From NCBI GenBank assembly GCA_019638615.1, contig JAHBTL010000011.1:96359-160358 (forward strand): a stretch of 64,000 bases of DNA. The letters run 5' to 3'. Both the position numbers and the translations under genes were made by a program. This document shows, in pieces, positions 1 to 64,000 of the stretch (position 1 is its first letter; every line of letters begins with the position of its first letter). This stretch comes from Chitinophagaceae bacterium (lineage in GTDB: Bacteria > Bacteroidota > Bacteroidia > Chitinophagales > Chitinophagaceae). A model generated the notes under the pieces. That model was not told the origin of the DNA and searched no databases. It saw nothing but the letters and a program-made list of their open reading frames with translations.

Positions 1-1
1 G

Positions 2-2125
2 GAAAATGCACTCTTTGACCTGGGTACGATCAAACTTGTTTCTTTGACCAAAACGCTGGAAGAGATCGTTGTGCAGGGTGAAAAGAGCTCCATGCAACTG
101 GCGCTTGATAAAAAAATATTCAACGTAGGAAAAGACCTTGCCAATGCCGGTGGCACTGCGGTGGATATATTAAGCAATATCCCTTCCGTTGCGGTGGATG
201 TGGAAGGGAATGTCAGCTTACGCGGAAGCAACAGTGTAAGGATCCTGATTGACGGAAAGCCATCGGGGCTTGTAAGTCTGCGTGGCGGTAGCGGGCTGCA
301 ACAATTACAGGGCAGTATGATAGAACGCGTGGAGATCATCACCAATCCCTCCGCCCGTTACGAAGCGGAAGGCATGGGAGGCATCATCAATATTGTATTA
401 AAAAAAGAAAGGAAAGAAGGCTTTAACGGATCGTTTGATGTAGTGGCGGGGTATCCTGAAAATTTTGGTGTGGCAGCCAATGTGAACTACAGGAAAAAAG
501 ATTTTAATTTCTTCGTGAATTATTCTACTTCTTACAGAAATGCTCCGGGAAAAAATAATTTGTACCAGGAGTTTTACCGCAACGACAGTACATTCATCAG
601 CACCAAGGAAATGGAACACCGGTTGAAAGGCATGTATAATACGGCGAGAGCAGGATTGGATTACTTTTTCGATGAGAAGAATATACTGACTGCTGCCTAT
701 ACTTACCGGATGAGCAAAGGCAAAAGATTTTCAGATATTGTATACCACGATTTTTTGAACGACATCAAAAATCTTACAGGGATTACCCGCCGCACACAGG
801 ATGAAACGGAAACAGAACCCAATTCGGAGTATGCATTGAGCTTTAAGCGGAATTTCAAACGGCAGGGGCATGAGCTTACAGCGGATGTGAGATTTTTGGA
901 TAATTGGGAGAACTCGGATCAGTATTTCGGGCAGGATGAATACAATCCAGACGGAACCCATACCGTTGTTCCTTACCTGCTGCAGCGCGCTGTTAATTAC
1001 GAAACAGAAAAGCAATACCTTATACAAATTGATTATGTTCAACCTTTCCGTGAGAACGGGAAATTTGAAGCAGGGTTGCGCAGCAGCTTCCGGGATATGA
1101 CGAATAATTACACGGTTACGCAGCGCGATGAAGACGACAGTTGGTTTGAACTGACAGGATTGACCAATAACTTTATATACAACGAGAATATACATGCGGT
1201 TTACGCTATATTGAGTAATAAGATCAAAAAATTTACTTACCAGGCAGGTTTGCGCGGGGAAATTACGGATGTAACCACCACGCTTAAGCAAACCAACGAA
1301 GTAAACCCGAGGAGGTATACCAACCTGTTTCCCAGTGTGCATGTAACATACGACCTGCCCGAAGGACATGCCATACAGTTGAGTTACAGCAAAAGAGTAC
1401 GTCGCCCGCAATACAACGATCTCAGTCCTTTTATGACCTACAGCGATAACCGGAATTACTGGAGCGGCAATCCCGATCTGAACCCGGAATTTACCGACGC
1501 TTTTGAAATAGGCCATATCAAATACTTTGACAAAGCCTCTGTAAGCTCGTCCTTATACTACCGCTATACAAAAGGGAAAATAATGTCTGTAAGAAGGGTG
1601 GATGAAGAAGGCAATTCAGTAACCGTACCCGAAAACCTGGCCACTGAAAATTCATTTGGTGCGGAATTAACAGGTTCGTATTCTCCCCGCCCCTGGTGGA
1701 AGATGGATGGCAGTTTTAACTTCTTCCGCGCCATCACCGACGGCAGTAATTTAAGCGATGAATTAGAAAGCGATACCTACAGTTGGCTGGTACGCCTGTT
1801 GTCGAGAACCACTGTTTGGAAAAATACCGATATACAATTACGCGGTAACTACGAAGCGCCCCAGCAAACACCACAGGGCAGGCGCAAGTCTTTGGCAACG
1901 CTTGATCTGTCTGTCAGTAAAGACATCCTTAAAAATAAAGCGACCATTACCCTGAACGTGCTGGATGTTTTTAATTCGCGTAAATACCGTTCTATTACGG
2001 AGGGCGCTAATTTTTACGCTTCGGGAACCTCGCAGGGAAGACTGCGGCAGGCCAATCTTACTTTCAATTACCGGTTAAGGCAGGCAAAGAAAAAAGTGAA
2101 AGAAGGGTTGGATGCTGAATCGTGA
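2..2125 (+). CDS. TonB-dependent receptor-like outer-membrane beta-barrel protein, 5' end missing
   Basis: The reading frame is open from the first bases of the window, so the start and probably a signal peptide and a carboxypeptidase-like domain lie upstream. The visible part begins just before a plug domain (DILSNIPSVAVDVEGNVSLRG, then VRILIDGKP and IERVEIITNPSARYEAEGMGGIINI). A long barrel region follows, rich in alternating aromatic residues, and ends in FNYRLRQAKKK. The plug wording is typical of the Bacteroidota outer-membrane beta-barrel family (OMP_b-brl_3) and differs from SusC proteins, which carry LYVIDG and GANGVIIITTK. It probably moves an unknown ligand across the outer membrane. 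A TTG at 44 could be called as a start but would fall inside the domain, so I reject it. No SusD partner follows. Confidence 0.85.
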   Translation, partial: ENALFDLGTIKLVSLTKTLEEIVVQGEKSSMQLALDKKIFNVGKDLANAGGTAVDILSNIPSVAVDVEGNVSLRGSNSVRILIDGKPSGLVSLRGGSGLQQLQGSMIERVEIITNPSARYEAEGMGGIINIVLKKERKEGFNGSFDVVAGYPENFGVAANVNYRKKDFNFFVNYSTSYRNAPGKNNLYQEFYRNDSTFISTKEMEHRLKGMYNTARAGLDYFFDEKNILTAAYTYRMSKGKRFSDIVYHDFLNDIKNLTGITRRTQDETETEPNSEYALSFKRNFKRQGHELTADVRFLDNWENSDQYFGQDEYNPDGTHTVVPYLLQRAVNYETEKQYLIQIDYVQPFRENGKFEAGLRSSFRDMTNNYTVTQRDEDDSWFELTGLTNNFIYNENIHAVYAILSNKIKKFTYQAGLRGEITDVTTTLKQTNEVNPRRYTNLFPSVHVTYDLPEGHAIQLSYSKRVRRPQYNDLSPFMTYSDNRNYWSGNPDLNPEFTDAFEIGHIKYFDKASVSSSLYYRYTKGKIMSVRRVDEEGNSVTVPENLATENSFGAELTGSYSPRPWWKMDGSFNFFRAITDGSNLSDELESDTYSWLVRLLSRTTVWKNTDIQLRGNYEAPQQTPQGRRKSLATLDLSVSKDILKNKATITLNVLDVFNSRKYRSITEGANFYASGTSQGRLRQANLTFNYRLRQAKKKVKEGLDAES

Positions 2126-2578
2126 TACGGGAGGCTTTGAAAGGGTATTTTACTTCCGGTGAAAAACTGATTTTGCAGGTGTCTGGCAGATGTTCTCTAA
2201 GCCAGATAAAAAGGGCTGCACCTACGGCGCAGAAGGCAAGTGAGATCTACTAATGGTTACAAACGGATTGTCCGCTGAGGAGGACAAGAAGAAGCTTGTT
2301 GTTATGCCTCATAGAGGCTACCCGTTGGTAGAGAGTAATTACGATAAGGGTTTATGCACCATAGGTGCTACCCTTTTCATGCAAAAGTGGGTTGTTGCTA
2401 TGGCGCACAAAATATTGTATGAAGGAAATAAATCAATCTGTGTGTAGTAGCGCAATAAGTTTCGCAGGTTTTAAAATGTAGACCTGTCTGCTGAAGGTGG
2501 ATGCGTTTGTCCCCATACCCCTATTTTTATTTAACGCCGGCTGCTATTAAAATTGTAACTTTTGCAAAATATTCAGTC
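2126..2578. repeat. Gene-free interval with a ladder of short palindromes
   Basis: No convincing gene lies in these 453 bases. At least four short inverted repeats occur in order: TGCACCTACGGCGCA (2217-2231), GTCC..GGAC (2270-2285), GCCTC-ATA-GAGGC (2306-2318) and GCACC-ATA-GGTGC (2356-2368). The last two have five-base stems, three-base loops and the same following word TACCC, and start 50 bases apart. CAGGT..ACCTG lies at about 2464-2486. The layout matches two other intervals in this window (15385-15497 and 60829-61028). A 64-codon ORF reads straight through the repeats and is not credible. Confidence 0.6.
2556..2564 (+). promoter_or_regulatory. Putative -7 promoter element ahead of the thioredoxin-like gene
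   Basis: TAACTTTTG resembles the Bacteroidota -7 consensus TAnnTTTG with one extra T. It lies about 15 bases before the TTG at 2579 and supports that start. Inference only. Confidence 0.4.
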
Positions 2579-3715
2579 TTGAAAAAGCCGGTTTTTCTTT
2601 TACATCTGGTGGTTTTTATCGCTGTTGCACTGAACTATTGTTTTGCAAATACGGGGAGAGAAGACCATCCCACACTGCCGATTGGCGCACAGGCTCCCGA
2701 TTTCAGCCTGAAGGGAGTAGATGATAAAACCTATACCCTGGCTTCGTTCAGCGATAAAAAAATACTGGTTGTTGTATTTACCTGCAATCACTGCCCTACC
2801 GCGCAGGCGTATGAAGACCGGATCATTCAAATGACAAACGATTATGCATCCAAAGGGGTGGGCGTGGTAGCTATATCGCCCAACGATCCCAATTCTATTA
2901 CATTGAGCGAGCTGGATTATACAGATTTGAGCGATTCGTTTGAAGAAATGAAAATAAGGGCAAAAGAAAAGCGCTTCAATTTTCCTTATCTGTATGATGG
3001 CGACCACGAAGTAGCGGCAAGGGCTTACGGCCCTGTTGCCACGCCCCATGTCTTTATATTCGATAACGAACGCAAGCTGCGCTACCAGGGACGTATAGAC
3101 GATGTGGAAGATCCCACGAAAACACCCCGGAACTTCGATGCCCGCAATGCCATAGAGGCATTGTTGAATAATAAAATGGTAAGCCCGGAAACGACAAAAG
3201 TATTCGGCTGTTCTGTAAAATGGGTAGAAAAAAGCGAATGGATTGTAAAAGCAAAAGAACAATGGGCAAAAGAGCCGGTTCAGTTGGAGCCGATTGACGA
3301 AAAAGGGGTGAGAGCGCTTTTGAAGAACGACTCAAAAAAATTACGGCTGATCAATGTATGGGCTACCTGGTGTGGCCCCTGTGTAAGTGAGTTCCCCGAT
3401 TTTATTACCATATACCGTATGTATCGCAAACGCGATTTTGAATTCATTAGCATCAGCGCCGATTCGCCGGGTAAGAAAGAAAAAGCGCTGGAATTTTTAA
3501 AAGAGCAGCAAGCCTCTAATAAAAATTATATTTTCAGCGAGGACGATAAATACAAGCTGATAGAAGCGGTGGATCCCGAATGGCGGGGTGCGTTACCCTA
3601 CACCATACTGGTAGAGCCGGGTGGCAAAATTGTATATGCCAGGCAGGGAACCATTGACCCGCGCCTCATGAAAAAAACGATCGTGGAGAACAGGCTGCTG
3701 GGAAGGTATTATTAA
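2579..3715 (+). CDS. Secreted protein with two thioredoxin-like domains
   Basis: Two thioredoxin folds stand in tandem. The first is peroxiredoxin/AhpC-TSA-like: it opens with IGAQAPDFSLKGVDDKTYTL, and CNHC sits in the position of a CxxC redox site. The second is a TlpA/ResA-like thioredoxin with WATWCGPC and a cis-proline region (GALPYTILVEP). I chose the TTG at 2579 because it gives a clean signal peptide (MKKPVFLLHLVVFIAVALNY) and follows a promoter-like TAACTTTTG. The upstream ATG at 2501 would add 26 residues that include this promoter. The protein probably acts in the periplasm as a thiol-disulfide reductase or peroxide-related factor; its substrate cannot be read from sequence. It stands alone between repeat-filled gaps and is convergent with mutL. 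Confidence 0.8.
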   Translation: MKKPVFLLHLVVFIAVALNYCFANTGREDHPTLPIGAQAPDFSLKGVDDKTYTLASFSDKKILVVVFTCNHCPTAQAYEDRIIQMTNDYASKGVGVVAISPNDPNSITLSELDYTDLSDSFEEMKIRAKEKRFNFPYLYDGDHEVAARAYGPVATPHVFIFDNERKLRYQGRIDDVEDPTKTPRNFDARNAIEALLNNKMVSPETTKVFGCSVKWVEKSEWIVKAKEQWAKEPVQLEPIDEKGVRALLKNDSKKLRLINVWATWCGPCVSEFPDFITIYRMYRKRDFEFISISADSPGKKEKALEFLKEQQASNKNYIFSEDDKYKLIEAVDPEWRGALPYTILVEPGGKIVYARQGTIDPRLMKKTIVENRLLGRYY

Positions 3716-3831
3716 GGGTTGCAGGTTACAAGTTGCAGGTTGCAAGGTTTATTGTTTGTAGTTTTCAGTTTCGTGTTTGGGACTGTAAACCATAAACATC
3801 AAACCATAAACCATTTCAAATCTGAAATTTT
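3716..3831. repeat. Degenerate word repeat between convergent genes
   Basis: This gap is built from near-repeats of six to eight bases such as GTTGCAGGTT, CAAGTTGCAGG and AACCATAAACATCAAACCATAAACC. The same vocabulary recurs at 5780-5890, 15496-15805 and 50130-50255. No promoter or terminator is evident. Confidence 0.6.
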
Positions 3832-5718
3832 CTACCCTTTTCCAAACATCTTCTCCAGGTAATCTGCCTTGAACGAAATGTATGTGGGATTGCCTGACGG
3901 TGTAATATTGCTCTGGCTGCACGCGAACAGGTCGTCTGCCAGGGTTTTCATTTCCTTTTGGGTGAGTATTTTCCCCGGCTTTACGGCATGCTGCCATGCC
4001 AGGCTCCGCACCAGCTTTTCACGCCTCGAAAATTTTACATCGCTGTTAAAATGCTTGAACTGTTCCAGCATTTGCTCTATGGCTGTTTTTTCATTTCCGC
4101 TGTCAACATCGGCGGGAGTGCCCTGTATAGCAAATGTATCTTTACCAAACAGTTCTATCTCATAACCCAGTTGCTTTAAATCGGGCAGCAGTTCCTGCAA
4201 CAAAACCGCATCGGGCGTAGAAAGCGGTACAGTAAGCGGGAAAAGGCTTCGCTGCGATGCGATGGGCTTTCCCTTGGCAGCAGTGATATATCTTTCGTAC
4301 AGAACCCTTTCGTGGGCAGACTGCTGATGAATAAGTATAAAACCGTTGTTGGTGGACACAACGATGTATGTATTCAGCAACTGCAATAAAGGCGCATCTT
4401 CCAGCAATTGAAGCTTTGCTTCCGCGGAACGCGCAATACCGCCGGAAACAGGCGCCTCATATTCAAGCCTGCCGGAACTTTCTTCCTGGTGCGCGGACAA
4501 TAAGCTTTTGAAGGCATGCTCTTTCGGCTCGGGGTAAAAATCTTTCCAGTGCTTTAATTCACTTTTGCTTTCAATAAAATGCGCCTGGTTTTTTTGTGTA
4601 AAACTGCTATACAAACCCGAAGCCGAAGCATTGGCCTTTTTTTCTTCCGTAAAGGGGTTTTCCACCGCATCTAATTTTTGTATAGAGGGATCCAGGTCAA
4701 AGTTCAGCGTGGGGGTAATGCTGAATTGCGCCAGCGCATGCTTTACGGCAGCCTGCACAAAAGCATAAATGATCTTTTCATCCTCAAATTTTATTTCCTG
4801 CTTGGTAGGATGAACATTGATGTCTATTTGCGCCGGATCAAGGTCTATGAACAGCACATACATCGGGAAGCTGTCGCCCGGGATCATTTCCTGGTAAGCG
4901 CTCATCACAGCGTGGTTAAGATATGCGCTGCGTATAAAACGGTTGTTTACAAAAAAGTATTGATCGCCGCGTGTTTTCTTGGCCGTTTCAGGCTTGCCTG
5001 CAAAACCGTATATATTCAGGTAATCGGTTTTTTCCTGTACGGTTACCAGCTTAGACATATAATGATTACCCAGCAGGTGTACAATGCGCTGCTTCAGCGT
5101 TCCTCTTTCCAAATGAAACACTTCCTGCCCGTTTGCCGTAAGCGAAAAAAATATTTCGGGAAATGCCATTGCCACCCTGATGAACTCGTCTACGATATGC
5201 CGCATTTCAACCGGGTTGCTCTTTAAAAAATTGCGGCGGGCAGGCACATTGAAAAAAACATTCTTCATGGCAATGCTGGTCCCCACCTGGAAGGCAACCG
5301 GCTCCTGTGTCTTCACCAGGCTGTTTTCAATTTCAATATAAGTTCCCGTTTCGTCTGTTGCCCTGCGGGTCTTCAGCTCTACCTGCGCCACCGCGGCAAT
5401 GGAAGCCAGCGCCTCCCCGCGGAATCCCATGGTACGTATCCTGAACAGATCCTCAATGTGATTGATCTTGGAAGTAGCGTGCCGCTCAAAAGCCATTCTC
5501 GCGTCTGTTTCACTCATACCGCTGCCATTGTCAATTACCTGTACCAGCGATTTGCCTGCGTCTGCCACGATCAGCTTTATTTCGGTAGCCCCCGCATCTA
5601 CCGCGTTTTCAAGCAGCTCTTTCACCGCGCTGGCAGGTCGCTGTATCACTTCCCCTGCCGCAATCTGGTTGGCTATGTTATCGGGCAATAGCTGGATCTT
5701 ATCTCTCAATTCCATCAT
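3832..5718 (-). CDS. mutL: DNA mismatch repair protein MutL
   Basis: MutL couples mismatch recognition by MutS to strand removal. The N-terminal GHKL ATPase motifs are intact: ELLENAVDAGATEI (motif I), DNGSGM (motif II), HATSKI with TMGFRGEALASIAAV (motif III), followed by GTSIAMKNVFFNVPARRNFLK. The C-terminal dimerisation domain is present and total length (628 residues) is normal. Unusually, the endonuclease motif DQHA(x)2E reads HQQSAHE near residue 460, and the CPHGRP element reads TPSGNP near residue 604. Metal-binding residues therefore look substituted and the endonuclease may be inactive. Two ATGs lie side by side at the start; a TATTTTTG -7 element sits 8 bases upstream. Confidence 0.97.
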   Translation of the reverse strand: MMELRDKIQLLPDNIANQIAAGEVIQRPASAVKELLENAVDAGATEIKLIVADAGKSLVQVIDNGSGMSETDARMAFERHATSKINHIEDLFRIRTMGFRGEALASIAAVAQVELKTRRATDETGTYIEIENSLVKTQEPVAFQVGTSIAMKNVFFNVPARRNFLKSNPVEMRHIVDEFIRVAMAFPEIFFSLTANGQEVFHLERGTLKQRIVHLLGNHYMSKLVTVQEKTDYLNIYGFAGKPETAKKTRGDQYFFVNNRFIRSAYLNHAVMSAYQEMIPGDSFPMYVLFIDLDPAQIDINVHPTKQEIKFEDEKIIYAFVQAAVKHALAQFSITPTLNFDLDPSIQKLDAVENPFTEEKKANASASGLYSSFTQKNQAHFIESKSELKHWKDFYPEPKEHAFKSLLSAHQEESSGRLEYEAPVSGGIARSAEAKLQLLEDAPLLQLLNTYIVVSTNNGFILIHQQSAHERVLYERYITAAKGKPIASQRSLFPLTVPLSTPDAVLLQELLPDLKQLGYEIELFGKDTFAIQGTPADVDSGNEKTAIEQMLEQFKHFNSDVKFSRREKLVRSLAWQHAVKPGKILTQKEMKTLADDLFACSQSNITPSGNPTYISFKADYLEKMFGKG

Positions 5719-5725
5719 GTTGGGG

Positions 5726-5733
5726 CAAAAATA
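5726..5733 (-). promoter_or_regulatory. -7 promoter element of mutL
   Basis: Read on the minus strand the bases are TATTTTTG, an exact match to TAnnTTTG, 8 bases before the first ATG of mutL. I do not see a clear -33 TTG, so the message would have a very short leader. Inference from consensus. Confidence 0.5.
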
Positions 5734-5749
5734 GTTGATTTATAAGACA

Positions 5750-5900
5750 TCGCTATGGGCTGTCGGCTGTGGGCGATGAGCTTTCAGCCATCAGCAGTCA
5801 GCTTTCAGGTAAATAAACCCGAAACTTATAACCTGCAACAAATCCGTAACCTCAAACCATAAACAATAAACCTGAAACCTCAAGCCCTCTTCTAACTTTC
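5750..5900. repeat. Degenerate word repeat upstream of mutL and the GH3 gene
   Basis: Two vocabularies sit side by side. GCTGTCGGCTGTGGG with TCAGCCATCAGCAGTCAGC occupies about 5758-5807, and AAACCC, CCTGCAAC, AACCATAAACAATAAACC occupy 5810-5890. They resemble the repeats at 3716, 8908 and 15496. Confidence 0.5.
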
Positions 5901-5964
5901 ATTTGCTTTCACCGCCGAATGATAATAAATTCGCCGGATCATCTGCAAAGATTAATTCTGCGTC

Positions 5965-8907
5965 ATGAAGTATTTTGTTTTTCTTTTTTGCTGTATTTCG
6001 GCTTCTGCCGGCGCTTTTGCACAGCGTTCAAGTCAACTGACCGCCCAGCAATGGGTCGACAGCGTATTTGCTACATTGAGCGACAATGAAAAAATAGCGC
6101 AGTTGATGGTAGTCCGGATGTCATCTGTGAACCCGACTACCAGGAAAGTAACTTTTTACGAAGCCGAAGTGCTGGATGTGATCAATAAATACAATATCGG
6201 CGGTATATGTCTTTTCCAGGGCGGACCGGTTACGCAGGCCAACTATATAAACCAGATACAGGCCGTTGCCAAAACCCCGCTGCTGGTATGTATAGATGGC
6301 GAAAACGGACTGGGCATGCGCATGGACAGTGTAACTTCCCTGCCCAGGCAAATGATGATGGGCGCGGTGCAGGATCCAAAACTCATTTACGACTACGGCA
6401 AATGGGTGGGTGAGCAATGCAGGCGGGAAGGCATACAGGTGAATTACGCGCCTGTAGTTGATATTAATAACAACCCGGCTAACCCCGTGATCAACGACCG
6501 TTCTTTCGGTGAAAATAAATACCGCGTGGCGGAATTGGGTATACAATATATGAAGGGTATGCAAGACGCAGGGGTAATGGCCTGTGCCAAGCATTTTCCG
6601 GGGCATGGGGATGTGTCGGTAGATTCCCATTATGATCTTCCCGTGATCAACAAAAGCCGCGAACAGCTCGACTCCCTGGAGCTGTACCCTTTCCGTGAAA
6701 TTTTTAAAGCGGGCGTAGGCAGCGTTATGATCGCGCATCTTTTCATTCCCGCTGTTGATAACACGGCTAACCGCGCTACTTCCATCTCTAAAAACAATGT
6801 TACAGGATTGCTGCGCAATGAGCTTGGGTACAACGGGCTCAGCTTTACCGACGCGCTGGAAATGCAGGGTGTGAAAAAATTTTTCCCGGATGGGAAAGCA
6901 TCCGCAGAATCGCTGATCGCTGGCAATGATATGCTTTGCCTGCCCGGGGATATTCCCGGCAGCATAGAAGAAATAAAAAAGGCCATACGCAAAAAAGAGC
7001 TTAGCTGGGAACAGGTAAATGCCAGCGTAAAAAAAGTGTTGCTGGCTAAATACAATTACGGGTTAAGCAACTGGCAGCCGGTGGACACAAAAAATCTTAC
7101 TGAAAACCTGAACGCGAAAAGCGATGCCATCCGGAAAGTCATTGCGGAAAACGCGATTACCGGTCTGCGCAATGACGATAACATTCTTCCGCTTATACCC
7201 GGACAGCTCAATAAATCCACAGGCAAAGCACAGAAAATAGCTTACCTGGGCATTGGTATCAAAAGCGATAATACGTTCGCGAGACAGATGCGGAGCAATT
7301 ACAACGCAGATGCCTTTTATTTCAGCTATAAGGAAGATGCAGGGCGCATTGCCAGCCTGGCAGCCACGCTCCAAACCAGGTACGATGCCGTGGTCATAGG
7401 CCTGCACGCTTACAACCGCTTCCCCGCCAATAACTTCGGGATCAGCTCAGCGGCAATACAATTGCTGCAGCAGGTGCAGGCGTTACCTGCGGCTGTTACT
7501 TTTGTATTTGGTAATCCCTATGCCATTAAAAATTTTTGCGACGCCAAAAACATAATTGCCTGCTACGAAGACGATGCGGTTACACAACAGGCAGCGGCAG
7601 ATGTATTAAAAGGCGTTCTTGCCACGAGAGGGAAGCTGCCTGTTACCGTTTGCGATGCTTTTCCTTCCGGAACCGGTATACAAACAGCAACTGCCGCCGC
7701 TTCGCCCTATTACGCCCCGGCAGATGTAATGGCTGAAAAGTTTAAAGCGGTAGATTCCATTGCCGCCAGCGCCATCCGGCAACATGCTGCACCCGGAATG
7801 ACGGTAATGGCTGTAAAAGACGGCAGGATCGCCTTCTACAAATCGTATGGTTACTATACTTACGACAGCACGGAAAAGGTGAACATCGAGACCTTGTACG
7901 ATATGGCCTCTGTTACTAAGATATGCGCTACTACTTTATCGGTCATGCGATTGTACGACCAGGGCAAAATTGATTTGAACAAAACCCTGGGAGATTACCT
8001 GCCCTGGGTAAAGGGCACCAACAAGCAGAAATTAAAAATAGAAGATATCCTGCTGCACCAGGCCGGGCTGAAAGCCTTTATTCCCTTTTACAAAGAAACC
8101 ATTGACACCACCACCGGTATTCCATTGCCCGGGTTTTATGAGCACACTTCCACCACTGCATACGATATACGTGTGGCTGATACCATGTACATGCGCACTG
8201 CCTGGCGAGACACGATTTACAAAAGGATATTACAGAGTAATGTCGGTCCACACAACAAATACATTTACAGCGACAATGATTTTATTTTTCTCGGGAAAAT
8301 TGTTGAAGCCGTTTCAGGCATGCCGCTGGACGAATACATACAAAAGGAGATTTACCGCAAGCTGGGACTGACCAACGCAGGTTTTTCACCGTTGAAACGT
8401 TTTCCGCTCAACCGCATAGCGCCTACTGAAAATGAAAAAATATTCCGGAGACAGTTGATCCGCGGCGATGTGCATGACCCGGGAGCAGCGATGTTTGGCG
8501 GCGTAGCGGGGCATGCGGGGCTGTTCAGCAATGCCTACGACCTGTCGGTTATGATGCAGATGATGCTGGATGGCGGAAGATACAATGGCTACTATTTCTT
8601 TTCTCCCGAAACAATTAAAACGTTTACGGTTAAACGAAGTAAGATCAGCCGGCGTGCGCTCGGTTTCGACCGCCCCGAAGAAGACAATGTCACCAGCAAG
8701 GATCCGTATCCATGCAAAAGCGCTTCGCAGCTAACGTTCGGACATACAGGATTTACGGGCACCTGTGTTTGGGTAGATCCCAAATACAATCTTACCTATA
8801 TCTTCCTCAGCAACCGGGTCAACCCTGATGGCAACAGTCCCATATTGTCGAGATTAAGCGTGAGGGGCAATATACAGGATGCTATTTATAAGGCGCTGAT
8901 CAGGTAG
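5965..8907 (+). CDS. GH3 beta-N-acetylglucosaminidase (NagZ-like) fused to a class C beta-lactamase-like serine hydrolase
   Basis: A signal peptide (MKYFVFLFCCISASAGAFAQ) is followed by a GH3 catalytic domain of the NagZ type. It has KHFPGHGDVSVDSH near residues 209-222, which holds the NagZ Asp-His pair, and FTDALEMQG, which holds the likely nucleophile Asp. A second GH3-associated domain comes next. From about residue 590 a serine beta-lactamase-like domain runs to the end, with SVTK (SxxK, about 649), YSDND (YxN-type, about 767) and HTG (about 926). The fusion is a recurring Bacteroidota architecture. The first half should remove N-acetylglucosamine from muropeptides or related glycans; the second is probably a peptidase or esterase acting on cell-wall material. 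It would act in the periplasm or on the surface. Confidence 0.9.
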   Translation: MKYFVFLFCCISASAGAFAQRSSQLTAQQWVDSVFATLSDNEKIAQLMVVRMSSVNPTTRKVTFYEAEVLDVINKYNIGGICLFQGGPVTQANYINQIQAVAKTPLLVCIDGENGLGMRMDSVTSLPRQMMMGAVQDPKLIYDYGKWVGEQCRREGIQVNYAPVVDINNNPANPVINDRSFGENKYRVAELGIQYMKGMQDAGVMACAKHFPGHGDVSVDSHYDLPVINKSREQLDSLELYPFREIFKAGVGSVMIAHLFIPAVDNTANRATSISKNNVTGLLRNELGYNGLSFTDALEMQGVKKFFPDGKASAESLIAGNDMLCLPGDIPGSIEEIKKAIRKKELSWEQVNASVKKVLLAKYNYGLSNWQPVDTKNLTENLNAKSDAIRKVIAENAITGLRNDDNILPLIPGQLNKSTGKAQKIAYLGIGIKSDNTFARQMRSNYNADAFYFSYKEDAGRIASLAATLQTRYDAVVIGLHAYNRFPANNFGISSAAIQLLQQVQALPAAVTFVFGNPYAIKNFCDAKNIIACYEDDAVTQQAAADVLKGVLATRGKLPVTVCDAFPSGTGIQTATAAASPYYAPADVMAEKFKAVDSIAASAIRQHAAPGMTVMAVKDGRIAFYKSYGYYTYDSTEKVNIETLYDMASVTKICATTLSVMRLYDQGKIDLNKTLGDYLPWVKGTNKQKLKIEDILLHQAGLKAFIPFYKETIDTTTGIPLPGFYEHTSTTAYDIRVADTMYMRTAWRDTIYKRILQSNVGPHNKYIYSDNDFIFLGKIVEAVSGMPLDEYIQKEIYRKLGLTNAGFSPLKRFPLNRIAPTENEKIFRRQLIRGDVHDPGAAMFGGVAGHAGLFSNAYDLSVMMQMMLDGGRYNGYYFFSPETIKTFTVKRSKISRRALGFDRPEEDNVTSKDPYPCKSASQLTFGHTGFTGTCVWVDPKYNLTYIFLSNRVNPDGNSPILSRLSVRGNIQDAIYKALIR

Positions 8908-9026
8908 GAAGATTTGAAATTTGAGATTGGAGATTTGAGATGTTTGTTGTTTGGGGTTCTCTTCCCATTGTCCATTCTCCACTGTCAACTATCCATTGCT
9001 GATGGCTCCTAGCTGACAGCTCCTAG
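8908..9026. repeat. Degenerate word repeat between convergent genes
   Basis: The gap contains GATTTGAAATTTGAGATTGG, CCATTGTCCATTCTCCACTG, TCAACTATCCATTG and GGCTCCTAGCTGACAGCTCC. These are loosely repeated words like those in other gaps of the window. No gene or terminator is seen. Confidence 0.5.
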
Positions 9027-10730
9027 CTATTGATATCTCTTTCTCATAACCGCTATATAAATTACCGCGAACAAAATAACCAGTGCAACAGGCCCTGCGA
9101 TGGCAATCATTTGCCAGAACGACCTGTTTTCCTCTGTTTTCTTTTTATCCAGCAGGCGCAGGGTATAGTCTTTTCCCCTAGTTTTAAGGATGTCAGGATT
9201 TCCTACCAGGTATTCAAGACAGTTCAAAAAGAATTCCTTATTGGCATATCTGTAATGGGTAAACGGATTTTCACCCATCTCCAAAGGACCCTGGCTTTGT
9301 GATACTTCATTGGTTACAATATCCGCATCGGATACCACGATCATTTTATTGCTGCCTTCTGTGGAAGCCCGGAAGGGTTTTTTATGAATATTCGCCAGGC
9401 TGTCTTTTAGTGCCAGTGAAATGCGGTTGGCAAACAGGGAACTGAATTGCCCTTCGAGCAGCACGGCTACAGGAATTTTTTCCCTGTTGAACGTTCTTAT
9501 ATCATCTTCTGTTTGTGCGCTGTTTAGCTCCACTTTGGCAGGCGTACTGGTAATACGCGAATTGCCGGAAGTGGCGAGCAATATTGTTTTTTGTACGCCT
9601 GGCGACTGAACCGTATCAAGCGACTGTGGAAACTGTGCCAGTACATAATCCAGGTTTTTGGCAATGGGATTGTTATTGGGCGAAGTCAGCAGGGGGAAAT
9701 AAGTCCAGTCTATCAACTGCAGTTGCGGACGATCTCCGAACGACCCCACTGCCATCGGTACCTGGCTGCAGGTAAGATCCTGCACCAGGTCGGGATTAAT
9801 GCGCACGCCATATTTAAACAGCAGGTCGTCTATATTCAATCCCATATCAAAAGCGATAAAATTCCCCTGGGTACGTCTCAGGCTGTCAAGGCTTGCATAC
9901 AGGTTATCTATCAGCCACACCATTTTACCGCCGTTCATTACATACTGATCCAGTTTCAGCTTCTGCGCATCGCTGAAGCCGGCTTGCGGTTTTACTACCA
10001 GCAGCGCGTCAAAGACATCCGGTATTACAGGCACACTGTCTATCGGCAACCAGCCAAATCCATATTCCTGCTTAATAGTGCCCTGTATTAAATCGTATAC
10101 TGCCAGGTTTTGCGGCTGCCCGTTCCCGGTAAGATATCCGATCACAGGTACCGTATCTCTCATGACTTTATCAATGGAGCCGGCCAGCTTGTATTCCAGC
10201 AAAGCCTCCGCATTGTTCAACGACTCCAGTCCACCTGTCATATCCAGGCCTTTCAGCAGGTTCACGCCCACCACCCTGTCCTGGTATTCAATCACCGCCC
10301 CGGGGTAAACCAGACGTTGTTCCTCTCCTTCCCCCCGTTTTACCTGCGCCTTTACATTTGTGGGATGAATACCCATCCGTTGCAAAGAATCGATCAATAC
10401 CATTTTGGAAGAATCATTCATTCCCTCCCCGGGCTTCCTGAAATAGTACTGGATATGATTGCCTCCTATTTCTTTAAACTCCTGCAACATATCCCTGGTG
10501 TTGCCCGCCAGCTTTTTAAATCCCGCCGGCATATCCCCTTCCAGGAAAACAGTTACCGTTACCGGTTCCTTTACCGAATGCAGCAGGTTGCGGGTAGCCT
10601 GGGAAATAGTATACCTTTTTTCTGCAGTAAGGTCAATGCGGCTGTGCCATTGGGCAGCCAGCAGGTTAATGATTACCAACCCGGCAAGAACATACAGCCA
10701 GCCGTATTTTGAATACAATATTTTTTGCAT
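9027..10730 (-). CDS. gldG: Gliding motility ABC transporter substrate-binding-like subunit GldG
   Basis: GldG works with GldF and an ATPase, GldA, in an ABC complex linked to gliding in Bacteroidota. The protein starts with an N-terminal membrane segment (YVLAGLVIINLLAAQW), then RIDLTAEKRYTISQATRNLL, the hallmark opening of the GldG/ABC_transp_aux family. It ends with a second membrane helix (MIAIAGPVALVILFAVIYIAVM). The large middle part is periplasmic. It starts 4 bases after the gldF stop, so the two are co-transcribed. gldA is not in the window. Confidence 0.93.
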   Translation of the reverse strand: MQKILYSKYGWLYVLAGLVIINLLAAQWHSRIDLTAEKRYTISQATRNLLHSVKEPVTVTVFLEGDMPAGFKKLAGNTRDMLQEFKEIGGNHIQYYFRKPGEGMNDSSKMVLIDSLQRMGIHPTNVKAQVKRGEGEEQRLVYPGAVIEYQDRVVGVNLLKGLDMTGGLESLNNAEALLEYKLAGSIDKVMRDTVPVIGYLTGNGQPQNLAVYDLIQGTIKQEYGFGWLPIDSVPVIPDVFDALLVVKPQAGFSDAQKLKLDQYVMNGGKMVWLIDNLYASLDSLRRTQGNFIAFDMGLNIDDLLFKYGVRINPDLVQDLTCSQVPMAVGSFGDRPQLQLIDWTYFPLLTSPNNNPIAKNLDYVLAQFPQSLDTVQSPGVQKTILLATSGNSRITSTPAKVELNSAQTEDDIRTFNREKIPVAVLLEGQFSSLFANRISLALKDSLANIHKKPFRASTEGSNKMIVVSDADIVTNEVSQSQGPLEMGENPFTHYRYANKEFFLNCLEYLVGNPDILKTRGKDYTLRLLDKKKTEENRSFWQMIAIAGPVALVILFAVIYIAVMRKRYQ

Positions 10731-10734
10731 AGCA

Positions 10735-11454
10735 TCAGCGGTTCAATAGTTTTTTATGCGTAACAAACAGGAAGAAGGCTACCAGGCTCAAAAAATAAAC
10801 AATATCCCTTGAGTCGAGCGCGCCACGGCTCAGGCTGCGGTAGTGAAAATCCATACCGATCATTTCAATGATATAATCCGGCCCGCCCTGTAAAGCGCCT
10901 GTTTTACTGACAGCGGTAAAACCGCTGTATAATATGAAACAAATAAAAGCGCTTATTAAAAATGAAACCACGGCGTTGCCGGTAAAGCTGCTGCAGCATA
11001 TGCCCACCGCGGTAAACGCAGCAGCCAGGGAAAACAAGCCCACATAAGAACCCGCTATCCCTCCTCCATCCATGCCACCGTCGGAAAGACTGTCGATCGT
11101 AAAAACATATAGAAGAGTAGGCAGTAATGCCACTGTAACAATAATAAGGCTTGCGATGTATTTACCGGTAATAATGTTCCATTTGCTCAACGGGAGGGTG
11201 ACCAGGATTTCATAAGTACCCGCTTTAAACTCATCGGAAAAACTGCGCATGGTAATAGCGGGGATCAACAGCAATAATATCCAGGGAGCCAGCTCAAAAA
11301 ACTGGTCAAGGGTCGCATAGCCCGCGTCAAAAACATTGGTGTCAGGAAATACAAACAGGAACAAACCGCTTAGCAACAGGAAAATAACAATGGCAATATA
11401 GCCGGTAAGGTTACTAAAAAACTGCCTGAGCTCTTTTTTACAGATCGCGAACAT
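10735..11454 (-). CDS. gldF: Gliding motility ABC transporter permease subunit GldF
   Basis: This is a roughly 239-residue membrane protein with about six hydrophobic helices. Its start MFAICKKELRQFFSNLTGYIAI and the loop MRSFSDEFKAGTYEILVTLPLSKW are typical of GldF and related ABC-2 permeases. I chose the ATG at 11454. A longer reading to 11502 would add 16 residues (MIFYRACVPSSRINYY) that do not fit the family and cover the leader. gldG follows after 4 bases. A TATTTTTG element about 60 bases upstream probably drives the pair. Confidence 0.92.
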   Translation of the reverse strand: MFAICKKELRQFFSNLTGYIAIVIFLLLSGLFLFVFPDTNVFDAGYATLDQFFELAPWILLLLIPAITMRSFSDEFKAGTYEILVTLPLSKWNIITGKYIASLIIVTVALLPTLLYVFTIDSLSDGGMDGGGIAGSYVGLFSLAAAFTAVGICCSSFTGNAVVSFLISAFICFILYSGFTAVSKTGALQGGPDYIIEMIGMDFHYRSLSRGALDSRDIVYFLSLVAFFLFVTHKKLLNR

Positions 11455-11513
11455 GTAATAGTTTATTCTGGATGATGGAACGCATGCCCGGTAAAAAATC
11501 ACCCGGGCCGGCT

Positions 11514-11521
11514 CAAAAATA
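11514..11521 (-). promoter_or_regulatory. -7 promoter element of gldFG
   Basis: Minus-strand TATTTTTG, an exact TAnnTTTG match, lies about 60 bases ahead of the gldF ATG at 11454. It supports the shorter gldF start. A clear -33 TTG is not visible. Confidence 0.4.
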
Positions 11522-11650
11522 CAATTGTGTATCGATACCCTTAAAAATTATTGATGTTACATGTAATTTTTTCTTTAACTTTCTATCGCTAACAACATTT
11601 CCGACTCCTGTGAAACGATCATAATTTTTTAATAACACTAACAGGAACTC

Positions 11651-13777
11651 ATGAAAAAACACCTTTTAACGCTGCTTATTATTGCACCATTGTTCATTTA
11701 CCCGCAACAAACTTATACATGGGCTGTATCCTCCGGATCCTGGTCGGCCGCTTCAAACTGGTTGCCGCAAAGAACTACTCCCGCGGCAGACGATATTCTT
11801 GAATTTAATGCCACAGCAACTGTTACAGGTTTGCCGCCATCTGAAACCGTTGGCAAAATAAGCGTATATAATAACGCAAATGTTACATTTAGTTCGGCTG
11901 CCGGCAGTGCCATCAGTATTGGCAATGCTGTTGTGCCGGCTCCTCATTTCGCCATCGCTGCCGGGGCTGCCGCCAATATTACGGGCGCCAATATTATTTC
12001 ATTTAATATGGGCGCCGGCTTTTCGGCACAGGTTGATGGCAATCTCAGCTTCGGCGGAACAGCCCATCGCTTAACGGCTTTAACTGCCAATGCCATTACA
12101 TTCTCCGACGGTGCTGTATTTACGGCAGATGCAGGCTTCGACGGCAATCCTTTTGGCAATGCCGCTGCCAATGAAAACACGGTGATCTTTCAAAGCGGCG
12201 CAACGTATATTCGTAAAGGTGGGGGAAATCCTTTTGGGCTTGCAGCTCCCAATGCTGTTACCATATTCAGCAGCGGCAGCATTTACCGTCATCAGGTTAA
12301 TGGTACCGGGCCTTCGCTGGCTGGCAGAACTTATGGCAATGTATATATTGAGTCCAATGTAAGCTTTGCAGGCATTGGTTCGGTTAGGGATTGCATCATA
12401 CAAAATGATTTGAATGTCTTATCCGGATTTTTCTCTTTCAAGCCTAATTCGCTGGGTTTGCATACCGGCAATTTTAATATTTATGGAGATATTCTTGCTT
12501 CCGGGACTTCATATATAGATATAGGAAGCGCTTATATGCCCGGCGCTGTTCAGCTCCCGGGATCCAGCCAGACTATCGGCGGGGGCGGAGGTTCGGGTCT
12601 GATTATGCTGGGCAATCTTACGGTTAGTAATACAAGCACCACATTGCTGAGACCTGTTGCTGTTTCCGGCACGCTTTCACTTCAAAATGGCAAAATGATC
12701 ACTTCCTCCACCTGCCTGCTTACGCTTACTGCTACGGCTGCTATCCAAAGCTGTATGCACGATTATACCCATCTTCCTTATACTGATATCGGCTGTGATC
12801 TTTCGTATGTGGAAGGTCCCATACAAAAACAGGGGTTATCAGGCAATGATTTTGTTTTTCCGGTAGGTGTAAATGGCAAGCTCAGACCCGCCGCTGTAAG
12901 AAATGCAACAGGTGATTTTACCGTAGAGTTTATACGCGGCGATCCATATATTGACCTGGGAAGTACGATGGGGCCAGGTATTCATCATACCAGCCATCTG
13001 GAATATTGGAACATCGACGCATCCGGCACGGCCGGCATTGAGCTGAGCTTTTTTGATCCCAACAGCGGTGGTGTTACGGATATGAATGCCCTGCGTGTGG
13101 TAAGATTTGATGGAATCCAATGGGCAGACCAGGGAGTGGGTGGTTATTTGGGGTCGCCCGGAGCCAACGGCTCCATAACCAGCTCCCCTGTGCCCGGTTC
13201 CGGCAGCTTTACACTTGCCGGGGCATTGGGATACCCCAATAACCCGCTGCCGGCTAATCCGGTAATTTTTAATGCCACTGTTCAGGGGGGAAATGTTTTA
13301 TTGAGCTGGTCGGTTCCCGATGAAACATCATATAAATATTATATATTGGAAAGAGAATCAGCACCCGGCATTTTTGTTCCTGCCAGTCCGCTAGTTTACC
13401 CTCAAAATATTGATAATCAAATGTATAATTATATTGACGGCAATCCTGTTGAGGGTAAAAATGTATACCGGTTAAAGCTGGTAAAGCAGGATGGAGAGAT
13501 CGTATACTCCCCGGTATCAACCATATACTTCCGGGATAAGCCGGTTCTGCATGTTTACCCTAACCCTGCCCGGGAAAAAATATTTATAAAAATTCCGGAT
13601 TCACGCAGCATTTCCAATTTGGTTATTGTCAATATATCCGGTTCAGTTGCCAAACGGGTGAATACCCAATACCAAACTACTGTTGAGATAGATGTGCTGA
13701 ACTTATTACCGGGGACCTATTTTATTAAATTGATGCAATTATCATCGCCCGTAATTGTAAAATTTATCAAGTTTTAA
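11651..13777 (+). CDS. Secreted protein with type IX secretion (Por) C-terminal sorting domain
   Basis: A signal peptide (MKKHLLTLLIIAPLFIYPQQ) leads into a 500-residue region of short beta-strand repeats rich in G, A, N and T. Recurring phrases such as ITFSDGAVFTADAGF and ANENTVIFQSGATY fit a beta-helix. After about residue 530 comes a fibronectin-like segment (NGNVLLSWSVPDETSYKYYILERES style), and then a T9SS type A sorting domain. The last part begins VLHVYPNPAREKIFIKI and ends LLPGTYFIKLMQLSSPVIVKF. The protein is probably exported by type IX secretion and attached to the surface. I see no catalytic motif, so adhesion or a structural role is inference. A strong intrinsic terminator follows. 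Confidence 0.85.
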   Translation: MKKHLLTLLIIAPLFIYPQQTYTWAVSSGSWSAASNWLPQRTTPAADDILEFNATATVTGLPPSETVGKISVYNNANVTFSSAAGSAISIGNAVVPAPHFAIAAGAAANITGANIISFNMGAGFSAQVDGNLSFGGTAHRLTALTANAITFSDGAVFTADAGFDGNPFGNAAANENTVIFQSGATYIRKGGGNPFGLAAPNAVTIFSSGSIYRHQVNGTGPSLAGRTYGNVYIESNVSFAGIGSVRDCIIQNDLNVLSGFFSFKPNSLGLHTGNFNIYGDILASGTSYIDIGSAYMPGAVQLPGSSQTIGGGGGSGLIMLGNLTVSNTSTTLLRPVAVSGTLSLQNGKMITSSTCLLTLTATAAIQSCMHDYTHLPYTDIGCDLSYVEGPIQKQGLSGNDFVFPVGVNGKLRPAAVRNATGDFTVEFIRGDPYIDLGSTMGPGIHHTSHLEYWNIDASGTAGIELSFFDPNSGGVTDMNALRVVRFDGIQWADQGVGGYLGSPGANGSITSSPVPGSGSFTLAGALGYPNNPLPANPVIFNATVQGGNVLLSWSVPDETSYKYYILERESAPGIFVPASPLVYPQNIDNQMYNYIDGNPVEGKNVYRLKLVKQDGEIVYSPVSTIYFRDKPVLHVYPNPAREKIFIKIPDSRSISNLVIVNISGSVAKRVNTQYQTTVEIDVLNLLPGTYFIKLMQLSSPVIVKFIKF

Positions 13778-13806
13778 TCAATAATAGCCCCAAAACCAAC
13801 TGCAAG

Positions 13807-13838
13807 GAGGCTGCTGATGTAAGCAGCCTCTTTTTATT
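13807..13838 (+). terminator. Rho-independent terminator after the T9SS-sorted protein
   Basis: A perfect 9-bp stem, GAGGCTGCT / AGCAGCCTC, encloses a 6-nt loop and is followed by TTTTTATT. It starts 29 bases past the stop codon at 13777. Confidence 0.9.
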
Positions 13839-14024
13839 GTAGCGGGTTTATATTCATGATTTTTTTGTAATCTGCCGGTTTATACAGCAGGACAATACCG
13901 CTGAAAAAATGGAAAAAATTATTATACATTTTTCCTTTTCAAAATTAAATTTGCGATAGTTTAAAGAGGAAATAAACCCTTTGATGAACTGGACCTTTAA
14001 TTTTTTTATTGCTCAAAACTAACA

Positions 14025-14678
14025 TTGTCATTGCCGGGAGAAAATAACCAGGATGATTTTTTGCTGATGCAGCGGTTGCGACAAAATGATGCCGCGGCAT
14101 TCATTGAATTGTATAACAGGTATCATGTAAAAATGTATAACTGGCTGATACGCTTTGTAAAGCTGCCGGACCAGGCTGAGGATATTATCCAGGAAACCTT
14201 TTTAAAGATTTGGGAGATACGGCATCGCCTTCAGCCACAGCAGTCCTTTCCTGCCTACCTGTATCGCATAAGCCGTAATAAGGCCCTTAAGCTGCTGAAA
14301 AAAATTTCAAGGGATGAAAAACTGCGCAGCAGGGTATTGCTCCTGTCTGCTGTTGAGATCAACGACCCCGAGAAAAGCTTTCAATGGCAGCAATACCAGC
14401 AGTTGCTGGACAATGCGATCAACCGGTTACCAGCTCAAAGGCAAAAAGTGTTTAAGCTGTGCCGGCACAACAATAAAACCTACGATGAAGTAGCACAAGA
14501 GCTTGGTATTTCAAGGAACACCGTAAAGGAGCACATGATCAAAGCGTTACAGGATATCAGGCAGCAATTTTGCAGGTATGGAGAGGTTACCCTTATGATG
14601 GTGTTTTGCAGTGTCATTACTTTTTATGTGTTTGGAGGTAACTTCCTGCATCCATTACCGGGATCAGGGCATTTTTAA
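14025..14678 (+). CDS. ECF-type RNA polymerase sigma factor (FecI-like)
   Basis: Region 2 (DDFLLMQRLRQNDAAAFIELYNRY, then DQAEDIIQETFLKIWE) and region 4 (LPAQRQKVFKLCRHNNKTYDEVAQELGISRNTVKEHMIKAL) are clear. The Bacteroidota FecI-like ECF group pairs with FecR anti-sigma factors and STN-type SusC receptors, all found just downstream. The start is TTG at 14025 (or TTG at 14031): an in-frame stop lies at 13996-13998 and the first ATG falls inside region 2. A hydrophobic tail (MMVFCSVITFYVF) is common in this group, but the last 20 residues overlap the oppositely oriented PIN gene and may be a replaced end. Confidence 0.92.
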   Translation: MSLPGENNQDDFLLMQRLRQNDAAAFIELYNRYHVKMYNWLIRFVKLPDQAEDIIQETFLKIWEIRHRLQPQQSFPAYLYRISRNKALKLLKKISRDEKLRSRVLLLSAVEINDPEKSFQWQQYQQLLDNAINRLPAQRQKVFKLCRHNNKTYDEVAQELGISRNTVKEHMIKALQDIRQQFCRYGEVTLMMVFCSVITFYVFGGNFLHPLPGSGHF

Positions 14679-15033
14679 AATCTTTTTCATTTCGCGTAAT
14701 GATCACATCACAGTTTGCAGCGATGGCGCTGAAATACTGCATGGCATCTTCAAAGTCTTTAAAACCGGATAGGATTGCCTTCTCAATTACTTCATCATCC
14801 ATAATTGACATGCTGCAAATCAGTTTGAATTTCCGGATCTTTTCAAGGGCAACTTTAGCATTTTCATATTTTGAGAGCAGGTAATAAGCATTTGCGATCG
14901 AAGTCGGAGAAGTATAGACCTTTATTTTCTTTTTGTCTGCTAATGTCAAAATTTTTGCTGCAGGTTCATAAACGTTTTCTCTTTCTCCCAAAAAATCAAT
15001 AATGATATTTGTGTCTAAAAAAATTCGCTCCAT
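14617..15033 (-). CDS. PIN-domain ribonuclease toxin
   Basis: The protein has 138 residues with the usual PIN acidic residues: an N-terminal LDTNIIIDFLGE, a middle DDEVIEKAI, and FEDAMQYFSAIAANCDVIITRNEKDF near the C-terminus. PIN toxins of type II systems cut RNA and are held inactive by their antitoxin. The antitoxin gene lies immediately upstream in the same direction with one base between them. The 3' end overlaps the convergent sigma-factor gene by 62 bases. The C-terminus (ALIPVMDAGSYL) looks natural for the family, so the overlap probably arose by insertion into the sigma gene end. Confidence 0.9.
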   Translation of the reverse strand: MERIFLDTNIIIDFLGERENVYEPAAKILTLADKKKIKVYTSPTSIANAYYLLSKYENAKVALEKIRKFKLICSMSIMDDEVIEKAILSGFKDFEDAMQYFSAIAANCDVIITRNEKDFKNALIPVMDAGSYLQTHKK

Positions 15034-15034
15034 A

Positions 15035-15289
15035 TCATTGATACTTTTTGTTTAGAAAGTCAAGATATTCCTGTCTTGCCTTTCTATCATCTATATTTGC
15101 AGGAATACTTTTTCCACTTGAAATACTTTTTACAAAAGGTGAGATTTCAAAGTCATCATTTGGGTCGCGTGTTAACGAATCAAGATAATTTTCAATTAAT
15201 CTTGATAAGCTCGTTTTTTTATTGGAAGCGTAGCGCTTGGCACGTTCAATCACAGTTTCGTTCAGCTTTAATGTCAGTTTATTGTCCAT
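15035..15289 (-). CDS. DUF6364-type antitoxin
   Basis: This is an 84-residue protein: MDNKLTLKLNETVIERAKRY then ASNKKTSLSRLIENYLDSL. The beta-strand plus two helices suit a ribbon-helix-helix DNA-binding fold, and the C-terminal tail would bind the PIN toxin encoded one base downstream. I chose the ATG at 15289. A longer frame to 15475 would run through a promoter and a palindrome ladder. An excellent promoter with a 12-bp palindrome between its two elements precedes the gene, consistent with autoregulation by the toxin-antitoxin complex (inference). Confidence 0.85.
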   Translation of the reverse strand: MDNKLTLKLNETVIERAKRYASNKKTSLSRLIENYLDSLTRDPNDDFEISPFVKSISSGKSIPANIDDRKARQEYLDFLNKKYQ

Positions 15290-15310
15290 ATCACATCTGT
15301 TTAGTACGGA

Positions 15311-15341
15311 CAAATATATAAAATTTATACGTATAATCAAA
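15311..15341 (-). promoter_or_regulatory. Toxin-antitoxin promoter with an operator-like palindrome
   Basis: On the minus strand TTTG is followed by 19 bases and TATATTTG (15311-15318). This matches the Bacteroidota sigma consensus at both elements and in spacing. Between them is the perfect palindrome TTATACGTATAA (15325-15336), placed where a ribbon-helix-helix repressor could block polymerase. Confidence 0.7.
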
Positions 15342-15364
15342 ACAAATTTGTAATTTTCAGGCTT

Positions 15365-15505
15365 TTCACCCCCCACTTGCCATTCAACCCTTTCAGGGTT
15401 GTTTCCTCTGTTGCCTTTTATCCCCCAACTTTGTTGGGGGCTATTCACATGTAAGCCCTTCGGGCTTGTAGGCACAACCTGAAACCTTAAAAGGTTTTAG
15501 TTTTG
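15365..15505. repeat. Ladder of four short palindromes
   Basis: Four perfect inverted repeats follow each other: CAACCCT-TTC-AGGGTTG (15385-15401), CCCCCAAC-TTT-GTTGGGGG (15422-15440), AAGCCC-TTC-GGGCTT (15453-15467) and AAACCTT-AA-AAGGTTT (15482-15497). Starts are 37, 31 and 29 bases apart. Stem sequences differ while the architecture is kept. The ladder lies in the 593-base gap between the antitoxin promoter and fecR. Confidence 0.75.
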
Positions 15506-15882
15506 GGTTCCAGATTTGAAGTTGAATGAACAAATAATAAACCATAAACCTGGACCTGCAACCTGTAACTTGCAACCCGAAACCACACAAGGGTATAAGG
15601 TGAAAGGCATAAGGAATAGGGCTTTCAGTGATTTTCATTACCCTTTCTCCATCCTTTTACAACCCGAGACCTCAAACTTCAAACCCGAAACCTGCAACTT
15701 GCAACCCGAAACTATAAACATGGAACCTGCAACCCTAACCCGCAACAGCCATCAAATCTCAGATTTCAAATCCCCCCGCACCTCCAAACTTCAAACTATA
15801 AACCCGAAACTTTTTTACTCCCCCACCCACCCTCCAGGCTCTTTCAGGGCTTTAATTATAGTAAACAGGGCAATCCCAACGG
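15506..15882. repeat. Long degenerate word repeat upstream of the fecR gene
   Basis: About 300 bases consist of variants of AACCTGCAACTTGCAACCCG, AAACCATAAACCTGG, CAAACTTCAAACCCG and ATCAAATCTCAGATTTCAAA. An ORF of 138 codons runs through it, but its product is an artefact of the repeat. Only the last 50 bases before 15883 look like an ordinary leader, and I cannot assign a promoter. Confidence 0.65.
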
Positions 15883-17109
15883 ATGAAAAAGGACAGTACA
15901 TATTACCGGGAGCTGATGCTCCGCTACCTTGATAACAGGTGCACGCGGGAAGAAGCGGAGGAAATACTCGACTATATCGGCAAAGACGATTCCAACCGCC
16001 TGCTGCTTGAACAGCTGCAGGTCTCCTATAAAGCTTCCCTGCAGGAAGATGGTTTGCCTGAAGCTACCGGGTGGAGCGACCGGGTAAGAGCCGAGCTGCT
16101 GAAAAAAGCAGGTGCCGGCACTTCAGTTCCTTTTTATAAAAAACGAACCTTCCATGCCGCTGCGGCAGTTATTTTACTATTGCTTTCTGCAAGTATATTT
16201 TTTTATGTCAGCAGCGGCCGGCAGGCAGCGCCTCCCGATACGGCGTCAGAAAGAAAAAATGACACCATCGTGCCGGGGGGAGACAGGGCTACACTGACGC
16301 TGGCGGATGGCTCTGTAATTGATTTAAATGAGACGGGGAACGGGGATGTAGCGCTTCAGGGGAATGTAAAAGTGATAAAAGCAGGAGGAAAAATAAATTA
16401 TACTGCTTCCGATGCCGGCAGCAGCGCGGTGGTATATAATACAATTACCACACCCCGTGGCGGACAATATGCCGTGGTATTGGCCGACGGCAGTAAAATA
16501 TGGCTGAACGCGGCATCCTCGCTTCGGTTTCCTACATCCTTTAACGGCGCCGACAGGAGAGTGGAGCTGACAGGTGAAGGGTATTTTGAGATCGCCCGGA
16601 GCAAATCACCCGGTGGGAAAAAACAACCGTTTTATGTAACGATCAATGCGGCGTCCGGCAACGGGGGCATTGTTGAAGTGCTGGGCACACATTTCAATAT
16701 AATGGCCTACGATGAAGAAGGAGAGATCAATACCACCCTGCTGGAAGGAGCTGTAAAACTAAATATGCAGGGACAAAATGTGCAATTGCGGCCCGGGCAG
16801 CAGGCGCATGTAACAAAAGCAGGGCAACAAGTAGAAGTATTGGCGGATGTGGATATTGAAAGCGTGACGGCCTGGAAAAACGGCGAGTTCAGGTTCGACA
16901 ATACGGATGTAAAAGCCATCATGAGGCAGATAGGGCGCTGGTACGATATCAGCATTACGTACGATAAAAATGTTCCTGAAATAGGGCTTTCGGGAAAAAT
17001 CAAGCGGGAAAACAATATAGAGCAGTTGCTGGAGATACTGGAAGCCACTCATAAAGTCCGCTTCAGGATAGAAGGGAAAAATGTATTTGTAACGCCTTAC
17101 AAAAAATGA
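15883..17109 (+). CDS. FecR-family anti-sigma factor
   Basis: The N-terminal cytoplasmic part (about residues 1-80, LMLRYLDNRCTREEAEEIL) should bind the ECF sigma factor encoded upstream. One membrane helix follows (AAAAVILLLLSASIFFYVSS, about 86-107). Next comes the periplasmic FecR domain (TPRGGQYAVVLADGSKIWLNAASSLRFP, GEGYFEI, GTHFNIMAY), then the DUF4974 domain (FRFDNTDVKAIMRQIGRWYDISITYD to the end). DUF4974 would contact the STN domain of the SusC encoded next. Total length and order are normal. It is separated from its sigma gene by the toxin-antitoxin insertion and repeats. Confidence 0.93.
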   Translation: MKKDSTYYRELMLRYLDNRCTREEAEEILDYIGKDDSNRLLLEQLQVSYKASLQEDGLPEATGWSDRVRAELLKKAGAGTSVPFYKKRTFHAAAAVILLLLSASIFFYVSSGRQAAPPDTASERKNDTIVPGGDRATLTLADGSVIDLNETGNGDVALQGNVKVIKAGGKINYTASDAGSSAVVYNTITTPRGGQYAVVLADGSKIWLNAASSLRFPTSFNGADRRVELTGEGYFEIARSKSPGGKKQPFYVTINAASGNGGIVEVLGTHFNIMAYDEEGEINTTLLEGAVKLNMQGQNVQLRPGQQAHVTKAGQQVEVLADVDIESVTAWKNGEFRFDNTDVKAIMRQIGRWYDISITYDKNVPEIGLSGKIKRENNIEQLLEILEATHKVRFRIEGKNVFVTPYKK

Positions 17110-17280
17110 TAAACGCTTTCATTGCTTAACCAAAACTGTAATTGACATGAAAAAGAAGTAATGTACCAGGAAGCCTGAAGCAAAACCGGAAATGCGGTCA
17201 ACATTCCCGGCGATTGATCGGGCTGTTCAAAAAATTCAAACTGTGAGACTTAAATTTTTTAACCCAAACATTCCAAATTT
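17110..17280 (+). promoter_or_regulatory. Structured leader of the STN-SusC gene, with a four-codon ORF and hairpin
   Basis: ATG AAA AAG AAG TAA (17147-17161) encodes MKKK. It is followed by an imperfect hairpin CCGGAAATG / CATTCCCGG (17186-17210, one mismatch, 7-nt loop). Similar mini-ORF plus hairpin leaders seem, from memory, to recur ahead of FecR-linked SusC genes of Chitinophagaceae. An attenuation-like role is inference. Confidence 0.45.
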
Positions 17281-20200
17281 ATGGATTCAAGACCGTTTTA
17301 CCAAGCGCTCCGATGCTATGGTAAGCCTTTTACTCAAAAGCTGTTGATTATGAAACTGACTGCAGTTTTAATCCTCGCATTCACGCTTAATCTTAATGCA
17401 AAATCTTTTTCACAGAAAGTAAGCATTGCCGAAAAGAACATTTCCCTGGTAAAAGTATTCAGGCTGATGGAAAAGCAAACCGGCTACGCTTTTTTCTATG
17501 AAAAAAAGATAGTACAAAAAGCCGACCCCGTTTCGCTCAACGTACAAAATATGGAGTTGACCGAGGCATTGAAGATCTGTTTTAAGGAGCAGCCGCTCGT
17601 ATATGAAATAAAATACAACACCGTTATCGTCAGGGAAAAGGAAATACAGCCTGCCCCTTCCGTACAAGGTGAGGTTACGCTGCCTCCGCCCCCCATCACC
17701 ATACAGGGAAACGTAAAAGATGAAGCGGGTAATCCCCTGGCAGGAGCTTCCATAAAGTTGAAGGGCACGGAGAGAGGTACCACAACGGATGGCAATGGCA
17801 ACTTTACCCTTCAGCTACCCGATGCAGCGGGAACATTAACGATTTCCTATGTGGGACATGAAACGGTTGAGATACCGGTTTCAAAAGAAACTTTCCTGCG
17901 TATCGTTTTAAAACCGGCAGTTACAAGCTCGCAGGAGATAGTGGTGACCGCATTGGGCATTAAACGGGATAAAAAGGCGCTGACTTTCGCCACCGGCGAA
18001 TTGAAAGGAGAAGATTTTGCCAATTCAAAAGAAACCAACCTCGGTTCTGCGCTTTCCGCAAAGGTGGCCGGCGTTCAGGTAACGGCTTCCGCGGCCGGCA
18101 TGTCCGGCGCTTCCCGTGTTATCATACGCGGCAACTCTTCGCTTTCGGGCAACTCGCAGCCCCTGTATGTAATTGATGGCGTACCTATTGATAACTCAAA
18201 CAGGAGAAGCCTCGGCTCACAGACTTTTGCCACCGGTGTAGATGGCGGGGACGGTATATCCAACATCAATCCTAATGATATTGAATCAGTAACCGTGCTG
18301 AAAGGGCCTAATGGCGCCGCGCTTTACGGGCAGTTGGGCGCCAACGGGGTAGTGATCATTACTACCAAATCGGGCGCGCGTAACCGTAAGACTAATATCA
18401 GCTACGACGGTAGCTATTCCTCGGGCAATGCGCTGGTACAGCCGGATTATCAAAATGTATACGGGCAAGGCTTTAATGGGCAGTTTACATTTTACAGGCA
18501 GGCAGATGGCACCGTAGTGCCGTATGATCCTGCTTTAACCGGAGGTATACCCAAGATGAGTGGCGGCAGGAACCCAACCAGTCGCGGAAGTTGGGGACCC
18601 AAAATGAATGGGCAGCTTATAGAAGATATGTGGGGAGATACCACAGCCTATTTACCGATAGAAAACCCGTATACCGCGTTTTTTCAACCCGAAAAAATGC
18701 TGATGAATACACTGAGCGTTGATGGCGGCGGAGAAAAGACAACTTATTATGCCTCTATCTCCAACCTGAACAACGATGGTTTTCAGCCAACCAATACACT
18801 TAAAAGAAATTCCGCGACCGTAAAAATTTCAACAGACATCGCTAAAGGGTTGAACCTGGATGTGAAAGCCAATTATATCCGGCAGGATGTGGTAAACCGG
18901 CCGCACCTGGGCGATGACGGGCAGAACCCGGTATATCGTTTCCTGTATATCCCCAGGAGCCTAAGTATGGATGGGCTCAGGAGGTATGAGTATACCGCCA
19001 AAGACATACAAAGAACCCGGGATATCGGGGGCGCAGCGTTCTTTGTAGGCGGAGAAAAAATATTTGAAAGCAATTCTGTAACATCCAACCCTTTCTGGAC
19101 GATCAACAACAGTCATAATGAAGACCAGCGCGACCGCCTGATCGCTTATGCCAAACTGAGCTACCAACTGGCAAAGGGCATTTCTGTACAGGGCCGCTAT
19201 GGAACTGATTTTTACTACGAACGCCAGTATGGCTGGGATGCAGTTGGTACAAGGATACAGCAAACAGGAAGGGTTTTTGAAAACAATGTGTATAATAAAG
19301 TCGAAAACGCTGATGTGCTGATCACTGCTTCGCGGGATATAGGGGAGTTCTCCTATTTTGTGAACCTCGGGGCCAACCATCAGAAAAACCGTTATCGCCT
19401 TACCGGTAATACCGGTACCCAGTTAAGCATTCCTAAGTTATATGCTATTGGAAAAACGCTTTTGAACACACCCAGTCTGGAGGTTTCCGAATATGATATT
19501 AACTCCGTGTATGGCGCTGCCAACTTCGGATACAAGAATATATACTTCATTGATGTTACCGCAAGGAATGACTGGTCTTCTACATTGCCTGTTAAGAACA
19601 ACTCGTTCTTCTACCCCTCGGTTGGGGCAAGCGTAATACTTACAGACGCGTTCAATATCAATAGCTCTTTCCTGGATTATGCCAAGATACGCGGCTCCTG
19701 GGCGCAGGCAGGCCGGTCCGGCGACCCTTATAATACTGTAGGTTATTTCGGGTTGAATGCAAATACATTCCAGAACCAGCCGCTTGCCGGTTATACAGAT
19801 GTAATTACGGATCCTAACCTGAAAAATGAATTGAAAACATCTTACGAAGTAGGTGCGGAATTAAGGTTTTTGAAAAACAGATTATTGATAGACTTCACTT
19901 ACTATTATTCAATCACCAGCAACCAGATATTACCGATCACCATTGCACAGTCTACAGGATACAGCACCAAGCTCACCAATTCCGGGCGTATCCAGAACAA
20001 AGGAGTTGAGCTGCTGATCTCCGGTACGCCTGTTAAGCTCGCCAATGGATTTAAGTGGGAATCGAGCTTCAATTTTGCGGCTAACCGCAACAAGGTGCTG
20101 GAGCTTATAGAAGGGGTTTCGGAATTTACCGTGGGTTCAGACAGGAATATCCGCATAACGGCTGTGCCGGGAAAACCATTTGGCGTGCTCAATGCAGCAG

Positions 20201-20865
20201 ACTATGCCTATGCCCGTGACGATAAAGGCAACAAGCTGATTGACGACAATGGGCTACCGGTCGTAAAATCAATCTCTACCCTTGAAATAGGAAATGCAAA
20301 TCCAAAATGGACAGGCGGCTTTGCCAATAATTTTTCTTACAAAGGATTTTCGCTCAGCACGCTTATTGATATGCGCCGCGGAGGTATGATCTTCTCTCAG
20401 GGAAGGGTGCAGGAAGCGGCTTACGGCACTTCGAAGCGAACATTGGAAGGAAGAGAAGGAGGACTGCTGGTGGATGGTGTTAAAGCCAGGCTGGAAAATG
20501 GTGTTTGGGTAGCTACAAGTGAAAAGAATACAGTAACAACCACAGCCCAGGCTTACTGGAACCGGGTTGCCCCCGACAAGGGATTTGCCGTGGCAGAAGA
20601 ATTCATCTATGATGCCAGCTATACCGCCATCCGCGAAATACGCCTGGCTTACCAGTTGCCTGCCAAATGGTTTGCCGGTACCAAAGTGCTTTCAGGAGCA
20701 TCCATGGCTGTTTACGGAAGAAATCTCGGCTACCTCGAACGTCATACCGATGGGTTTTCACCGGAAAATGCTTCAGTGAATGTGAATAGCGGAACACTTG
20801 GAATGGAAGGACATTCTCTCCCGATGATGAGAACATTTGGCATTGATGTGAATGTAAGATTTTAG
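17281..20865 (+). CDS. SusC/RagA-type TonB-linked outer-membrane receptor with STN signalling domain
   Basis: After an N-terminal extension and signal region (MKLTAVLILAFTLNLNAKSFSQ) comes the STN domain (ISLVKVFRLMEKQTGYAFFY, about residues 55-115), which receives or passes on signals to FecR. Then follow a carboxypeptidase-D regulatory-like domain (ITIQGNVKDEAGNPLAGASI, about 140-215) and the plug (LYVIDGVPID; GANGVVIITTKSG, about 230-365). A large barrel ends in GIDVNVRF. The protein imports glycan or another large ligand together with the SusD lipoprotein that follows. The start at 17281 is conventional; MKLTAV at 17350 is an alternative. Confidence 0.93.
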   Translation: MDSRPFYQALRCYGKPFTQKLLIMKLTAVLILAFTLNLNAKSFSQKVSIAEKNISLVKVFRLMEKQTGYAFFYEKKIVQKADPVSLNVQNMELTEALKICFKEQPLVYEIKYNTVIVREKEIQPAPSVQGEVTLPPPPITIQGNVKDEAGNPLAGASIKLKGTERGTTTDGNGNFTLQLPDAAGTLTISYVGHETVEIPVSKETFLRIVLKPAVTSSQEIVVTALGIKRDKKALTFATGELKGEDFANSKETNLGSALSAKVAGVQVTASAAGMSGASRVIIRGNSSLSGNSQPLYVIDGVPIDNSNRRSLGSQTFATGVDGGDGISNINPNDIESVTVLKGPNGAALYGQLGANGVVIITTKSGARNRKTNISYDGSYSSGNALVQPDYQNVYGQGFNGQFTFYRQADGTVVPYDPALTGGIPKMSGGRNPTSRGSWGPKMNGQLIEDMWGDTTAYLPIENPYTAFFQPEKMLMNTLSVDGGGEKTTYYASISNLNNDGFQPTNTLKRNSATVKISTDIAKGLNLDVKANYIRQDVVNRPHLGDDGQNPVYRFLYIPRSLSMDGLRRYEYTAKDIQRTRDIGGAAFFVGGEKIFESNSVTSNPFWTINNSHNEDQRDRLIAYAKLSYQLAKGISVQGRYGTDFYYERQYGWDAVGTRIQQTGRVFENNVYNKVENADVLITASRDIGEFSYFVNLGANHQKNRYRLTGNTGTQLSIPKLYAIGKTLLNTPSLEVSEYDINSVYGAANFGYKNIYFIDVTARNDWSSTLPVKNNSFFYPSVGASVILTDAFNINSSFLDYAKIRGSWAQAGRSGDPYNTVGYFGLNANTFQNQPLAGYTDVITDPNLKNELKTSYEVGAELRFLKNRLLIDFTYYYSITSNQILPITIAQSTGYSTKLTNSGRIQNKGVELLISGTPVKLANGFKWESSFNFAANRNKVLELIEGVSEFTVGSDRNIRITAVPGKPFGVLNAADYAYARDDKGNKLIDDNGLPVVKSISTLEIGNANPKWTGGFANNFSYKGFSLSTLIDMRRGGMIFSQGRVQEAAYGTSKRTLEGREGGLLVDGVKARLENGVWVATSEKNTVTTTAQAYWNRVAPDKGFAVAEEFIYDASYTAIREIRLAYQLPAKWFAGTKVLSGASMAVYGRNLGYLERHTDGFSPENASVNVNSGTLGMEGHSLPMMRTFGIDVNVRF

Positions 20866-20919
20866 AAAGGAATATAACAAAAGGCATTTGCCGATATCTA
20901 AAACATAATGTTATTACAT

Positions 20920-22425
20920 ATGAAACTATATAGAAACCTGCGCGTAAGCGCTGCTATGCTGGGCGCTGTCGCCTTGTTGACCGCCTGTACAAAAGGTTTT
21001 GAAGAATTAAATATTTCTCCAACGCAACCTGCTTCAGTTCCACCTGAATACATTCTTTCAAATGTGCAGCTGAGCGGGTACCTCACCGAAGGTGCCAACT
21101 GGTGGCAGGTAGGATCGTGGGTAGAACAATGGGCCAGCGGAAACCTTTCAGCGCCATCTCAATACCTGGAAGACCGCGACATATATGAAACCCGGAACTG
21201 GGCTGCTCATTACGGGTATATCCACAACCTGTCGCAGATACGGAACCGTTTGCTGAAGGGACAGGAAGAAACCGAAGCGGGTAAAACCAAGCTGGCTATT
21301 GCAAAGATCAATGAATTGTATATATGGCAACGGATGACTGATTTCTGGGGAGATATTCCTTATTCCGAAACCGGGTTACCCGAGTCGGATCTCGTGCTAA
21401 CGCCGAAATACGATACCCAGCAGGACATCTATAAATCCATGCTTTCTGAGCTGGACCTGGCGATGAGCCGGCTGAGCGCCTCAGATTTGTCGTATGGCAA
21501 CGCCGACCTGGTATACAAAGGAAATGTAAATGCCTGGAGGAAATTCGGGAATATGTTAAAGTTACGGATGGGCTTCAGGTTGCGCTATGCAGATCCCGCG
21601 CTGTCGCGCAAAACAGTGGAAGAAGCGCTTGCCGGGCCTATATTTGAAAGCAATGCCGACAACGCAAAAATGCCTACCAATCCGCAGGACGGATTTGCTT
21701 TAGGCTATCACCCCGTAATAGGCGGCTATAACGGGAGCAAGGAACTGAACCAGCTGGCAGCTCCTTTTATTGATATGCTGCTTGCTAAAAATGATCCGAG
21801 ACTTCCCAAAATTGCAGAGCCTACCGAAAATTCGAAAAAAGCCGGTAATCCTCTCTACCGCGGACTTGGAGTGGCACTCGGCCAAAACGTGATCATTAAC
21901 AGGGATGATTATTCATACGGCACCATTTCCATATACAATGACAGGAAGTTTACCTTCCCGTATTTATTTATGGCCTATTCCGACCTGTGCTTTTATAAAG
22001 CGGAAGCAGCATTGCTGGGCTGGGCAGGACTTACTCCGGGTGATGCTGAAACATTTTACCAGGAAGGGATAAGGACTGCTATGAAAGTGGATCCCTATAA
22101 CATACCTGATGCGGACATTGCTACTTACATCGGCAACGAAGGAACACTTTCAGGAACCGAAGAAGAGCAACTCGAACAGATCATGGATCAGAAATGGATC
22201 AGCCTGTTCATGCGGCATTATGAAGCGTATGCCGAATGGCGGCGCACCGGCTATCCTACACTGGTTCCCGGACCCAGCCAGGGAGTTACCAATGGTACAA
22301 TACCACGCAGGGGCGTTTACTCCGGCACTGAGCGTTTCCGCAACCCGGATGAGTACAATGCCGCCGCTGCACGCATGTCAAACGGCGACAGCTATTTGAG
22401 CAAAGTATGGTGGGATAAAAAATAA
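20920..22425 (+). CDS. SusD/RagB-like surface lipoprotein (SusD-like_2 type)
   Basis: The lipobox LLTAC places the lipidated cysteine at residue 23 when the ATG at 20920 is used; an ATG at 20908 would add four residues. The text GFEELNISPTQPASVPPEYILS with later LYIWQRMTDFWGDIPYSE, GFALGYHPVIGG and QKWISLFMRHYEAYAEWRRTGYP fits the SusD-like family (PF12771 type). It forms the lid and ligand-binding part of the SusC transporter encoded 54 bases upstream. No glycoside hydrolase follows, so the ligand is unknown. Confidence 0.92.
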   Translation: MKLYRNLRVSAAMLGAVALLTACTKGFEELNISPTQPASVPPEYILSNVQLSGYLTEGANWWQVGSWVEQWASGNLSAPSQYLEDRDIYETRNWAAHYGYIHNLSQIRNRLLKGQEETEAGKTKLAIAKINELYIWQRMTDFWGDIPYSETGLPESDLVLTPKYDTQQDIYKSMLSELDLAMSRLSASDLSYGNADLVYKGNVNAWRKFGNMLKLRMGFRLRYADPALSRKTVEEALAGPIFESNADNAKMPTNPQDGFALGYHPVIGGYNGSKELNQLAAPFIDMLLAKNDPRLPKIAEPTENSKKAGNPLYRGLGVALGQNVIINRDDYSYGTISIYNDRKFTFPYLFMAYSDLCFYKAEAALLGWAGLTPGDAETFYQEGIRTAMKVDPYNIPDADIATYIGNEGTLSGTEEEQLEQIMDQKWISLFMRHYEAYAEWRRTGYPTLVPGPSQGVTNGTIPRRGVYSGTERFRNPDEYNAAAARMSNGDSYLSKVWWDKK

Positions 22426-22779
22426 AGCCGGACGATTAACACCCGCTACAGCGGGGAAATTATATACGGCAGGGGGCTGACCCAAAAGGTCGCTGAACGT
22501 CATTGCGAGTAACCGATTAGAGGAACTAAAGCGCTTTGAAGATGACATTGAGAGCAGGGTCTTAAAATTGCTAAAAGCGGTAATTTATGGCAGCGTAGCA
22601 GTTTGCTCCGTTAGTGATTTGTACCAGACTGCGAGTTTTGCGTCAAAGAAAAGCATAGCACTTTTTGGTGATGCTTCTTTTAACCAGAAAGAAGTATTCC
22701 CGTATGGCAGCCAGCCTTTTAATACCAGCGTTCTTTGAGCCATAAATTACCTTGTTGGTGGGCATTAATAAGTAAAATT
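22426..22779. repeat. Gene-free interval: left flank of the IS110 remnant
   Basis: After the susD stop there is a small hairpin (CCCGCTACAGCGGG, about 22442-22455), then the left arm of a long inverted repeat (22473-22520, starting GGGGCTGACCCAAAAGGTCG and containing GTCATTGCGAG). Further right is a CTTCTTTT..AAAGAAG stem-loop near 22676. No ORF with a convincing product is present. Confidence 0.5.
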
Positions 22780-24344
22780 ATGGAAAAGGTTACGGTATTT
22801 GAAACGGTTTATGAACATGCAGCGGGTATTGATATAGGGGCTGAAAAGATCTTTGTATCGGCAGATGGTAGTGAAGTGGAAAGTTTTGATACGTTTACGT
22901 CAGGCTACTACCAATGTATAGAATACCTTCATCAAAAGGGAATTACCGTTGTAGCGATGGAAGCTACCGGAGTATATTGGGTAGCCCTATATGCTATGCT
23001 TGAAAGCTGCGGATTGCGGGTGTGCCTGGTAAATCCCAAAGAAACCAAGCAGGTTAAAGGAAGAAAACCGGATGTCAAAGATTGTCAATGGATACGGTAA
23101 CCGGGATGGTCAGTATTTGTTAAGCCTGTGCAATAAGCGGATCAGGGAAAAGAAATCAGATCTGGTGTTAAAGGTCCTGTAAGGCAACTATAATGATACC
23201 TGGTTATTTATGCTGGAACAAAATCTGCATATGTGGGAGCTACATCATCATCAGCTAATAGTAATAGATAAGCGTTTAGAGCTCCTGTTGCAAAAGATGA
23301 CCAAAGAAAACAGGCGGCAGAATTAAAAGGCAGCCCCATCCGTCATCATGCCCCCAAAATAGAAGGACTACACGGAATGCTTATTCAGCTATACGGTGTA
23401 AGCATGAGCAGTATTTCGGGTATAAACGATTATACCCTTTTGAGGCATATAGGAGAAAGCGGAACAGCTATGAGCCGTTTTCCAAACAAAAACCATTTTG
23501 CAAGCTGGTGCAGCTTATCGCCCAAAGATCATCAAAGCGGCAGGGTCAAAAAACGGGTAAAAGGAACAAAAGGTAATAAAGCGGGTCAGATATTTAAAGA
23601 GGTAGCTCAGGCACTACTCAATAGTAAGCATATAGCTATCGGAAGTTTTATGCGCAAGCTAAGAGCAAAGAAAGACTCAGCCATCGCTATTAAAGCAGGC
23701 GCCAGGAAACTGGCAATTGCATATTACAATGCACTTACTAAAGGAATAGATTATGTGGAACAGGGAACAAAAAGATATGAAGAACAAATTAAACAAAGGG
23801 AAAAGGCATCTTTATTTAATCTTGCTAAAAAGCACAACTTCGAACTTGTTGAAAAACAGGCTATAGCTTAAGGTGTCATTGGCAGGGAGGAATCCCGACT
23901 GTGTCGGGAAAGCAATCCCATTGAACGATAACGGATCAAGTATTTGGGATTGCTTCTCCCCCCGAACGTTCGGGGGCGGCTGCCAATGACATATCATCCG
24001 GTTTGCTATTTATCAACTGGTTATGAACTTCAATTTGTTGTTCCACAAACCCGGTTTTCCTTTCAACTACAATCCCTCCGCTTTTTTCTGTTACTTTTTT
24101 GCGGAAAAAAGTAACCCAAAAGCCGCCGGGAAATTATTACCGCAATTTCCCGGAACGCTCTGATGAAGCTTTAGTACTACTGTGAATTCAGCAACAGAGC
24201 CCTGATACGTTTGCTGATAACTTAGCCGACTTAGGATACTTACAAATCAGAAAGCTGTGACAAACAAATGCAACTTGTCACGGCGCAATGATGGGGGCGC
24301 CGCCTAATTAGTAACTCGCAATGACGACCTTTTTGGTCAGCCCC
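22473..24344. mobile_element. 1.9-kb block bounded by imperfect inverted repeats, containing an IS110-like remnant
   Basis: The left end reads GGGGCTGACCCAAAAGGTCG then GTCATTGCGAGTaaccgATTAG. The reverse complement of the right end (24304-24344) reads GGGGCTGACCAAAAAGGTCG then TCATTGCGAGTTACTAATTAG. Apart from a 6-base insertion and a few changes the arms match over about 41 bases. Inside are a broken transposase and several stem-loops. IS110 elements normally lack such terminal repeats, so this may be a dispersed repeat pair that the IS landed in, or a composite unit. Confidence 0.5.
22780..23871 (+). pseudogene. IS110-family transposase, disrupted
   Basis: The N-terminal part (MEKVTVFETVYEHAAGIDIG, VVAMEATGVYWVALYAMLE, VNPKETKQVKGRKPDVKDCQWI) is the DEDD RuvC-like domain of IS110 transposases and stops at 23100. 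Homologous text continues in another frame from 23096 (GNRDGQYLLSLCNKRIREKK) with an in-frame TAA. It returns to the first frame by 23377 with the C-terminal domain (ISGINDYTLLRHIGESGTAMSRFPNKNHFASWCSLSPKD). A segment after DCQWI also seems to be missing. The gene therefore has a likely deletion, two frame changes and an internal stop, and cannot make an active enzyme. Confidence 0.9.
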
Positions 24345-24350
24345 TTTATG
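23872..24350. repeat. Stem-loop cluster downstream of the IS110 remnant
   Basis: No gene is present. Nested arms TGTCATTGGCAG (23874-23885) / CTGCCAATGACA (23980-23991) enclose AAGCAATCCCA (23910-23920) / TGGGATTGCTT (23945-23955), a GTCGGG hairpin and the palindrome CCCCCGAACGTTCGGGGG. Further on are GTTACTTTTTT/AAAAAAGTAAC (24090-24115), CCGGGAAATT/AATTTCCCGG (24126-24153) and GTGACAA/TTGTCAC (24257-24281). The right arm of the long inverted repeat closes the interval. Confidence 0.7.
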
Positions 24351-25784
24351 CTAATTCCATCCTCCCCCCAACGCCCTGTAAATATTGGTTACTGCGTTGA
24401 ACTGGCGAAGCTTGGTTTCTATCAGTTCCATCTTCGACTCCAAGGCATCTCTCTGGGACAATAACACCTCCAGGTAATCGGCGCGGGCCGATTTGAAGAG
24501 CGCATTGGAAATGCTGATGGTAGCTGTAAGTGTCTCCACCTGTTTGGCTTTCAGATCATATGCCTGCTGTTGATTTTTAATATCGGAAAGCCCGGTAGAC
24601 ACTTCAATGTATGCATTGAGTACAGAGCGTTCATAATTATATATTGCCTGTATCTGTCTTGCATTGGCATTGTAGTATGCTGCTTTGATAGCGCTTTTAT
24701 TGATCAGCGGACCGGCAAGATCGCCTGCGAGGGAGAACAACAACGATTCGGGAAATTTTACAAGGTAGGAAGGATTGAAAGCCTGGAAACCGAGTCCGGC
24801 GGAAATGTTGAAAGAAGGATAAAATTCCGCTTTTGCTATTTTAACATCCAGCTTTGCCGCCTCAAGATCCAGCGCCGCCTGTTTGATATCGGGCCGGTTT
24901 TGCAATAACTGCGAGGGAATACCTGCGGATACCTGCGACGGAACAAGGCTTAAAATACCTGTCGTATCCCTGTCGATGTGCTGCGGATAACGGCCCAGCA
25001 GGTAATTAATGAAGTTTTCTTTTTCCTGTATCTTTTGCAGGATATCAAATTCAAGGCTTTGCGAGCCGAGCACTTCGCCTTCAAATTTTTTAACTGCCAG
25101 TTCGGTGGCTGCTGCCGCCTGCTTTTGAATGCGCACAACAGTAAGAGCGTTTTGCTGCAGTTGTATGGTTTGGCGTACAATCTGCAATTGATTGTCAAGC
25201 GCAAGTAATTCGTAATAGGAATTGACTATTTCAGCAATAAGACTGGTCACTACAAAATTCCTTCCTTCTGCTGTTGACAGGTAGCGCGTAAAGGCTGCCT
25301 GTTTTGCATTGCGTAATTTTCTCCATATATCCGCCTCCCAGGATGCCGTAATTCCCAAACGGTAATCAGGCAACCATTCGGGCACCTGTTTCCCGGGAGT
25401 AATATCTGTGGAGGCATCCCCTGCACCCTGGCTGGTATAACGTCCTGTTTTATCAATCCCCGCACCTAATCCTCCTTCTGCAAAAGGCAAAAGTTTTCCA
25501 TGCCTGGCGCGTATCTCATTCCGGGCTATCTCTATTTCCTGCAAAGTAATAGCCAGCTCCTGGTTATTTTTCAGCGCTGTATCAATCAGGCTGATAAGGC
25601 GGCTGTCTGCAAAAAACGTTCTCCAGCTAATGATACCGCTGTTTACAGTATCCGTGCTGCCACCAAAATCAGCAGGAGGTGCTTTTGGCTGTGGCGCCTG
25701 CACGAGCGAAGGTGTTTTGCAACCTGCATACAGCATGCAGGTGAAGGCAATGCCCGTGATCAATATATTTTTTACTGATTTCAT
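24351..25784 (-). CDS. Outer-membrane efflux lipoprotein (TolC/OprM-NodT family)
   Basis: The signal peptide ends in MLYAGC, with cysteine 22 the likely lipid site. Two repeated coiled-coil/barrel halves of the outer-membrane efflux family follow: LIDTALKNNQELAITLQEIEIARNEIRARHG and LLQNRPDIKQAALDLEAAKLDVKIAKAEFYPSFNISAGLG. This is the exit duct of a tripartite RND pump. Its ATG shares one base with the stop of the pump gene (TAATG), so translation is probably coupled. The operon order is adaptor, pump, duct. Confidence 0.95.
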   Translation of the reverse strand: MKSVKNILITGIAFTCMLYAGCKTPSLVQAPQPKAPPADFGGSTDTVNSGIISWRTFFADSRLISLIDTALKNNQELAITLQEIEIARNEIRARHGKLLPFAEGGLGAGIDKTGRYTSQGAGDASTDITPGKQVPEWLPDYRLGITASWEADIWRKLRNAKQAAFTRYLSTAEGRNFVVTSLIAEIVNSYYELLALDNQLQIVRQTIQLQQNALTVVRIQKQAAAATELAVKKFEGEVLGSQSLEFDILQKIQEKENFINYLLGRYPQHIDRDTTGILSLVPSQVSAGIPSQLLQNRPDIKQAALDLEAAKLDVKIAKAEFYPSFNISAGLGFQAFNPSYLVKFPESLLFSLAGDLAGPLINKSAIKAAYYNANARQIQAIYNYERSVLNAYIEVSTGLSDIKNQQQAYDLKAKQVETLTATISISNALFKSARADYLEVLLSQRDALESKMELIETKLRQFNAVTNIYRALGGGWN

Positions 25785-28700
25785 TATGCGTTATCTATAT
25801 CTTCTGTTAATGGATTTTCCTCTTCGCCTTCCACTATAATATGTTTCTCGGATATTTTGGCGAAAATGTAATAGATACCTGGTATGATCAGCACACCGAA
25901 CAGGGTGCCGAATAGCATTCCTCCCGCAGCAGCAGTGCCAATGGTTTTATTGCCGAGCGCCCCCGGGCCCGTAGCAAAAATCAATGGTACCAGGCCTGCT
26001 ATAAAAGCGAACGATGTCATGACGATCGGTCTTAAACGTGCAGCAGCGCCATCTACCGCCGCCTGCAAAGGCGTTTGCCCGGCACGGTGTCGCTGCACCG
26101 CAAATTCCACGATGAGCACCGCGTTTTTTCCGAGTATACCGATCAGCATTACCATGGCGATCTGCGCATAAATATTATTTTCCAGCCCCATTACTTTTAA
26201 CAGGAAGAAGGTTCCGAATATCCCTACAGGCAGGGAAAGCAATATCGGTAATGGCAATACAAAGCTTTCGTATTGTGCGGAAAGCACGAGGTAAACGAAT
26301 GCAAGGGAAATGACAAAAATATACAGGGCTTCATTGCCCCTTCTTACCTCATCCAAAGAAATACCCGACCATTCAATACCAAAACCCCTCGGCAATTTTT
26401 TATCAGCCACTTCCTGAACAGCGGCAATGGCCGTACCGCTGCTGTAACCGGGAGCCGGCCCGCCGCTGACTTCTGAAGAATTGTACATATTATGCCTTGT
26501 TATTTCAGACAGCCCATATGTTTTTTCAATTTTCATGAATGCGGAATAAGGCACCATTTCACCTTTGTCGTTCTTCACATACAGTTTCAGGATGTCTTCC
26601 GGCAGGGCGCGGTATTGCGGCAAGGCCTGCACCATTACTTTATACGGACGGTCGTACCTGATAAAGCCTGTTTCATAGTTGCTGCCTATCAGCGTGGAAA
26701 GATTATCCATGGCATTTTCGATGGTGATGCTTTTTTGCTGGGCTTTATCATTATCGATCGAAAGCATATACTGTGGAAAGCTTGCGCTGTAAAAGGTGAA
26801 GGCAGACGTTATTTCGGGGCGTTTGCTCAACTCTTTCACGAAATCTTTACTTACTGTTTCCATTTTTTTATAGTCGCCGCTTCCCGATTTATCCATTAAA
26901 CGCAATTCAAAACCACCGGCAGCGCCATAGCCCGGTAAAGCAGGAGGAGGAAAGAATTCGATGGCAGCTCCTTTAATGTTGGCTGCTTTTTCTTCCAGCT
27001 CGTTCATGATGTAATCGAGCGAATGCTTTCTTTCTCCCCAGTCTTTCAGGTTGATCAGGCAACTGCCCGAATTAGAGCCTGTGCCTTCCGACAGGATCTC
27101 ATAACCTGCCATGGAAGATACAGACTTAACGTCTTCCATCTTTTCGGCGACCTTTTGCAATTCAATGGCAACCTGGTTGGTGCGCTCGAGTGTTGAGCCG
27201 GGAGGCGTAAGTATAATAGCATAAAATACACCCTGGTCCTCATTGGGAATAAAACCTGAAGGAACAGAAACGCTCATCAACCATGTACCTATGCAAAAAG
27301 CTATTAGTACAATAAATGTCAATATCCTCCTGTTCGCAATTTTTCCAACAATATTCCTGTATTTGCCCAGCAGTTGATTGAACCGGTTATTAAACCCGTC
27401 TAAAAGCCTGTACAATATGTTTTTTCTTTTAGCGCCGTGAGTATTTTTAAGGATAATGGCACACAGGGCAGGCGTAAATGTGAGCGCTACTATACCCGAC
27501 AATATGATCGATGTAGCCATGGTAACGGAAAACTGCCTGTAAAACACACCTACCGGTCCGGACATGAATGAAACCGGAACGAACACTGCCGCCATCACGA
27601 GTGTAATGGCAATAATAGCGCCTCCTATTTCTTTCATGGCCGCTTTGGTTGCCGGGAGCGGTTTTAAGTGCTCCTTCTCCATTTTTACATGCACTGCTTC
27701 CACTACCACAATGGCATCATCCACCACAATACCTATAGCCAGCACCAGCGCAAACAATGTGATCATGTTAACCGTAATACCAAGCAGTTGCATAAAAAAG
27801 AACGCGCCTACCAGCGAAACAGGAACTGCCAGTGCAGGTATAAGAGTTGAACGCCAGTCGCCCAGGAAAAGGAATACCACAAAGCTTACGAGAAGAAAGG
27901 CTTCTACCAGCGTGTGTACCACTTTTTCTATAGAAGCGTCGAGAAACTTGGAAACATCATAGCTGATCTCATAATGAATGTTTTTAGGGAATGTGCCCGC
28001 CTGTATTTCCTTCATTTTTTTCTTGATGCTTTTGATCACTTCCCGGGCATTGCTTCCGTAAGACTGCTTTACCACGATGGCTGCAGACGGCTTGCCGTTA
28101 AGCGTGGAATACAGGTCATAAAACGTGCTTCCAAATTCAACATCGGCCACATCTTTTAAATGGAGCAGCTCTCCGTTGGGCGAAGCCCTGAGCACAATGT
28201 TTTCATATTCTTCTTTTGTGCTGTAGCGTCCTGCATATTTTAATACATATTCGAATGCCTGCGATTGCTTCCCTGAACTTTCGCCCAACCGGCCGGGAGA
28301 TGCTTCCAGGCTCTGCTCATCCAGGGCTTTCATTACATCGTCAGATGAAATTTTATATGCCAGCATCCTGTCGGGCTTCAGCCATATCCTCATTGAGTAT
28401 TCCCTGTCGCCCAATACATCGGCAAAGCCCACTCCATCCACGCGTTTCAGCTCAGACAAAATATTCAGATCGGCGAAGTTGTAAAGGAAATTTTGCTCAA
28501 GCGCGGGATCATCGCTATACAGGTTGATATACATGAGCATATTAGATTCTTCCCGTGTGATCTTTACACCCTCCCTCACCACCAACGGTGGTAATTTGTT
28601 GATTACGGACGCAATGCGGTTCTGCACATTTACGGCTGCTATATTGGGATCTGTTCCCAGCTCAAATACCACCTGTATGCTCGCTTCCCCATCATTACCG

Positions 28701-28945
28701 GCGTCGGCATCCATATACTTCATTCCGGGCACACCATTGATGGCGCGTTCCAGGGGAATAACAACCGCTTTTGTCATTAATTCTCCGTTAGCACCCGGGT
28801 ATTCTGCCGTTACATTCACTTTGGGCGGTGAAATGGAGGGAAATTGAGTAACGGGTAATTTAAGCAGTGATAACACACCGAGAAAGACGATGATAAGGGA
28901 TATGACAATAGAAAGAACAGGTCTTTGTATAAATTTATTGAACAT
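25784..28945 (-). CDS. RND multidrug efflux pump, inner-membrane permease (AcrB/HAE1 family)
   Basis: At 1053 residues it has normal AcrB length. It opens MFNKFIQRPVLSIVISLIIVFLG, and the fourth helix shows the proton-relay aspartate pair (GIVVDDAIVVVEAVHVKMEKE). The porter and docking domains read NVNVQNRIASVINKLP-like and GSTLERTNQVAIELQKVAEKM. The second membrane half ends with GKNAVLIVEFA and PGIYYIFAKISEKHI. It exports drugs, bile-salt-like compounds or metabolites from periplasm to outside, using the proton gradient. The adaptor gene lies 29 bases upstream. Confidence 0.97.
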   Translation of the reverse strand: MFNKFIQRPVLSIVISLIIVFLGVLSLLKLPVTQFPSISPPKVNVTAEYPGANGELMTKAVVIPLERAINGVPGMKYMDADAGNDGEASIQVVFELGTDPNIAAVNVQNRIASVINKLPPLVVREGVKITREESNMLMYINLYSDDPALEQNFLYNFADLNILSELKRVDGVGFADVLGDREYSMRIWLKPDRMLAYKISSDDVMKALDEQSLEASPGRLGESSGKQSQAFEYVLKYAGRYSTKEEYENIVLRASPNGELLHLKDVADVEFGSTFYDLYSTLNGKPSAAIVVKQSYGSNAREVIKSIKKKMKEIQAGTFPKNIHYEISYDVSKFLDASIEKVVHTLVEAFLLVSFVVFLFLGDWRSTLIPALAVPVSLVGAFFFMQLLGITVNMITLFALVLAIGIVVDDAIVVVEAVHVKMEKEHLKPLPATKAAMKEIGGAIIAITLVMAAVFVPVSFMSGPVGVFYRQFSVTMATSIILSGIVALTFTPALCAIILKNTHGAKRKNILYRLLDGFNNRFNQLLGKYRNIVGKIANRRILTFIVLIAFCIGTWLMSVSVPSGFIPNEDQGVFYAIILTPPGSTLERTNQVAIELQKVAEKMEDVKSVSSMAGYEILSEGTGSNSGSCLINLKDWGERKHSLDYIMNELEEKAANIKGAAIEFFPPPALPGYGAAGGFELRLMDKSGSGDYKKMETVSKDFVKELSKRPEITSAFTFYSASFPQYMLSIDNDKAQQKSITIENAMDNLSTLIGSNYETGFIRYDRPYKVMVQALPQYRALPEDILKLYVKNDKGEMVPYSAFMKIEKTYGLSEITRHNMYNSSEVSGGPAPGYSSGTAIAAVQEVADKKLPRGFGIEWSGISLDEVRRGNEALYIFVISLAFVYLVLSAQYESFVLPLPILLSLPVGIFGTFFLLKVMGLENNIYAQIAMVMLIGILGKNAVLIVEFAVQRHRAGQTPLQAAVDGAAARLRPIVMTSFAFIAGLVPLIFATGPGALGNKTIGTAAAGGMLFGTLFGVLIIPGIYYIFAKISEKHIIVEGEEENPLTEDIDNA

Positions 28946-28974
28946 GATTTGATGCTTACATGATGAGTACGCTG

Positions 28975-30054
28975 TTACCTGAGCAATTGCAGGTTGGGTA
29001 ATACATCCCTGGGATCATGGTAGTCGTATTCGATCTTTTGATCTTCCTTCACGCTTTGCAAACCTTCCAGCAGTATCCTGTCCTCTTCTCCAATCCCGGA
29101 ATCAATAACATATATTTCGGGCAACCTGTTTTTAATAGTAATATTCCTTGATCTCACTACATTGTTTTTATCTACCACATACACGTATATTTTATCCTGC
29201 ATTTCGTAAGTGGCTTTTTGAGGAATGATCAAAACATTTTTTAACGGAATGGTCATTTGCACCTTACCCGTTTCACCATGCTTCAGCAGCATATCCGGGT
29301 TGGGGAATTTTGCCCTGAACGCTATGTTGCCGGTTTCGTTGTCGAACTGGCCTTCAATGGTTTCTACAATGCCTTTGTACTTATGCATCTGGTTGTTGGC
29401 AAGCAGCAGCTCCACATGATGAAGACTGGTGGTATCGCCCTGTGCTTTATAATCGAGATATTCTTTTTCAGGCACATTGTAATACACAAATACGGACTTA
29501 TTGTCTGACAATGTGGTTAAAAGTGCCCCTTCATCGATCATGCTTCCGAGCTTTAAAGGAATCCTGTCAATTACTCCGTCAAACGGCGCTTTGATTTCAG
29601 TAAGAGAAAGATGGAGTTTGGCAAGCGCCATGTCTGCTTTTGCTTCATCAAGCTTTGCCTGGGCAATGGCCGATTCGGATTTTGAAACAATATTTGAATC
29701 AGCCAGCGTTTTCGCATTTAACATTTCCAGCTCCGCTTCTTTTACTGCAGCCTGCGCTTTCAGATATTCCGTTTCATACATGGCAGGCATGATATTAAAC
29801 AAAACCTGTCCGGCTTTAACATAGCGCCCTTCGTCTACGTTTATCCGCTGGAGATAGCCTTTTTCAAAAGCCCTTATTTCAACATTCCTTACAGACTGGA
29901 TCTGGGCAACATACTCTTTGGCGAAAACGGTATCTGCTTTCAGCGGGCTGGTTACGGAATACTTTACCCGTTCTTCCGATTCATTTTTTTTATTTGTACA
30001 ACTTCCACCGATAACGAGGGAGCATAAGATTACCGGCAATAAAATCCTGTTCAT
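28975..30054 (-). CDS. RND efflux periplasmic adaptor lipoprotein (MexA/AcrA family)
   Basis: The lipobox VIGGSC puts the lipid cysteine at residue 19. The body has the adaptor order: barrel-sandwich half (YLQRINVDEGRYVKAGQVLFNI), helical hairpin (AQAAVKEAELEMLNAKTLADSN), second sandwich half (EIKAPFDGVIDRIPLKLGSMID), beta-barrel and membrane-proximal domain. The second half-motif APFDG is typical. It links pump and outer-membrane duct. It is the first gene of the three-gene operon; no regulator gene lies beside it. Confidence 0.95.
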   Translation of the reverse strand: MNRILLPVILCSLVIGGSCTNKKNESEERVKYSVTSPLKADTVFAKEYVAQIQSVRNVEIRAFEKGYLQRINVDEGRYVKAGQVLFNIMPAMYETEYLKAQAAVKEAELEMLNAKTLADSNIVSKSESAIAQAKLDEAKADMALAKLHLSLTEIKAPFDGVIDRIPLKLGSMIDEGALLTTLSDNKSVFVYYNVPEKEYLDYKAQGDTTSLHHVELLLANNQMHKYKGIVETIEGQFDNETGNIAFRAKFPNPDMLLKHGETGKVQMTIPLKNVLIIPQKATYEMQDKIYVYVVDKNNVVRSRNITIKNRLPEIYVIDSGIGEEDRILLEGLQSVKEDQKIEYDYHDPRDVLPNLQLLR

Positions 30055-30556
30055 TGATCTTAAATGAATTTAAAATAGCGATCTGTAAGGTTAAAGGCTA
30101 AAGGTTTGACAAGAAGGGGTCTTCATTATTTACATAATTCAAATGATATACTGCTCTTGCTCAACCAGGGCTGTTATTCTTTTACGGATGCAAACATAAT
30201 CCTCCAAAAAAAAATTACTGTATTTGGGAAGGTCGTTAACAACAGGTTTACAATAAGATGAAATGTTGCTAACGGCGATAACAATTCGTTAATAAACCGG
30301 ATACAATAACAGCCCTGCTTTGAGCCAGGCTTTAACGGTATTTCCTGCTTTAGCAATAAAAATAGTGCTCACCGAAAGTAAATGCGCCCAATTGCATAAG
30401 TTGCTGCCTTGATAACTTGATTTAATCTTCCCTTTATTTTAAATCAGTCCAAAGAACCGGATAATATTGTTCAAAAACCTGCCAATACCGTGAAAGAAGC
30501 TTTTACAGATCAGGGATAAATTTGTCGTTGATTAAATCAAATCTAAAAAACTACTT
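30055..30556. other. Gene-free divergent interval between the efflux operon and the apiose-type SusC
   Basis: These 502 bases hold no convincing gene. A separated inverted repeat, GCTCAACCAGGGCTGTTATT (30159-30178) and AATAACAGCCCTGCTTTGAGC (30305-30325), could flank a small element or serve as paired binding sites. TAAATTTG at 30517-30524 is a candidate -7 element for the SusC gene. Leader sequences for both divergent operons must lie here. Confidence 0.5.
30517..30524 (+). promoter_or_regulatory. Candidate -7 element of the SusCD-GH140 operon
   Basis: TAAATTTG matches TAnnTTTG and lies 32 bases before the ATG at 30557. No good -33 TTG is seen at the normal distance, which would fit an activator-dependent promoter (inference). 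Confidence 0.35.
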
Positions 30557-33500
30557 ATGAAGTGCTTGCTTTATCTTGCGCTTACATTATTTGTAAGCCT
30601 GCATTCTTTCGCACAAAGCAACACGGTTAAAGGAGCAGTTACCGATGATAAAGGTAATCCGTTACCCGCCACCAGTGTTGTTGAAAAAGGAACTCCCAAC
30701 GGAACAACAACGGATCAAAACGGGAATTTTACCATCACTGTAAAACCTAATGCCGTATTAGTGATCAGCTCCGTTGGTCATGAAACAACAGAGTTCCAGC
30801 TAAAAGGACAAACCGTTGTAAGCGTTATGCTTGCATCTGCCGGGAAAAGTTTGACAGATGTGGTAGTGGTAGCATATGGTACACAACGACGTACTACCAT
30901 GACCAGTTCCCAATCCTCCATCTCTTCTAAAGATTTTGAAGGGCAGCCTGTAACCCGCATAGACCAGGCGCTGCAGGGCCGTTCCAGTGGTGTGCAGGTG
31001 ACCAACACCTCAGGTGCACCGGGCAGCGATGTAAGAATAAGGATACGCGGCGCCAATTCAATTAACGGGGATAACGGGCCGCTATATGTTATAGATGGTT
31101 TTGTTGGCGGTGATTTTAATATCATCAACCCCGACGATGTTGCTGATATACAGATACTGAAAGATGCTGCAGCTACCGCACCTTATGGAAGCAGGGGTGC
31201 TAACGGCGTTATCATCATCACCACAAAAAAAGGTGTTAAAGGTAAAACCAGTATCAGCTTTAATACCAGGCAGTCGTTATCTGATGTAATAAAAAAATAT
31301 GATAAGCTTACGGCTGCGGAGTATGCCGAGGTGGTAAACCAAAGAAGACAATTGACCGGTACAGACCCGTATTATACTGCCGAACAGATCAATAACTTCA
31401 AAACCAATCCGGTTAAAGACGCACAGGATGAGATTTATCGCCGTGCTGCAGGGCAGCAATACGAGCTGAACCTGAGTGGCGGTACAGATAAAACAACCTA
31501 TTTCATCTCCGGAGGCTACCAGGATCTGCAGGGTGTTATTGTAGGTTCAGGGTATAAGTTTTACAATATAAGGTCCAATATCAATACATCGCTTAGCGAT
31601 AAGTTGTCTGCATATATTAACGTAAATGCTTTTGTCCGCAACAACCGCAATACTTCTTTAAGAGCAGGCACTCAGAATGCTGTTGTTGAATCTGTAGCAT
31701 GGTCGCCTTCTGTTAATGTAATTGATGCGGATGGAAACCCTGTTAAAACCGACCCGCTTGGCGCACAATTTTATAACCCGGTGGCGGAAGCGTTGCACAG
31801 GGAAGGGTTAAACGACAATTATAATGCAAACATAGCCGGCGGCTTTTTGTACAGGATTGTAAATGGTTTAACGTTCAACCTGCAATATGGTGTTAATTAC
31901 TCAAACGGAGAGTACAGGGGTTTCGGTGATAAATACGTGGCCGAAAATGTATATGCCGGAAGGAGTACCGGAACATCGCTCACCTTGCAAAATATCAATA
32001 CCTTAAATTATAAAGCTACTTTTAACGGGGTGCATAACCTTGATCTGACAGGAGTACTTGAACTTCAAAAAGAAAAGTACAGCGGGTTTAATATAGATGT
32101 CAGAAACCTGATCTACCCGGCTTTCAAGTGGGACAATTTAAGGCTTGCTGATCTTACAGGCGCAGGTGCAGGCTATTCAAATGCATCTTTGTTCTCGCTT
32201 TTCGGGCGCGTTAATTATAATTATGATGAACGATACCTGTTAAGCGCTACCATCAGGCGGGATGGCTCATCCCGGTTCAGGGGCGATAACAGGTACAGCT
32301 ATTTCCCTTCTGTTGCTGCAGGCTGGGTGATCAGCAAAGAGAATTTTATGGCTGATCAGGGCCTGTTCAGCCTGTTGAAGCTCACCGCCAGTTGGGGGCT
32401 TACCGGCAACCAGGCTATTGGAGCGTACAGCACCTTGTCTACCTATGCCAGCCTTAACACTACCTTAAGTGCAGACGGATCTGTGCCTGCGATATTAATA
32501 GACCGCGCTGCCAACCCTGATTTGAAATGGGAGACCACGGAGCAAAAAAACCTGGGTTTGGAAATGGGCGTATTGAAAAACAGGTTGAAAGCCCGGTTTG
32601 ATTATTTTACCAAAGACACAAGAGACCTTCTTTTTTGGGTAGGATTGCCTGCATACACCGGCGGTGGCGCTATTATGAGAAATGTGGGCAATGTACAAAA
32701 CAAAGGCTGGGAGCTTGAAATAAGCGGTACACCTGTTGTTACTGAGCATTTCAGTTGGAACAGCTCATTCAACTACTCGGCGGTGAATAATAAAATAAGG
32801 ACATTAGCCGATGGAAAAGCTGAGCAAACATGGGATTCCGATATTGGCTGGGGCGCTACTGTTTATCCGGAGTATTTATTAAAAGTAGGCCAGCCTATGG
32901 GCGCCATGTATGGACTTAATTATTTAGGTACATGGAAACCGAAAGACGAAGCAGAGGCTGCACAATTCAATGAAAAGCCCGGCGATTCGCGTTACCAGGA
33001 TGTGAATGGAGATCATGTAATTGACGCGAATGACCTGACCATTATAGGTTATGGTTTGCCCAAGTATACCATGGGATGGAACAATACCTTTACTTACAAA
33101 GGATTGGAATTAAATATACTGCTGCAGGGTGTTTACGGCTTTGATAAGCTGAACTTTATTTATGCGATGGGAATGACCGCCTATGGCGATTTCAGGCAAC
33201 CTACTTTAGCAGATATTAAAAACAGGTATGTACCGGGCGTTAATGAAACATCAGATATACCTGCATTCAGCACTACCAATAAAAACTATGTGCAATCATC
33301 AAGGTTTATTTCCAAAGGTGATTTTACAAGAATAAAAAATGTTAGTCTCGCGTATACACTTCCCAAAAAGTTAATAAGAAATATTGCTGACATCCGGTTA
33401 TTTGCGAGTGTTACCAATTTATACACTTTCACAAAATACAGTGGTATGGATCCTGAAGCCGCCAATACCGGTTCAGGCAGCGACCCGGCTCAAAGCTTTG

Positions 33501-33559
33501 ATTACGGTGGTTATCCTATTCCAAGAACATTTACCGGAGGTATAACATTAACTTTTTAA
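30557..33559 (+). CDS. SusC/RagA-type TonB-linked outer-membrane receptor of a predicted apiosyl-glycan locus
   Basis: A signal peptide (MKCLLYLALTLFVSLHSFAQ) is followed by a carboxypeptidase-D regulatory-like domain (NTVKGAVTDDKGNPLPATSV, residues about 22-95). The plug has LYVIDGFVGGDFNIINPDDV and GANGVIIITTKKG (about 115-220), and the barrel ends IPRTFTGGITLTF. It has no STN domain, unlike the receptor at 17281, so its control is not of the FecR type. A SusD gene follows after 18 bases and a GH140-like enzyme after that. It probably imports oligosaccharides released from apiose-containing glycans (inference from neighbours). Confidence 0.93.
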   Translation: MKCLLYLALTLFVSLHSFAQSNTVKGAVTDDKGNPLPATSVVEKGTPNGTTTDQNGNFTITVKPNAVLVISSVGHETTEFQLKGQTVVSVMLASAGKSLTDVVVVAYGTQRRTTMTSSQSSISSKDFEGQPVTRIDQALQGRSSGVQVTNTSGAPGSDVRIRIRGANSINGDNGPLYVIDGFVGGDFNIINPDDVADIQILKDAAATAPYGSRGANGVIIITTKKGVKGKTSISFNTRQSLSDVIKKYDKLTAAEYAEVVNQRRQLTGTDPYYTAEQINNFKTNPVKDAQDEIYRRAAGQQYELNLSGGTDKTTYFISGGYQDLQGVIVGSGYKFYNIRSNINTSLSDKLSAYINVNAFVRNNRNTSLRAGTQNAVVESVAWSPSVNVIDADGNPVKTDPLGAQFYNPVAEALHREGLNDNYNANIAGGFLYRIVNGLTFNLQYGVNYSNGEYRGFGDKYVAENVYAGRSTGTSLTLQNINTLNYKATFNGVHNLDLTGVLELQKEKYSGFNIDVRNLIYPAFKWDNLRLADLTGAGAGYSNASLFSLFGRVNYNYDERYLLSATIRRDGSSRFRGDNRYSYFPSVAAGWVISKENFMADQGLFSLLKLTASWGLTGNQAIGAYSTLSTYASLNTTLSADGSVPAILIDRAANPDLKWETTEQKNLGLEMGVLKNRLKARFDYFTKDTRDLLFWVGLPAYTGGGAIMRNVGNVQNKGWELEISGTPVVTEHFSWNSSFNYSAVNNKIRTLADGKAEQTWDSDIGWGATVYPEYLLKVGQPMGAMYGLNYLGTWKPKDEAEAAQFNEKPGDSRYQDVNGDHVIDANDLTIIGYGLPKYTMGWNNTFTYKGLELNILLQGVYGFDKLNFIYAMGMTAYGDFRQPTLADIKNRYVPGVNETSDIPAFSTTNKNYVQSSRFISKGDFTRIKNVSLAYTLPKKLIRNIADIRLFASVTNLYTFTKYSGMDPEAANTGSGSDPAQSFDYGGYPIPRTFTGGITLTF

Positions 33560-33577
33560 CACACAAACTTTATAACA

Positions 33578-35029
33578 ATGAAAGCTATATATAGTATTAT
33601 GCTGATAGCAACGGTGGCGGGCTCATTTGGCTGTAAAAAATTCCTGGATGAAGATCCGAGAGGCTTGCTTTCCGGCGATGCAGCTATTGCAGATGAAGAC
33701 GGACTTAATGCTCAGTTATCCGGAGCATACAGTACACTGATAGGAAGCTGGGACCAGGGCTTTGCTACTGCCGCTGCCATAGCTTCTACCATGGGCGGCG
33801 ATGATGTTACCACACATCCCGAATCGAACAAAGCAGATTTCAGGGAATTTGATCAGTTCAATGTAACTTCCTTTAATGCAAGGTCTGTTGCTCTATGGAA
33901 CGGGTGTTATAAAACCATCCAGTCATCGAACAACATTATCAATAACTATGCTACAACTGCGGGCAATGAGGATAATATAAAACAGATCGTGGGTGAGGCT
34001 TATTTTTTAAGAGCCTTCTCCTATTATTACCTGGTAAGGTTTTGGGGTAAGATACCCATTATTACAACAGAGGTATATTCTCCTGATCTTTTAACAGTTG
34101 CCAGGAATGAAATTACCGATGTATATAAGCTGATTGAAGAAGACCTGAATAAGGCGAAGGATATGATAGGCAATACCAAATTATCCAGCGGCAGGATCAA
34201 CAAGGGAACAGTGTTAGCATATCTTGCCGATGTATGCCTTACACAAACCGGATGGCCCGTAAAGAACAGCGCTAAAGCCGCTGAGGCAGCAGGGTATGCT
34301 AAACAGGTTATGGATAATAAAGCAACCTACGGATTCGATTTATATCAGGGCGGCTTCTTAAAAATGTTCGCAGGCGGCACTCCCGAGGAAGTTTTTGCTT
34401 TGCAAACAGACGGAAATGTTACAGAGAACTTATTCTACGGGCAATCCGGGCAGCCGGTTGATATTGACGGATGGAATGACTTTCAGTCAGAGATCAATTT
34501 CTTTATTGATTTTCCTGCAGGCGAGAGAAAAGACGCCACCTTTCTTACTTCGGTTGAAAAAAACGGGCAAACCATTCAATGGCAAAACTTTGAGCTAAAG
34601 CATCCCTATTACAAGAAGTTCTGGATACAGGATGGCAATGCTTATACCTATCACTCCAAAAACCCTATTATTTTAATGCGTTATGCAGAAGTGCTTTTGA
34701 TTTATGCGGAAGCGCAGGCAAGAAGTGCTAACCCTGATGCGAGTGCCTATAATGCCATTAATGCCGTAAGGCAAAGAGCAGGCTTGGGGAATTTAACCGC
34801 AGGACTTAACAGTGACGATTTTATAAAAGCCGTTATACAGGAAAGGGCATGGGAATTTGCTGCGGAATGGCACCGTTGGTTTGATATTGTAAGAGCGGAA
34901 ATTGTTCAGGAAGCCAATGCAAATCGTCATGCAAACGAAATTTCTTTGATTGGAAATCCCGGTGATCAGTCTAAATGGTTGTTGCCGATACCTGCGGGAG
35001 ATGCAAGCATCAATCCTAATCTTAAATAA
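33578..35029 (+). CDS. SusD/RagB-type glycan-binding surface lipoprotein
   Basis: The signal peptide leads to GSFGC with cysteine 19 as lipid site, followed by KKFLDEDPRGLLSGDAAIADEDGLNAQL, the usual SusD opening. TPR-type helices (ARSVALWNGCYKTIQSSNNIINNY; VGEAYFLRAFSYYYLVRFWGKIPI) and a C-terminal RagB/SusD part (ILMRYAEVLLIYAEAQARSAN; AVIQERAWEFAAEWHRWFDIVR) complete the fold. It binds the glycan over its SusC partner at the cell surface. Length (483) is normal. Confidence 0.95.
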   Translation: MKAIYSIMLIATVAGSFGCKKFLDEDPRGLLSGDAAIADEDGLNAQLSGAYSTLIGSWDQGFATAAAIASTMGGDDVTTHPESNKADFREFDQFNVTSFNARSVALWNGCYKTIQSSNNIINNYATTAGNEDNIKQIVGEAYFLRAFSYYYLVRFWGKIPIITTEVYSPDLLTVARNEITDVYKLIEEDLNKAKDMIGNTKLSSGRINKGTVLAYLADVCLTQTGWPVKNSAKAAEAAGYAKQVMDNKATYGFDLYQGGFLKMFAGGTPEEVFALQTDGNVTENLFYGQSGQPVDIDGWNDFQSEINFFIDFPAGERKDATFLTSVEKNGQTIQWQNFELKHPYYKKFWIQDGNAYTYHSKNPIILMRYAEVLLIYAEAQARSANPDASAYNAINAVRQRAGLGNLTAGLNSDDFIKAVIQERAWEFAAEWHRWFDIVRAEIVQEANANRHANEISLIGNPGDQSKWLLPIPAGDASINPNLK

Positions 35030-35360
35030 GAAGTGTACCTGGGTGCATTTACCTTCGGTGATAAAGTTCAACTTTTCGCATGTAAGCACTACTGCTACGG
35101 TAGATTCCTCTCCCAACCGAGGGTCGGGAGAGGAATGACAAACTATAATAGTACAAATGCTGAACGATTGCTTTACTGCTGAATGTATCTCTGTCGCCTG
35201 TCATGCCGAGGCACGAGGCATCTGCAGAATACTGCCTATGTGCCAAAGATGAAATACACCATGTAATTGCATACACAATAACTTTTCTCATTTTTTGTGA
35301 AACGGCAAATGTGAGCATCTCATATTTGCCGTTTCACACTTAGCTTAATTGTTATTACAT
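35030..35360. repeat. Gene-free interval with three stem-loops between susD and the GH140 gene
   Basis: First is ATTCCTCTCCC / GGGAGAGGAAT (35104-35136, 11-bp perfect stem). Second is a TGTCATGCCGAGGCACGAGGCAT segment (about 35199-35221) that resembles dispersed intergenic repeats of the phylum. Third is the 19-bp hairpin at 35297-35337, described separately. No T-tract follows any of them. Confidence 0.6.
35297..35337 (+). promoter_or_regulatory. 19-bp hairpin in the leader of the GH140 gene
   Basis: GTGAAACGGCAAATGTGAG pairs with CTCATATTTGCCGTTTCAC across a 3-nt loop (CAT). Eighteen pairs are perfect and one would be G-U in RNA. It ends 23 bases before the ATG at 35361. Without a T-tract it is not a classic terminator; mRNA processing, stabilisation or a protein-binding palindrome are possible. 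Confidence 0.6.
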
Positions 35361-36764
35361 ATGAAGAGATATTTACTGATAGCATTCGCTTTAATGTATT
35401 GCGTTAATAGCAATGCACAACAAAACAGGGGATTGCTTAAGGTTACCTCCAATGGTCATTACCTGCAATATGAAGATGACACTCCCTTCTTCTGGCTGGG
35501 CGATACCGGCTGGGAGTTGTTTCACCGCCTTACTTTGGAAGAAATTACACAATACCTCGACAACCGAAAAAGCAAAGGCTTTAATGTAATACAGGCAGTT
35601 ATTCTTGCAGAGTTAGATGGCATGCATACGCCCAACAGGTACGGCGACTATCCGCTGACTGATAACAACCCCGATCAGCCCAATGAAAAATATTTCAGGC
35701 TTGTAGATACGGTGGTAGCTATGGCGGCTGAAAAAGGAATTGTAATGGCTTTGCTGCCTGCCTGGGGCGATAAGGTAACGCTCAAATACGGTGGTAAAGG
35801 CCCTGTAATTTTTAACCCTGAGAATGCATACCGGTATGGAAAGTTTTTAGGAGCGCGTTATAAGCACGCTGATAATATTGTATGGATACTTGGCGGAGAC
35901 CGCCCGCCGCAGGATGATAAAGACGACTGGAAGCCGGTATATGCCGCTGTGGCCAAAGGCATTGATGAAGGCTCCGGAAAACATTTCCTTAAAACTTTTC
36001 ACCCCGGCGGTTATGTATGGGAAAGCTCTGTTTACCTGCACAATGAGCCCTGGATGGATTTTAATATGATCCAGTCGGGACATGCTGAGCTGGACCAGCC
36101 GGTATGGAAAAATATTTTGAAAGACTGGAACCTTAAGCCAACTAAGCCCACCCTTGATGGCGAGCCCTGCTACGAAGATCATCCGATCAATCCATGGCCC
36201 ACCTGGAATCCTGCCAATGGGTATTTCAGGGATTATGAAGTAAGAAAGCAGTTGTACCGTTCCGTATTTTCCGGCGGGTTCGGTGTTACCTATGGTCATC
36301 ATTCCGTATGGCAATTTTACAATTCTTCTGTCGAAAAGCTGAATTATGCCGACATGTACTGGTATGATGCTATTGACAGGCCGGCTGCTTTCCAGGCTGG
36401 TTATTTAAGAAAGCTGATTGAATCAAGACCGTACCTGAACAGGATACCTGATACATCGCTGGTAATAAGCGGACAGGGCAACACTAATGCATCACATATT
36501 GAGGCTTTCCGCGATGCGGATGGCAGCTATGCCATGATCTATTTACCCATAGGAAAACAGATTGAGATCAATACGGCATTGATAAAAGCAAAACGAATAA
36601 AAGCCTGGTGGTTCAACCCCGGCACAGGAAAAGTAGAAAAAACCATCTCTTTTAAAGCAACGGCAACACATTGGGTTACATCGCCTTCATTGGGCGCTAA
36701 AAATGATTGGGTGCTGGTATTGGATGATCTGTCAAAACAATATGGAGCGCCAGGTGCAAAATAA
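35361..36764 (+). CDS. GH140-type apiosidase (DUF4038 family), secreted
   Basis: After a signal peptide ([20 protein letters not shown]) comes the DUF4038 TIM-barrel. It starts [35 protein letters not shown] and continues with [41 protein letters not shown] and [12 protein letters not shown]. Candidate catalytic acids are the Asp of GGDRP and the Glu of DGEP. A C-terminal all-beta domain (collagen-binding-2-like, ending in WVLVLDDL) follows. GH140 enzymes cleave apiosyl links, as in rhamnogalacturonan II side chains. The neighbouring D-apiose operon supports this reading. I chose the ATG at 35361; 35349 is an in-frame ATG four codons earlier. Confidence 0.85.
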
Positions 36765-36795
36765 CCCTGGTGGCAGGATAGTCATTATCAAGAAT

Positions 36796-38256
36796 ATGCT
36801 CAAATCACATGTAAATATTTTATTACTCCTCGCTGTTTTTTATTCAGGCGCACTTTATTCGCAAAACGTGATCAGGCTGCATCCTGATAATCGCCATTAC
36901 CTGCTGTATCAGAACAAGCCCATTATCCTCATCACGGCTGCGGAGCATTATGGCGCGTTGGTTAATACCGAATTTGATTATGTTGCTTACCTCAATGCTC
37001 TCCAAAAACGGGGAATGAATTATACCCGTATTTTTTCCGGCGCCTACATAGAGGGAGAAAAAGATATTCAATGGATGCGCTATAACAATACGCTTGCTCC
37101 GAAGCCCAGCAAACTGATCGCTCCCTGGAAACGCAGTAACGTGCCTGGTTATGCTAATGGCGACAATAAATTTGACCTGGACCAATGGAATGAAGATTAT
37201 TTCGAAAGGATAAAAGATATTTTAAAGCAGGCCGCAGAGAGAAGCATTATTGTGGAATTTACCCTGTTTGGCAACCAGTACAGCGACAGCGTATATGCCT
37301 GGTCACCGCTATACCCGGATAATAATATCCGGCAGGTGGGCATCAAAAGAAAAAACGGTTTCCTGGATTTTCAGTCTTTAAAAGACCCGGTGCTGGTAGC
37401 CCGGCAGGAAGCGATGGTCGTTAAGATAGTGAAAGAACTAAATGATTTTGATAACCTGTATTATGAAATATCCAATGAGCCTTATAACGAGGTGAAAGAC
37501 CCTTTGCCGGTAGACCAGTGGCATGTGCATATCGCAAACCTTATTCGGGAAACGGAAAAAGAGCTGCCCAAACAACACCTAATTGCTTCTAACCAGGCCA
37601 TCTTCAGTAACCCATTGGTTGATATTGCGAATTATCATTACGTGCATATACCCGACCTGCCTCGTTTTGATTCACTGCTGCTTCTCAATAAAGTGATCGG
37701 TATGGATGAAACCATGGGTACGCTGAAGGATGTGGACGCAAATGATGCGCGTGTGGAGGCCTGGGATTTTATTTTACACGGAGGAGGCATTTACAATAAC
37801 CTGAGCTGGGAATATACACCGGAAAAGCCTGCAGGCTTAGCCGGGACAGATACTGTACATCAGTATTTCAGCTACCTGCAAAAATTCATCAGCGGCTTTG
37901 ACTATACAAAAATGAACTATTCTCCGGAGCTGCTGATCAAAACACCTGGTAAAGCTATTACCCGTTTACTGGCTGAACCGGGCAGGCAGTATGCGCTGTA
38001 TATCCATCACAGCACACCCGATATTGCTGAACCGCCACGTGGAACGGCCGTTTGGAAATATGAAGCAGATACTACCATGTTCAGCGATACAATAACATTG
38101 CATTTTAAAGCCGGCAGATATGAAGCCAGGTGGTATGATCCTTCAACCGGAGACTGGATAGGAAAACCCGTGAGATGGAAACAAAAAGATGGAAACCATA
38201 CCTTCTTTACACCATCTTTCACAACTGATATCGCGCTTAGAATAACAGGCAAATAA
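36796..38256 (+). CDS. Secreted glycoside hydrolase of clan GH-A type, family unassigned
   Basis: The signal peptide (MLKSHVNILLLLAVFYSGALYSQ) argues for the ATG at 36796, 31 bases after the GH140 stop; an upstream ATG at 36703 would overlap that gene. The barrel shows VIRLHPDNRHYLLYQNKPIILITAAEHYGA, GMNYTRIFSGAY and NLYYEISNEPYNE. The NEP after strand 4 is the acid/base signature of GH-A enzymes, and VIGMDETMG may hold the nucleophile Glu. A C-terminal beta domain (YALYIHHSTPD..) follows. I do not recognise the exact family. Its place directly behind a GH140 enzyme suggests it acts on the same glycan. Confidence 0.7.
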   Translation: MLKSHVNILLLLAVFYSGALYSQNVIRLHPDNRHYLLYQNKPIILITAAEHYGALVNTEFDYVAYLNALQKRGMNYTRIFSGAYIEGEKDIQWMRYNNTLAPKPSKLIAPWKRSNVPGYANGDNKFDLDQWNEDYFERIKDILKQAAERSIIVEFTLFGNQYSDSVYAWSPLYPDNNIRQVGIKRKNGFLDFQSLKDPVLVARQEAMVVKIVKELNDFDNLYYEISNEPYNEVKDPLPVDQWHVHIANLIRETEKELPKQHLIASNQAIFSNPLVDIANYHYVHIPDLPRFDSLLLLNKVIGMDETMGTLKDVDANDARVEAWDFILHGGGIYNNLSWEYTPEKPAGLAGTDTVHQYFSYLQKFISGFDYTKMNYSPELLIKTPGKAITRLLAEPGRQYALYIHHSTPDIAEPPRGTAVWKYEADTTMFSDTITLHFKAGRYEARWYDPSTGDWIGKPVRWKQKDGNHTFFTPSFTTDIALRITGK

Positions 38257-38284
38257 TACAAGTTGCGTATGATTTAAGACAATG

Positions 38285-38328
38285 GTGCTAAGCGAACCTG
38301 CCTGACGACAGTCAGGGACACTTAGCAC
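38285..38328. terminator. Nested hairpin between convergent genes
   Basis: GTGCTAAG / CTTAGCAC (8 bp) encloses CCTGAC / GTCAGG (6 bp, 4-nt loop). It lies 28 bases beyond the stop of the GH gene and 18 before the end of the convergent ATPase gene. It may end transcription from both sides, but it lacks a U-tract. Confidence 0.4.
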
Positions 38329-38346
38329 AGCAGGGGATCATACTGG

Positions 38347-39135
38347 TCAAAAATTTCTATCCTCAAATTTTTGAATATACAGCATTGGCCTGAATACAAA
38401 AGTATTTAGCACGCCGAAATTATTCTTTTGAACCTTAATATAAACTTTTTCATGCCTGAAAGCGACTGTGTCAATCAGCAAAAGGACATCTGAATAATAC
38501 TCAAAGCCCTGAAAAATTTTTGATTGAAAATGAATATTCTTCATCATAGAAGTAGCAACAATTGAAATTTTAAGATGTAAGCACATTTTTTTGATGCTGC
38601 TCAGCATTTCGACAATTGTATACCGGTTTTTAATAAACAACGATTGTATACTGTCAATGAAAAAAATACCGGATCCATATGCTGATTTCCATTTTGAGAA
38701 ATACGCGACCAATTGATTTTCATTCTCAAATCTAATAGCACGTAGTTGCAATTTATGACATGCATTGCTTACCCACCGGCTTTGTATCAATGCTATTTCA
38801 TCGGCTTCCAATTTTCCTCTTTGTATTTTTTCAAGCCATATCCCGGTGAGGCTTGATATATACCGCTCTATCCAGGCGGAAGAAGACAGGTCAGTTGAAA
38901 GTACCGGTATATACTCTTGCCTTTCAATATACCGAAATGCATTTATCAATGAAATAGTAAAAGATGTTTTTCCGCATTGCGGATTACCGGCAATTATATA
39001 AAGTCCGGGATTAGCAAAACCCTGTACATCTGCTTCTAATACTTTAAAAGTATTGTCCCGGGTTACATTAAGCTTATCAGCAAGTTGGATATTCCTGATG
39101 CGCGATAAGATCATATCAAATTCGTAGCTGATCAT
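38347..39135 (-). CDS. Stand-alone DnaB C-terminal-like RecA-fold ATPase
   Basis: The 262-residue protein has a Walker A loop, GNPQCGKTSF (about residue 51), and a Walker B-like strand, SGIFFIDSIQSL. It also has the DnaB-type phrase GLYIIAGNPQCGKTSFTISL preceded by DNTFKVLEADVQGFANPG. The DnaB N-terminal domain is absent and the C-terminal part is short, so it is not the replicative helicase. The coding sequence is more AT-rich than its neighbours. It sits back to back with the gene at 39347, and together they separate the two arms of the apiose locus. The role is unknown; a mobile or defence-related function is only a guess. Confidence 0.65.
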   Translation of the reverse strand: MISYEFDMILSRIRNIQLADKLNVTRDNTFKVLEADVQGFANPGLYIIAGNPQCGKTSFTISLINAFRYIERQEYIPVLSTDLSSSAWIERYISSLTGIWLEKIQRGKLEADEIALIQSRWVSNACHKLQLRAIRFENENQLVAYFSKWKSAYGSGIFFIDSIQSLFIKNRYTIVEMLSSIKKMCLHLKISIVATSMMKNIHFQSKIFQGFEYYSDVLLLIDTVAFRHEKVYIKVQKNNFGVLNTFVFRPMLYIQKFEDRNF

Positions 39136-39346
39136 ATGATATAAGAAGTTTTGGAATTATATTCATTTGCATTTGCAAAGCTATAAATGAAGTGAAGGCA
39201 AGACATTTCATTTCTGCCTGTTTTATTCACCTTATAGAAAAGTTATACAAAACAATCAACCAGTTTTTCACAGACGATAATAATTTAATAAAATTTTCAT
39301 ACAAATATTCCCGTTGTACGGTATACTATTTTAATCAATTTTACTT
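39136..39346. promoter_or_regulatory. AT-rich divergent promoter region
   Basis: This is 211 AT-rich bases between two divergent genes. Minus-strand TAGCTTTG (39176-39183) matches TAnnTTTG, with a TTG 15 bases further up, closer than the usual 19-21. On the plus strand only weak TA-rich candidates (GGTATACTATTTTAA) precede 39347. Confidence 0.3.
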
Positions 39347-40186
39347 ATGCGCGTTTTTTCAGAAAAAAATTTTGATAAGCTTTCCGAAGCATATGATATC
39401 CTTTTCAAGAGAAATATAGAAGCGTTTGCAGAAGCGCAAAAGCAATCTAAAACAAATCGTGCTGAAAAAAATTATACGGTTTTTTATCCTTCCTTTGGTG
39501 TTAAAAAAAAGGATTGCAAGTTTTTAGTTTACGGGCAGGCAGTCAAAGGGTGGAAACTCAATTTCAATGCTTTCGCTGAACTCAACCGGAATGGATTTTC
39601 TCAAAAACTGCTTGAAGAAAGTATTGAATATTCTAACGCATATCATGCATCTCAAAATCACAATCCACTTGACCGGATTAATATATACTGGTCAAATGCC
39701 AGCTATAATAATTTCGTAAAAACGGAAAAAGACAGGCAATTCTACGAACCTTCTGATTTCAGGGTGCACAGATCCTTCTTCTGGAACGTGATTTACAAAT
39801 TGATATGTGAACATTACGATCTGGATAAAAACTCATTCCATTGGAGCAGCAAACCGGTGTGGTCGAATTTATACAAAATTGCTCCTTCTGAAAGAGAAAA
39901 CCCTTCTCCGCAGGAAAAAGAACTTCAGCAAAAGATTTCACTTGAACTGGTAAGAAAAGAACTTGATGAGATACAGCCGGTGTATTGTATTGTGTTGACC
40001 AATCGTAGCTGGTGGCTCCCGTTTCAGAAAGATCTCAAAACAGAAAATATACCCTTTGTTAAAAACAGTGTCATTGAATCTGTAGAGAAATATGGAAGGA
40101 CAACTATTATAGTGACTTCAAGGCCATTCGCGGGCAATAGTGCCGACCATGCCGGCAAAATTTCGGAAGTCCTGGAAGCTGTTTAA
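39347..40186 (+). CDS. Uncharacterised protein, possibly related to the uracil-DNA glycosylase superfamily
   Basis: This 279-residue soluble protein has no signal peptide. KFLVYGQAVKGW after a predicted strand resembles the motif 1 region of UDG-like folds. VWSNLYKIAP, then LVRKELDEIQPVYCIVLTN and TIIVTSRPFAGNSADHAGKI recall the order of strands and the late loop of that superfamily. No canonical catalytic Asp or HPSP motif can be named, so this is a weak structural guess. It stands divergent from the DnaB-C-like ATPase. The two may form a functional pair, as both have nucleic-acid-linked folds and share AT-rich composition. Confidence 0.5.
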   Translation: MRVFSEKNFDKLSEAYDILFKRNIEAFAEAQKQSKTNRAEKNYTVFYPSFGVKKKDCKFLVYGQAVKGWKLNFNAFAELNRNGFSQKLLEESIEYSNAYHASQNHNPLDRINIYWSNASYNNFVKTEKDRQFYEPSDFRVHRSFFWNVIYKLICEHYDLDKNSFHWSSKPVWSNLYKIAPSERENPSPQEKELQQKISLELVRKELDEIQPVYCIVLTNRSWWLPFQKDLKTENIPFVKNSVIESVEKYGRTTIIVTSRPFAGNSADHAGKISEVLEAV

Positions 40187-40274
40187 AAATCACATTATTC
40201 ACATATACTTCTTCCAGCACCGTTGCGGCCTTTTCAGGTATCGAAAAGAAGGCGATAAGATTGAACTTTCTCTT

Positions 40275-41906
40275 TTATAAACTGAGCTGAAACTTCAGCT
40301 CTTTACCAGCCTCGTTGTTGAATATGATTTGCGTACCGGAAGCTCCGACACTTTTCGTCATGGTTGCTGCTCTGAATGATTGTAACTGCGCCAACACGCG
40401 ATATAAAGGAGAATTTTCACCTGCTGTCCCTGCAATGCCGCTATCTCCTGTTGTTTTGAAGAAGGTTACCTGCTGCACATCGCGCAACTGAAAAAGGCAC
40501 AGCAGGAACCAGCCTGCGCCAAACCATGTATTTTGCCTGGCATCGAAATTATTTACGAGCGCATGTCTTGCACTCCCTGCACCATCGTGATTTTTCCTTT
40601 TCTTAAACGTAACCGGTGAAACAAAAACGGGCTTATCAGTAAAAGACCGGATGGTTTGGATAATGTCAGGAATGGTTTCGATATTCTCCAGTATGGTCTT
40701 CTCATCAAAGCTGTGCACCTGGGGGTTCAGGCTGAAGCTGATAAAGTCAAATTCATCATGCTGCGGTCTTTGCCGGTTCAATTCCGTAAAATAGATATCG
40801 GTACCATAGCCGACCATTATGGAGGGAAATGATCTTTTCAATAAAGGATAAAAATATTCCTGCAAGAAGGGTGGAGTTACTTTATAGCCTTTGTGTTGCG
40901 GTAATATAGATTTGATATCATACTTTCCACGAGAGATTGTTGATATAAATTCTTTGATCTCCTCCCTGTAATTATCCGTGAAAAACAGCACCAGCTCCAG
41001 CGCTGCGCCGATCGCTTTTGCATTGGGGCAGTGGATGTTGAACAGGGATTGCCAGTCTTTTTCAAAGTCCAGCTCAGCCCGGTAATGCATCAACGAAAGC
41101 GCCTGCAGCGCTTCTATTTCCCCGGCGGTTAGCAACGCTGGTTCATCCGCTGCCGAAATTCCTATAGCGGAAACTATACTTGTTTCAATATCCGGTATCT
41201 CTACTGCAGTTTCAGTCTCGTTTTCCTTAATATCAACGCTCAGGCGTACGCTTTGCTGCAGGGCTTCGCCAACGTTCACCTCAAAAGGAAAGGGAAGCGC
41301 CAGCAGGCGACTGTATATTTTATAGGAATGATCCATCCAGTTACGCTGGTCTTCCGCTTCAAATGCATCCCCCGAAAAGTGGAGCTGTACAGCAGTATTG
41401 TTTTCTGTTGTCCAATGCAATTGTTCTATCTCGCTCAAAGGCTGATTAGGGCTGATGTTTTCAGGGAAACAGGTGATTGTACTTTCTCCTGAAGGATGGG
41501 TGACAGTTACAGGTATACCTGTACATTCCTTTACCGGAAGATGTACACACAACCCGATACGGCAGGCTTTGAAACGGGTTAACGCTTTTCCGTTTATTTG
41601 AAATGCAATAGTGTCATCGGGGCCTCCTTCAATACGACATGCTGCTTCATATACAATATCATCCTGCCGGTAATGTGCAGTATAAGTAATGGTAAAGCTG
41701 TCTTCGTCATGCCGGATATGTTCATCAGTAATAGTAAAAGCTACCGTTCCCCAGTTTATATCCCGCACCGCGCCATAGATCATGCGAACGATCTCCGTAT
41801 TGCCGGCTTTGATATATCGCAGGCTGCCTTCTTCATACCGGCAGGTAAGATTTTTAGTGTAAAGTGCTACAGAAGCGGGCAGATCTATATCGAAAGGAAT
41901 ATGCAT
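40275..41906 (-). CDS. apnL: Predicted D-apionate lactonase, ApnL-like
   Basis: ApnL opens D-apionolactone to D-apionate in D-apiose catabolism. This 543-residue cytoplasmic protein has an N-terminal beta-sandwich-like part (VRMIYGAVRDINWGTVAF) and a middle TIM-barrel with YGTDIYFTELNRQRPQHDEFDFISFSLNPQVHSFDE and PVFVSPVTFKKR. Near the C-terminus are DARQNTWFGAGWFLLCLFQL and VTFFKTTGDSGI. These phrases fit what I recall of ApnL; it is somewhat shorter than other members. It is the last gene of a seven-gene operon that also encodes ApsD-, ApnO- and OiaC-like enzymes. That context makes the call much stronger than the sequence alone. It starts 11 bases after the binding-protein gene. Confidence 0.75.
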   Translation of the reverse strand: MHIPFDIDLPASVALYTKNLTCRYEEGSLRYIKAGNTEIVRMIYGAVRDINWGTVAFTITDEHIRHDEDSFTITYTAHYRQDDIVYEAACRIEGGPDDTIAFQINGKALTRFKACRIGLCVHLPVKECTGIPVTVTHPSGESTITCFPENISPNQPLSEIEQLHWTTENNTAVQLHFSGDAFEAEDQRNWMDHSYKIYSRLLALPFPFEVNVGEALQQSVRLSVDIKENETETAVEIPDIETSIVSAIGISAADEPALLTAGEIEALQALSLMHYRAELDFEKDWQSLFNIHCPNAKAIGAALELVLFFTDNYREEIKEFISTISRGKYDIKSILPQHKGYKVTPPFLQEYFYPLLKRSFPSIMVGYGTDIYFTELNRQRPQHDEFDFISFSLNPQVHSFDEKTILENIETIPDIIQTIRSFTDKPVFVSPVTFKKRKNHDGAGSARHALVNNFDARQNTWFGAGWFLLCLFQLRDVQQVTFFKTTGDSGIAGTAGENSPLYRVLAQLQSFRAATMTKSVGASGTQIIFNNEAGKELKFQLSL

Positions 41907-41917
41907 GATACCTGCAA

Positions 41918-42931
41918 TTATTGCATAAACTGGTCTACATTATTTTTATCAATTTCTATAGATCCTGTGATCACGGTTTGCGGGATTGGAACTACACCGG
42001 CACTGGCATCATCTGCAGATAAGGGCATTGTTTTATGCCGCATGTCAAACAAAAATTGTGCGCCAAGCCAGGTGAATAATTCTCTTTTTTGCCCAACCAG
42101 GTAATCTATTACTCCTTCTTTTACCAGCGCCAGGTGCTCGGGTTCGGCATCTACCGTAGTGATTCTGATCTTCCCTGCTTTGCCGGCTTCTTTTACGGAA
42201 AGCGCTATACCCGGCCCGGAGTTGGAATCAAATCCTCCTATGCCTGCCAGGTCAGGGTTGGCCGTTAGTAAATCAGCAGTAATCCTCGCAGCCGTTTCCA
42301 CATTCGCTTTATCATCGTACTTACCAATAAACTCAATGCCGGGAAATTTTTTCAGTGCATCCTGGAACCCATTAAAGCCGGCTTCCATATTTTCCATGCC
42401 CAATATACCCATACAGGCAACCTTTCCATTTCCTCCAATGATCTTTGCCATGCGCTCGCCCTGCAGCCTGCCCATTTCATACCAGTCGCTGCCGATAAAA
42501 CAATGCCTGTCTGAGTTAGGTATATCCGAATCATATACTACGGTTGGGATGCCGGCATCTGTTGCTTTTTTGATCACCTGCGCTATACCGGGATCTGTGC
42601 CATTGATGAGCAACCCTGCCGGCTTACCGGGTATTACCTGCTCAATAGTTGCGATTTGCGTAGGCACATCCCATTCAGAGGGACCAAGGATGGATACCTT
42701 TACGGCTGTTTTTTTGCCCCATGCTAAAAAAGCTTTTTGGTCATGATTTACGTACAAGGGTAAATTAACGGCAGTGGTTACCATCACATATTCTTCATCA
42801 GGCGATACTTCGTCTGCTGTAATAAATTTTTTCTCTCCCTTTGTGGTGCCTGCGGTGCTGCTGCCGGAACGTGGAGGCAGCTCACAGGAGAAGAGAAACA
42901 ATACCAGTATGTACACTATGCCTTTATACAT
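41918..42931 (-). CDS. ABC sugar importer, periplasmic binding lipoprotein (RbsB-like), predicted D-apiose-specific
   Basis: A signal peptide ends in FLFSC, with cysteine 16 the likely lipid anchor to the inner membrane. The type 1 periplasmic binding fold of the ribose/galactose group is visible in LLINGTDPGIAQVIKKATDAGIPTVVYDSD, HCFIGSDWYEMGRLQGERMAKII and IRITTVDAEPEHLALVKEGVIDYLVGQ. The gene lies between permease and lactonase, 6 bases after the permease stop. Specificity for D-apiose is inferred from the operon. The lipid anchor is unlike the free proteins of Proteobacteria. Confidence 0.9.
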   Translation of the reverse strand: MYKGIVYILVLFLFSCELPPRSGSSTAGTTKGEKKFITADEVSPDEEYVMVTTAVNLPLYVNHDQKAFLAWGKKTAVKVSILGPSEWDVPTQIATIEQVIPGKPAGLLINGTDPGIAQVIKKATDAGIPTVVYDSDIPNSDRHCFIGSDWYEMGRLQGERMAKIIGGNGKVACMGILGMENMEAGFNGFQDALKKFPGIEFIGKYDDKANVETAARITADLLTANPDLAGIGGFDSNSGPGIALSVKEAGKAGKIRITTVDAEPEHLALVKEGVIDYLVGQKRELFTWLGAQFLFDMRHKTMPLSADDASAGVVPIPQTVITGSIEIDKNNVDQFMQ

Positions 42932-42937
42932 GAGTTG

Positions 42938-43885
42938 TTATTTTTCCATTTTTTTCAGAATGAGCTGATCTATGCCAACAGCTATGATAAGTATTGCGCC
43001 GAGTATTACTTCCTGCCAGTATCCCGACACGCGGCTCAGAATAAGTAAATTATTAATAAGCGCCATAAATAAAGCGCCCAAAAAAGAACCCCATATTTTC
43101 CCATAGCCGCCGGAAAGACTTGCGCCGCCCAATATAACAGCAGTGATCACCCGCATTTCCAAACCTCTGCCTGATGTTGATAGTGCAGCACCTAATCTCG
43201 ATGATAGCAAAATACCCGCTACGCCGGCAAGGGTTGCTGAAATAACAAATGCCCATACTTTCATTTTTTCCACGTTGATACCTGATAGCCTCGCTGCTTT
43301 TTCGCTACCACCAATAAAATAGTATCGCCGGAAAAAAGACGTGTTTTTGGTGAGATAAGCAAACACTATCACCACCAGCAGCATATACCAGACCGGCATT
43401 TGCAGTCCAAATAATTTCGACTGGCCAATAACAGTATACTCATAAGGAAAGTTCTGTATGCCCGCGCCGCTCAGCATTAATGCAAAGCCACGTACTATGC
43501 CCATCATGGCCAATGTTTGTATCATGGGGTTAATGCCAACCCGGGCAATAAGCCAGCCATTAATAAACCCTATCAGCACAGAGCCCGCAACACCGGCCAT
43601 GATAGCCGGCACAAAATTTACGTGATGGTAATACATTAAATACCCCGCCATACCACCTGCAAAAGCCACAACAGAGCCTACGGAAAGATCAAACATGCCG
43701 GCGATCATCAGCACCATCATTCCAACAGCCACAATCGTATCAATGGAAAGATTGAGCATCAACTGGGAGAAATTATCAATGGTGGGGAACTTATTTGGGA
43801 ATACGATTGCCATTACAATGCAAAGCAGCAGTATACTACCGCCCAATGTAAATACCCGGTCTGTGAACCTGTCTTTCAGTTTCAT
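42938..43885 (-). CDS. ABC sugar importer, permease (RbsC-like)
   Basis: The protein has 315 residues and eight to ten hydrophobic helices. It has the family phrases MFDLSVGSVVAFAGGMAGYL, GFINGWLIARVGINPMIQTLAMMGIVRGFAL and VITAVILGGASLSGGYGKIWGSFLGALFM. These place it in the ribose/xylose/AI-2 branch (PF02653). It forms the membrane channel of the importer encoded by its neighbours and starts 13 bases after the ATPase stop. Confidence 0.94.
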   Translation of the reverse strand: MKLKDRFTDRVFTLGGSILLLCIVMAIVFPNKFPTIDNFSQLMLNLSIDTIVAVGMMVLMIAGMFDLSVGSVVAFAGGMAGYLMYYHHVNFVPAIMAGVAGSVLIGFINGWLIARVGINPMIQTLAMMGIVRGFALMLSGAGIQNFPYEYTVIGQSKLFGLQMPVWYMLLVVIVFAYLTKNTSFFRRYYFIGGSEKAARLSGINVEKMKVWAFVISATLAGVAGILLSSRLGAALSTSGRGLEMRVITAVILGGASLSGGYGKIWGSFLGALFMALINNLLILSRVSGYWQEVILGAILIIAVGIDQLILKKMEK

Positions 43886-43898
43886 TATAGCAAGTTTG

Positions 43899-45359
43899 TT
43901 ACAGGATGCCTGATGCCAGCGCTGCCAGCTTTTCTTCCGTTGCTTCCTGTTTGGCTAATATTTTTACCAGTTTGCCCTGGTACATCACGGCAATCCTGTC
44001 AGCCAGCAATAAGAGCTCAGGCAATTCACTTGATATCATGATGATGCCCTTGCCCTTTGCTGTCAGGTTTTTCAGAATATGATAAATTTCTGCTTTAGCT
44101 CCCATATCTACACCATGCGTAGGTTCATTTACCACCAATAACTCAGGATCAGCAGACAACCATTTGGCTAAAACTGTTTTTTGCTGGTTGCCTCCGCTCA
44201 GCTTACGTACATGTATAGCTGAAGCCGGTGTACGAATCGAAAGCTGCCTGATATACCCGTCTGCAAGCCGCTCATTTTCTTTCTTATTATATACAGTGGT
44301 ATCCAGGTGAACGGCAGCTATATTTTCTGTAATTGATTTTTCCAAAAACAATCCTTCGGCTTTTCTGTCATCGGGCAGGTATGCAACATGCGATGCAATC
44401 GCATCAGCAGGATGCCCTGGTCTAAACGGTTTGCCGTTCATAAACATTTTCCCTGAATCATATTTCGCATCTCCAAATATGGCTTTGGCAAGCGCCGTAC
44501 GCCCGGAGCCGGTTAGCCCGGCAAAGCCGAGCACTTCTCCCTTATGCACCCGGAAGGAAACATTACTGAACCCTTTTCCGGAAATGTCTTCAGCACTAAA
44601 CAATACATTACCCGTTGTGTTGGAGCTGAAAACAGATGCAGTCAGCGCTCTTCCTACCATCATCTTTACAATAGTGTCAACCGGTGTATCGGCAGCAACC
44701 GTTCCCTGCAGCACACCGTCTTTTAAAACAGATACGATATCAGCAATAGTGGCTATTTCTGCCATGCGGTGAGAAATATAGATGATGACTACATTAGCCT
44801 GTTTGAGTTTTTTTATTATAGAAAACAGCACTTCAGTTTCATCATGTGTAAGTGACGCGGTAGGCTCATCCAGTATTAAAACAGCAGGCTTTTTTGCAAG
44901 CGCCTTCGCTATTTCAATCATATTTTTTTGTGCTGCCGATAATTTCCCCACTACAGTATTGGGCGCAAGATGAGAGAGCTGCAATTCCTCCAGCAATGCT
45001 GTTGTGTTTGCATATAAAGCTTTGTAATTAATCAACCCGAAAGATGTTTTAGGCTGATTGACCGGAAATATATTTTCAGCTACTGTTAATGCATCAACAA
45101 GACTGCGCTCCTGGTAAACGATCGCAATACCTGAGTTTTCTGCCTGTAATACATTTTCAATAATTACCGGTTGTTCCTTCAGCACTATTGTACCCGAATC
45201 CGGTTGCAGGTTACCGGAAATGATATGCATCAATGTTGACTTACCAGCGCCGTTTTCACCGCACAATGCATGTACTTCACCCTGCCGGAATTTGAGCGTT
45301 ACGTTTTCCAACGCTTTTACGCCGGGAAAAGATCTTGATATGTTGTTTAGACACAGCAT
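43899..45359 (-). CDS. ABC sugar importer, double-domain ATPase (RbsA/MglA-like)
   Basis: Two nucleotide-binding domains are fused. The first has Walker A GENGAGKST, signature-like KLSAAQKNMIEIA and Walker B VLILDEPTASL. The second has the degenerate Walker A GLTGSGRTALA, signature LSGGNQQKTVLAKWL and LLVVNEPTHGVDMGAK, typical of ribose-type importers. I chose the ATG at 45359 (MLCLNNISRSFPGVKAL); it shares one base with the stop of the dehydrogenase gene (TAATG). A reading to 45407 would add 16 unrelated residues. Confidence 0.95.
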   Translation of the reverse strand: MLCLNNISRSFPGVKALENVTLKFRQGEVHALCGENGAGKSTLMHIISGNLQPDSGTIVLKEQPVIIENVLQAENSGIAIVYQERSLVDALTVAENIFPVNQPKTSFGLINYKALYANTTALLEELQLSHLAPNTVVGKLSAAQKNMIEIAKALAKKPAVLILDEPTASLTHDETEVLFSIIKKLKQANVVIIYISHRMAEIATIADIVSVLKDGVLQGTVAADTPVDTIVKMMVGRALTASVFSSNTTGNVLFSAEDISGKGFSNVSFRVHKGEVLGFAGLTGSGRTALAKAIFGDAKYDSGKMFMNGKPFRPGHPADAIASHVAYLPDDRKAEGLFLEKSITENIAAVHLDTTVYNKKENERLADGYIRQLSIRTPASAIHVRKLSGGNQQKTVLAKWLSADPELLVVNEPTHGVDMGAKAEIYHILKNLTAKGKGIIMISSELPELLLLADRIAVMYQGKLVKILAKQEATEEKLAALASGIL

Positions 45360-46369
45360 TAAAAATGAATGGCTTTTCCGGCAGCGGCAGATGCATAAGA
45401 TGCCCATACCAGCTCTACCGTTTTAAAATTATCTTCTCCTGTGGTTTCTGCATCACCGCCTTCCAGTCCCTGCAAAATATTACGGTTGCAATCCACAATG
45501 CTGGAATGCACCACCGCGTATGCAGGATCAAGCCAGTTGTACATGACCGGGTGAATGGTTGTTGATGTTGTTTCTTTCCTGGTGATAATTTTTAATTCAA
45601 AATCATTGGTCAGATGCAATGAGCCTTTTTCTCCTTCTATAAAAACAAGCGTTTGGGGAAAAGCTTCTTTTTCCATAATGGAAGCGTAAGACATCTCGGC
45701 GTAGCAATGCAGCCCGCTTTGCATTTCCATCAGCACATTGGCAACGTCTTCACCTTTTATACCCGGATTCACGCGTTGCGTAATACAAAATAAATTTCTT
45801 GCTTCACCAAACAAAAACCTGCATATATCCAACACGTGCGAGCCGATATCGGTAAGTATAAAATGATCAAGCTCCTTTAAAAAAGGCTGGTTATCGAATA
45901 CCAGGAAAGCTGAGCAAAAAGTTACCCTTGCCTTGAATGCCCTGCCGATAATGCCTGAATCAAGCGTCTGCTTAAGTTGACGCACAGGCAATTGCCATCT
46001 GAAATTTTCGTGGATAAATAAACGCACATGATTGGCTTTGCAAACCGCAAGCATCTCTTTTGCCAACTGTTGAGATGGCGCCATCGGTTTTTGGCAGATC
46101 ACGTTGATGTTTCTTTCTGCAGCAAGTTTTGTAAAATGGACGTGTGTATTCACATCGGTAATGATATCGACAAAATCCGGTTGTTCCTTTTCAAGTAACG
46201 CTTCCACATCATCGTAAATATTACTGATCCCGAATTTTTCCCCGATTGCTTTCGCCCTGCCAAAAGTCCGGTTATACAAGCCCGTTATTTCAACCCCCGG
46301 CAGCTCCTGCCAGGCAGGTATTTGAAAATTCGACCAAAAACCAGTGCCGATAATAACACCTTTCAGCAT
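45359..46369 (-). CDS. apsD: Predicted D-apiose dehydrogenase, ApsD-like (Gfo/Idh/MocA family)
   Basis: This enzyme would oxidise D-apiose to D-apionolactone with NAD. The N-terminal Rossmann fold starts MLKGVIIGTGFWSNFQIPAW. The catalytic EKP-type motif reads ICQKPMAPS, followed by FIHENFRWQLPVRQL, FILTDIGSHVLDICRFLFGE, QRVNPGIKGEDVANVLM and EAFPQTLVFIEGEKGSL. CQKP, HENFRWQ and GEDVA are phrases I associate with ApsD rather than with inositol dehydrogenases. Start ATG 46369 lies 27 bases after the ApnO-like gene; 46393 would add eight residues. Other sugar dehydrogenase functions in this family remain possible. Confidence 0.8.
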   Translation of the reverse strand: MLKGVIIGTGFWSNFQIPAWQELPGVEITGLYNRTFGRAKAIGEKFGISNIYDDVEALLEKEQPDFVDIITDVNTHVHFTKLAAERNINVICQKPMAPSQQLAKEMLAVCKANHVRLFIHENFRWQLPVRQLKQTLDSGIIGRAFKARVTFCSAFLVFDNQPFLKELDHFILTDIGSHVLDICRFLFGEARNLFCITQRVNPGIKGEDVANVLMEMQSGLHCYAEMSYASIMEKEAFPQTLVFIEGEKGSLHLTNDFELKIITRKETTSTTIHPVMYNWLDPAYAVVHSSIVDCNRNILQGLEGGDAETTGEDNFKTVELVWASYASAAAGKAIHF

Positions 46370-46396
46370 AACAATCGTTTCTGCAGTGTACAAATA

Positions 46397-47227
46397 CTAT
46401 TTCACTATATCCTTTACCTGTTGCTTTATATCTTCCATCTCAAATATCTTCTTCCAGTCGTCTTTAAACAAAATAGGTTTTGCCCTTTTGCTTATTTTAT
46501 ATGCGGCATCTGAAAAAGTCCCGTTCACCTCTTTAAATAATACCGCTATCTGGATGCGTAAATGCCCTAGAACAAAATCTCTTGCGGCAGTTTCAGGCAC
46601 ACCCAGCTCAATGATCCGGTCATATCCCTCCTTTATTACTTCCATCGCTGTTTGCGACAGTGTCTCCACCATTGCCGGCTCCAGTATCGCCATCTGCTCC
46701 AGTGTAATGCGGTGTGTATTCTTTATCGGGGCGTACATGTCCTGCGATATTTTTTCGCCTAATTTATAATAATCTTCGTTGCCATGCATTAACGCTACCA
46801 CTATAGATTGTTTGGCCGAAATGCCACCGTAAAAATCTCTGAAAGCTTCTTCCGTGGGTTCCCAGTTAAAAATACCGGGGTGACATGGGTGAGCGATTAC
46901 ATAGCCGAGATCATCCCTGTGATAAATAATACCATCCAGCGGTGCGGCAGGATCGAGTGTGATTACTAAAGCGCCGGGCTTCATTTGCGGAATAATTTCG
47001 GCGGAAATAGCACCAATCGTAATATCGGGCACACCAAGAATGACCACATCTGCCGTTGGTACAGCCTCTTTTTGTGTACTGATGGTGATATTTTTTTGTT
47101 GCAAACGTTCAATGCCCTGCTTATTTATCTCAAGGTATCGTACATCGTACTGAGGATTTTTCAAAAAATTATCAGTCAAACGAAGCCCCATTTTACCGCC
47201 GGCGCCTACTAAGGTAATTTTGATCAT
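46397..47227 (-). CDS. apnO: Predicted D-apionate oxidoisomerase, ApnO-like
   Basis: ApnO converts D-apionate to 3-oxo-isoapionate with NAD. The protein has an N-terminal Rossmann motif (ITLVGAGGKMGLRLTDNF), a strand-loop ADVVILGVPDITIGAIS, then the phosphogluconate-dehydrogenase-like part: YVIAHPCHPGIF, KQSIVVALMHGNEDYYKLGE, TLEQMAILEPAMVETL and FVLGHLRIQIAVLFKEV. The HPCHPGIF element and the all-helical end match the ApnO group as I recall it. Its ATG overlaps the OiaC stop by four bases (ATGA), so the two are translationally coupled. Confidence 0.78.
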   Translation of the reverse strand: MIKITLVGAGGKMGLRLTDNFLKNPQYDVRYLEINKQGIERLQQKNITISTQKEAVPTADVVILGVPDITIGAISAEIIPQMKPGALVITLDPAAPLDGIIYHRDDLGYVIAHPCHPGIFNWEPTEEAFRDFYGGISAKQSIVVALMHGNEDYYKLGEKISQDMYAPIKNTHRITLEQMAILEPAMVETLSQTAMEVIKEGYDRIIELGVPETAARDFVLGHLRIQIAVLFKEVNGTFSDAAYKISKRAKPILFKDDWKKIFEMEDIKQQVKDIVK

Positions 47228-48033
47228 TGTGTATAGTTATTAAGATATTTAATGCTTTTATTTATCCAGTCCATTTCTTTTGCTAAGGTTTGTTCGTCCG
47301 TGCTTTCCCGGTTCATCCATGTTTCAAGAGTGACCGTAGCACAGCGTTTGTATTTACTGCATTCAGACATCAGCCAGCCTATGTCCAGCATCCCTTCTCC
47401 GGCAGGCGCTCCTGAAACAGTAAATCCCATTTTATGATTTACACGCGCAATAGTAAAATCTTTCACATGCAGATTAACAGTATAGGGTAATAAAACCGGT
47501 GCTATTTCAGCTATGCCTTCACCCGCGCCAAGAGAATTGGCGGTGTCCAGGCAGATAGCTACCAGTTCAGGATCGGTTGCCTCTATGATACGAACAAGCG
47601 TTTTAGCTTTCAACCTGTCATGGTTTTCAATTGCCAATGTAATACACGACTGCTTTAATACAGGCAGAAGTTCTTTTATTATACGAATTACTTCTTCAAC
47701 AGGAGGATGATAATTTCCATCATCAATTACTACGCGCAAAAATTCAGATTCCAGCTTTTGTGCAATGCTTATATAACTACAGATATTTTCAAAAAAGAGC
47801 CCGCGTGTGCCAACCTGCAAATGAATATTTTTTTGCTTTGCAAGCCTGCCTAAATCATCCAATGCGGTACCGGTAAGCAGGTGAAGCGGATAATTATCGC
47901 CAAACTGAAAATATTTAATTTTATTAGCATAAGCAAACTGCAGCATATCAGCAAAAGAAAACCCCTCAGGGGCTGCTTTTGTTAATGTTTCAACATGGTA
48001 TGGAAAGGTGTAAGTGCTCAGTCCCAAATGCAT
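47224..48033 (-). CDS. oiaC: Predicted 3-oxo-isoapionate decarboxylase, OiaC-like (xylose-isomerase-type TIM barrel)
   Basis: OiaC decarboxylates 3-oxo-isoapionate to L-erythrulose. The protein opens MHLGLSTYTFPYHVET and carries YFQFGDNYPLHLL, IHLQVGTRGLFFENI, LAIENHDRLKAKTLVRIIEA, AICLDTANSLGAGEGI, VNLHVKDFTIARVNHKMGF and SGAPAGEGMLDIGWL. The Glu, Asp, His and Glu at barrel-strand ends fit a divalent-metal site. The motif set, with D-N-x-P-L-H and V-G-T-R-G, matches OiaC as I remember it, though many sugar isomerase/epimerase relatives share the fold. It is the first gene of the operon, facing the AraC-type regulator. Confidence 0.78.
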   Translation of the reverse strand: MHLGLSTYTFPYHVETLTKAAPEGFSFADMLQFAYANKIKYFQFGDNYPLHLLTGTALDDLGRLAKQKNIHLQVGTRGLFFENICSYISIAQKLESEFLRVVIDDGNYHPPVEEVIRIIKELLPVLKQSCITLAIENHDRLKAKTLVRIIEATDPELVAICLDTANSLGAGEGIAEIAPVLLPYTVNLHVKDFTIARVNHKMGFTVSGAPAGEGMLDIGWLMSECSKYKRCATVTLETWMNRESTDEQTLAKEMDWINKSIKYLNNYTQ

Positions 48034-48163
48034 TCTTTCCTGTATTAGGTCTACAAATTTGTACTATTTATGGTAAAACCATCGCCCCGATTTTGCCATA
48101 TACTTTCACGATTTTATCATAACTTACAAGAGATCTAAAATAAAAGGAAAATTCCAGTCACAT
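48034..48163. promoter_or_regulatory. Divergent control region of the apiose operon and its AraC-type regulator
   Basis: In 130 bases lie the perfect 12-bp palindrome TACAAATTTGTA (48052-48063) and the palindrome TGGT-AAA-ACCA (48071-48081). The first is 19 bases from the start of the decarboxylase gene. Both are candidates for binding by the regulator encoded at 48164. No exact TAnnTTTG lies in the expected place on either strand, consistent with activated promoters (inference). Confidence 0.5.
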
Positions 48164-49036
48164 ATGTCTATACCAACCTACCGGCTCATTAATCCGCAGG
48201 CAAACCGTTGTTATGTATTCAAGCGGGAGCCTTTTGGTTTAACGACTCCCTGGCATTATCATCCGGAACTGGAATTGATTTATTTTGTGAAAGGGAAAAC
48301 CACCGGCGTAATAGGTGAAGGATTTGTGGAGTTTAATGAAGGAGAACTCGTTCTGCTTGGAGCGAATTTTCCGCATGTGCTGCAGGAACACACACAGTAT
48401 AAAAGAGAACATCCTGAAACCAGGCCTTTCGGGCTGATCATTCAATTCACAGAATCATTCTTAGGAGAGCATTTTTTCGATATTCCGGAGCTTTTGCCAT
48501 TAAAGCAGCTTTTTAACAAAGCCAGGCGTGGCATTATTTTTTCAAAGAAAACCACTCACAAAGTGGCATCTACACTGTCAATCATGCATAAAATGAACGA
48601 CACCCGGAAACTGCTTTCACTTCTTGAGGTGCTGTATACATTAAGCGAACAGAAAAGCTACGACTATCTCATCCCTAAAAACTATTCTTATGATCATACA
48701 TTTGATGAGGAACGGATGCTGAACATAAACGAATACGTTTACAAACATTTTAAGGAGCCGATCTCTATTTCAGAAATAGCGCAGGTGGCCAATATGACAA
48801 AAACTTCTTTTTGCCGCTATTTCAAAAACCGAACACTCAAAACTTTTGTACATTTTCTAAATGAGGTAAGAATTTCTTATGCCAGTAAATTACTGAACAA
48901 TGATAATTATTCCATAACAGATGCCTGCTTTGAGTCAGGCTTTAACAGCCTTTCCTACTTTAACCGGCAGTTCAAGGCAATTATGAAGATGTCGCCACTT
49001 CAATACAAAAAATGGAAAAGCTTTGCGACGGCTTAG
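48164..49036 (+). CDS. AraC-family transcriptional regulator with cupin sensor domain
   Basis: An N-terminal cupin (FGLTTPWHYHPELELIYFVKG, GEGFVEFNEGELVLLGANFPHVLQ) would sense a sugar or its product. The C-terminal AraC-type double helix-turn-helix reads ISISEIAQVANMTKTSFCRYFKNRT and YSITDACFESGFNSLSYFNRQFKAIMKMSPLQYKKW. The 290-residue length is normal. The gene is divergent from the apiose operon and upstream of the hexuronate genes, so either or both may be targets; the divergent layout favours the first. Confidence 0.92.
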   Translation: MSIPTYRLINPQANRCYVFKREPFGLTTPWHYHPELELIYFVKGKTTGVIGEGFVEFNEGELVLLGANFPHVLQEHTQYKREHPETRPFGLIIQFTESFLGEHFFDIPELLPLKQLFNKARRGIIFSKKTTHKVASTLSIMHKMNDTRKLLSLLEVLYTLSEQKSYDYLIPKNYSYDHTFDEERMLNINEYVYKHFKEPISISEIAQVANMTKTSFCRYFKNRTLKTFVHFLNEVRISYASKLLNNDNYSITDACFESGFNSLSYFNRQFKAIMKMSPLQYKKWKSFATA

Positions 49037-49106
49037 TAAAACAGACAGGGTAAATATAGCTGTGTTCCCCTGAATTACTTATATTCGGCATTCAGTTGAA
49101 TTGTTT

Positions 49107-50114
49107 ATGAATAAAAAAGTGGCTTTGTTTGGTGAATATTTGCTCAGACTTACCCCTCCTTTCCAGCAAAAGATCGTTCAGGCTGATAGCCTGGAAATGC
49201 ATTGGGCGGGATCAGAAGCCAATATCGCGGTTTCTCTATCCATTTTTGGCAACCCCTCAGTATATATTACATCCATGCCGGATAATGAACTGGCAAGAGC
49301 CGGGCTTTCTCAATTATATAAATATGGTGTTGAAACAGAGGTTATAGTTACCGAAGGTAAACGCGTGGGCACCTATTATTATGAAAGCGGACAGGGTGCA
49401 AGACCTGGCAGAATCATTTACGACCGTGAATATTCTGCGCTCAGTTACCTGAAAAAAAGAAAGGTGGCGTGGGAAAAAATATTTGAGCATTGTGACTGGT
49501 TTCACTGGAGTGGTATAACACCTGCATTGAATCAAAATCTGGTTGAAGTGTGTGAAGAAGCGCTGTCCGCTGCCAAAGAAAAAGGGTTAACTATTTCTGC
49601 GGATTTCAACTACCGCAATACACTCTGGAAATATGGCAAGAAGCCGGATGAAATAATGCCGGGACTATTGAAATACTGCAATGTGATATTGGCTGATATC
49701 GATACGGCAAAACTGTATTTTGGCATCGAACCGGATGAAAACGATCTCGTGCAAAGTACTTTTAAGCTTTTAAAACAAACGCTGCCGGGGGTTCAATATA
49801 TGGCCATGACGATGCGCGTGCAGGAAAGCGCCAGCGCCAACCAGTATATTGGCTATTTATGGCATGACGGGCAAATACACCAGTCGAAACCTTATAATAT
49901 TCAGCAAATTGCCGAACGCATTGGCGCAGGTGATGCTTTTATGGCAGGAATAATACATGGGCTAAAGAATAATTTGACATTGGCTGAAACGATTGAATTT
50001 GCAACAGCCTGTGGTGTTATTAAGCACAGCATTACCGGCGATTTTAATATTGCGACCCTCGATGAAATCAATACCGTAATTAAGCAGGGGGGGAGCGGGA
50101 AGATAATCAGGTAA
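49107..50114 (+). CDS. kdgK: PfkB-family sugar kinase, likely 2-dehydro-3-deoxygluconate kinase (KdgK)
   Basis: The enzyme would phosphorylate KDG to KDPG. PfkB motifs are HWAGSEANIAVSLSIFG near the start and RIGAGDAFMAGIIHG with the catalytic Asp near residue 278; FNYRNTLW is typical of KdgK. KDPG aldolase follows, which supports the assignment. I use the ATG at 49107 (MNKKVALFGEYLLRL) instead of TTG at 49101. The downstream gap of 141 bases contains degenerate repeats. Confidence 0.85.
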   Translation: MNKKVALFGEYLLRLTPPFQQKIVQADSLEMHWAGSEANIAVSLSIFGNPSVYITSMPDNELARAGLSQLYKYGVETEVIVTEGKRVGTYYYESGQGARPGRIIYDREYSALSYLKKRKVAWEKIFEHCDWFHWSGITPALNQNLVEVCEEALSAAKEKGLTISADFNYRNTLWKYGKKPDEIMPGLLKYCNVILADIDTAKLYFGIEPDENDLVQSTFKLLKQTLPGVQYMAMTMRVQESASANQYIGYLWHDGQIHQSKPYNIQQIAERIGAGDAFMAGIIHGLKNNLTLAETIEFATACGVIKHSITGDFNIATLDEINTVIKQGGSGKIIR

Positions 50115-50255
50115 GGAAGCGGTAGGAGGTTTAGAGGCAAAAAGTGTTACAAGTTGCAGATTGCAGGTATTTAAATTAAAAACCTGTTTAGAAATAGTAA
50201 GCCAGCCTGAAACCCGTAACCGCCCATTTCAAATCTCAAATTTCAAATACCCAAC
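50115..50255. repeat. Degenerate word repeat between kdgK and the KDPG aldolase gene
   Basis: The gap shows TTACAAGTTGCAGATTGCAG, CCTGAAACCCGTAACC and TTTCAAATCTCAAATTTCAA, the same vocabulary as at 3716 and 15506. Notably it lies between two genes of one pathway, probably inside one transcript. Confidence 0.6.
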
Positions 50256-50921
50256 ATGACTCAACAGGAAATAGCAGCACTCGTAAAACAAACCGGCTTC
50301 ATGCCCTTGTTCACACATACTGATGTGATGGTTTGCAAAAATGTACTACAGGCCTCATACAATGCAGGAGTTCGGTTGTTTGAGTTTACCAACCGGAATG
50401 AAAACTCGTTCGATATATTTACAGCATTGAGAAAATTTTGCAGTGAGTCTTTGCCAGGGATGATATTGGGTATCGGCACCATTAAAAACGGGCAACAGGC
50501 GGAGCAGTTCATTCATGCCGGCGCAGATTTTTTAATATCACCGCTCATCAATGAAGAAATACACAAACAGGCTTCAAAGCATAAAAAGCTATGGATGCCG
50601 GGCTGTGCCACAGCATCAGAAATAGGGATGGCTGAAAACCTGGGGATAAATATTGTGAAAATCTTCCCGGCAAAACAACTGGGCGGACCGGCATTTATAA
50701 AAGCTGTAAAAGCTGTTTTTCCCAATGTGCAGTTGATGGCAACCGGCGGTGTTGAGCCAACGGAGGATGACATTGCCGCTTGGTTTAAAAGCGGTGTGGC
50801 GGCAGTAGGCATCGGCTCCCAGCTTTTCCCGCCCGACTGGCTGAATAGCGGACAATATGATAAAGTAACAGCACACGTAAAAAACATTATTGAATACATT
50901 CAAAAGGCAGCAAAAAAATAA
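50256..50921 (+). CDS. eda: KDPG / 4-hydroxy-2-oxoglutarate aldolase
   Basis: The class I aldolase splits KDPG to pyruvate and glyceraldehyde 3-phosphate. Family features are LFEFTNRNENSFD in the place of the usual EVTxR segment, GIGTIKNGQQAEQFIHAGADFLISP, WMPGCATASEIGMA and the Schiff-base lysine in NIVKIFPAKQLGGPAFIKAV. Then comes LMATGGVEPTEDDIAAWFKSG with the phosphate site. Length (221) is normal. It follows the KDG kinase and precedes UxaC by 34 bases. Confidence 0.93.
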   Translation: MTQQEIAALVKQTGFMPLFTHTDVMVCKNVLQASYNAGVRLFEFTNRNENSFDIFTALRKFCSESLPGMILGIGTIKNGQQAEQFIHAGADFLISPLINEEIHKQASKHKKLWMPGCATASEIGMAENLGINIVKIFPAKQLGGPAFIKAVKAVFPNVQLMATGGVEPTEDDIAAWFKSGVAAVGIGSQLFPPDWLNSGQYDKVTAHVKNIIEYIQKAAKK

Positions 50922-50955
50922 TTATTTCTTTAAACCATCTCCTTTAAAAGGCTAT

Positions 50956-52353
50956 ATGAAGAAATTTCTCGACCACGATTTTTTATTGCAGACTTCTACG
51001 GCTAAAAAGCTGTATCACGATTATGCTGGAAATATGCCGATCATTGATTATCACAATCATTTACCACCGGCAGAGATAGCATCTAACAAACAATTCAAAA
51101 ACATAACTGAAATATGGCTTAAAGGCGACCATTATAAATGGAGAGCCATGCGCACGAATGGTGTGGACGAAAATGACATAACCGGTAATGCCGATGACTA
51201 CACAAAATTTGAACGCTGGGCTGCCACAGTGCCTTACACCATGCGCAACCCGCTGTATCACTGGACACACCTTGAGCTGCAACGCGCTTTTGGCATCAAA
51301 AAAATACTGAGCGAAAAAACATCAAAAGAGATTTATAAAGCGTGCAACGATAAATTAAAGAAGCTGCCGGTACATACTATACTTAAAAAGTTTAAGGCAG
51401 AAGTTGTATGTACAACAGATGATCCTGCAGATTCACTGGAGCATCACATCGCCATAAGGAAAATGAAAGGGACGCCTAAAGTGCTTCCGGCTTTCCGTCC
51501 CGATAAGGCAATGGCGGTTGAAAATGTTGCAGCTTACAACGGCTATATAAAACAATTGGAGCAGGCGGCAAAAAAAACGATAAAAACCTTCGAAGACCTG
51601 CTGGAAGCTTTAAAGCTAAGGCACGATTTTTTTCATGAAACAGGTTGCCGTATTTCCGACCACGGTTTGGAAACCATGCATGCCGATGATTTTACGATGA
51701 AGGAATTAGAGAAAAGCTTCAGCGCTGTAAGAAAAGGAAAAGCGTTGGAAGAAAAAGAGATCAGCCGGTTCAAATCTGCCACCCTGCATTTTATTTGCCA
51801 GTGGAATGCGCAGCGCGGCTGGACACAACAATTTCATATAGGAGCTTTGCGCAACAACAACAGCCGCCTGTTAAGTGTATTGGGCGCTGATGCCGGTGTT
51901 GATTCTATAGGTGACTGGCGTGTTGCACAACCCATGTCGCGTTTTTTTAACCGGCTCGACAAGGGGAACCAATTGGCCAAAACCATCATTTATAACAACA
52001 ACCCTTCGCATAACGCCGTATATGCTACCATGACGGGAAATTTCCAGGATGGAAAAATACCGGGCAAAATTCAATTCGGATCCGGCTGGTGGTTTCTTGA
52101 TCAGAAGAACGGCATGGAGGAGCAGATGAACATACTAAGCAATATGGGCTTGCTGAGCAGGTTTGTTGGAATGACTACGGATTCAAGAAGTTTCCTGTCA
52201 TTTCCGCGGCACGAATATTTCAGGCGGATACTCTGCAACCTCATCGGCAACGATGTAGAGAATGGCGAATTGCCCGGGGATATCCCCTGGCTTGGCAAAA
52301 TGGTGCAGGATATCTGCTACAATAATGCGAAACAGTATTTTAACCTGGAATGA
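50956..52353 (+). CDS. uxaC: Glucuronate (uronate) isomerase UxaC
   Basis: UxaC turns D-glucuronate into D-fructuronate and D-galacturonate into D-tagaturonate. The protein opens MKKFLDHDFLLQTSTAKKLY with PIIDYHNHLPPAEIASN, the amidohydrolase-type metal site, and continues with EVVCTTDDPADSLEHH, VLPAFRPDKAM, GCRISDHGLETMHADDF, QFHIGALRNNNSRL and FVGMTTDSRSFLSFPRHEYFRRILC. At 465 residues it has normal length. The ATG at 50956 is chosen because the earlier one at 50890 overlaps the aldolase gene end. Tagaturonate/fructuronate reductases and dehydratases are not in the window. Confidence 0.95.
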   Translation: MKKFLDHDFLLQTSTAKKLYHDYAGNMPIIDYHNHLPPAEIASNKQFKNITEIWLKGDHYKWRAMRTNGVDENDITGNADDYTKFERWAATVPYTMRNPLYHWTHLELQRAFGIKKILSEKTSKEIYKACNDKLKKLPVHTILKKFKAEVVCTTDDPADSLEHHIAIRKMKGTPKVLPAFRPDKAMAVENVAAYNGYIKQLEQAAKKTIKTFEDLLEALKLRHDFFHETGCRISDHGLETMHADDFTMKELEKSFSAVRKGKALEEKEISRFKSATLHFICQWNAQRGWTQQFHIGALRNNNSRLLSVLGADAGVDSIGDWRVAQPMSRFFNRLDKGNQLAKTIIYNNNPSHNAVYATMTGNFQDGKIPGKIQFGSGWWFLDQKNGMEEQMNILSNMGLLSRFVGMTTDSRSFLSFPRHEYFRRILCNLIGNDVENGELPGDIPWLGKMVQDICYNNAKQYFNLE

Positions 52354-52477
52354 GGCGAAGGGTGAAAGGAAGAGGGTGAGCATATTGGCTTGCCGCTTTT
52401 GTATACAGTTTATCTTTTCACAGAAACGTGATTAATGCCGGCAACACAAATAGTATAAACGATCGTAAAACCATATC

Positions 52478-53890
52478 ATGTCAACAAAACTTCCAGGCTT
52501 TCAGCAATCCCTGACAAATACAGCCGGCTCAAAAGGAGTTGGAAACTACCGGTGGTATATATGCGCTTTGTTATTCTTTGCCACAACCGTTAATTACCTC
52601 GACCGCCAGGTGTTGAGCTTGCTGAAGCCTTCGCTGGAAGAAACTTTTAACTGGAAAGATTCTGATTATGCCAATATTGCGGCTGCGTTCCAGTTTACCT
52701 ATGCAATCGGGCTTCTTTTTGCAGGCCGCATTATCGACAAGTTAGGAACCAAGAAAGGATATGCGTGGGCGATTATCATATGGTCAATCGGGGCAATTAT
52801 TCATGCCTGGGCCATTCCCGTTGGAGAAGGGATGGCTTCTATACTCGGCTGGGTTGGCATTGCAGCAATACCTGTATCTGTATTAGGTTTTGTTTTTGCG
52901 AGGGCATTCCTGGCAATAGGAGAAGCCGGAAACTTTCCAGCGGCGATTAAAGCCACTGCAGAATATTTCCCGAAGAAAGAAAGATCGTTGGCGGTGGGTA
53001 TATTTAATTCAGGCACTACGATCGGCGCTATCCTTGCTCCGCTTACTGTGCCGTGGATAGCAGAACAATGGGGTTGGCAGGCGGCATTTGTTATAATAGG
53101 ACTGATCGGTTTTTTATGGCTGATCTTTTGGTTTCTTCATTACGACAAACCTGAAAAACAGAAACGGCTCAGCGCAGCGGAGCTTGCGTACATTAACAGC
53201 GACGCAGATGAGAAAGAAATCACTGAAGAAGTCGGACAGGAAAAGAAAGTTCCCTGGACAAAGCTCTTAGGATATAAACAAACATGGGCATTTGCAATCG
53301 GCAAATTCATGACGGATGGAGTATGGTGGTTTTTCTTATTTTGGTTACCCGCCTACCTCAAAGATCAATATCACATGAAGCCTACAGATATGGCTATCCC
53401 CCTGGCAGTGCTTTACAGCATGACAATGGTGGGCAGCATCGGCGGGGGGTGGTTTCCCGCTTACTTCATTAAAAAAGGATATACTGCTTATGATGGCCGC
53501 ATGAAGGCAATGCTGATCATAGCATTTATTCCCTTAGTGGTTTTAGCCGCGCAGCCGTTGGGGGGCATCAGTTTTTGGGCGCCGGTTTTATTGATTGGCA
53601 TAGGAGCATCGGCCCACCAGGCGTGGAGCGCTAATATTTTTACAACCGTATCGGATATGTTCCCTAAAAAAGCGGTTGGTTCTGTGGTGGGAATAGGTGG
53701 TATGGCCGGCGGACTTGGGGGCGTATTAATTACTAAAACCGGGGGTGCATTGTTTGATCATTATAAAGAGATGGGACATATTGAAACCGGATATACCATT
53801 ATGTTCACTTTTTGCGCCATCGCATACCTGATCGCCTGGTCAATTATGAAATCGCTTGTGCCGAAGTATAAGTTGATTACGGATCTGTGA
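52478..53890 (+). CDS. MFS transporter, hexuronate (ExuT-like) type
   Basis: The protein has about 12 membrane helices in 470 residues. The opening YRWYICALLFFATTVNYLDRQVLSLLKP and the loop AFQFTYAIGLLFAGRIIDKLGTKKGY are typical of the anion:cation symporter branch that includes ExuT. NFPAAIKATAEYFPKKERSLAVGIFNSGTTIGA fits too. It ends the hexuronate cluster and probably brings in glucuronate or galacturonate. The convergent gene remnant begins three bases after its stop codon. Confidence 0.88.
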   Translation: MSTKLPGFQQSLTNTAGSKGVGNYRWYICALLFFATTVNYLDRQVLSLLKPSLEETFNWKDSDYANIAAAFQFTYAIGLLFAGRIIDKLGTKKGYAWAIIIWSIGAIIHAWAIPVGEGMASILGWVGIAAIPVSVLGFVFARAFLAIGEAGNFPAAIKATAEYFPKKERSLAVGIFNSGTTIGAILAPLTVPWIAEQWGWQAAFVIIGLIGFLWLIFWFLHYDKPEKQKRLSAAELAYINSDADEKEITEEVGQEKKVPWTKLLGYKQTWAFAIGKFMTDGVWWFFLFWLPAYLKDQYHMKPTDMAIPLAVLYSMTMVGSIGGGWFPAYFIKKGYTAYDGRMKAMLIIAFIPLVVLAAQPLGGISFWAPVLLIGIGASAHQAWSANIFTTVSDMFPKKAVGSVVGIGGMAGGLGGVLITKTGGALFDHYKEMGHIETGYTIMFTFCAIAYLIAWSIMKSLVPKYKLITDL

Positions 53891-53892
53891 TA

Positions 53893-54060
53893 AGGCAAAG
53901 CCTGCTTCATTTCTGTCGAAAAACGATTGAGAATCTCATCATATTTTTCATCGTTATAGTTCTCCTGGAAGTTGTCAATCGCAATTTGATAATTCCCTGT
54001 CTGGGCAAACGGGGAATTTATTATAAAAATTACAGTTAAAAACGAAAGCAGTCTTTTCAT
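53893..54060 (-). pseudogene. 5' remnant of a DUF3887-type secreted protein
   Basis: A signal peptide (MKRLLSFLTVIFIINSPFAQ) and about 36 further residues (YQIAIDNFQENYNDEKYDEI then LNRFSTEMKQALP) look like the start of DUF3887 proteins, which often continue into a serine hydrolase. After about codon 56 the frame enters the antisense of the MFS gene and the similarity ends. The ORF formally runs to 53761. The rest of the gene appears to be lost by a rearrangement next to the MFS stop codon. Confidence 0.6.
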
Positions 54061-54414
54061 GCGGATCGTTGTTTAATTATCGAATACTGAAGGTTGAACT
54101 GTATAATATTCACCTGAATATCTATACTTTTTTGACATAATAAAGCGCTCCTGTTTTGTAAGCAGGCAAGTGGAATCACGGAGACAGGGTAACACAGAGG
54201 GTATTTTCCCCGAAACCATAAACAGAAATTACCCAGCATATACAAGGGGTGAACCTTTAGAAGATCCGGAACCCCATGCTGCTGGCATCCCATTAAAAAC
54301 TATTCCGTAGAATGTTAAAAAGTATACAACTTTAGCGAAATTATGAATGTAGGGGCAACGATAGTTTTTTAGATTTGGCTAGTATGCAGCATTGATCTAT
54401 ACAAACAACAAACT
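54061..54414. other. Gene-free interval upstream of the GH109-type gene
   Basis: A 78-codon minus-strand ORF here has no recognisable features and is probably chance. The stretch CACGGAGACAGGGTAACACA (about 54177-54196) resembles a dispersed intergenic repeat of the phylum. TAGATTTG at 54370-54377 matches TAnnTTTG 37 bases ahead of the ATG at 54415 and is the likely -7 element of that gene. Confidence 0.45.
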
Positions 54415-55830
54415 ATGAGCAATTCGCGAAGAGATTTTATAAGGAGATCAGGATTGGCTGGCATGGGAGTTGCCGGCGCATGGATGAGCATTTATGCAGG
54501 TACGCCTGGAGAATTAGAACATATTGAAGAAGGAGCTGAGTACGTACCACTGCAAACTTTTAATATGAGCGGTTATGCCGCGCCAAAATTAGAGGTGGTT
54601 CGTGTTGGCATTGCTGGTATTGGCAACCGTGGCTTTGATGCGGTAGTAAGGATGAATAAAATACAGGGCGTTGAAATAAAAGGATTATGTGATCTGCGGG
54701 CAGAACGCGTAAAGCTTGCCGGCGATCTGGTCACTGCTTCCGGTCATAGGCCGGAGTTGTATCATACGAGCCCGGAAGCGTGGAAAACGATGTGCGCACG
54801 AAAAGACATTGATCTCATTTATATCCTTACTCCCTGGGCATTGCATACACCTATGGCGCTTTTCAGCATGAACCACAATAAGCATGTTTGTGTGGAAGTT
54901 CCTGCAGGAAAAACATTGCAGGAGTTGTGGAGCCTTGTAGAAACTTCGGAAAAAACCCGGAAGCATTGCATGATGGCGGAGAATTGCTGCTACGATTTTT
55001 TTGAGCTTACTACATTGAATATGGTGCGGCAGGGATTTTTTGGTGAGATCATTCATTGTGAGGGATCATACATTCATTCGCTTACGGAGCTGCTTTTTGC
55101 AAAGGATCGCTTTTATCAGATGTGGGAGCTGAATGAAACTGCATCAAGGAAAGGCAACCTCTATCCAACGCACGGGCTCGGCCCGCTGTGCCAGGTAATG
55201 AATATTAACCGAGGTGACAAGATGGACTACCTGGTTTCAATGTCATCCAATGATTTTACGCTGGGTAATGAAGTAAAAGCGCTTGCAGCAAAAGATGGTT
55301 TTTATACATCTTATGCAGGGCGCTCTTTCAATGGAAACATGAATACATCCACCATACGTACCAGCAAAGGAAAAACGATCATGGTGCAGTACGACATCTC
55401 TTCTCCCCGCCCATATTCAAGGATCCAGTTGGTGAGTGGTACTAAGGCCACAGCATTGAAATACCCTGAACCTGCACGTATTGCAAGGGGGCATGAATGG
55501 TTAGGCGAAGAAGCGATAAAAGAATTACAGGAAAAATATACACCGGAGATCGTAAAAAAAATAGGGAAGGCAGCCAAGCAGGTTGGCGGCCATGGCGGTA
55601 TGGATTTTATAATGGATTGGCGCACAATCGATTGCTTAAGAAACGGATTACCGCTAGATCAGGATGTATACGATGCCGCGTTATGGTCGTCTGTTTCCCC
55701 ACTCTCCGCGTGGTCCGTTGCCAACAGGTCAAACTCCATAACCGTTCCTGATTTTACACGCGGTGCATGGAAGAAAAATGCCCAGGTAGATATCAGTATG
55801 AGCAAGGGTGGTACTACCGGCGTGAAATAA
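54415..55830 (+). CDS. Gfo/Idh/MocA oxidoreductase, GH109-like, Tat-exported
   Basis: The N-terminus SNSRRDFIRRSGLAGMGVAGAW is a twin-arginine signal. The Rossmann part reads VRVGIAGIGNRGFDAVVRMN and the substrate part has KHVCVEVPAGKTLQELWSL, CMMAENCCYDFFEL, HCEGSYIHSL, NLYPTHGLGPLCQVMNINRG and DYLVSMSSN. These phrases belong to GH109, whose characterised members hydrolyse alpha-N-acetylgalactosaminides by an NAD-dependent mechanism. Substrate here is not fixed by sequence. It is convergent with batD, 18 bases apart. Confidence 0.85.
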   Translation: MSNSRRDFIRRSGLAGMGVAGAWMSIYAGTPGELEHIEEGAEYVPLQTFNMSGYAAPKLEVVRVGIAGIGNRGFDAVVRMNKIQGVEIKGLCDLRAERVKLAGDLVTASGHRPELYHTSPEAWKTMCARKDIDLIYILTPWALHTPMALFSMNHNKHVCVEVPAGKTLQELWSLVETSEKTRKHCMMAENCCYDFFELTTLNMVRQGFFGEIIHCEGSYIHSLTELLFAKDRFYQMWELNETASRKGNLYPTHGLGPLCQVMNINRGDKMDYLVSMSSNDFTLGNEVKALAAKDGFYTSYAGRSFNGNMNTSTIRTSKGKTIMVQYDISSPRPYSRIQLVSGTKATALKYPEPARIARGHEWLGEEAIKELQEKYTPEIVKKIGKAAKQVGGHGGMDFIMDWRTIDCLRNGLPLDQDVYDAALWSSVSPLSAWSVANRSNSITVPDFTRGAWKKNAQVDISMSKGGTTGVK

Positions 55831-55848
55831 GCACAGGAAGAAGATCCT

Positions 55849-57759
55849 TCAGCTTTCTTTTGTGTTGAGATGATGAATGAAGTCATCTGCCAGGTCGTAG
55901 GCAGACTGCATATCTGTGTCGTTAAGGGAAGGAGTATACAATGCCACTTCGCATTGCTGTAGCAGCAACTGGAACTGGGAGATCATGATATCATCGAATC
56001 CCCCGGATTTCAATGCCTGTTCTATTACGTGCTTGCGCGGGTTGGTGGTTTGGATACCCAGTTTTTCGGCGCTGTAATCTTTGATGGTTTTGCTCAGCTC
56101 GGCATAAAAACCATTGCTGTTTTGTTGTATCAGCATCATCCTGGCATTGAACAGCGGATCCGGCTTATGCACAGGTTCAGCCTCATGGGGGGCTACTTTT
56201 TCAACAGGTGCGGCAGGCGTTTGCTGGTGGGGCGGGGTAGATTGTATAGCAAATTTTGCATGGTCGCCGGCACGTATATAACGGAACAGGATAAAGCCAA
56301 ATACAGCTAATAATACTGCGGCAACCCCAAATATCCAACCACGGTTCACGCCTCCGGTTCCCGCAATATTTTCAGCAGTATAACCTGGTATACTAGCGGT
56401 TGTATTTCCGGCACCCGGCAATGTTGTTACCCTGATAGAATCTGTGACAACTGTTTCGTATTTGTTGGCTTTAGGATCAAAATACGAAAATTCAACACCG
56501 GGTATCACAATATTACCTGCATGCTTAGGCATAAATGTAAACTGGAATATCTTGTATCCTCTTAGCGGTACCATACTTTTCAGAAAATCTTCTTTTGCCG
56601 AGGGTTCATATACTTCAACGTCTTTCGGCCATTTGATCGCAGGGGCATTGATGATGCCGAAATTTCCTTCTCCCTTAATAATTACTTTTAATGTAGCTGC
56701 GTCGTTTAACTGCAGGTCTTTTTTATCTACCGCAGCTTCTATGCTGAACTTACCCACCGCTCCATCAAAAGAAGCCGGCCTGCTGAAATCAGGCAAGGCT
56801 TTTACCGTTACTGCCACAGGGTTGCTTTTGATATGTACTTTCTCTGCTGCAATGCCTTCATGATGTATATCGTCTGCATCGAACGAACGTAATAAATCAG
56901 GCAAATGTTCGCCTTTGTCTTTCATAGCATATTCGGCTCTTAAGAAAGTAACATCATTTTCTACCTCTGCAGCGTCCAGTTCCAATGTGCCGGATTGCAG
57001 GGGAAACAATTGAGCCTTGCGGATAAGATAAACATTGAAATCTTTTCCATTCAGCTTTTCTATAGCCGAAGGCTGAACAGAAGGATCAACCATGTCGTAC
57101 ACGCTAAAGCCGTTGAAGGATGGCCGCCTGGATACCTTTGATTCAGAGCGGAGCCGGGTATATAGCTTATAGGAGGCTACCACGGGCTCTCCTTCGTAGC
57201 AGGTGGTTTTATTTACATCCACTTTAATAAAAAGGTTTTTTCTGATCTTATCCTGCAGGTTTTCGCCTTTGCGGAGAATATAGTCACTGTATAGCTCTTC
57301 TTCAGGCGACCTGTAACGCTCCCTGCTGTTTTTTTGAAAGTTGTATAAACCGGCAGATCCCCGGTCTTCTGTAACATCAATATTCACCGTATTAAAAACC
57401 AGGCGTTTGCCATTTACCTTGGCAGAAGCTCCCGAAAAGGAATACCTGCCCGGTAACCGTGGCTGGATGATGTAAACGAAAGAAATATAGTTGCTTTGAA
57501 CGCCGTTGATCGTTGATGAGCCGGCTACATGCATGGGGCCTTCTATTATTTTGCAGCCGCTGAAAGAAGGCGGAATGAACTGCTCAATGTCCTGGGTATT
57601 TTCTATATTGAACTGAAGCGTAACAAATTCATCGTGATTAATAATGCGTTTACTGGCGGATGCAACAACCTTAACCTGTGCTGCACAGGGTTGTGCGGCA
57701 AGGCAAAAAACAGAAAAAAATAAGACAGTTAGAAGTAAATATTTTCCTATATGCTTCAT
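55849..57759 (-). CDS. batD: BatD family protein
   Basis: A signal peptide (LLLTVLFFSVFCLAAQPCAAQ) is followed by several Ig-like beta domains (VVASASKRIINHDEFVTLQFNIENTQ; FIKVDVNKTTCYEGEPVVASYKLYTRLRSESKVSRRPSFNGF). One membrane helix (WIFGVAAVLLAVFGFILFRYI, about residue 480) precedes a C-terminal cytoplasmic helical part. This is the BatD layout of the aerotolerance-type bat operon. The other bat genes (batA-C, E) are not adjacent, so it stands alone here. Minus-strand TACATTTG about 60 bases upstream matches the -7 consensus. Confidence 0.92.
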   Translation of the reverse strand: MKHIGKYLLLTVLFFSVFCLAAQPCAAQVKVVASASKRIINHDEFVTLQFNIENTQDIEQFIPPSFSGCKIIEGPMHVAGSSTINGVQSNYISFVYIIQPRLPGRYSFSGASAKVNGKRLVFNTVNIDVTEDRGSAGLYNFQKNSRERYRSPEEELYSDYILRKGENLQDKIRKNLFIKVDVNKTTCYEGEPVVASYKLYTRLRSESKVSRRPSFNGFSVYDMVDPSVQPSAIEKLNGKDFNVYLIRKAQLFPLQSGTLELDAAEVENDVTFLRAEYAMKDKGEHLPDLLRSFDADDIHHEGIAAEKVHIKSNPVAVTVKALPDFSRPASFDGAVGKFSIEAAVDKKDLQLNDAATLKVIIKGEGNFGIINAPAIKWPKDVEVYEPSAKEDFLKSMVPLRGYKIFQFTFMPKHAGNIVIPGVEFSYFDPKANKYETVVTDSIRVTTLPGAGNTTASIPGYTAENIAGTGGVNRGWIFGVAAVLLAVFGFILFRYIRAGDHAKFAIQSTPPHQQTPAAPVEKVAPHEAEPVHKPDPLFNARMMLIQQNSNGFYAELSKTIKDYSAEKLGIQTTNPRKHVIEQALKSGGFDDIMISQFQLLLQQCEVALYTPSLNDTDMQSAYDLADDFIHHLNTKES

Positions 57760-58014
57760 TATTAATTACCTCCTCCAATCATGCCTGCAAAACATCACGC
57801 TAACAAATGTAACATTTGACCCTTACAGCTGGAAGTGTAAAACCGGTTAAAGTTGCGTTAAAAGCGGTAAACATCTCACTTGTGCAATGGTTACTGATAT
57901 GCTTAATGTATTAATGTTGCCTGCAAAATGAAAACGGGCGGTTGTATTTCCCGATTCAGTAAATGTTTTTAGTATCTTGTTCCAATTTAGTCAAAAAAAC
58001 AACTATAACAGCAT
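57760..58014. other. Divergent interval between batD and the xylulokinase gene
   Basis: Minus-strand TACATTTG lies inside the odd palindrome AAATGTaACATTT (about 57804-57816) and is the likely -7 element of batD. Nothing distinctive is seen for the plus-strand gene beyond AT-rich sequence. Confidence 0.35.
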
Positions 58015-59499
58015 ATGTTATTATTGGGTATAGATATAGGTACTTCTTCTGTAAAGGTATCGGTGGTAGATGCTGCTTCTGCCAAAGCAATTGCATCAGC
58101 CCAATTCCCTGAAACAGAAGCACCTATTATTTCTTCTCTGCCGGGATGGGCGGAACAAAAGCCTGAAAACTGGTGGGACTATACCCGGCAGGCATTGCAA
58201 AAGCTGAATCGATCCGGCAAGTATAACCCGGCGGATATAAGCGCAATAGGCATTGCCTACCAAATGCATGGACTGGTAATAGTGGATAAGAATAAGAACG
58301 TGATTCGCCCTTCCATTATTTGGTGCGACAGCCGGGCTGTGGAAATAGGCAATAAAGCACTTGAAGACATCGGCAGTGATTATGCGCTGGGTCATTTTTT
58401 AAATTCTCCCGGAAATTTTACCGCTTCCAAGTTTGCCTGGGTAAAACAAAACGAGCCGGCTGCGTTTGAGGCAACCGATAAACTAATGTTGCCCGGCGAT
58501 TACATTGCCATGCGGTTAACCGGCGAGATCACAACCTCTCCTTCCGCTTTGTCCGAAGGCATTTTCTGGGATTTTAAAAAGGATGGGTTAGCCAACAGGG
58601 TGATGGAATATTATGGGTTTAGTGAAGCTGTTATACCTGTCATTAAGCCGGTATTTTCTGTGCATGGTACTGTTTCAAAAACAGTATCGGCAGAGCTGGG
58701 GTTAAAAGAAGGGATACCCGTATCGTATAAGGCAGGTGATCAGCCGAACAATGCTTTGTCGTTGAATGTAATGAACCCCGGTGAAGTAGCTGCAACGGCG
58801 GGTACTTCGGGTGTGATCTATGCCGTTAGCGATCAATTGATCTGCGATCCGCTTTCGCGTGTTAATAGTTTTGCCCATGTGAACCATACTGTTGCGCAAA
58901 AAAGCGTTGGTATACTGCTTTGTATCAACGGCACCGGCATCATGAACCGGTGGGTAAGAGATACCGCCGGCAGCAGTTTGTCGTATGCAGACATGAATGA
59001 ACAGGCGGCACAGGTTCCTTTGGGCAGCGAAGGGCTGCTGGTGCTGCCTTTTGGTAACGGAGCGGAACGAATGCTCGGGAATAAAATGCCGGGCGCCCTT
59101 ATCAGTAACCTTCAGCTTTCTACACATACCGGTAAGCACCTGTTCCGCGCGGTTCAGGAAGGCATTGCCTGTTCATTCCGTTACGGGCTTGATATCTTGC
59201 GTGAGAATAATTTGAAGCCATCTGTTATCAGAGCCGGCAAGGCAAATATGTTTTTGAGTCCCCTGTTTACAGAGCTGTTTGTAAATTTTACAGGCGTTCC
59301 TGTTGAATTGTACCAGAATGACGGATCGGTGGGAGCGGCAATAGGCGCGGGTATTGGCGCCGGCATTTACAAAAATGCGCAGGAAGCCTTTAGCGCGTAC
59401 AAGCCGGTGGGTTTTGCCGAACCGCAAAAAAGCAGTGCGGCTTACGGGGAGATCTATGATCGTTGGAATTCGTTGCTCAATAAATCATTGCAAAATTAA
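58015..59499 (+). CDS. xylB: FGGY-family carbohydrate kinase, xylulokinase type
   Basis: The kinase starts LLLGIDIGTSSVKVSVVD with the ATP-phosphate loop DIGTSS. It has QMHGLV (as in xylulokinases, though the preceding residue is Tyr where Gly is common), IIWCDSRA, MLPGDYIAMRLTGE, YKAGDQPNNALSLNVMNPGE and CINGTGIMNRWVRD. The C-terminal ATP domain reads VIRAGKANMFLSPLFTELFVNFTGVPVELYQNDGSVGAAIGAGIGAG. D-xylulose is the probable substrate. No xylose isomerase lies beside it, and a different ketose such as L-erythrulose cannot be excluded. Confidence 0.85.
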   Translation: MLLLGIDIGTSSVKVSVVDAASAKAIASAQFPETEAPIISSLPGWAEQKPENWWDYTRQALQKLNRSGKYNPADISAIGIAYQMHGLVIVDKNKNVIRPSIIWCDSRAVEIGNKALEDIGSDYALGHFLNSPGNFTASKFAWVKQNEPAAFEATDKLMLPGDYIAMRLTGEITTSPSALSEGIFWDFKKDGLANRVMEYYGFSEAVIPVIKPVFSVHGTVSKTVSAELGLKEGIPVSYKAGDQPNNALSLNVMNPGEVAATAGTSGVIYAVSDQLICDPLSRVNSFAHVNHTVAQKSVGILLCINGTGIMNRWVRDTAGSSLSYADMNEQAAQVPLGSEGLLVLPFGNGAERMLGNKMPGALISNLQLSTHTGKHLFRAVQEGIACSFRYGLDILRENNLKPSVIRAGKANMFLSPLFTELFVNFTGVPVELYQNDGSVGAAIGAGIGAGIYKNAQEAFSAYKPVGFAEPQKSSAAYGEIYDRWNSLLNKSLQN

Positions 59500-60287
59500 T
59501 GCTGACCCATGCGCCGATATCGTGTACGCTGACTTTGCTGATTTGCATTACCTGTAACGTTGGCAGGGCCCAGGAAGTGCGGGGTACGGTGTATGATATC
59601 ACCCAGAAGTATGTTCTACCTTCCGTGAGCGTACTTTCCACTTCCGGTTATGGTACCGCTACCGATTCGCTGGGAACTTACAGGATACGCGTACAGACAG
59701 GCGATTCGATATGGTTTTCTTACCTGGGGAAGGCTACTCCCAAATATGCGGTGGCGACGATACAAAATCCCGCGGCTTTTGATATTTCTATTATGATTGC
59801 GGCGGTTGAGCTACCGGGTATTTCAATACGTAAGCCCGGTTATCGTTTTGATTCATTGCAGAACCGGAAAGAATATGCGAAGGCGTTTAATTACAGGGCG
59901 CCGGGCTTGCGTATAACCAGTCTCTCGCCCGGAAGCAGCAGCCTGGGCCCCGGTGTGGGCCTTGATATCAATGAGCTGATCAACGTGTTCCGGTTCCGGC
60001 GGAACCGGAATATGGAATTCATACAGGGGTGGTTGATAAAAGAAGAACAGGATAAGTATATTGATTACAGGTTTAATAAAGCATTTATCCGCAAGCTTAC
60101 TTTTTTGTACGATGAGGAAGAAATGGAAGTGTTTATGAAGTACTATCGTCCTGAATACGACTGGATCGTATCGTTAAACGATGCTGAACTGGGGATGTAT
60201 ATTTTAGAGTGTTTTGAAGATTTTAAGAAAAGGAACCGGCTGAGGGATGAAAGACAGCGTTTGCTGAAGCGATCACCAGCCGAATAA
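59499..60287 (+). CDS. Secreted protein with carboxypeptidase-D regulatory-like domain
   Basis: A signal-like N-terminus (SCTLTLLICITCNVGRAQ) precedes a CarboxypepD_reg-like domain (EVRGTVYDITQKYVLPSVSVLSTSG; GTYRIRVQTGDSIWFSYLGK). A charged, mostly helical region (FRFRRNRNMEFIQGWLIKEEQDKYIDYRFNKAFIRK) follows. Many Bacteroidota encode such proteins of unknown role. The start codon shares one base with the stop of the kinase gene (TAATG), so translation may be coupled. The end overlaps the convergent Rieske gene by 15 bases. Confidence 0.8.
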   Translation: MLTHAPISCTLTLLICITCNVGRAQEVRGTVYDITQKYVLPSVSVLSTSGYGTATDSLGTYRIRVQTGDSIWFSYLGKATPKYAVATIQNPAAFDISIMIAAVELPGISIRKPGYRFDSLQNRKEYAKAFNYRAPGLRITSLSPGSSSLGPGVGLDINELINVFRFRRNRNMEFIQGWLIKEEQDKYIDYRFNKAFIRKLTFLYDEEEMEVFMKYYRPEYDWIVSLNDAELGMYILECFEDFKKRNRLRDERQRLLKRSPAE

Positions 60288-60629
60288 TCCGCGCGACACT
60301 TCCATTCTCACAAAAACACCTTCTTCTCTTATTTCTACAGGCCATGTTTTGAGATAATAGCCTTCGCCGGTTATATTGCGTCCGTTTTGCATGTTGAATT
60401 TATAACGATGCAAAGGGCACACAACATTACCCGTTGCATCTATATAACCCTCTGCCAGTATACCCCCGGCATGTGGGCATTTATATGCGAAAGCAAAATA
60501 CGCCCCCTCGTGCCTGCCCAGGCAAATTTTCCTGCCTTTGGCTTCTGCCACAGCTAAGTGATTACCGGAAAAAACAATTTCGTTTATATGTTCCGCTATT
60601 TTGATCCAGTTGTGTTGCTCATTAGCCAT
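60273..60629 (-). CDS. Rieske [2Fe-2S] ferredoxin-like protein
   Basis: This 118-residue protein has both Rieske cluster motifs: YKCPHAGG and VVCPLHRYKFNM. Spacing is typical of small Rieske ferredoxins of the nitrite reductase small subunit or dioxygenase ferredoxin type. No signal peptide is present, so it is cytoplasmic. No oxygenase is nearby; its electron partner is unknown. Confidence 0.9.
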   Translation of the reverse strand: MANEQHNWIKIAEHINEIVFSGNHLAVAEAKGRKICLGRHEGAYFAFAYKCPHAGGILAEGYIDATGNVVCPLHRYKFNMQNGRNITGEGYYLKTWPVEIREEGVFVRMEVSRGLFGW

Positions 60630-61092
60630 AGGAATATGTAAGATAGTATGTATTACCCAACATTATCTCTCCTGACGACATACACTGTAAAACAAAAATA
60701 ATTTTCGCTCCCTACACAACTTACCGGTCGGTGAGACACCATGTGCGTCAACTTAGGGAATACCCCGAATGGAGTTTAATTCGAATAGCCATCGGTGCAA
60801 CCGGTGGACAAATGAAACCGTTTTGATATTGAACCCTTGCAGGGTTCAACAAAAATTTTGACATTTTTACCGTGAGTTTCACTCACGGCTATTCAAACCT
60901 GCCTGCCGCAGGCACGGTTCAAGTCCTCCGGGCTTACGTTGACGGCTATGGTGGGACACCGACCGGTAGCGGGCATGTCCGTCCGGGTAACTTGAATGCT
61001 GGAGATCGTGAATTAGAGCCATCGGCTCGATATTATATAACTGCGTGGGATTTTAATCTCGCGCACCAAAGAAAAAAATAAGGAAGCTGATA
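60630..61092. repeat. Gene-free interval with a ladder of short palindromes
   Basis: Palindromes follow in order: TTGAACCCT-TGC-AGGGTTCAA (60829-60849), CCGTGAGT-TTC-ACTCACGG (60870-60888), GCCTG-CCG-CAGGC (60901-60913), near-palindrome AAGTCC-TCC-GGGCTT (60921-60935) and GAGCC-ATC-GGCTC (61016-61028). Each has a three-base loop. ATAGCCATCGGTGCAACCGG (60785-60804) resembles a unit of the ladder at 2306. A 69-codon ORF crossing this area is not credible. Confidence 0.7.
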
Positions 61093-62286
61093 TCAATACA
61101 AAAACTCCGTTTTATACGGGTATCGTATTTTATAGCATTCCCTTATTTTACTGATAAGCGTATTTCTCAGCTCATCAATATTCTGTTTTTCAGTAGCGGA
61201 AATGAAGATGCAGTTTCCCCCCGTTTCGTTCATCCACCGCTCTTTCAGTTCCTGCAGCAACTGTTGCTTGGTAGCTTCGTCCAGCCATTCATCAAATGTA
61301 TTCTTTACATACATATCCATTTTGTTGAAAACGTATATAACAGGCTTATCGTGGCAGCCCAGATCCTGCAGCGTTTTATTTACAACCGACATCTGGTCTT
61401 CGTACTGGGGATGCGAAATATCTATTACATGCAGCAGAATATCACTTTCCTTTACCTCATCCAGGGTGCTTTTAAAGCTTTCAACCAGATGGTGCGGAAG
61501 CTTGCGGATAAAACCTACCGTATCGCTGAGCAAAAAGGGCGTGTTTTCAAAAACCACTTTGCGGGTAGTAGTGTCCAGGGTGGCAAACAGCTTGTTTTCC
61601 GCAAATACCTCACTCTTGCTGAGCACATTCATCAGGGTCGACTTGCCTACATTGGTATAGCCTACCAAAGCCACTCTTATAAATTCGCCACGATCTTTTC
61701 TTTGAGTATAAGCCTGCCTGTCTATTTCTACCAGCCGTTTACGCAACAGGGCAATTTTATCGCGGACTATACGCCGGTCGGTTTCAATTTCCGTTTCACC
61801 GGGTCCCCTGGTACCAATGCCTCCGCCCAAACGTTCCAGGTGTTTCCACATGCCCCTTAGCCGGGGTAAAATATACTGGTATTGAGCCAGCTCCACCTGG
61901 GCTTTTGCCTGGGCGGTTTTGGCCCTGCCGGCAAAAATGTCCAGTATCAGGTCGCTGCGGTCAATCACCTTTACATTCAATGCTTTTTCAATGTTGCTGA
62001 TCTGCGCGCCGGTCAACTCGTCGTCGAATATTGCCACTTCAATATCTCCTTTACCGGCAATATAGGCTGCAATTTCTTCCAGCTTTCCTTTGCCGATAAA
62101 GGTTTTGGAATCGGGATGCGGGAGTTTTTGAAAAAAAGTTTTTACTGCTTTTGCCCCGGCTGTTTCGGCCAGAAAAGCGAGCTCATGAAGGTATTCTTTA
62201 AGCTGTTGTTCCGTTTGCTGCTTGTGCACCAAACCTACCAGGATCGCTTTTTCCTCTTTCGAAAATTTACTTTTCTTATCAATCAA
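61093..62286 (-). CDS. hflX: Ribosome-associated GTPase HflX
   Basis: HflX binds stalled or idle ribosomes and splits them. The N-terminal domain (KTFIGKGKLEEIAAYI; VAIFDDELTGAQISNIEKALNVKVIDRSDLILDIFAGRA) and linker (LGGGIGTRGPGETEIETDRR) are typical. The G domain has GYTNVGKSTLMN, DTVGFIRKLPHHLVESF and NKMD. Length (397) is normal. The start is TTG at 62286; no in-frame ATG precedes it. Minus-strand TACCTTTG (62309-62316) is a good -7 element and leaves about 20 bases of leader. Confidence 0.95.
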   Translation of the reverse strand: MIDKKSKFSKEEKAILVGLVHKQQTEQQLKEYLHELAFLAETAGAKAVKTFFQKLPHPDSKTFIGKGKLEEIAAYIAGKGDIEVAIFDDELTGAQISNIEKALNVKVIDRSDLILDIFAGRAKTAQAKAQVELAQYQYILPRLRGMWKHLERLGGGIGTRGPGETEIETDRRIVRDKIALLRKRLVEIDRQAYTQRKDRGEFIRVALVGYTNVGKSTLMNVLSKSEVFAENKLFATLDTTTRKVVFENTPFLLSDTVGFIRKLPHHLVESFKSTLDEVKESDILLHVIDISHPQYEDQMSVVNKTLQDLGCHDKPVIYVFNKMDMYVKNTFDEWLDEATKQQLLQELKERWMNETGGNCIFISATEKQNIDELRNTLISKIRECYKIRYPYKTEFLY

Positions 62287-62308
62287 AATATATGCTTTTT
62301 AAAAAAGG

Positions 62309-62316
62309 CAAAGGTA
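62309..62316 (-). promoter_or_regulatory. -7 promoter element of hflX
   Basis: Minus-strand TACCTTTG matches TAnnTTTG and supports the TTG start at 62286. No -33 TTG is visible at 19-21 bases. Confidence 0.4.
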
Positions 62317-62325
62317 AATCTTGTA

Positions 62326-62357
62326 AAAATAAGAACGGATGGTTGAGTCCATCCGTT
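62326..62357 (-). terminator. Terminator of the outer-membrane barrel gene
   Basis: A perfect 9-bp stem AACGGATGG / CCATCCGTT (62334-62342 and 62349-62357) has a 6-nt loop. On the minus strand it is followed by CTTATTTTT. It lies 31 bases past the stop of the gene ending at 62389 and just upstream of the hflX promoter. Confidence 0.7.
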
Positions 62358-62388
62358 TTATTATAATAGAAATGTAAAAAGAAGTAGG

Positions 62389-63120
62389 CTATAAACCGCT
62401 CAGGGCAATACCGATCGTATAAGGTCTTACATCGGGGCCTGCTCCTTCTCGTATAAATTCATTAAACTGGTATGTGCCGAATATCGAAAATGCACCGTAT
62501 CCCACTCTTACAGTGCCCGCCAGCCTGGTGCTGTTGAAATTTCTGCGATCTTTTAAACGGGCGGTATAGCTTCCGTATCCTTCCCGGTCCCTGGTAATTT
62601 TTGCTTTGGTATGTGCATCTATCATTGTACCTACTTTTACGCCCAGCGCTGCCTTAAAAGTTTTGTTGTAGTTGGCGGGATTTGACGCAAACCGGATTTC
62701 CAGCGGTACCTCCAGGTGAGTGGTGGCCAACTTGTAGCGTTTGTATTGGGTAACGGTATCATGCGCAAAATTTAACGGGTATTTTCTTAAATCAAGCGTG
62801 GTTTGTTTAAAGAAAATGTTATCCGTTCCCAGCCCCAATCCTATGGCTGCGCTGAAACGAGGATCGGATTTGAAAGGGAAGTCGAACATGAAATGAAAAT
62901 TGAAGGTGCGGCTGAGCCCCCCGGTTCTTATTGTATCGGGAATATTTGACCAGCCATAATAGCCCAGTTGGATCATAAAATGATCGGCTGCGCGCCTCGA
63001 TAATTGATCTTTGTTCCATTTCTTTTTTACAGGAACGGTTACAATGCTGTCGGTTTCGGTTTGAGCGAACAAAAAATTACCACATACTATCAATGAAATG
63101 ATCAGTAATAAACGCTTCAT
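62389..63120 (-). CDS. Outer-membrane beta-barrel protein, small
   Basis: A signal peptide (MKRLLLIISLIVCGNFLFAQ) precedes about 200 residues with an alternating aromatic/polar pattern: FMIQLGYYGWSNIPDTI, RFSAAIGLGLGTDNIFF, LATTHLEVPLEIRFAS, LAGTVRVGYGAFSIFGTYQF, ending PYTIGIALSGL. This fits the eight-strand porin-like barrel family (PF13568 type). The role is unknown. Minus-strand TACATTTG at 63137-63144 is the likely -7 element, 16 bases ahead of the ATG. Confidence 0.85.
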   Translation of the reverse strand: MKRLLLIISLIVCGNFLFAQTETDSIVTVPVKKKWNKDQLSRRAADHFMIQLGYYGWSNIPDTIRTGGLSRTFNFHFMFDFPFKSDPRFSAAIGLGLGTDNIFFKQTTLDLRKYPLNFAHDTVTQYKRYKLATTHLEVPLEIRFASNPANYNKTFKAALGVKVGTMIDAHTKAKITRDREGYGSYTARLKDRRNFNSTRLAGTVRVGYGAFSIFGTYQFNEFIREGAGPDVRPYTIGIALSGL

Positions 63121-63136
63121 AATTTTAATTGAGTGA

Positions 63137-63144
63137 CAAATGTA
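63137..63144 (-). promoter_or_regulatory. -7 promoter element of the barrel gene
   Basis: Minus-strand TACATTTG is an exact TAnnTTTG match 16 bases before the ATG at 63120. Confidence 0.4.
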
Positions 63145-63335
63145 TCCTGCAACAGGTTAATAAAAGGTTAAAGAGGGCAAAGATAAAAGACATTTTCTTC
63201 AACCTGAAAAGCAAAAATAATGGCACAACTGTAAAATTCCGTCACCGGAGGAATATCATCCGGAATACAGACCCGTTCAATTCTTTTTCATAGTCTGAAT
63301 GAAATACTATATTTTCCGCTGCCAATGCCACTGTT

Positions 63336-64000
63336 ATGAACCGCTTTTTGACCGTTATATCCGTTATTGTTATACTGGATGGCTGTAATCCATCCGGAGC
63401 AGGTATAGGAGAAGAGGACGGGCTTTCCGCTTTCAGCGCCGATAGCCTGGGCAGGCATATTGCTGTACTTGCGGGCAACGACTTCCTTGGTCGCAAGCCA
63501 TTTACCGAAGGAGAAGCAAAAACGATACAGTATTTAAAGCAGCAGTTCATCGCTGCAGGGCTCGAGCCGGGCAACGGCAACAGCTATTTCCAGGAAGTGC
63601 CGATGGTGAATATCACCACCCATGCCGCGCCTGATATGCAGGTACGATCCGGGAAAGGCAATTTCATTTTAAAAGGACCCGACGAATACGTAATATGGAC
63701 CGACAAAACAGATACGGCTGTTTCGCTCCGGAATGACGAGCTCGTTTTTGCAGGCTATGGCGTGGTGGCCCCGGAGTACAACTGGAACGATTACGAAGGT
63801 CTTGACGTGAAGGGGAAAGTGGTGATGGTGTTGGTAAATGATCCGGGCTTCAACAAGGGCGACACCTCCCTGTTCAGGGGAAAAACAATGACGTACTATG
63901 GCCGCTGGACCTATAAATTTGAAGAAGCGGCAAGACAGGGCGCCAAAGCCTGTCTGGTCATTCATAATACCGAAGCCGCCAGCTACCCATTTACCGTTGT
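63336..64000 (+). CDS. M28-family metallopeptidase lipoprotein, 3' end outside the window
   Basis: The ORF runs off the right edge. A signal peptide ends ILDGC (cysteine 17), suggesting a lipoprotein. The start of the M28 N-terminal segment follows: DSLGRHIAVLAGNDFLGRKPFTEGEAKTIQYLKQQFIAAGLEPG with YFQEVPMV. Then comes a PA (protease-associated) domain: ELVFAGYGVVAPEYNWNDYEGLDVKGKVVMVLVNDPGF. PA plus M28 is a common aminopeptidase layout in Bacteroidota. The metal-binding residues would lie beyond position 64000, so activity cannot be confirmed. Confidence 0.85.
   Translation, partial: MNRFLTVISVIVILDGCNPSGAGIGEEDGLSAFSADSLGRHIAVLAGNDFLGRKPFTEGEAKTIQYLKQQFIAAGLEPGNGNSYFQEVPMVNITTHAAPDMQVRSGKGNFILKGPDEYVIWTDKTDTAVSLRNDELVFAGYGVVAPEYNWNDYEGLDVKGKVVMVLVNDPGFNKGDTSLFRGKTMTYYGRWTYKFEEAARQGAKACLVIHNTEAASYPFTV

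Follow-up and report, generated by a model that had tools for sequence, protein, structure and literature searches.

A seven-gene operon in the genome of a Chitinophagaceae bacterium can be predicted from its genes, with high confidence, to serve the catabolism of D-apiose, and probably represents a phylum-level variant, within Bacteroidota, of a known pathway. In rhamnogalacturonan II, a plant pectin, the borate cross-link is carried by the branched sugar apiose, which also occurs in the apiogalacturonan of aquatic plants. The steps of the oxidative D-apiose and D-apionate routes have reportedly been described in Proteobacteria, and Bacteroidota are better known for a different route of apiose use; no description of the oxidative route in Bacteroidota was found in the titles and abstract openings of the open-licence literature. 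An initial annotation had proposed the oxidative pathway for this locus, a reading supported here by the enzyme families, the conserved gene order and the association with a GH140 apiosidase.

The operon lies within a 64,000 nt stretch of contig JAHBTL010000011.1, termed the window, the numbering of which is used throughout. The ORF list and the sequence place its seven ORFs, all on the minus strand, at 40275-48033. These are given below in order of transcription, followed by a divergent gene whose AraC-family product is the probable regulator of the operon.

47224 to 48033, minus strand: OiaC-like xylose-isomerase-like TIM barrel, candidate 3-oxo-isoapionate decarboxylase (PF01261)
46397 to 47227, minus strand: ApnO-like D-apionate oxidoisomerase (PF16896; PDB 5t57)
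45359 to 46369, minus strand: ApsD-like Gfo/Idh/MocA dehydrogenase (PF01408, PF22725; PDB 5uhw)
43899 to 45359, minus strand: ATPase of a sugar ABC importer, with two ABC domains (PF00005 in two stretches)
42938 to 43885, minus strand: permease of the sugar ABC importer (PF02653, E 2.3e-42)
41918 to 42931, minus strand: sugar-binding lipoprotein of the importer (PF13407, E 2.5e-54; lipobox-like LFSC near the N-terminus)
40275 to 41906, minus strand: ApnL-like D-apionate lactonase (NCBIfam NF049900, E 2.6e-80)
48164 to 49036, plus strand: divergent AraC-family regulator (PF12833)

The OiaC-like and ApnO-like genes overlap at an ATGA (47224-47227), and the dehydrogenase and ATPase genes share one base within a TAATG (45357-45361). 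The remaining gaps are of 27 bases between the ApnO-like and dehydrogenase genes, 13 between ATPase and permease, six between permease and lipoprotein and 11 between lipoprotein and the ApnL-like gene, when ATG starts are used for the dehydrogenase (46369) and the ATPase (45359); starts one codon upstream (46372 and 45362) would give 24 and -4. Thus the seven minus-strand genes, the gaps of 6-27 bases and both overlaps described by the initial annotation are all present, and its family calls for six of the genes agree with Pfam, NCBIfam and PDB searches. For the seventh, the OiaC-like protein, the generic TIM-barrel assignment holds (PF01261, E 2.7e-16), but no more specific match, such as an NCBIfam match to OiaC, was obtained.

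Related loci were drawn from the best 80 of at least 537 confirmed stretches with ApnL, which include other phyla and many short contigs. Several of the operon families are individually broad, as might be expected of a chance grouping of unrelated sugar genes. This explanation was nevertheless rejected as wholly implausible, because other genomes carry this set of genes as well, rearranged in many loci and in the same order in Telluribacter humicola (locus L020), where AraC, OiaC, ApnO, GH140, Gfo, ATPase, permease, binding protein and ApnL genes reproduce the window order with the single insertion of GH140; the earlier argument that chance was unlikely is borne out accordingly. Homologues of the AraC-family regulator were found in four of the 80 loci (L020, at 62%, L036, L087 and L075), and 51, many on short contigs, have no ApnO gene in the stretch examined.

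The dehydrogenase, lactonase and oxidoisomerase assignments are supported by sequence comparison, in that, for each protein, the expected family outscores by a wide margin all other named families and solved proteins recovered. In a PDB sequence search, the best solved relative of the Gfo/Idh protein is 5uhw, an Agrobacterium oxidoreductase that we take to be D-apiose dehydrogenase (ApsD), with an E-value of 7.8e-77 against 8.7e-16 for the next match and a score 200 bits above that of every other PDB sequence; the predicted model superposes on it with a TM-score of 0.96. In a tree in which the Rhizobium row is flagged for its long branch, the window protein clusters with ApnL-linked relatives from several phyla and from a Rhizobium plasmid (99/99), five other Gfo/Idh proteins falling outside this group. 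The ApnO-like protein has both the NAD-binding and the PGDH_C domains (PF16896, E 3.4e-66); its best PDB match is 5t57 (E 7.5e-80), presumably a characterised enzyme of the D-apiose pathway, and its tree places it with Rhizobium and Cupriavidus counterparts, that in a Rhizobium OiaX operon being 45% identical. The ApnL-like protein aligns to positions 16-565 of the 595 in the D-apionate lactonase model NF049900 with 270.7 bits, below the NCBI cut-off of 750 bits; in a sample of 395 genomes from the phylum, no protein reached that cut-off. Counterparts in other Bacteroidota loci share only 32-42% identity with it, the corresponding figure for the binding protein and ApnO being up to 80% (the binding lipoprotein is 80% identical in L015 and 79% in L020).

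A GH140 apiosidase gene, absent from the initial annotation, points independently to D-apiose as the substrate. It forms part of a SusCD locus and lies 3.5 kb from the operon:

30557 to 33559, plus strand: SusC-like TonB-dependent receptor (PF00593, PF07715, PF13715)
33578 to 35029, plus strand: SusD-like lipoprotein (PF07980, PF14322)
35361 to 36764, plus strand: GH140 apiosidase (PF13204, E 1.7e-116; PDB 8t9w, 'Apiosidase', E 1.7e-117)
36796 to 38256, plus strand: glycoside-hydrolase-like protein, without family assignment, encoded next to the apiosidase (no Pfam match reaching the cut-off)

The GH140 catalytic domain, PF13204, is present in the third of these. The fourth has sub-cut-off Pfam matches to Cellulase (E 0.005) and Apiosidase (E 0.025), and homologues in two ApnL loci (L026 and L074). 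BLAST with the window apiosidase identified a homologue in 20 of the best 80 ApnL loci, 15 at 40% identity or more and five at only 23-27%, against 1.0 expected from a base rate measured with the Pfam model (76 matches in approximately 100.8 Mb from 15 genomes, all carrying ApnL). GH140 apiosidase loci are known for rhamnogalacturonan II, and these similarly combine SusC, SusD and GH140 genes, although the window contains just one GH140 and one hydrolase-like gene, with no larger rhamnogalacturonan II set among its annotated genes.

These associations also bear on whether the operon might serve another sugar acid or branched sugar, for instance external D-apionate or another aldose. Sequence does not reveal which sugar a Gfo/Idh enzyme or the binding protein prefers, and the best NCBIfam relatives of the importer, all far below cut-off, are arabinose, xylose and ribose proteins for the ATPase and permease and rhizopine and rhamnose proteins for the binding protein. 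Such an alternative is improbable, however, given the ApnL and ApnO families, the proximity of the Gfo protein to 5uhw, and the apiosidase, which is encoded close to the operon and has homologues in 15 to 20 of the best 80 related loci.

With D-apiose as the substrate, the apiosidase would free the sugar from plant cell-wall pectin and the ABC importer would take it up. ApsD would then convert D-apiose and NAD+ to D-apionolactone, which ApnL may open to D-apionate; oxidation and rearrangement by ApnO would yield 3-oxo-isoapionate, the putative substrate for decarboxylation to the four-carbon sugar L-erythrulose by OiaC.

The OiaC-like protein is a candidate for this last role because of its context, as operons that are otherwise alike tend to have either OiaC or OiaK and OiaX. 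Its AlphaFold model is of high confidence (mean pLDDT 93.7), and the metal-site residues E136, D163, H189 and E237 are conserved throughout the 20 operon proteins aligned, as well as in an Erwinia protein. The solved structures closest to it in fold are for the most part isomerases and epimerases, at no more than 18% identity, and the protein might itself be such an enzyme, with 3-oxo-isoapionate leaving by a step not yet described. The missing NCBIfam OiaC match, the lack of a DhaK-type consumer of L-erythrulose, and metal-site residues that, being common to the fold, do not tell the reaction are all compatible with this unlikely alternative. Against it, OiaC tends to take the place of OiaK or OiaX: among the 29 loci with both ApnL and ApnO in the best 80 of at least 537 stretches, 15 have OiaC only (including L082, whose best match is a Paracoccus protein), eight OiaX and/or OiaK only, three both and three neither (Fisher p 0.005, ignoring the relatedness of loci). 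Furthermore, its occurrence follows the ApnO lineage, and in Erwinia sp. E602 a relative (27.5% identical) sits between a TPI-family and an ApnO-type gene, adjoining a dihydroxyacetone-kinase-family gene.

Neither OiaX nor OiaK homologues are present in the window operon, and the whole genome has no PF00016 match, hence no RuBisCO-like protein and therefore no OiaX; an OiaX branch encoded elsewhere in the genome was accordingly ruled out. Several observations count against the D-apiose reading as a whole: the ApnL score and the low identity of ApnL to its counterparts, the OiaC-like protein's want of a specific family, the 51 of 80 loci that show no ApnO, the three loci with both branches, and a genome with no DhaK-type kinase and a single triose-phosphate isomerase gene.

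On a tree of 18 Bacteroidota ApnO rows, 12 and six by type once loci with both or neither type were excluded, the type of decarboxylation requires one change, and none of 500 shuffles required as few, which suggests that ApnO and the decarboxylation step may move as a cassette in this phylum. Over all phyla the ApnO tree requires four changes (computed without shuffles); AU tests on the ApnO trees used pairs chosen after the trees were seen. A Gfo tree of 14 rows, three of the OiaX type, requires three changes, the most possible (shuffle mean 2.9), and shows nothing.

In Proteobacteria, L-erythrulose exits through a DhaK-type kinase and a TPI-type isomerase. The window genome has no Dak1 and only one triose-phosphate isomerase gene, with no second TPI-family gene, and the same holds for 14 other genomes with ApnL loci, several of them MAGs, each of which lacks a DhaK-type kinase and has a single triose-phosphate isomerase; an exit of the proteobacterial type was therefore not found. 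Recurrent or nearby genes in the representatives scanned encode transporters, regulators, dehydrogenases and others, with no recurrent sugar kinase except OiaK. A xylulokinase-like gene at 58015-59499, 10 kb from the operon, is a lead only. A tentative model, to which we give slightly less than an even chance, is of a mosaic pathway in Bacteroidota, in which an exchangeable cassette of ApnO and decarboxylation genes (OiaC, or OiaK with OiaX) accompanies a constant importer, dehydrogenase and lactonase part. Given that searches recovered no DhaK-type kinase and no further TPI-family gene, the product, L-erythrulose or L-erythrulose 1-phosphate, would leave through an enzyme not yet linked to the pathway.

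The proteobacterial oxidative pathways resemble the window in their ApsD-, ApnL-, ApnO- and OiaC-type enzymes and sugar ABC importer. The locus on a Rhizobium brockwellii plasmid is of the OiaX form, Rhizobium locus L003 carrying OiaX, a four-carbon acid sugar kinase, an ApnO-type gene, an ABC importer, Gfo, ApnL and DhaK/DhaL genes, and that of Erwinia sp. E602 has an OiaC-ApnO pair. By contrast, the window belongs to a Bacteroidota genome, has GH140 and SusCD genes nearby and an AraC regulator, and comes from a genome lacking the DhaK-type kinase and second isomerase gene. The apsI route of Pectobacterium and gut Bacteroides, comprising an isomerase, a kinase and a transketolase, likewise starts from D-apiose, yet Pfam finds none of its families among the seven operon genes. 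One article (PMC13001218) mentions both the Pectobacterium apsI and the use of apiose by Bacteroides.

Because no exit step was found, there is an enzyme to look for, and the GH140 link offers an independent clue to what poorly scoring ApnL proteins act on. The locus places apiose release, import and oxidation, as predicted from its genes, side by side in a member of the Bacteroidota.

The initial annotation had described a seven-gene, minus-strand operon with intergenic gaps of 6-27 bases and TAATG and ATGA overlaps, and all of these features are present in the window sequence: the genes lie within 40275-48033, overlapping at 45357-45361 (TAATG) and 47224-47227 (ATGA) and otherwise separated by 27, 13, 6 and 11 bases. 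Its interpretation as a D-apiose pathway is likewise supported: by the predicted activities, the operon would encode the oxidative route from D-apiose to L-erythrulose (ApsD, ApnL, ApnO, then OiaC). The surrounding features are as follows.

35361-36764, plus strand: GH140 apiosidase
36796-38256, plus strand: hydrolase-like protein, 3' of GH140
38347-39135, minus strand: 262-aa DnaB_C-like ATPase, in the stretch separating the apiosidase locus from the operon
39347-40186, plus strand: 279-aa protein without a Pfam match, likewise between the two
start 48164, divergent and upstream of the operon: AraC-family regulator, by family match
49101-53890, plus strand: PfkB sugar kinase, KDPG aldolase, UxaC and MFS transporter, directly past the AraC gene

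The ApsD-like Gfo/Idh protein matches PDB entry 5uhw with an E-value of 7.8e-77, the runner-up solved protein scoring 8.7e-16, and its predicted model (mean pLDDT 94.6) superposes on 5uhw with a TM-score of 0.96. The title of 5uhw describes an Agrobacterium radiobacter oxidoreductase together with NAD+ and magnesium, and the entry belongs to a series we take to be the characterised D-apiose dehydrogenase. The ApnO-like PGDH_C protein matches 5t57 (E 7.5e-80), presumably the Cupriavidus ApnO, and is 48% identical to the product of a Cupriavidus necator N-1 plasmid gene neighboured by OiaX- and OiaK-like genes. The ApnL-like protein (40275-41906, minus strand) matches the NCBI D-apionate lactonase model NF049900 at near full length (E 2.6e-80), but its 270.7 bits fall short of the 750-bit cut-off. 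A profile made from three ApnL proteins, searched against a genome collection, gave at least 537 confirmed stretches, the best 80 of which were kept. The window's ApnL is 32-42% identical to those of other Bacteroidota loci, with ApnO, the binding lipoprotein and the permease reaching 77-80%; this gene has undergone either unusually fast evolution or replacement.

The only family matched by the OiaC-like protein is the generic TIM-barrel PF01261, and its predicted model (mean pLDDT 93.7) resembles mostly isomerases and epimerases, at no more than 18% identity, among the 50 matches listed. Residues E136, D163, H189 and E237, which presumably form the metal site typical of such barrels, are kept in 20 of 20 aligned OiaC-type proteins and in an Erwinia protein adjoining an ApnO-type gene, which fits a decarboxylase without singling one out. 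The other decarboxylation branch is seen in a Rhizobium plasmid locus, where OiaX and a four-carbon acid sugar kinase are accompanied by an ApnO-type gene, an importer, Gfo, ApnL, DhaK and DhaL, and in a Ferruginibacter locus (L019) ordered GH140, Gfo, ATPase, permease, binding protein, ApnL, then OiaX, OiaK and ApnO. According to a passage in a review citing Carter et al. 2018 (PMC6302742), RuBisCO-like proteins in this pathway act on 3-oxo-isoapionate-4-phosphate. Among 29 loci with both ApnL and ApnO, drawn from the best 80 of at least 537 stretches, 15 carried only an OiaC homologue, eight only OiaX and/or OiaK, three both and three neither (Fisher p 0.005 for the alternation, kinship of loci ignored).

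Tree comparisons indicate that ApnO and its decarboxylation enzyme or enzymes were probably swapped as one cassette. In the Gfo tree the window pairs with L019 (98/90), although by identity and path the nearest sequence is that of Telluribacter humicola (L020, 69%); in the ApnO tree the window groups with the OiaC loci L033, L020 and L087 (100/100), L019 being placed elsewhere. Identity between the window's proteins and those of L019 is 67% for Gfo, 73-74% for binding protein and permease but 49% for ApnO; for L033 it is 63-65% for Gfo, binding protein and permease and 80% for ApnO. In AU tests on pairs picked after the trees were seen, forcing the window together with L019 was rejected on ApnO (p 1.2e-13), and with L033 on Gfo (p 0.009). 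The Bacteroidota ApnO tree (12 OiaC and 6 OiaX rows) requires a single change of OiaC/OiaX label, equalled in none of 500 shuffles; the all-phyla ApnO tree needs four, and the Gfo tree (11 + 3 rows) three, no better than shuffled. Such exchange supports OiaC as a putative functional equal of OiaK plus OiaX.

In Proteobacteria, L-erythrulose is passed on by a kinase of the DhaK type and an isomerase of the TPI type, genes for both of which are contained in the Erwinia locus. No exit was found in searches of two gene types genome-wide and of scanned operon neighbours: Dak1 matches were absent from the window's genome and 14 others with ApnL loci, each of these 15 had exactly one TIM gene, and no sugar kinase other than OiaK was found among the recurrent neighbours that were scanned. 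A distant lead for this missing kinase is a xylulokinase-like FGGY protein at 58015-59499 (plus strand), under the NCBI cut-off.

The apiosidase (PF13204, E 1.7e-116; PDB 8t9w, 'Apiosidase', E 1.7e-117), to which the initial annotation made no reference, lies in a plus-strand SusC-SusD locus and ends 3.5 kb from the operon, with the hydrolase-like gene and two more between. As the window's genome has seven PF13204 matches, one GH140 gene near the operon is weak evidence by itself; among the best 80 of at least 537 ApnL loci, GH140 homologues occur in 20, 15 of them with at least 40% identity, against 1.0 expected from 76 matches across approximately 100.8 Mb in 15 ApnL-carrying genomes. The hydrolase-like protein matches no Pfam family above cut-off and nothing relevant in the PDB; it has homologues of 34-35% identity in two ApnL loci (L026 and L074), and is a candidate new glycoside hydrolase tied to apiose. 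The genes at 49101-53890 are probably a hexuronate set, for instance for pectin's galacturonate, consistent with pectin use.

The operon's nearest relatives are in Chitinophagaceae and Spirosomataceae, which together with the SusC and SusD genes points strongly to Bacteroidota; the T. humicola locus (AraC, OiaC, ApnO, GH140, Gfo, ATPase, permease, binding protein, ApnL) has the window's order with a GH140 insertion. ApnL is rare in the genomes sampled, found in 3/395 for the phylum, 4/394 for the family (one a 26.8-bit fragment) and 1/12 for the genus; one of the hits at every level is the genome of the window itself. Such patchiness is suggestive of transfer or repeated loss. A sugar-permease-like gene (PF07168/PF06800), a candidate D-apiose permease, is present in 13 of the best 80 of at least 537 ApnL loci, among others in L037, L042, L047, L053, L057, L060, L074 and L081, and the loci named here have it with no ABC importer. 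Several Bacteroidales-type loci have this permease in place of the window's importer, and some a GntR-type regulator in place of AraC; this, too, suggests that the pathway is modular, with exchangeable uptake. The pathway itself is already known, and its predicted form here is a variant, distinguished by the missing exit, the GH140 link and the probable cassette exchange.
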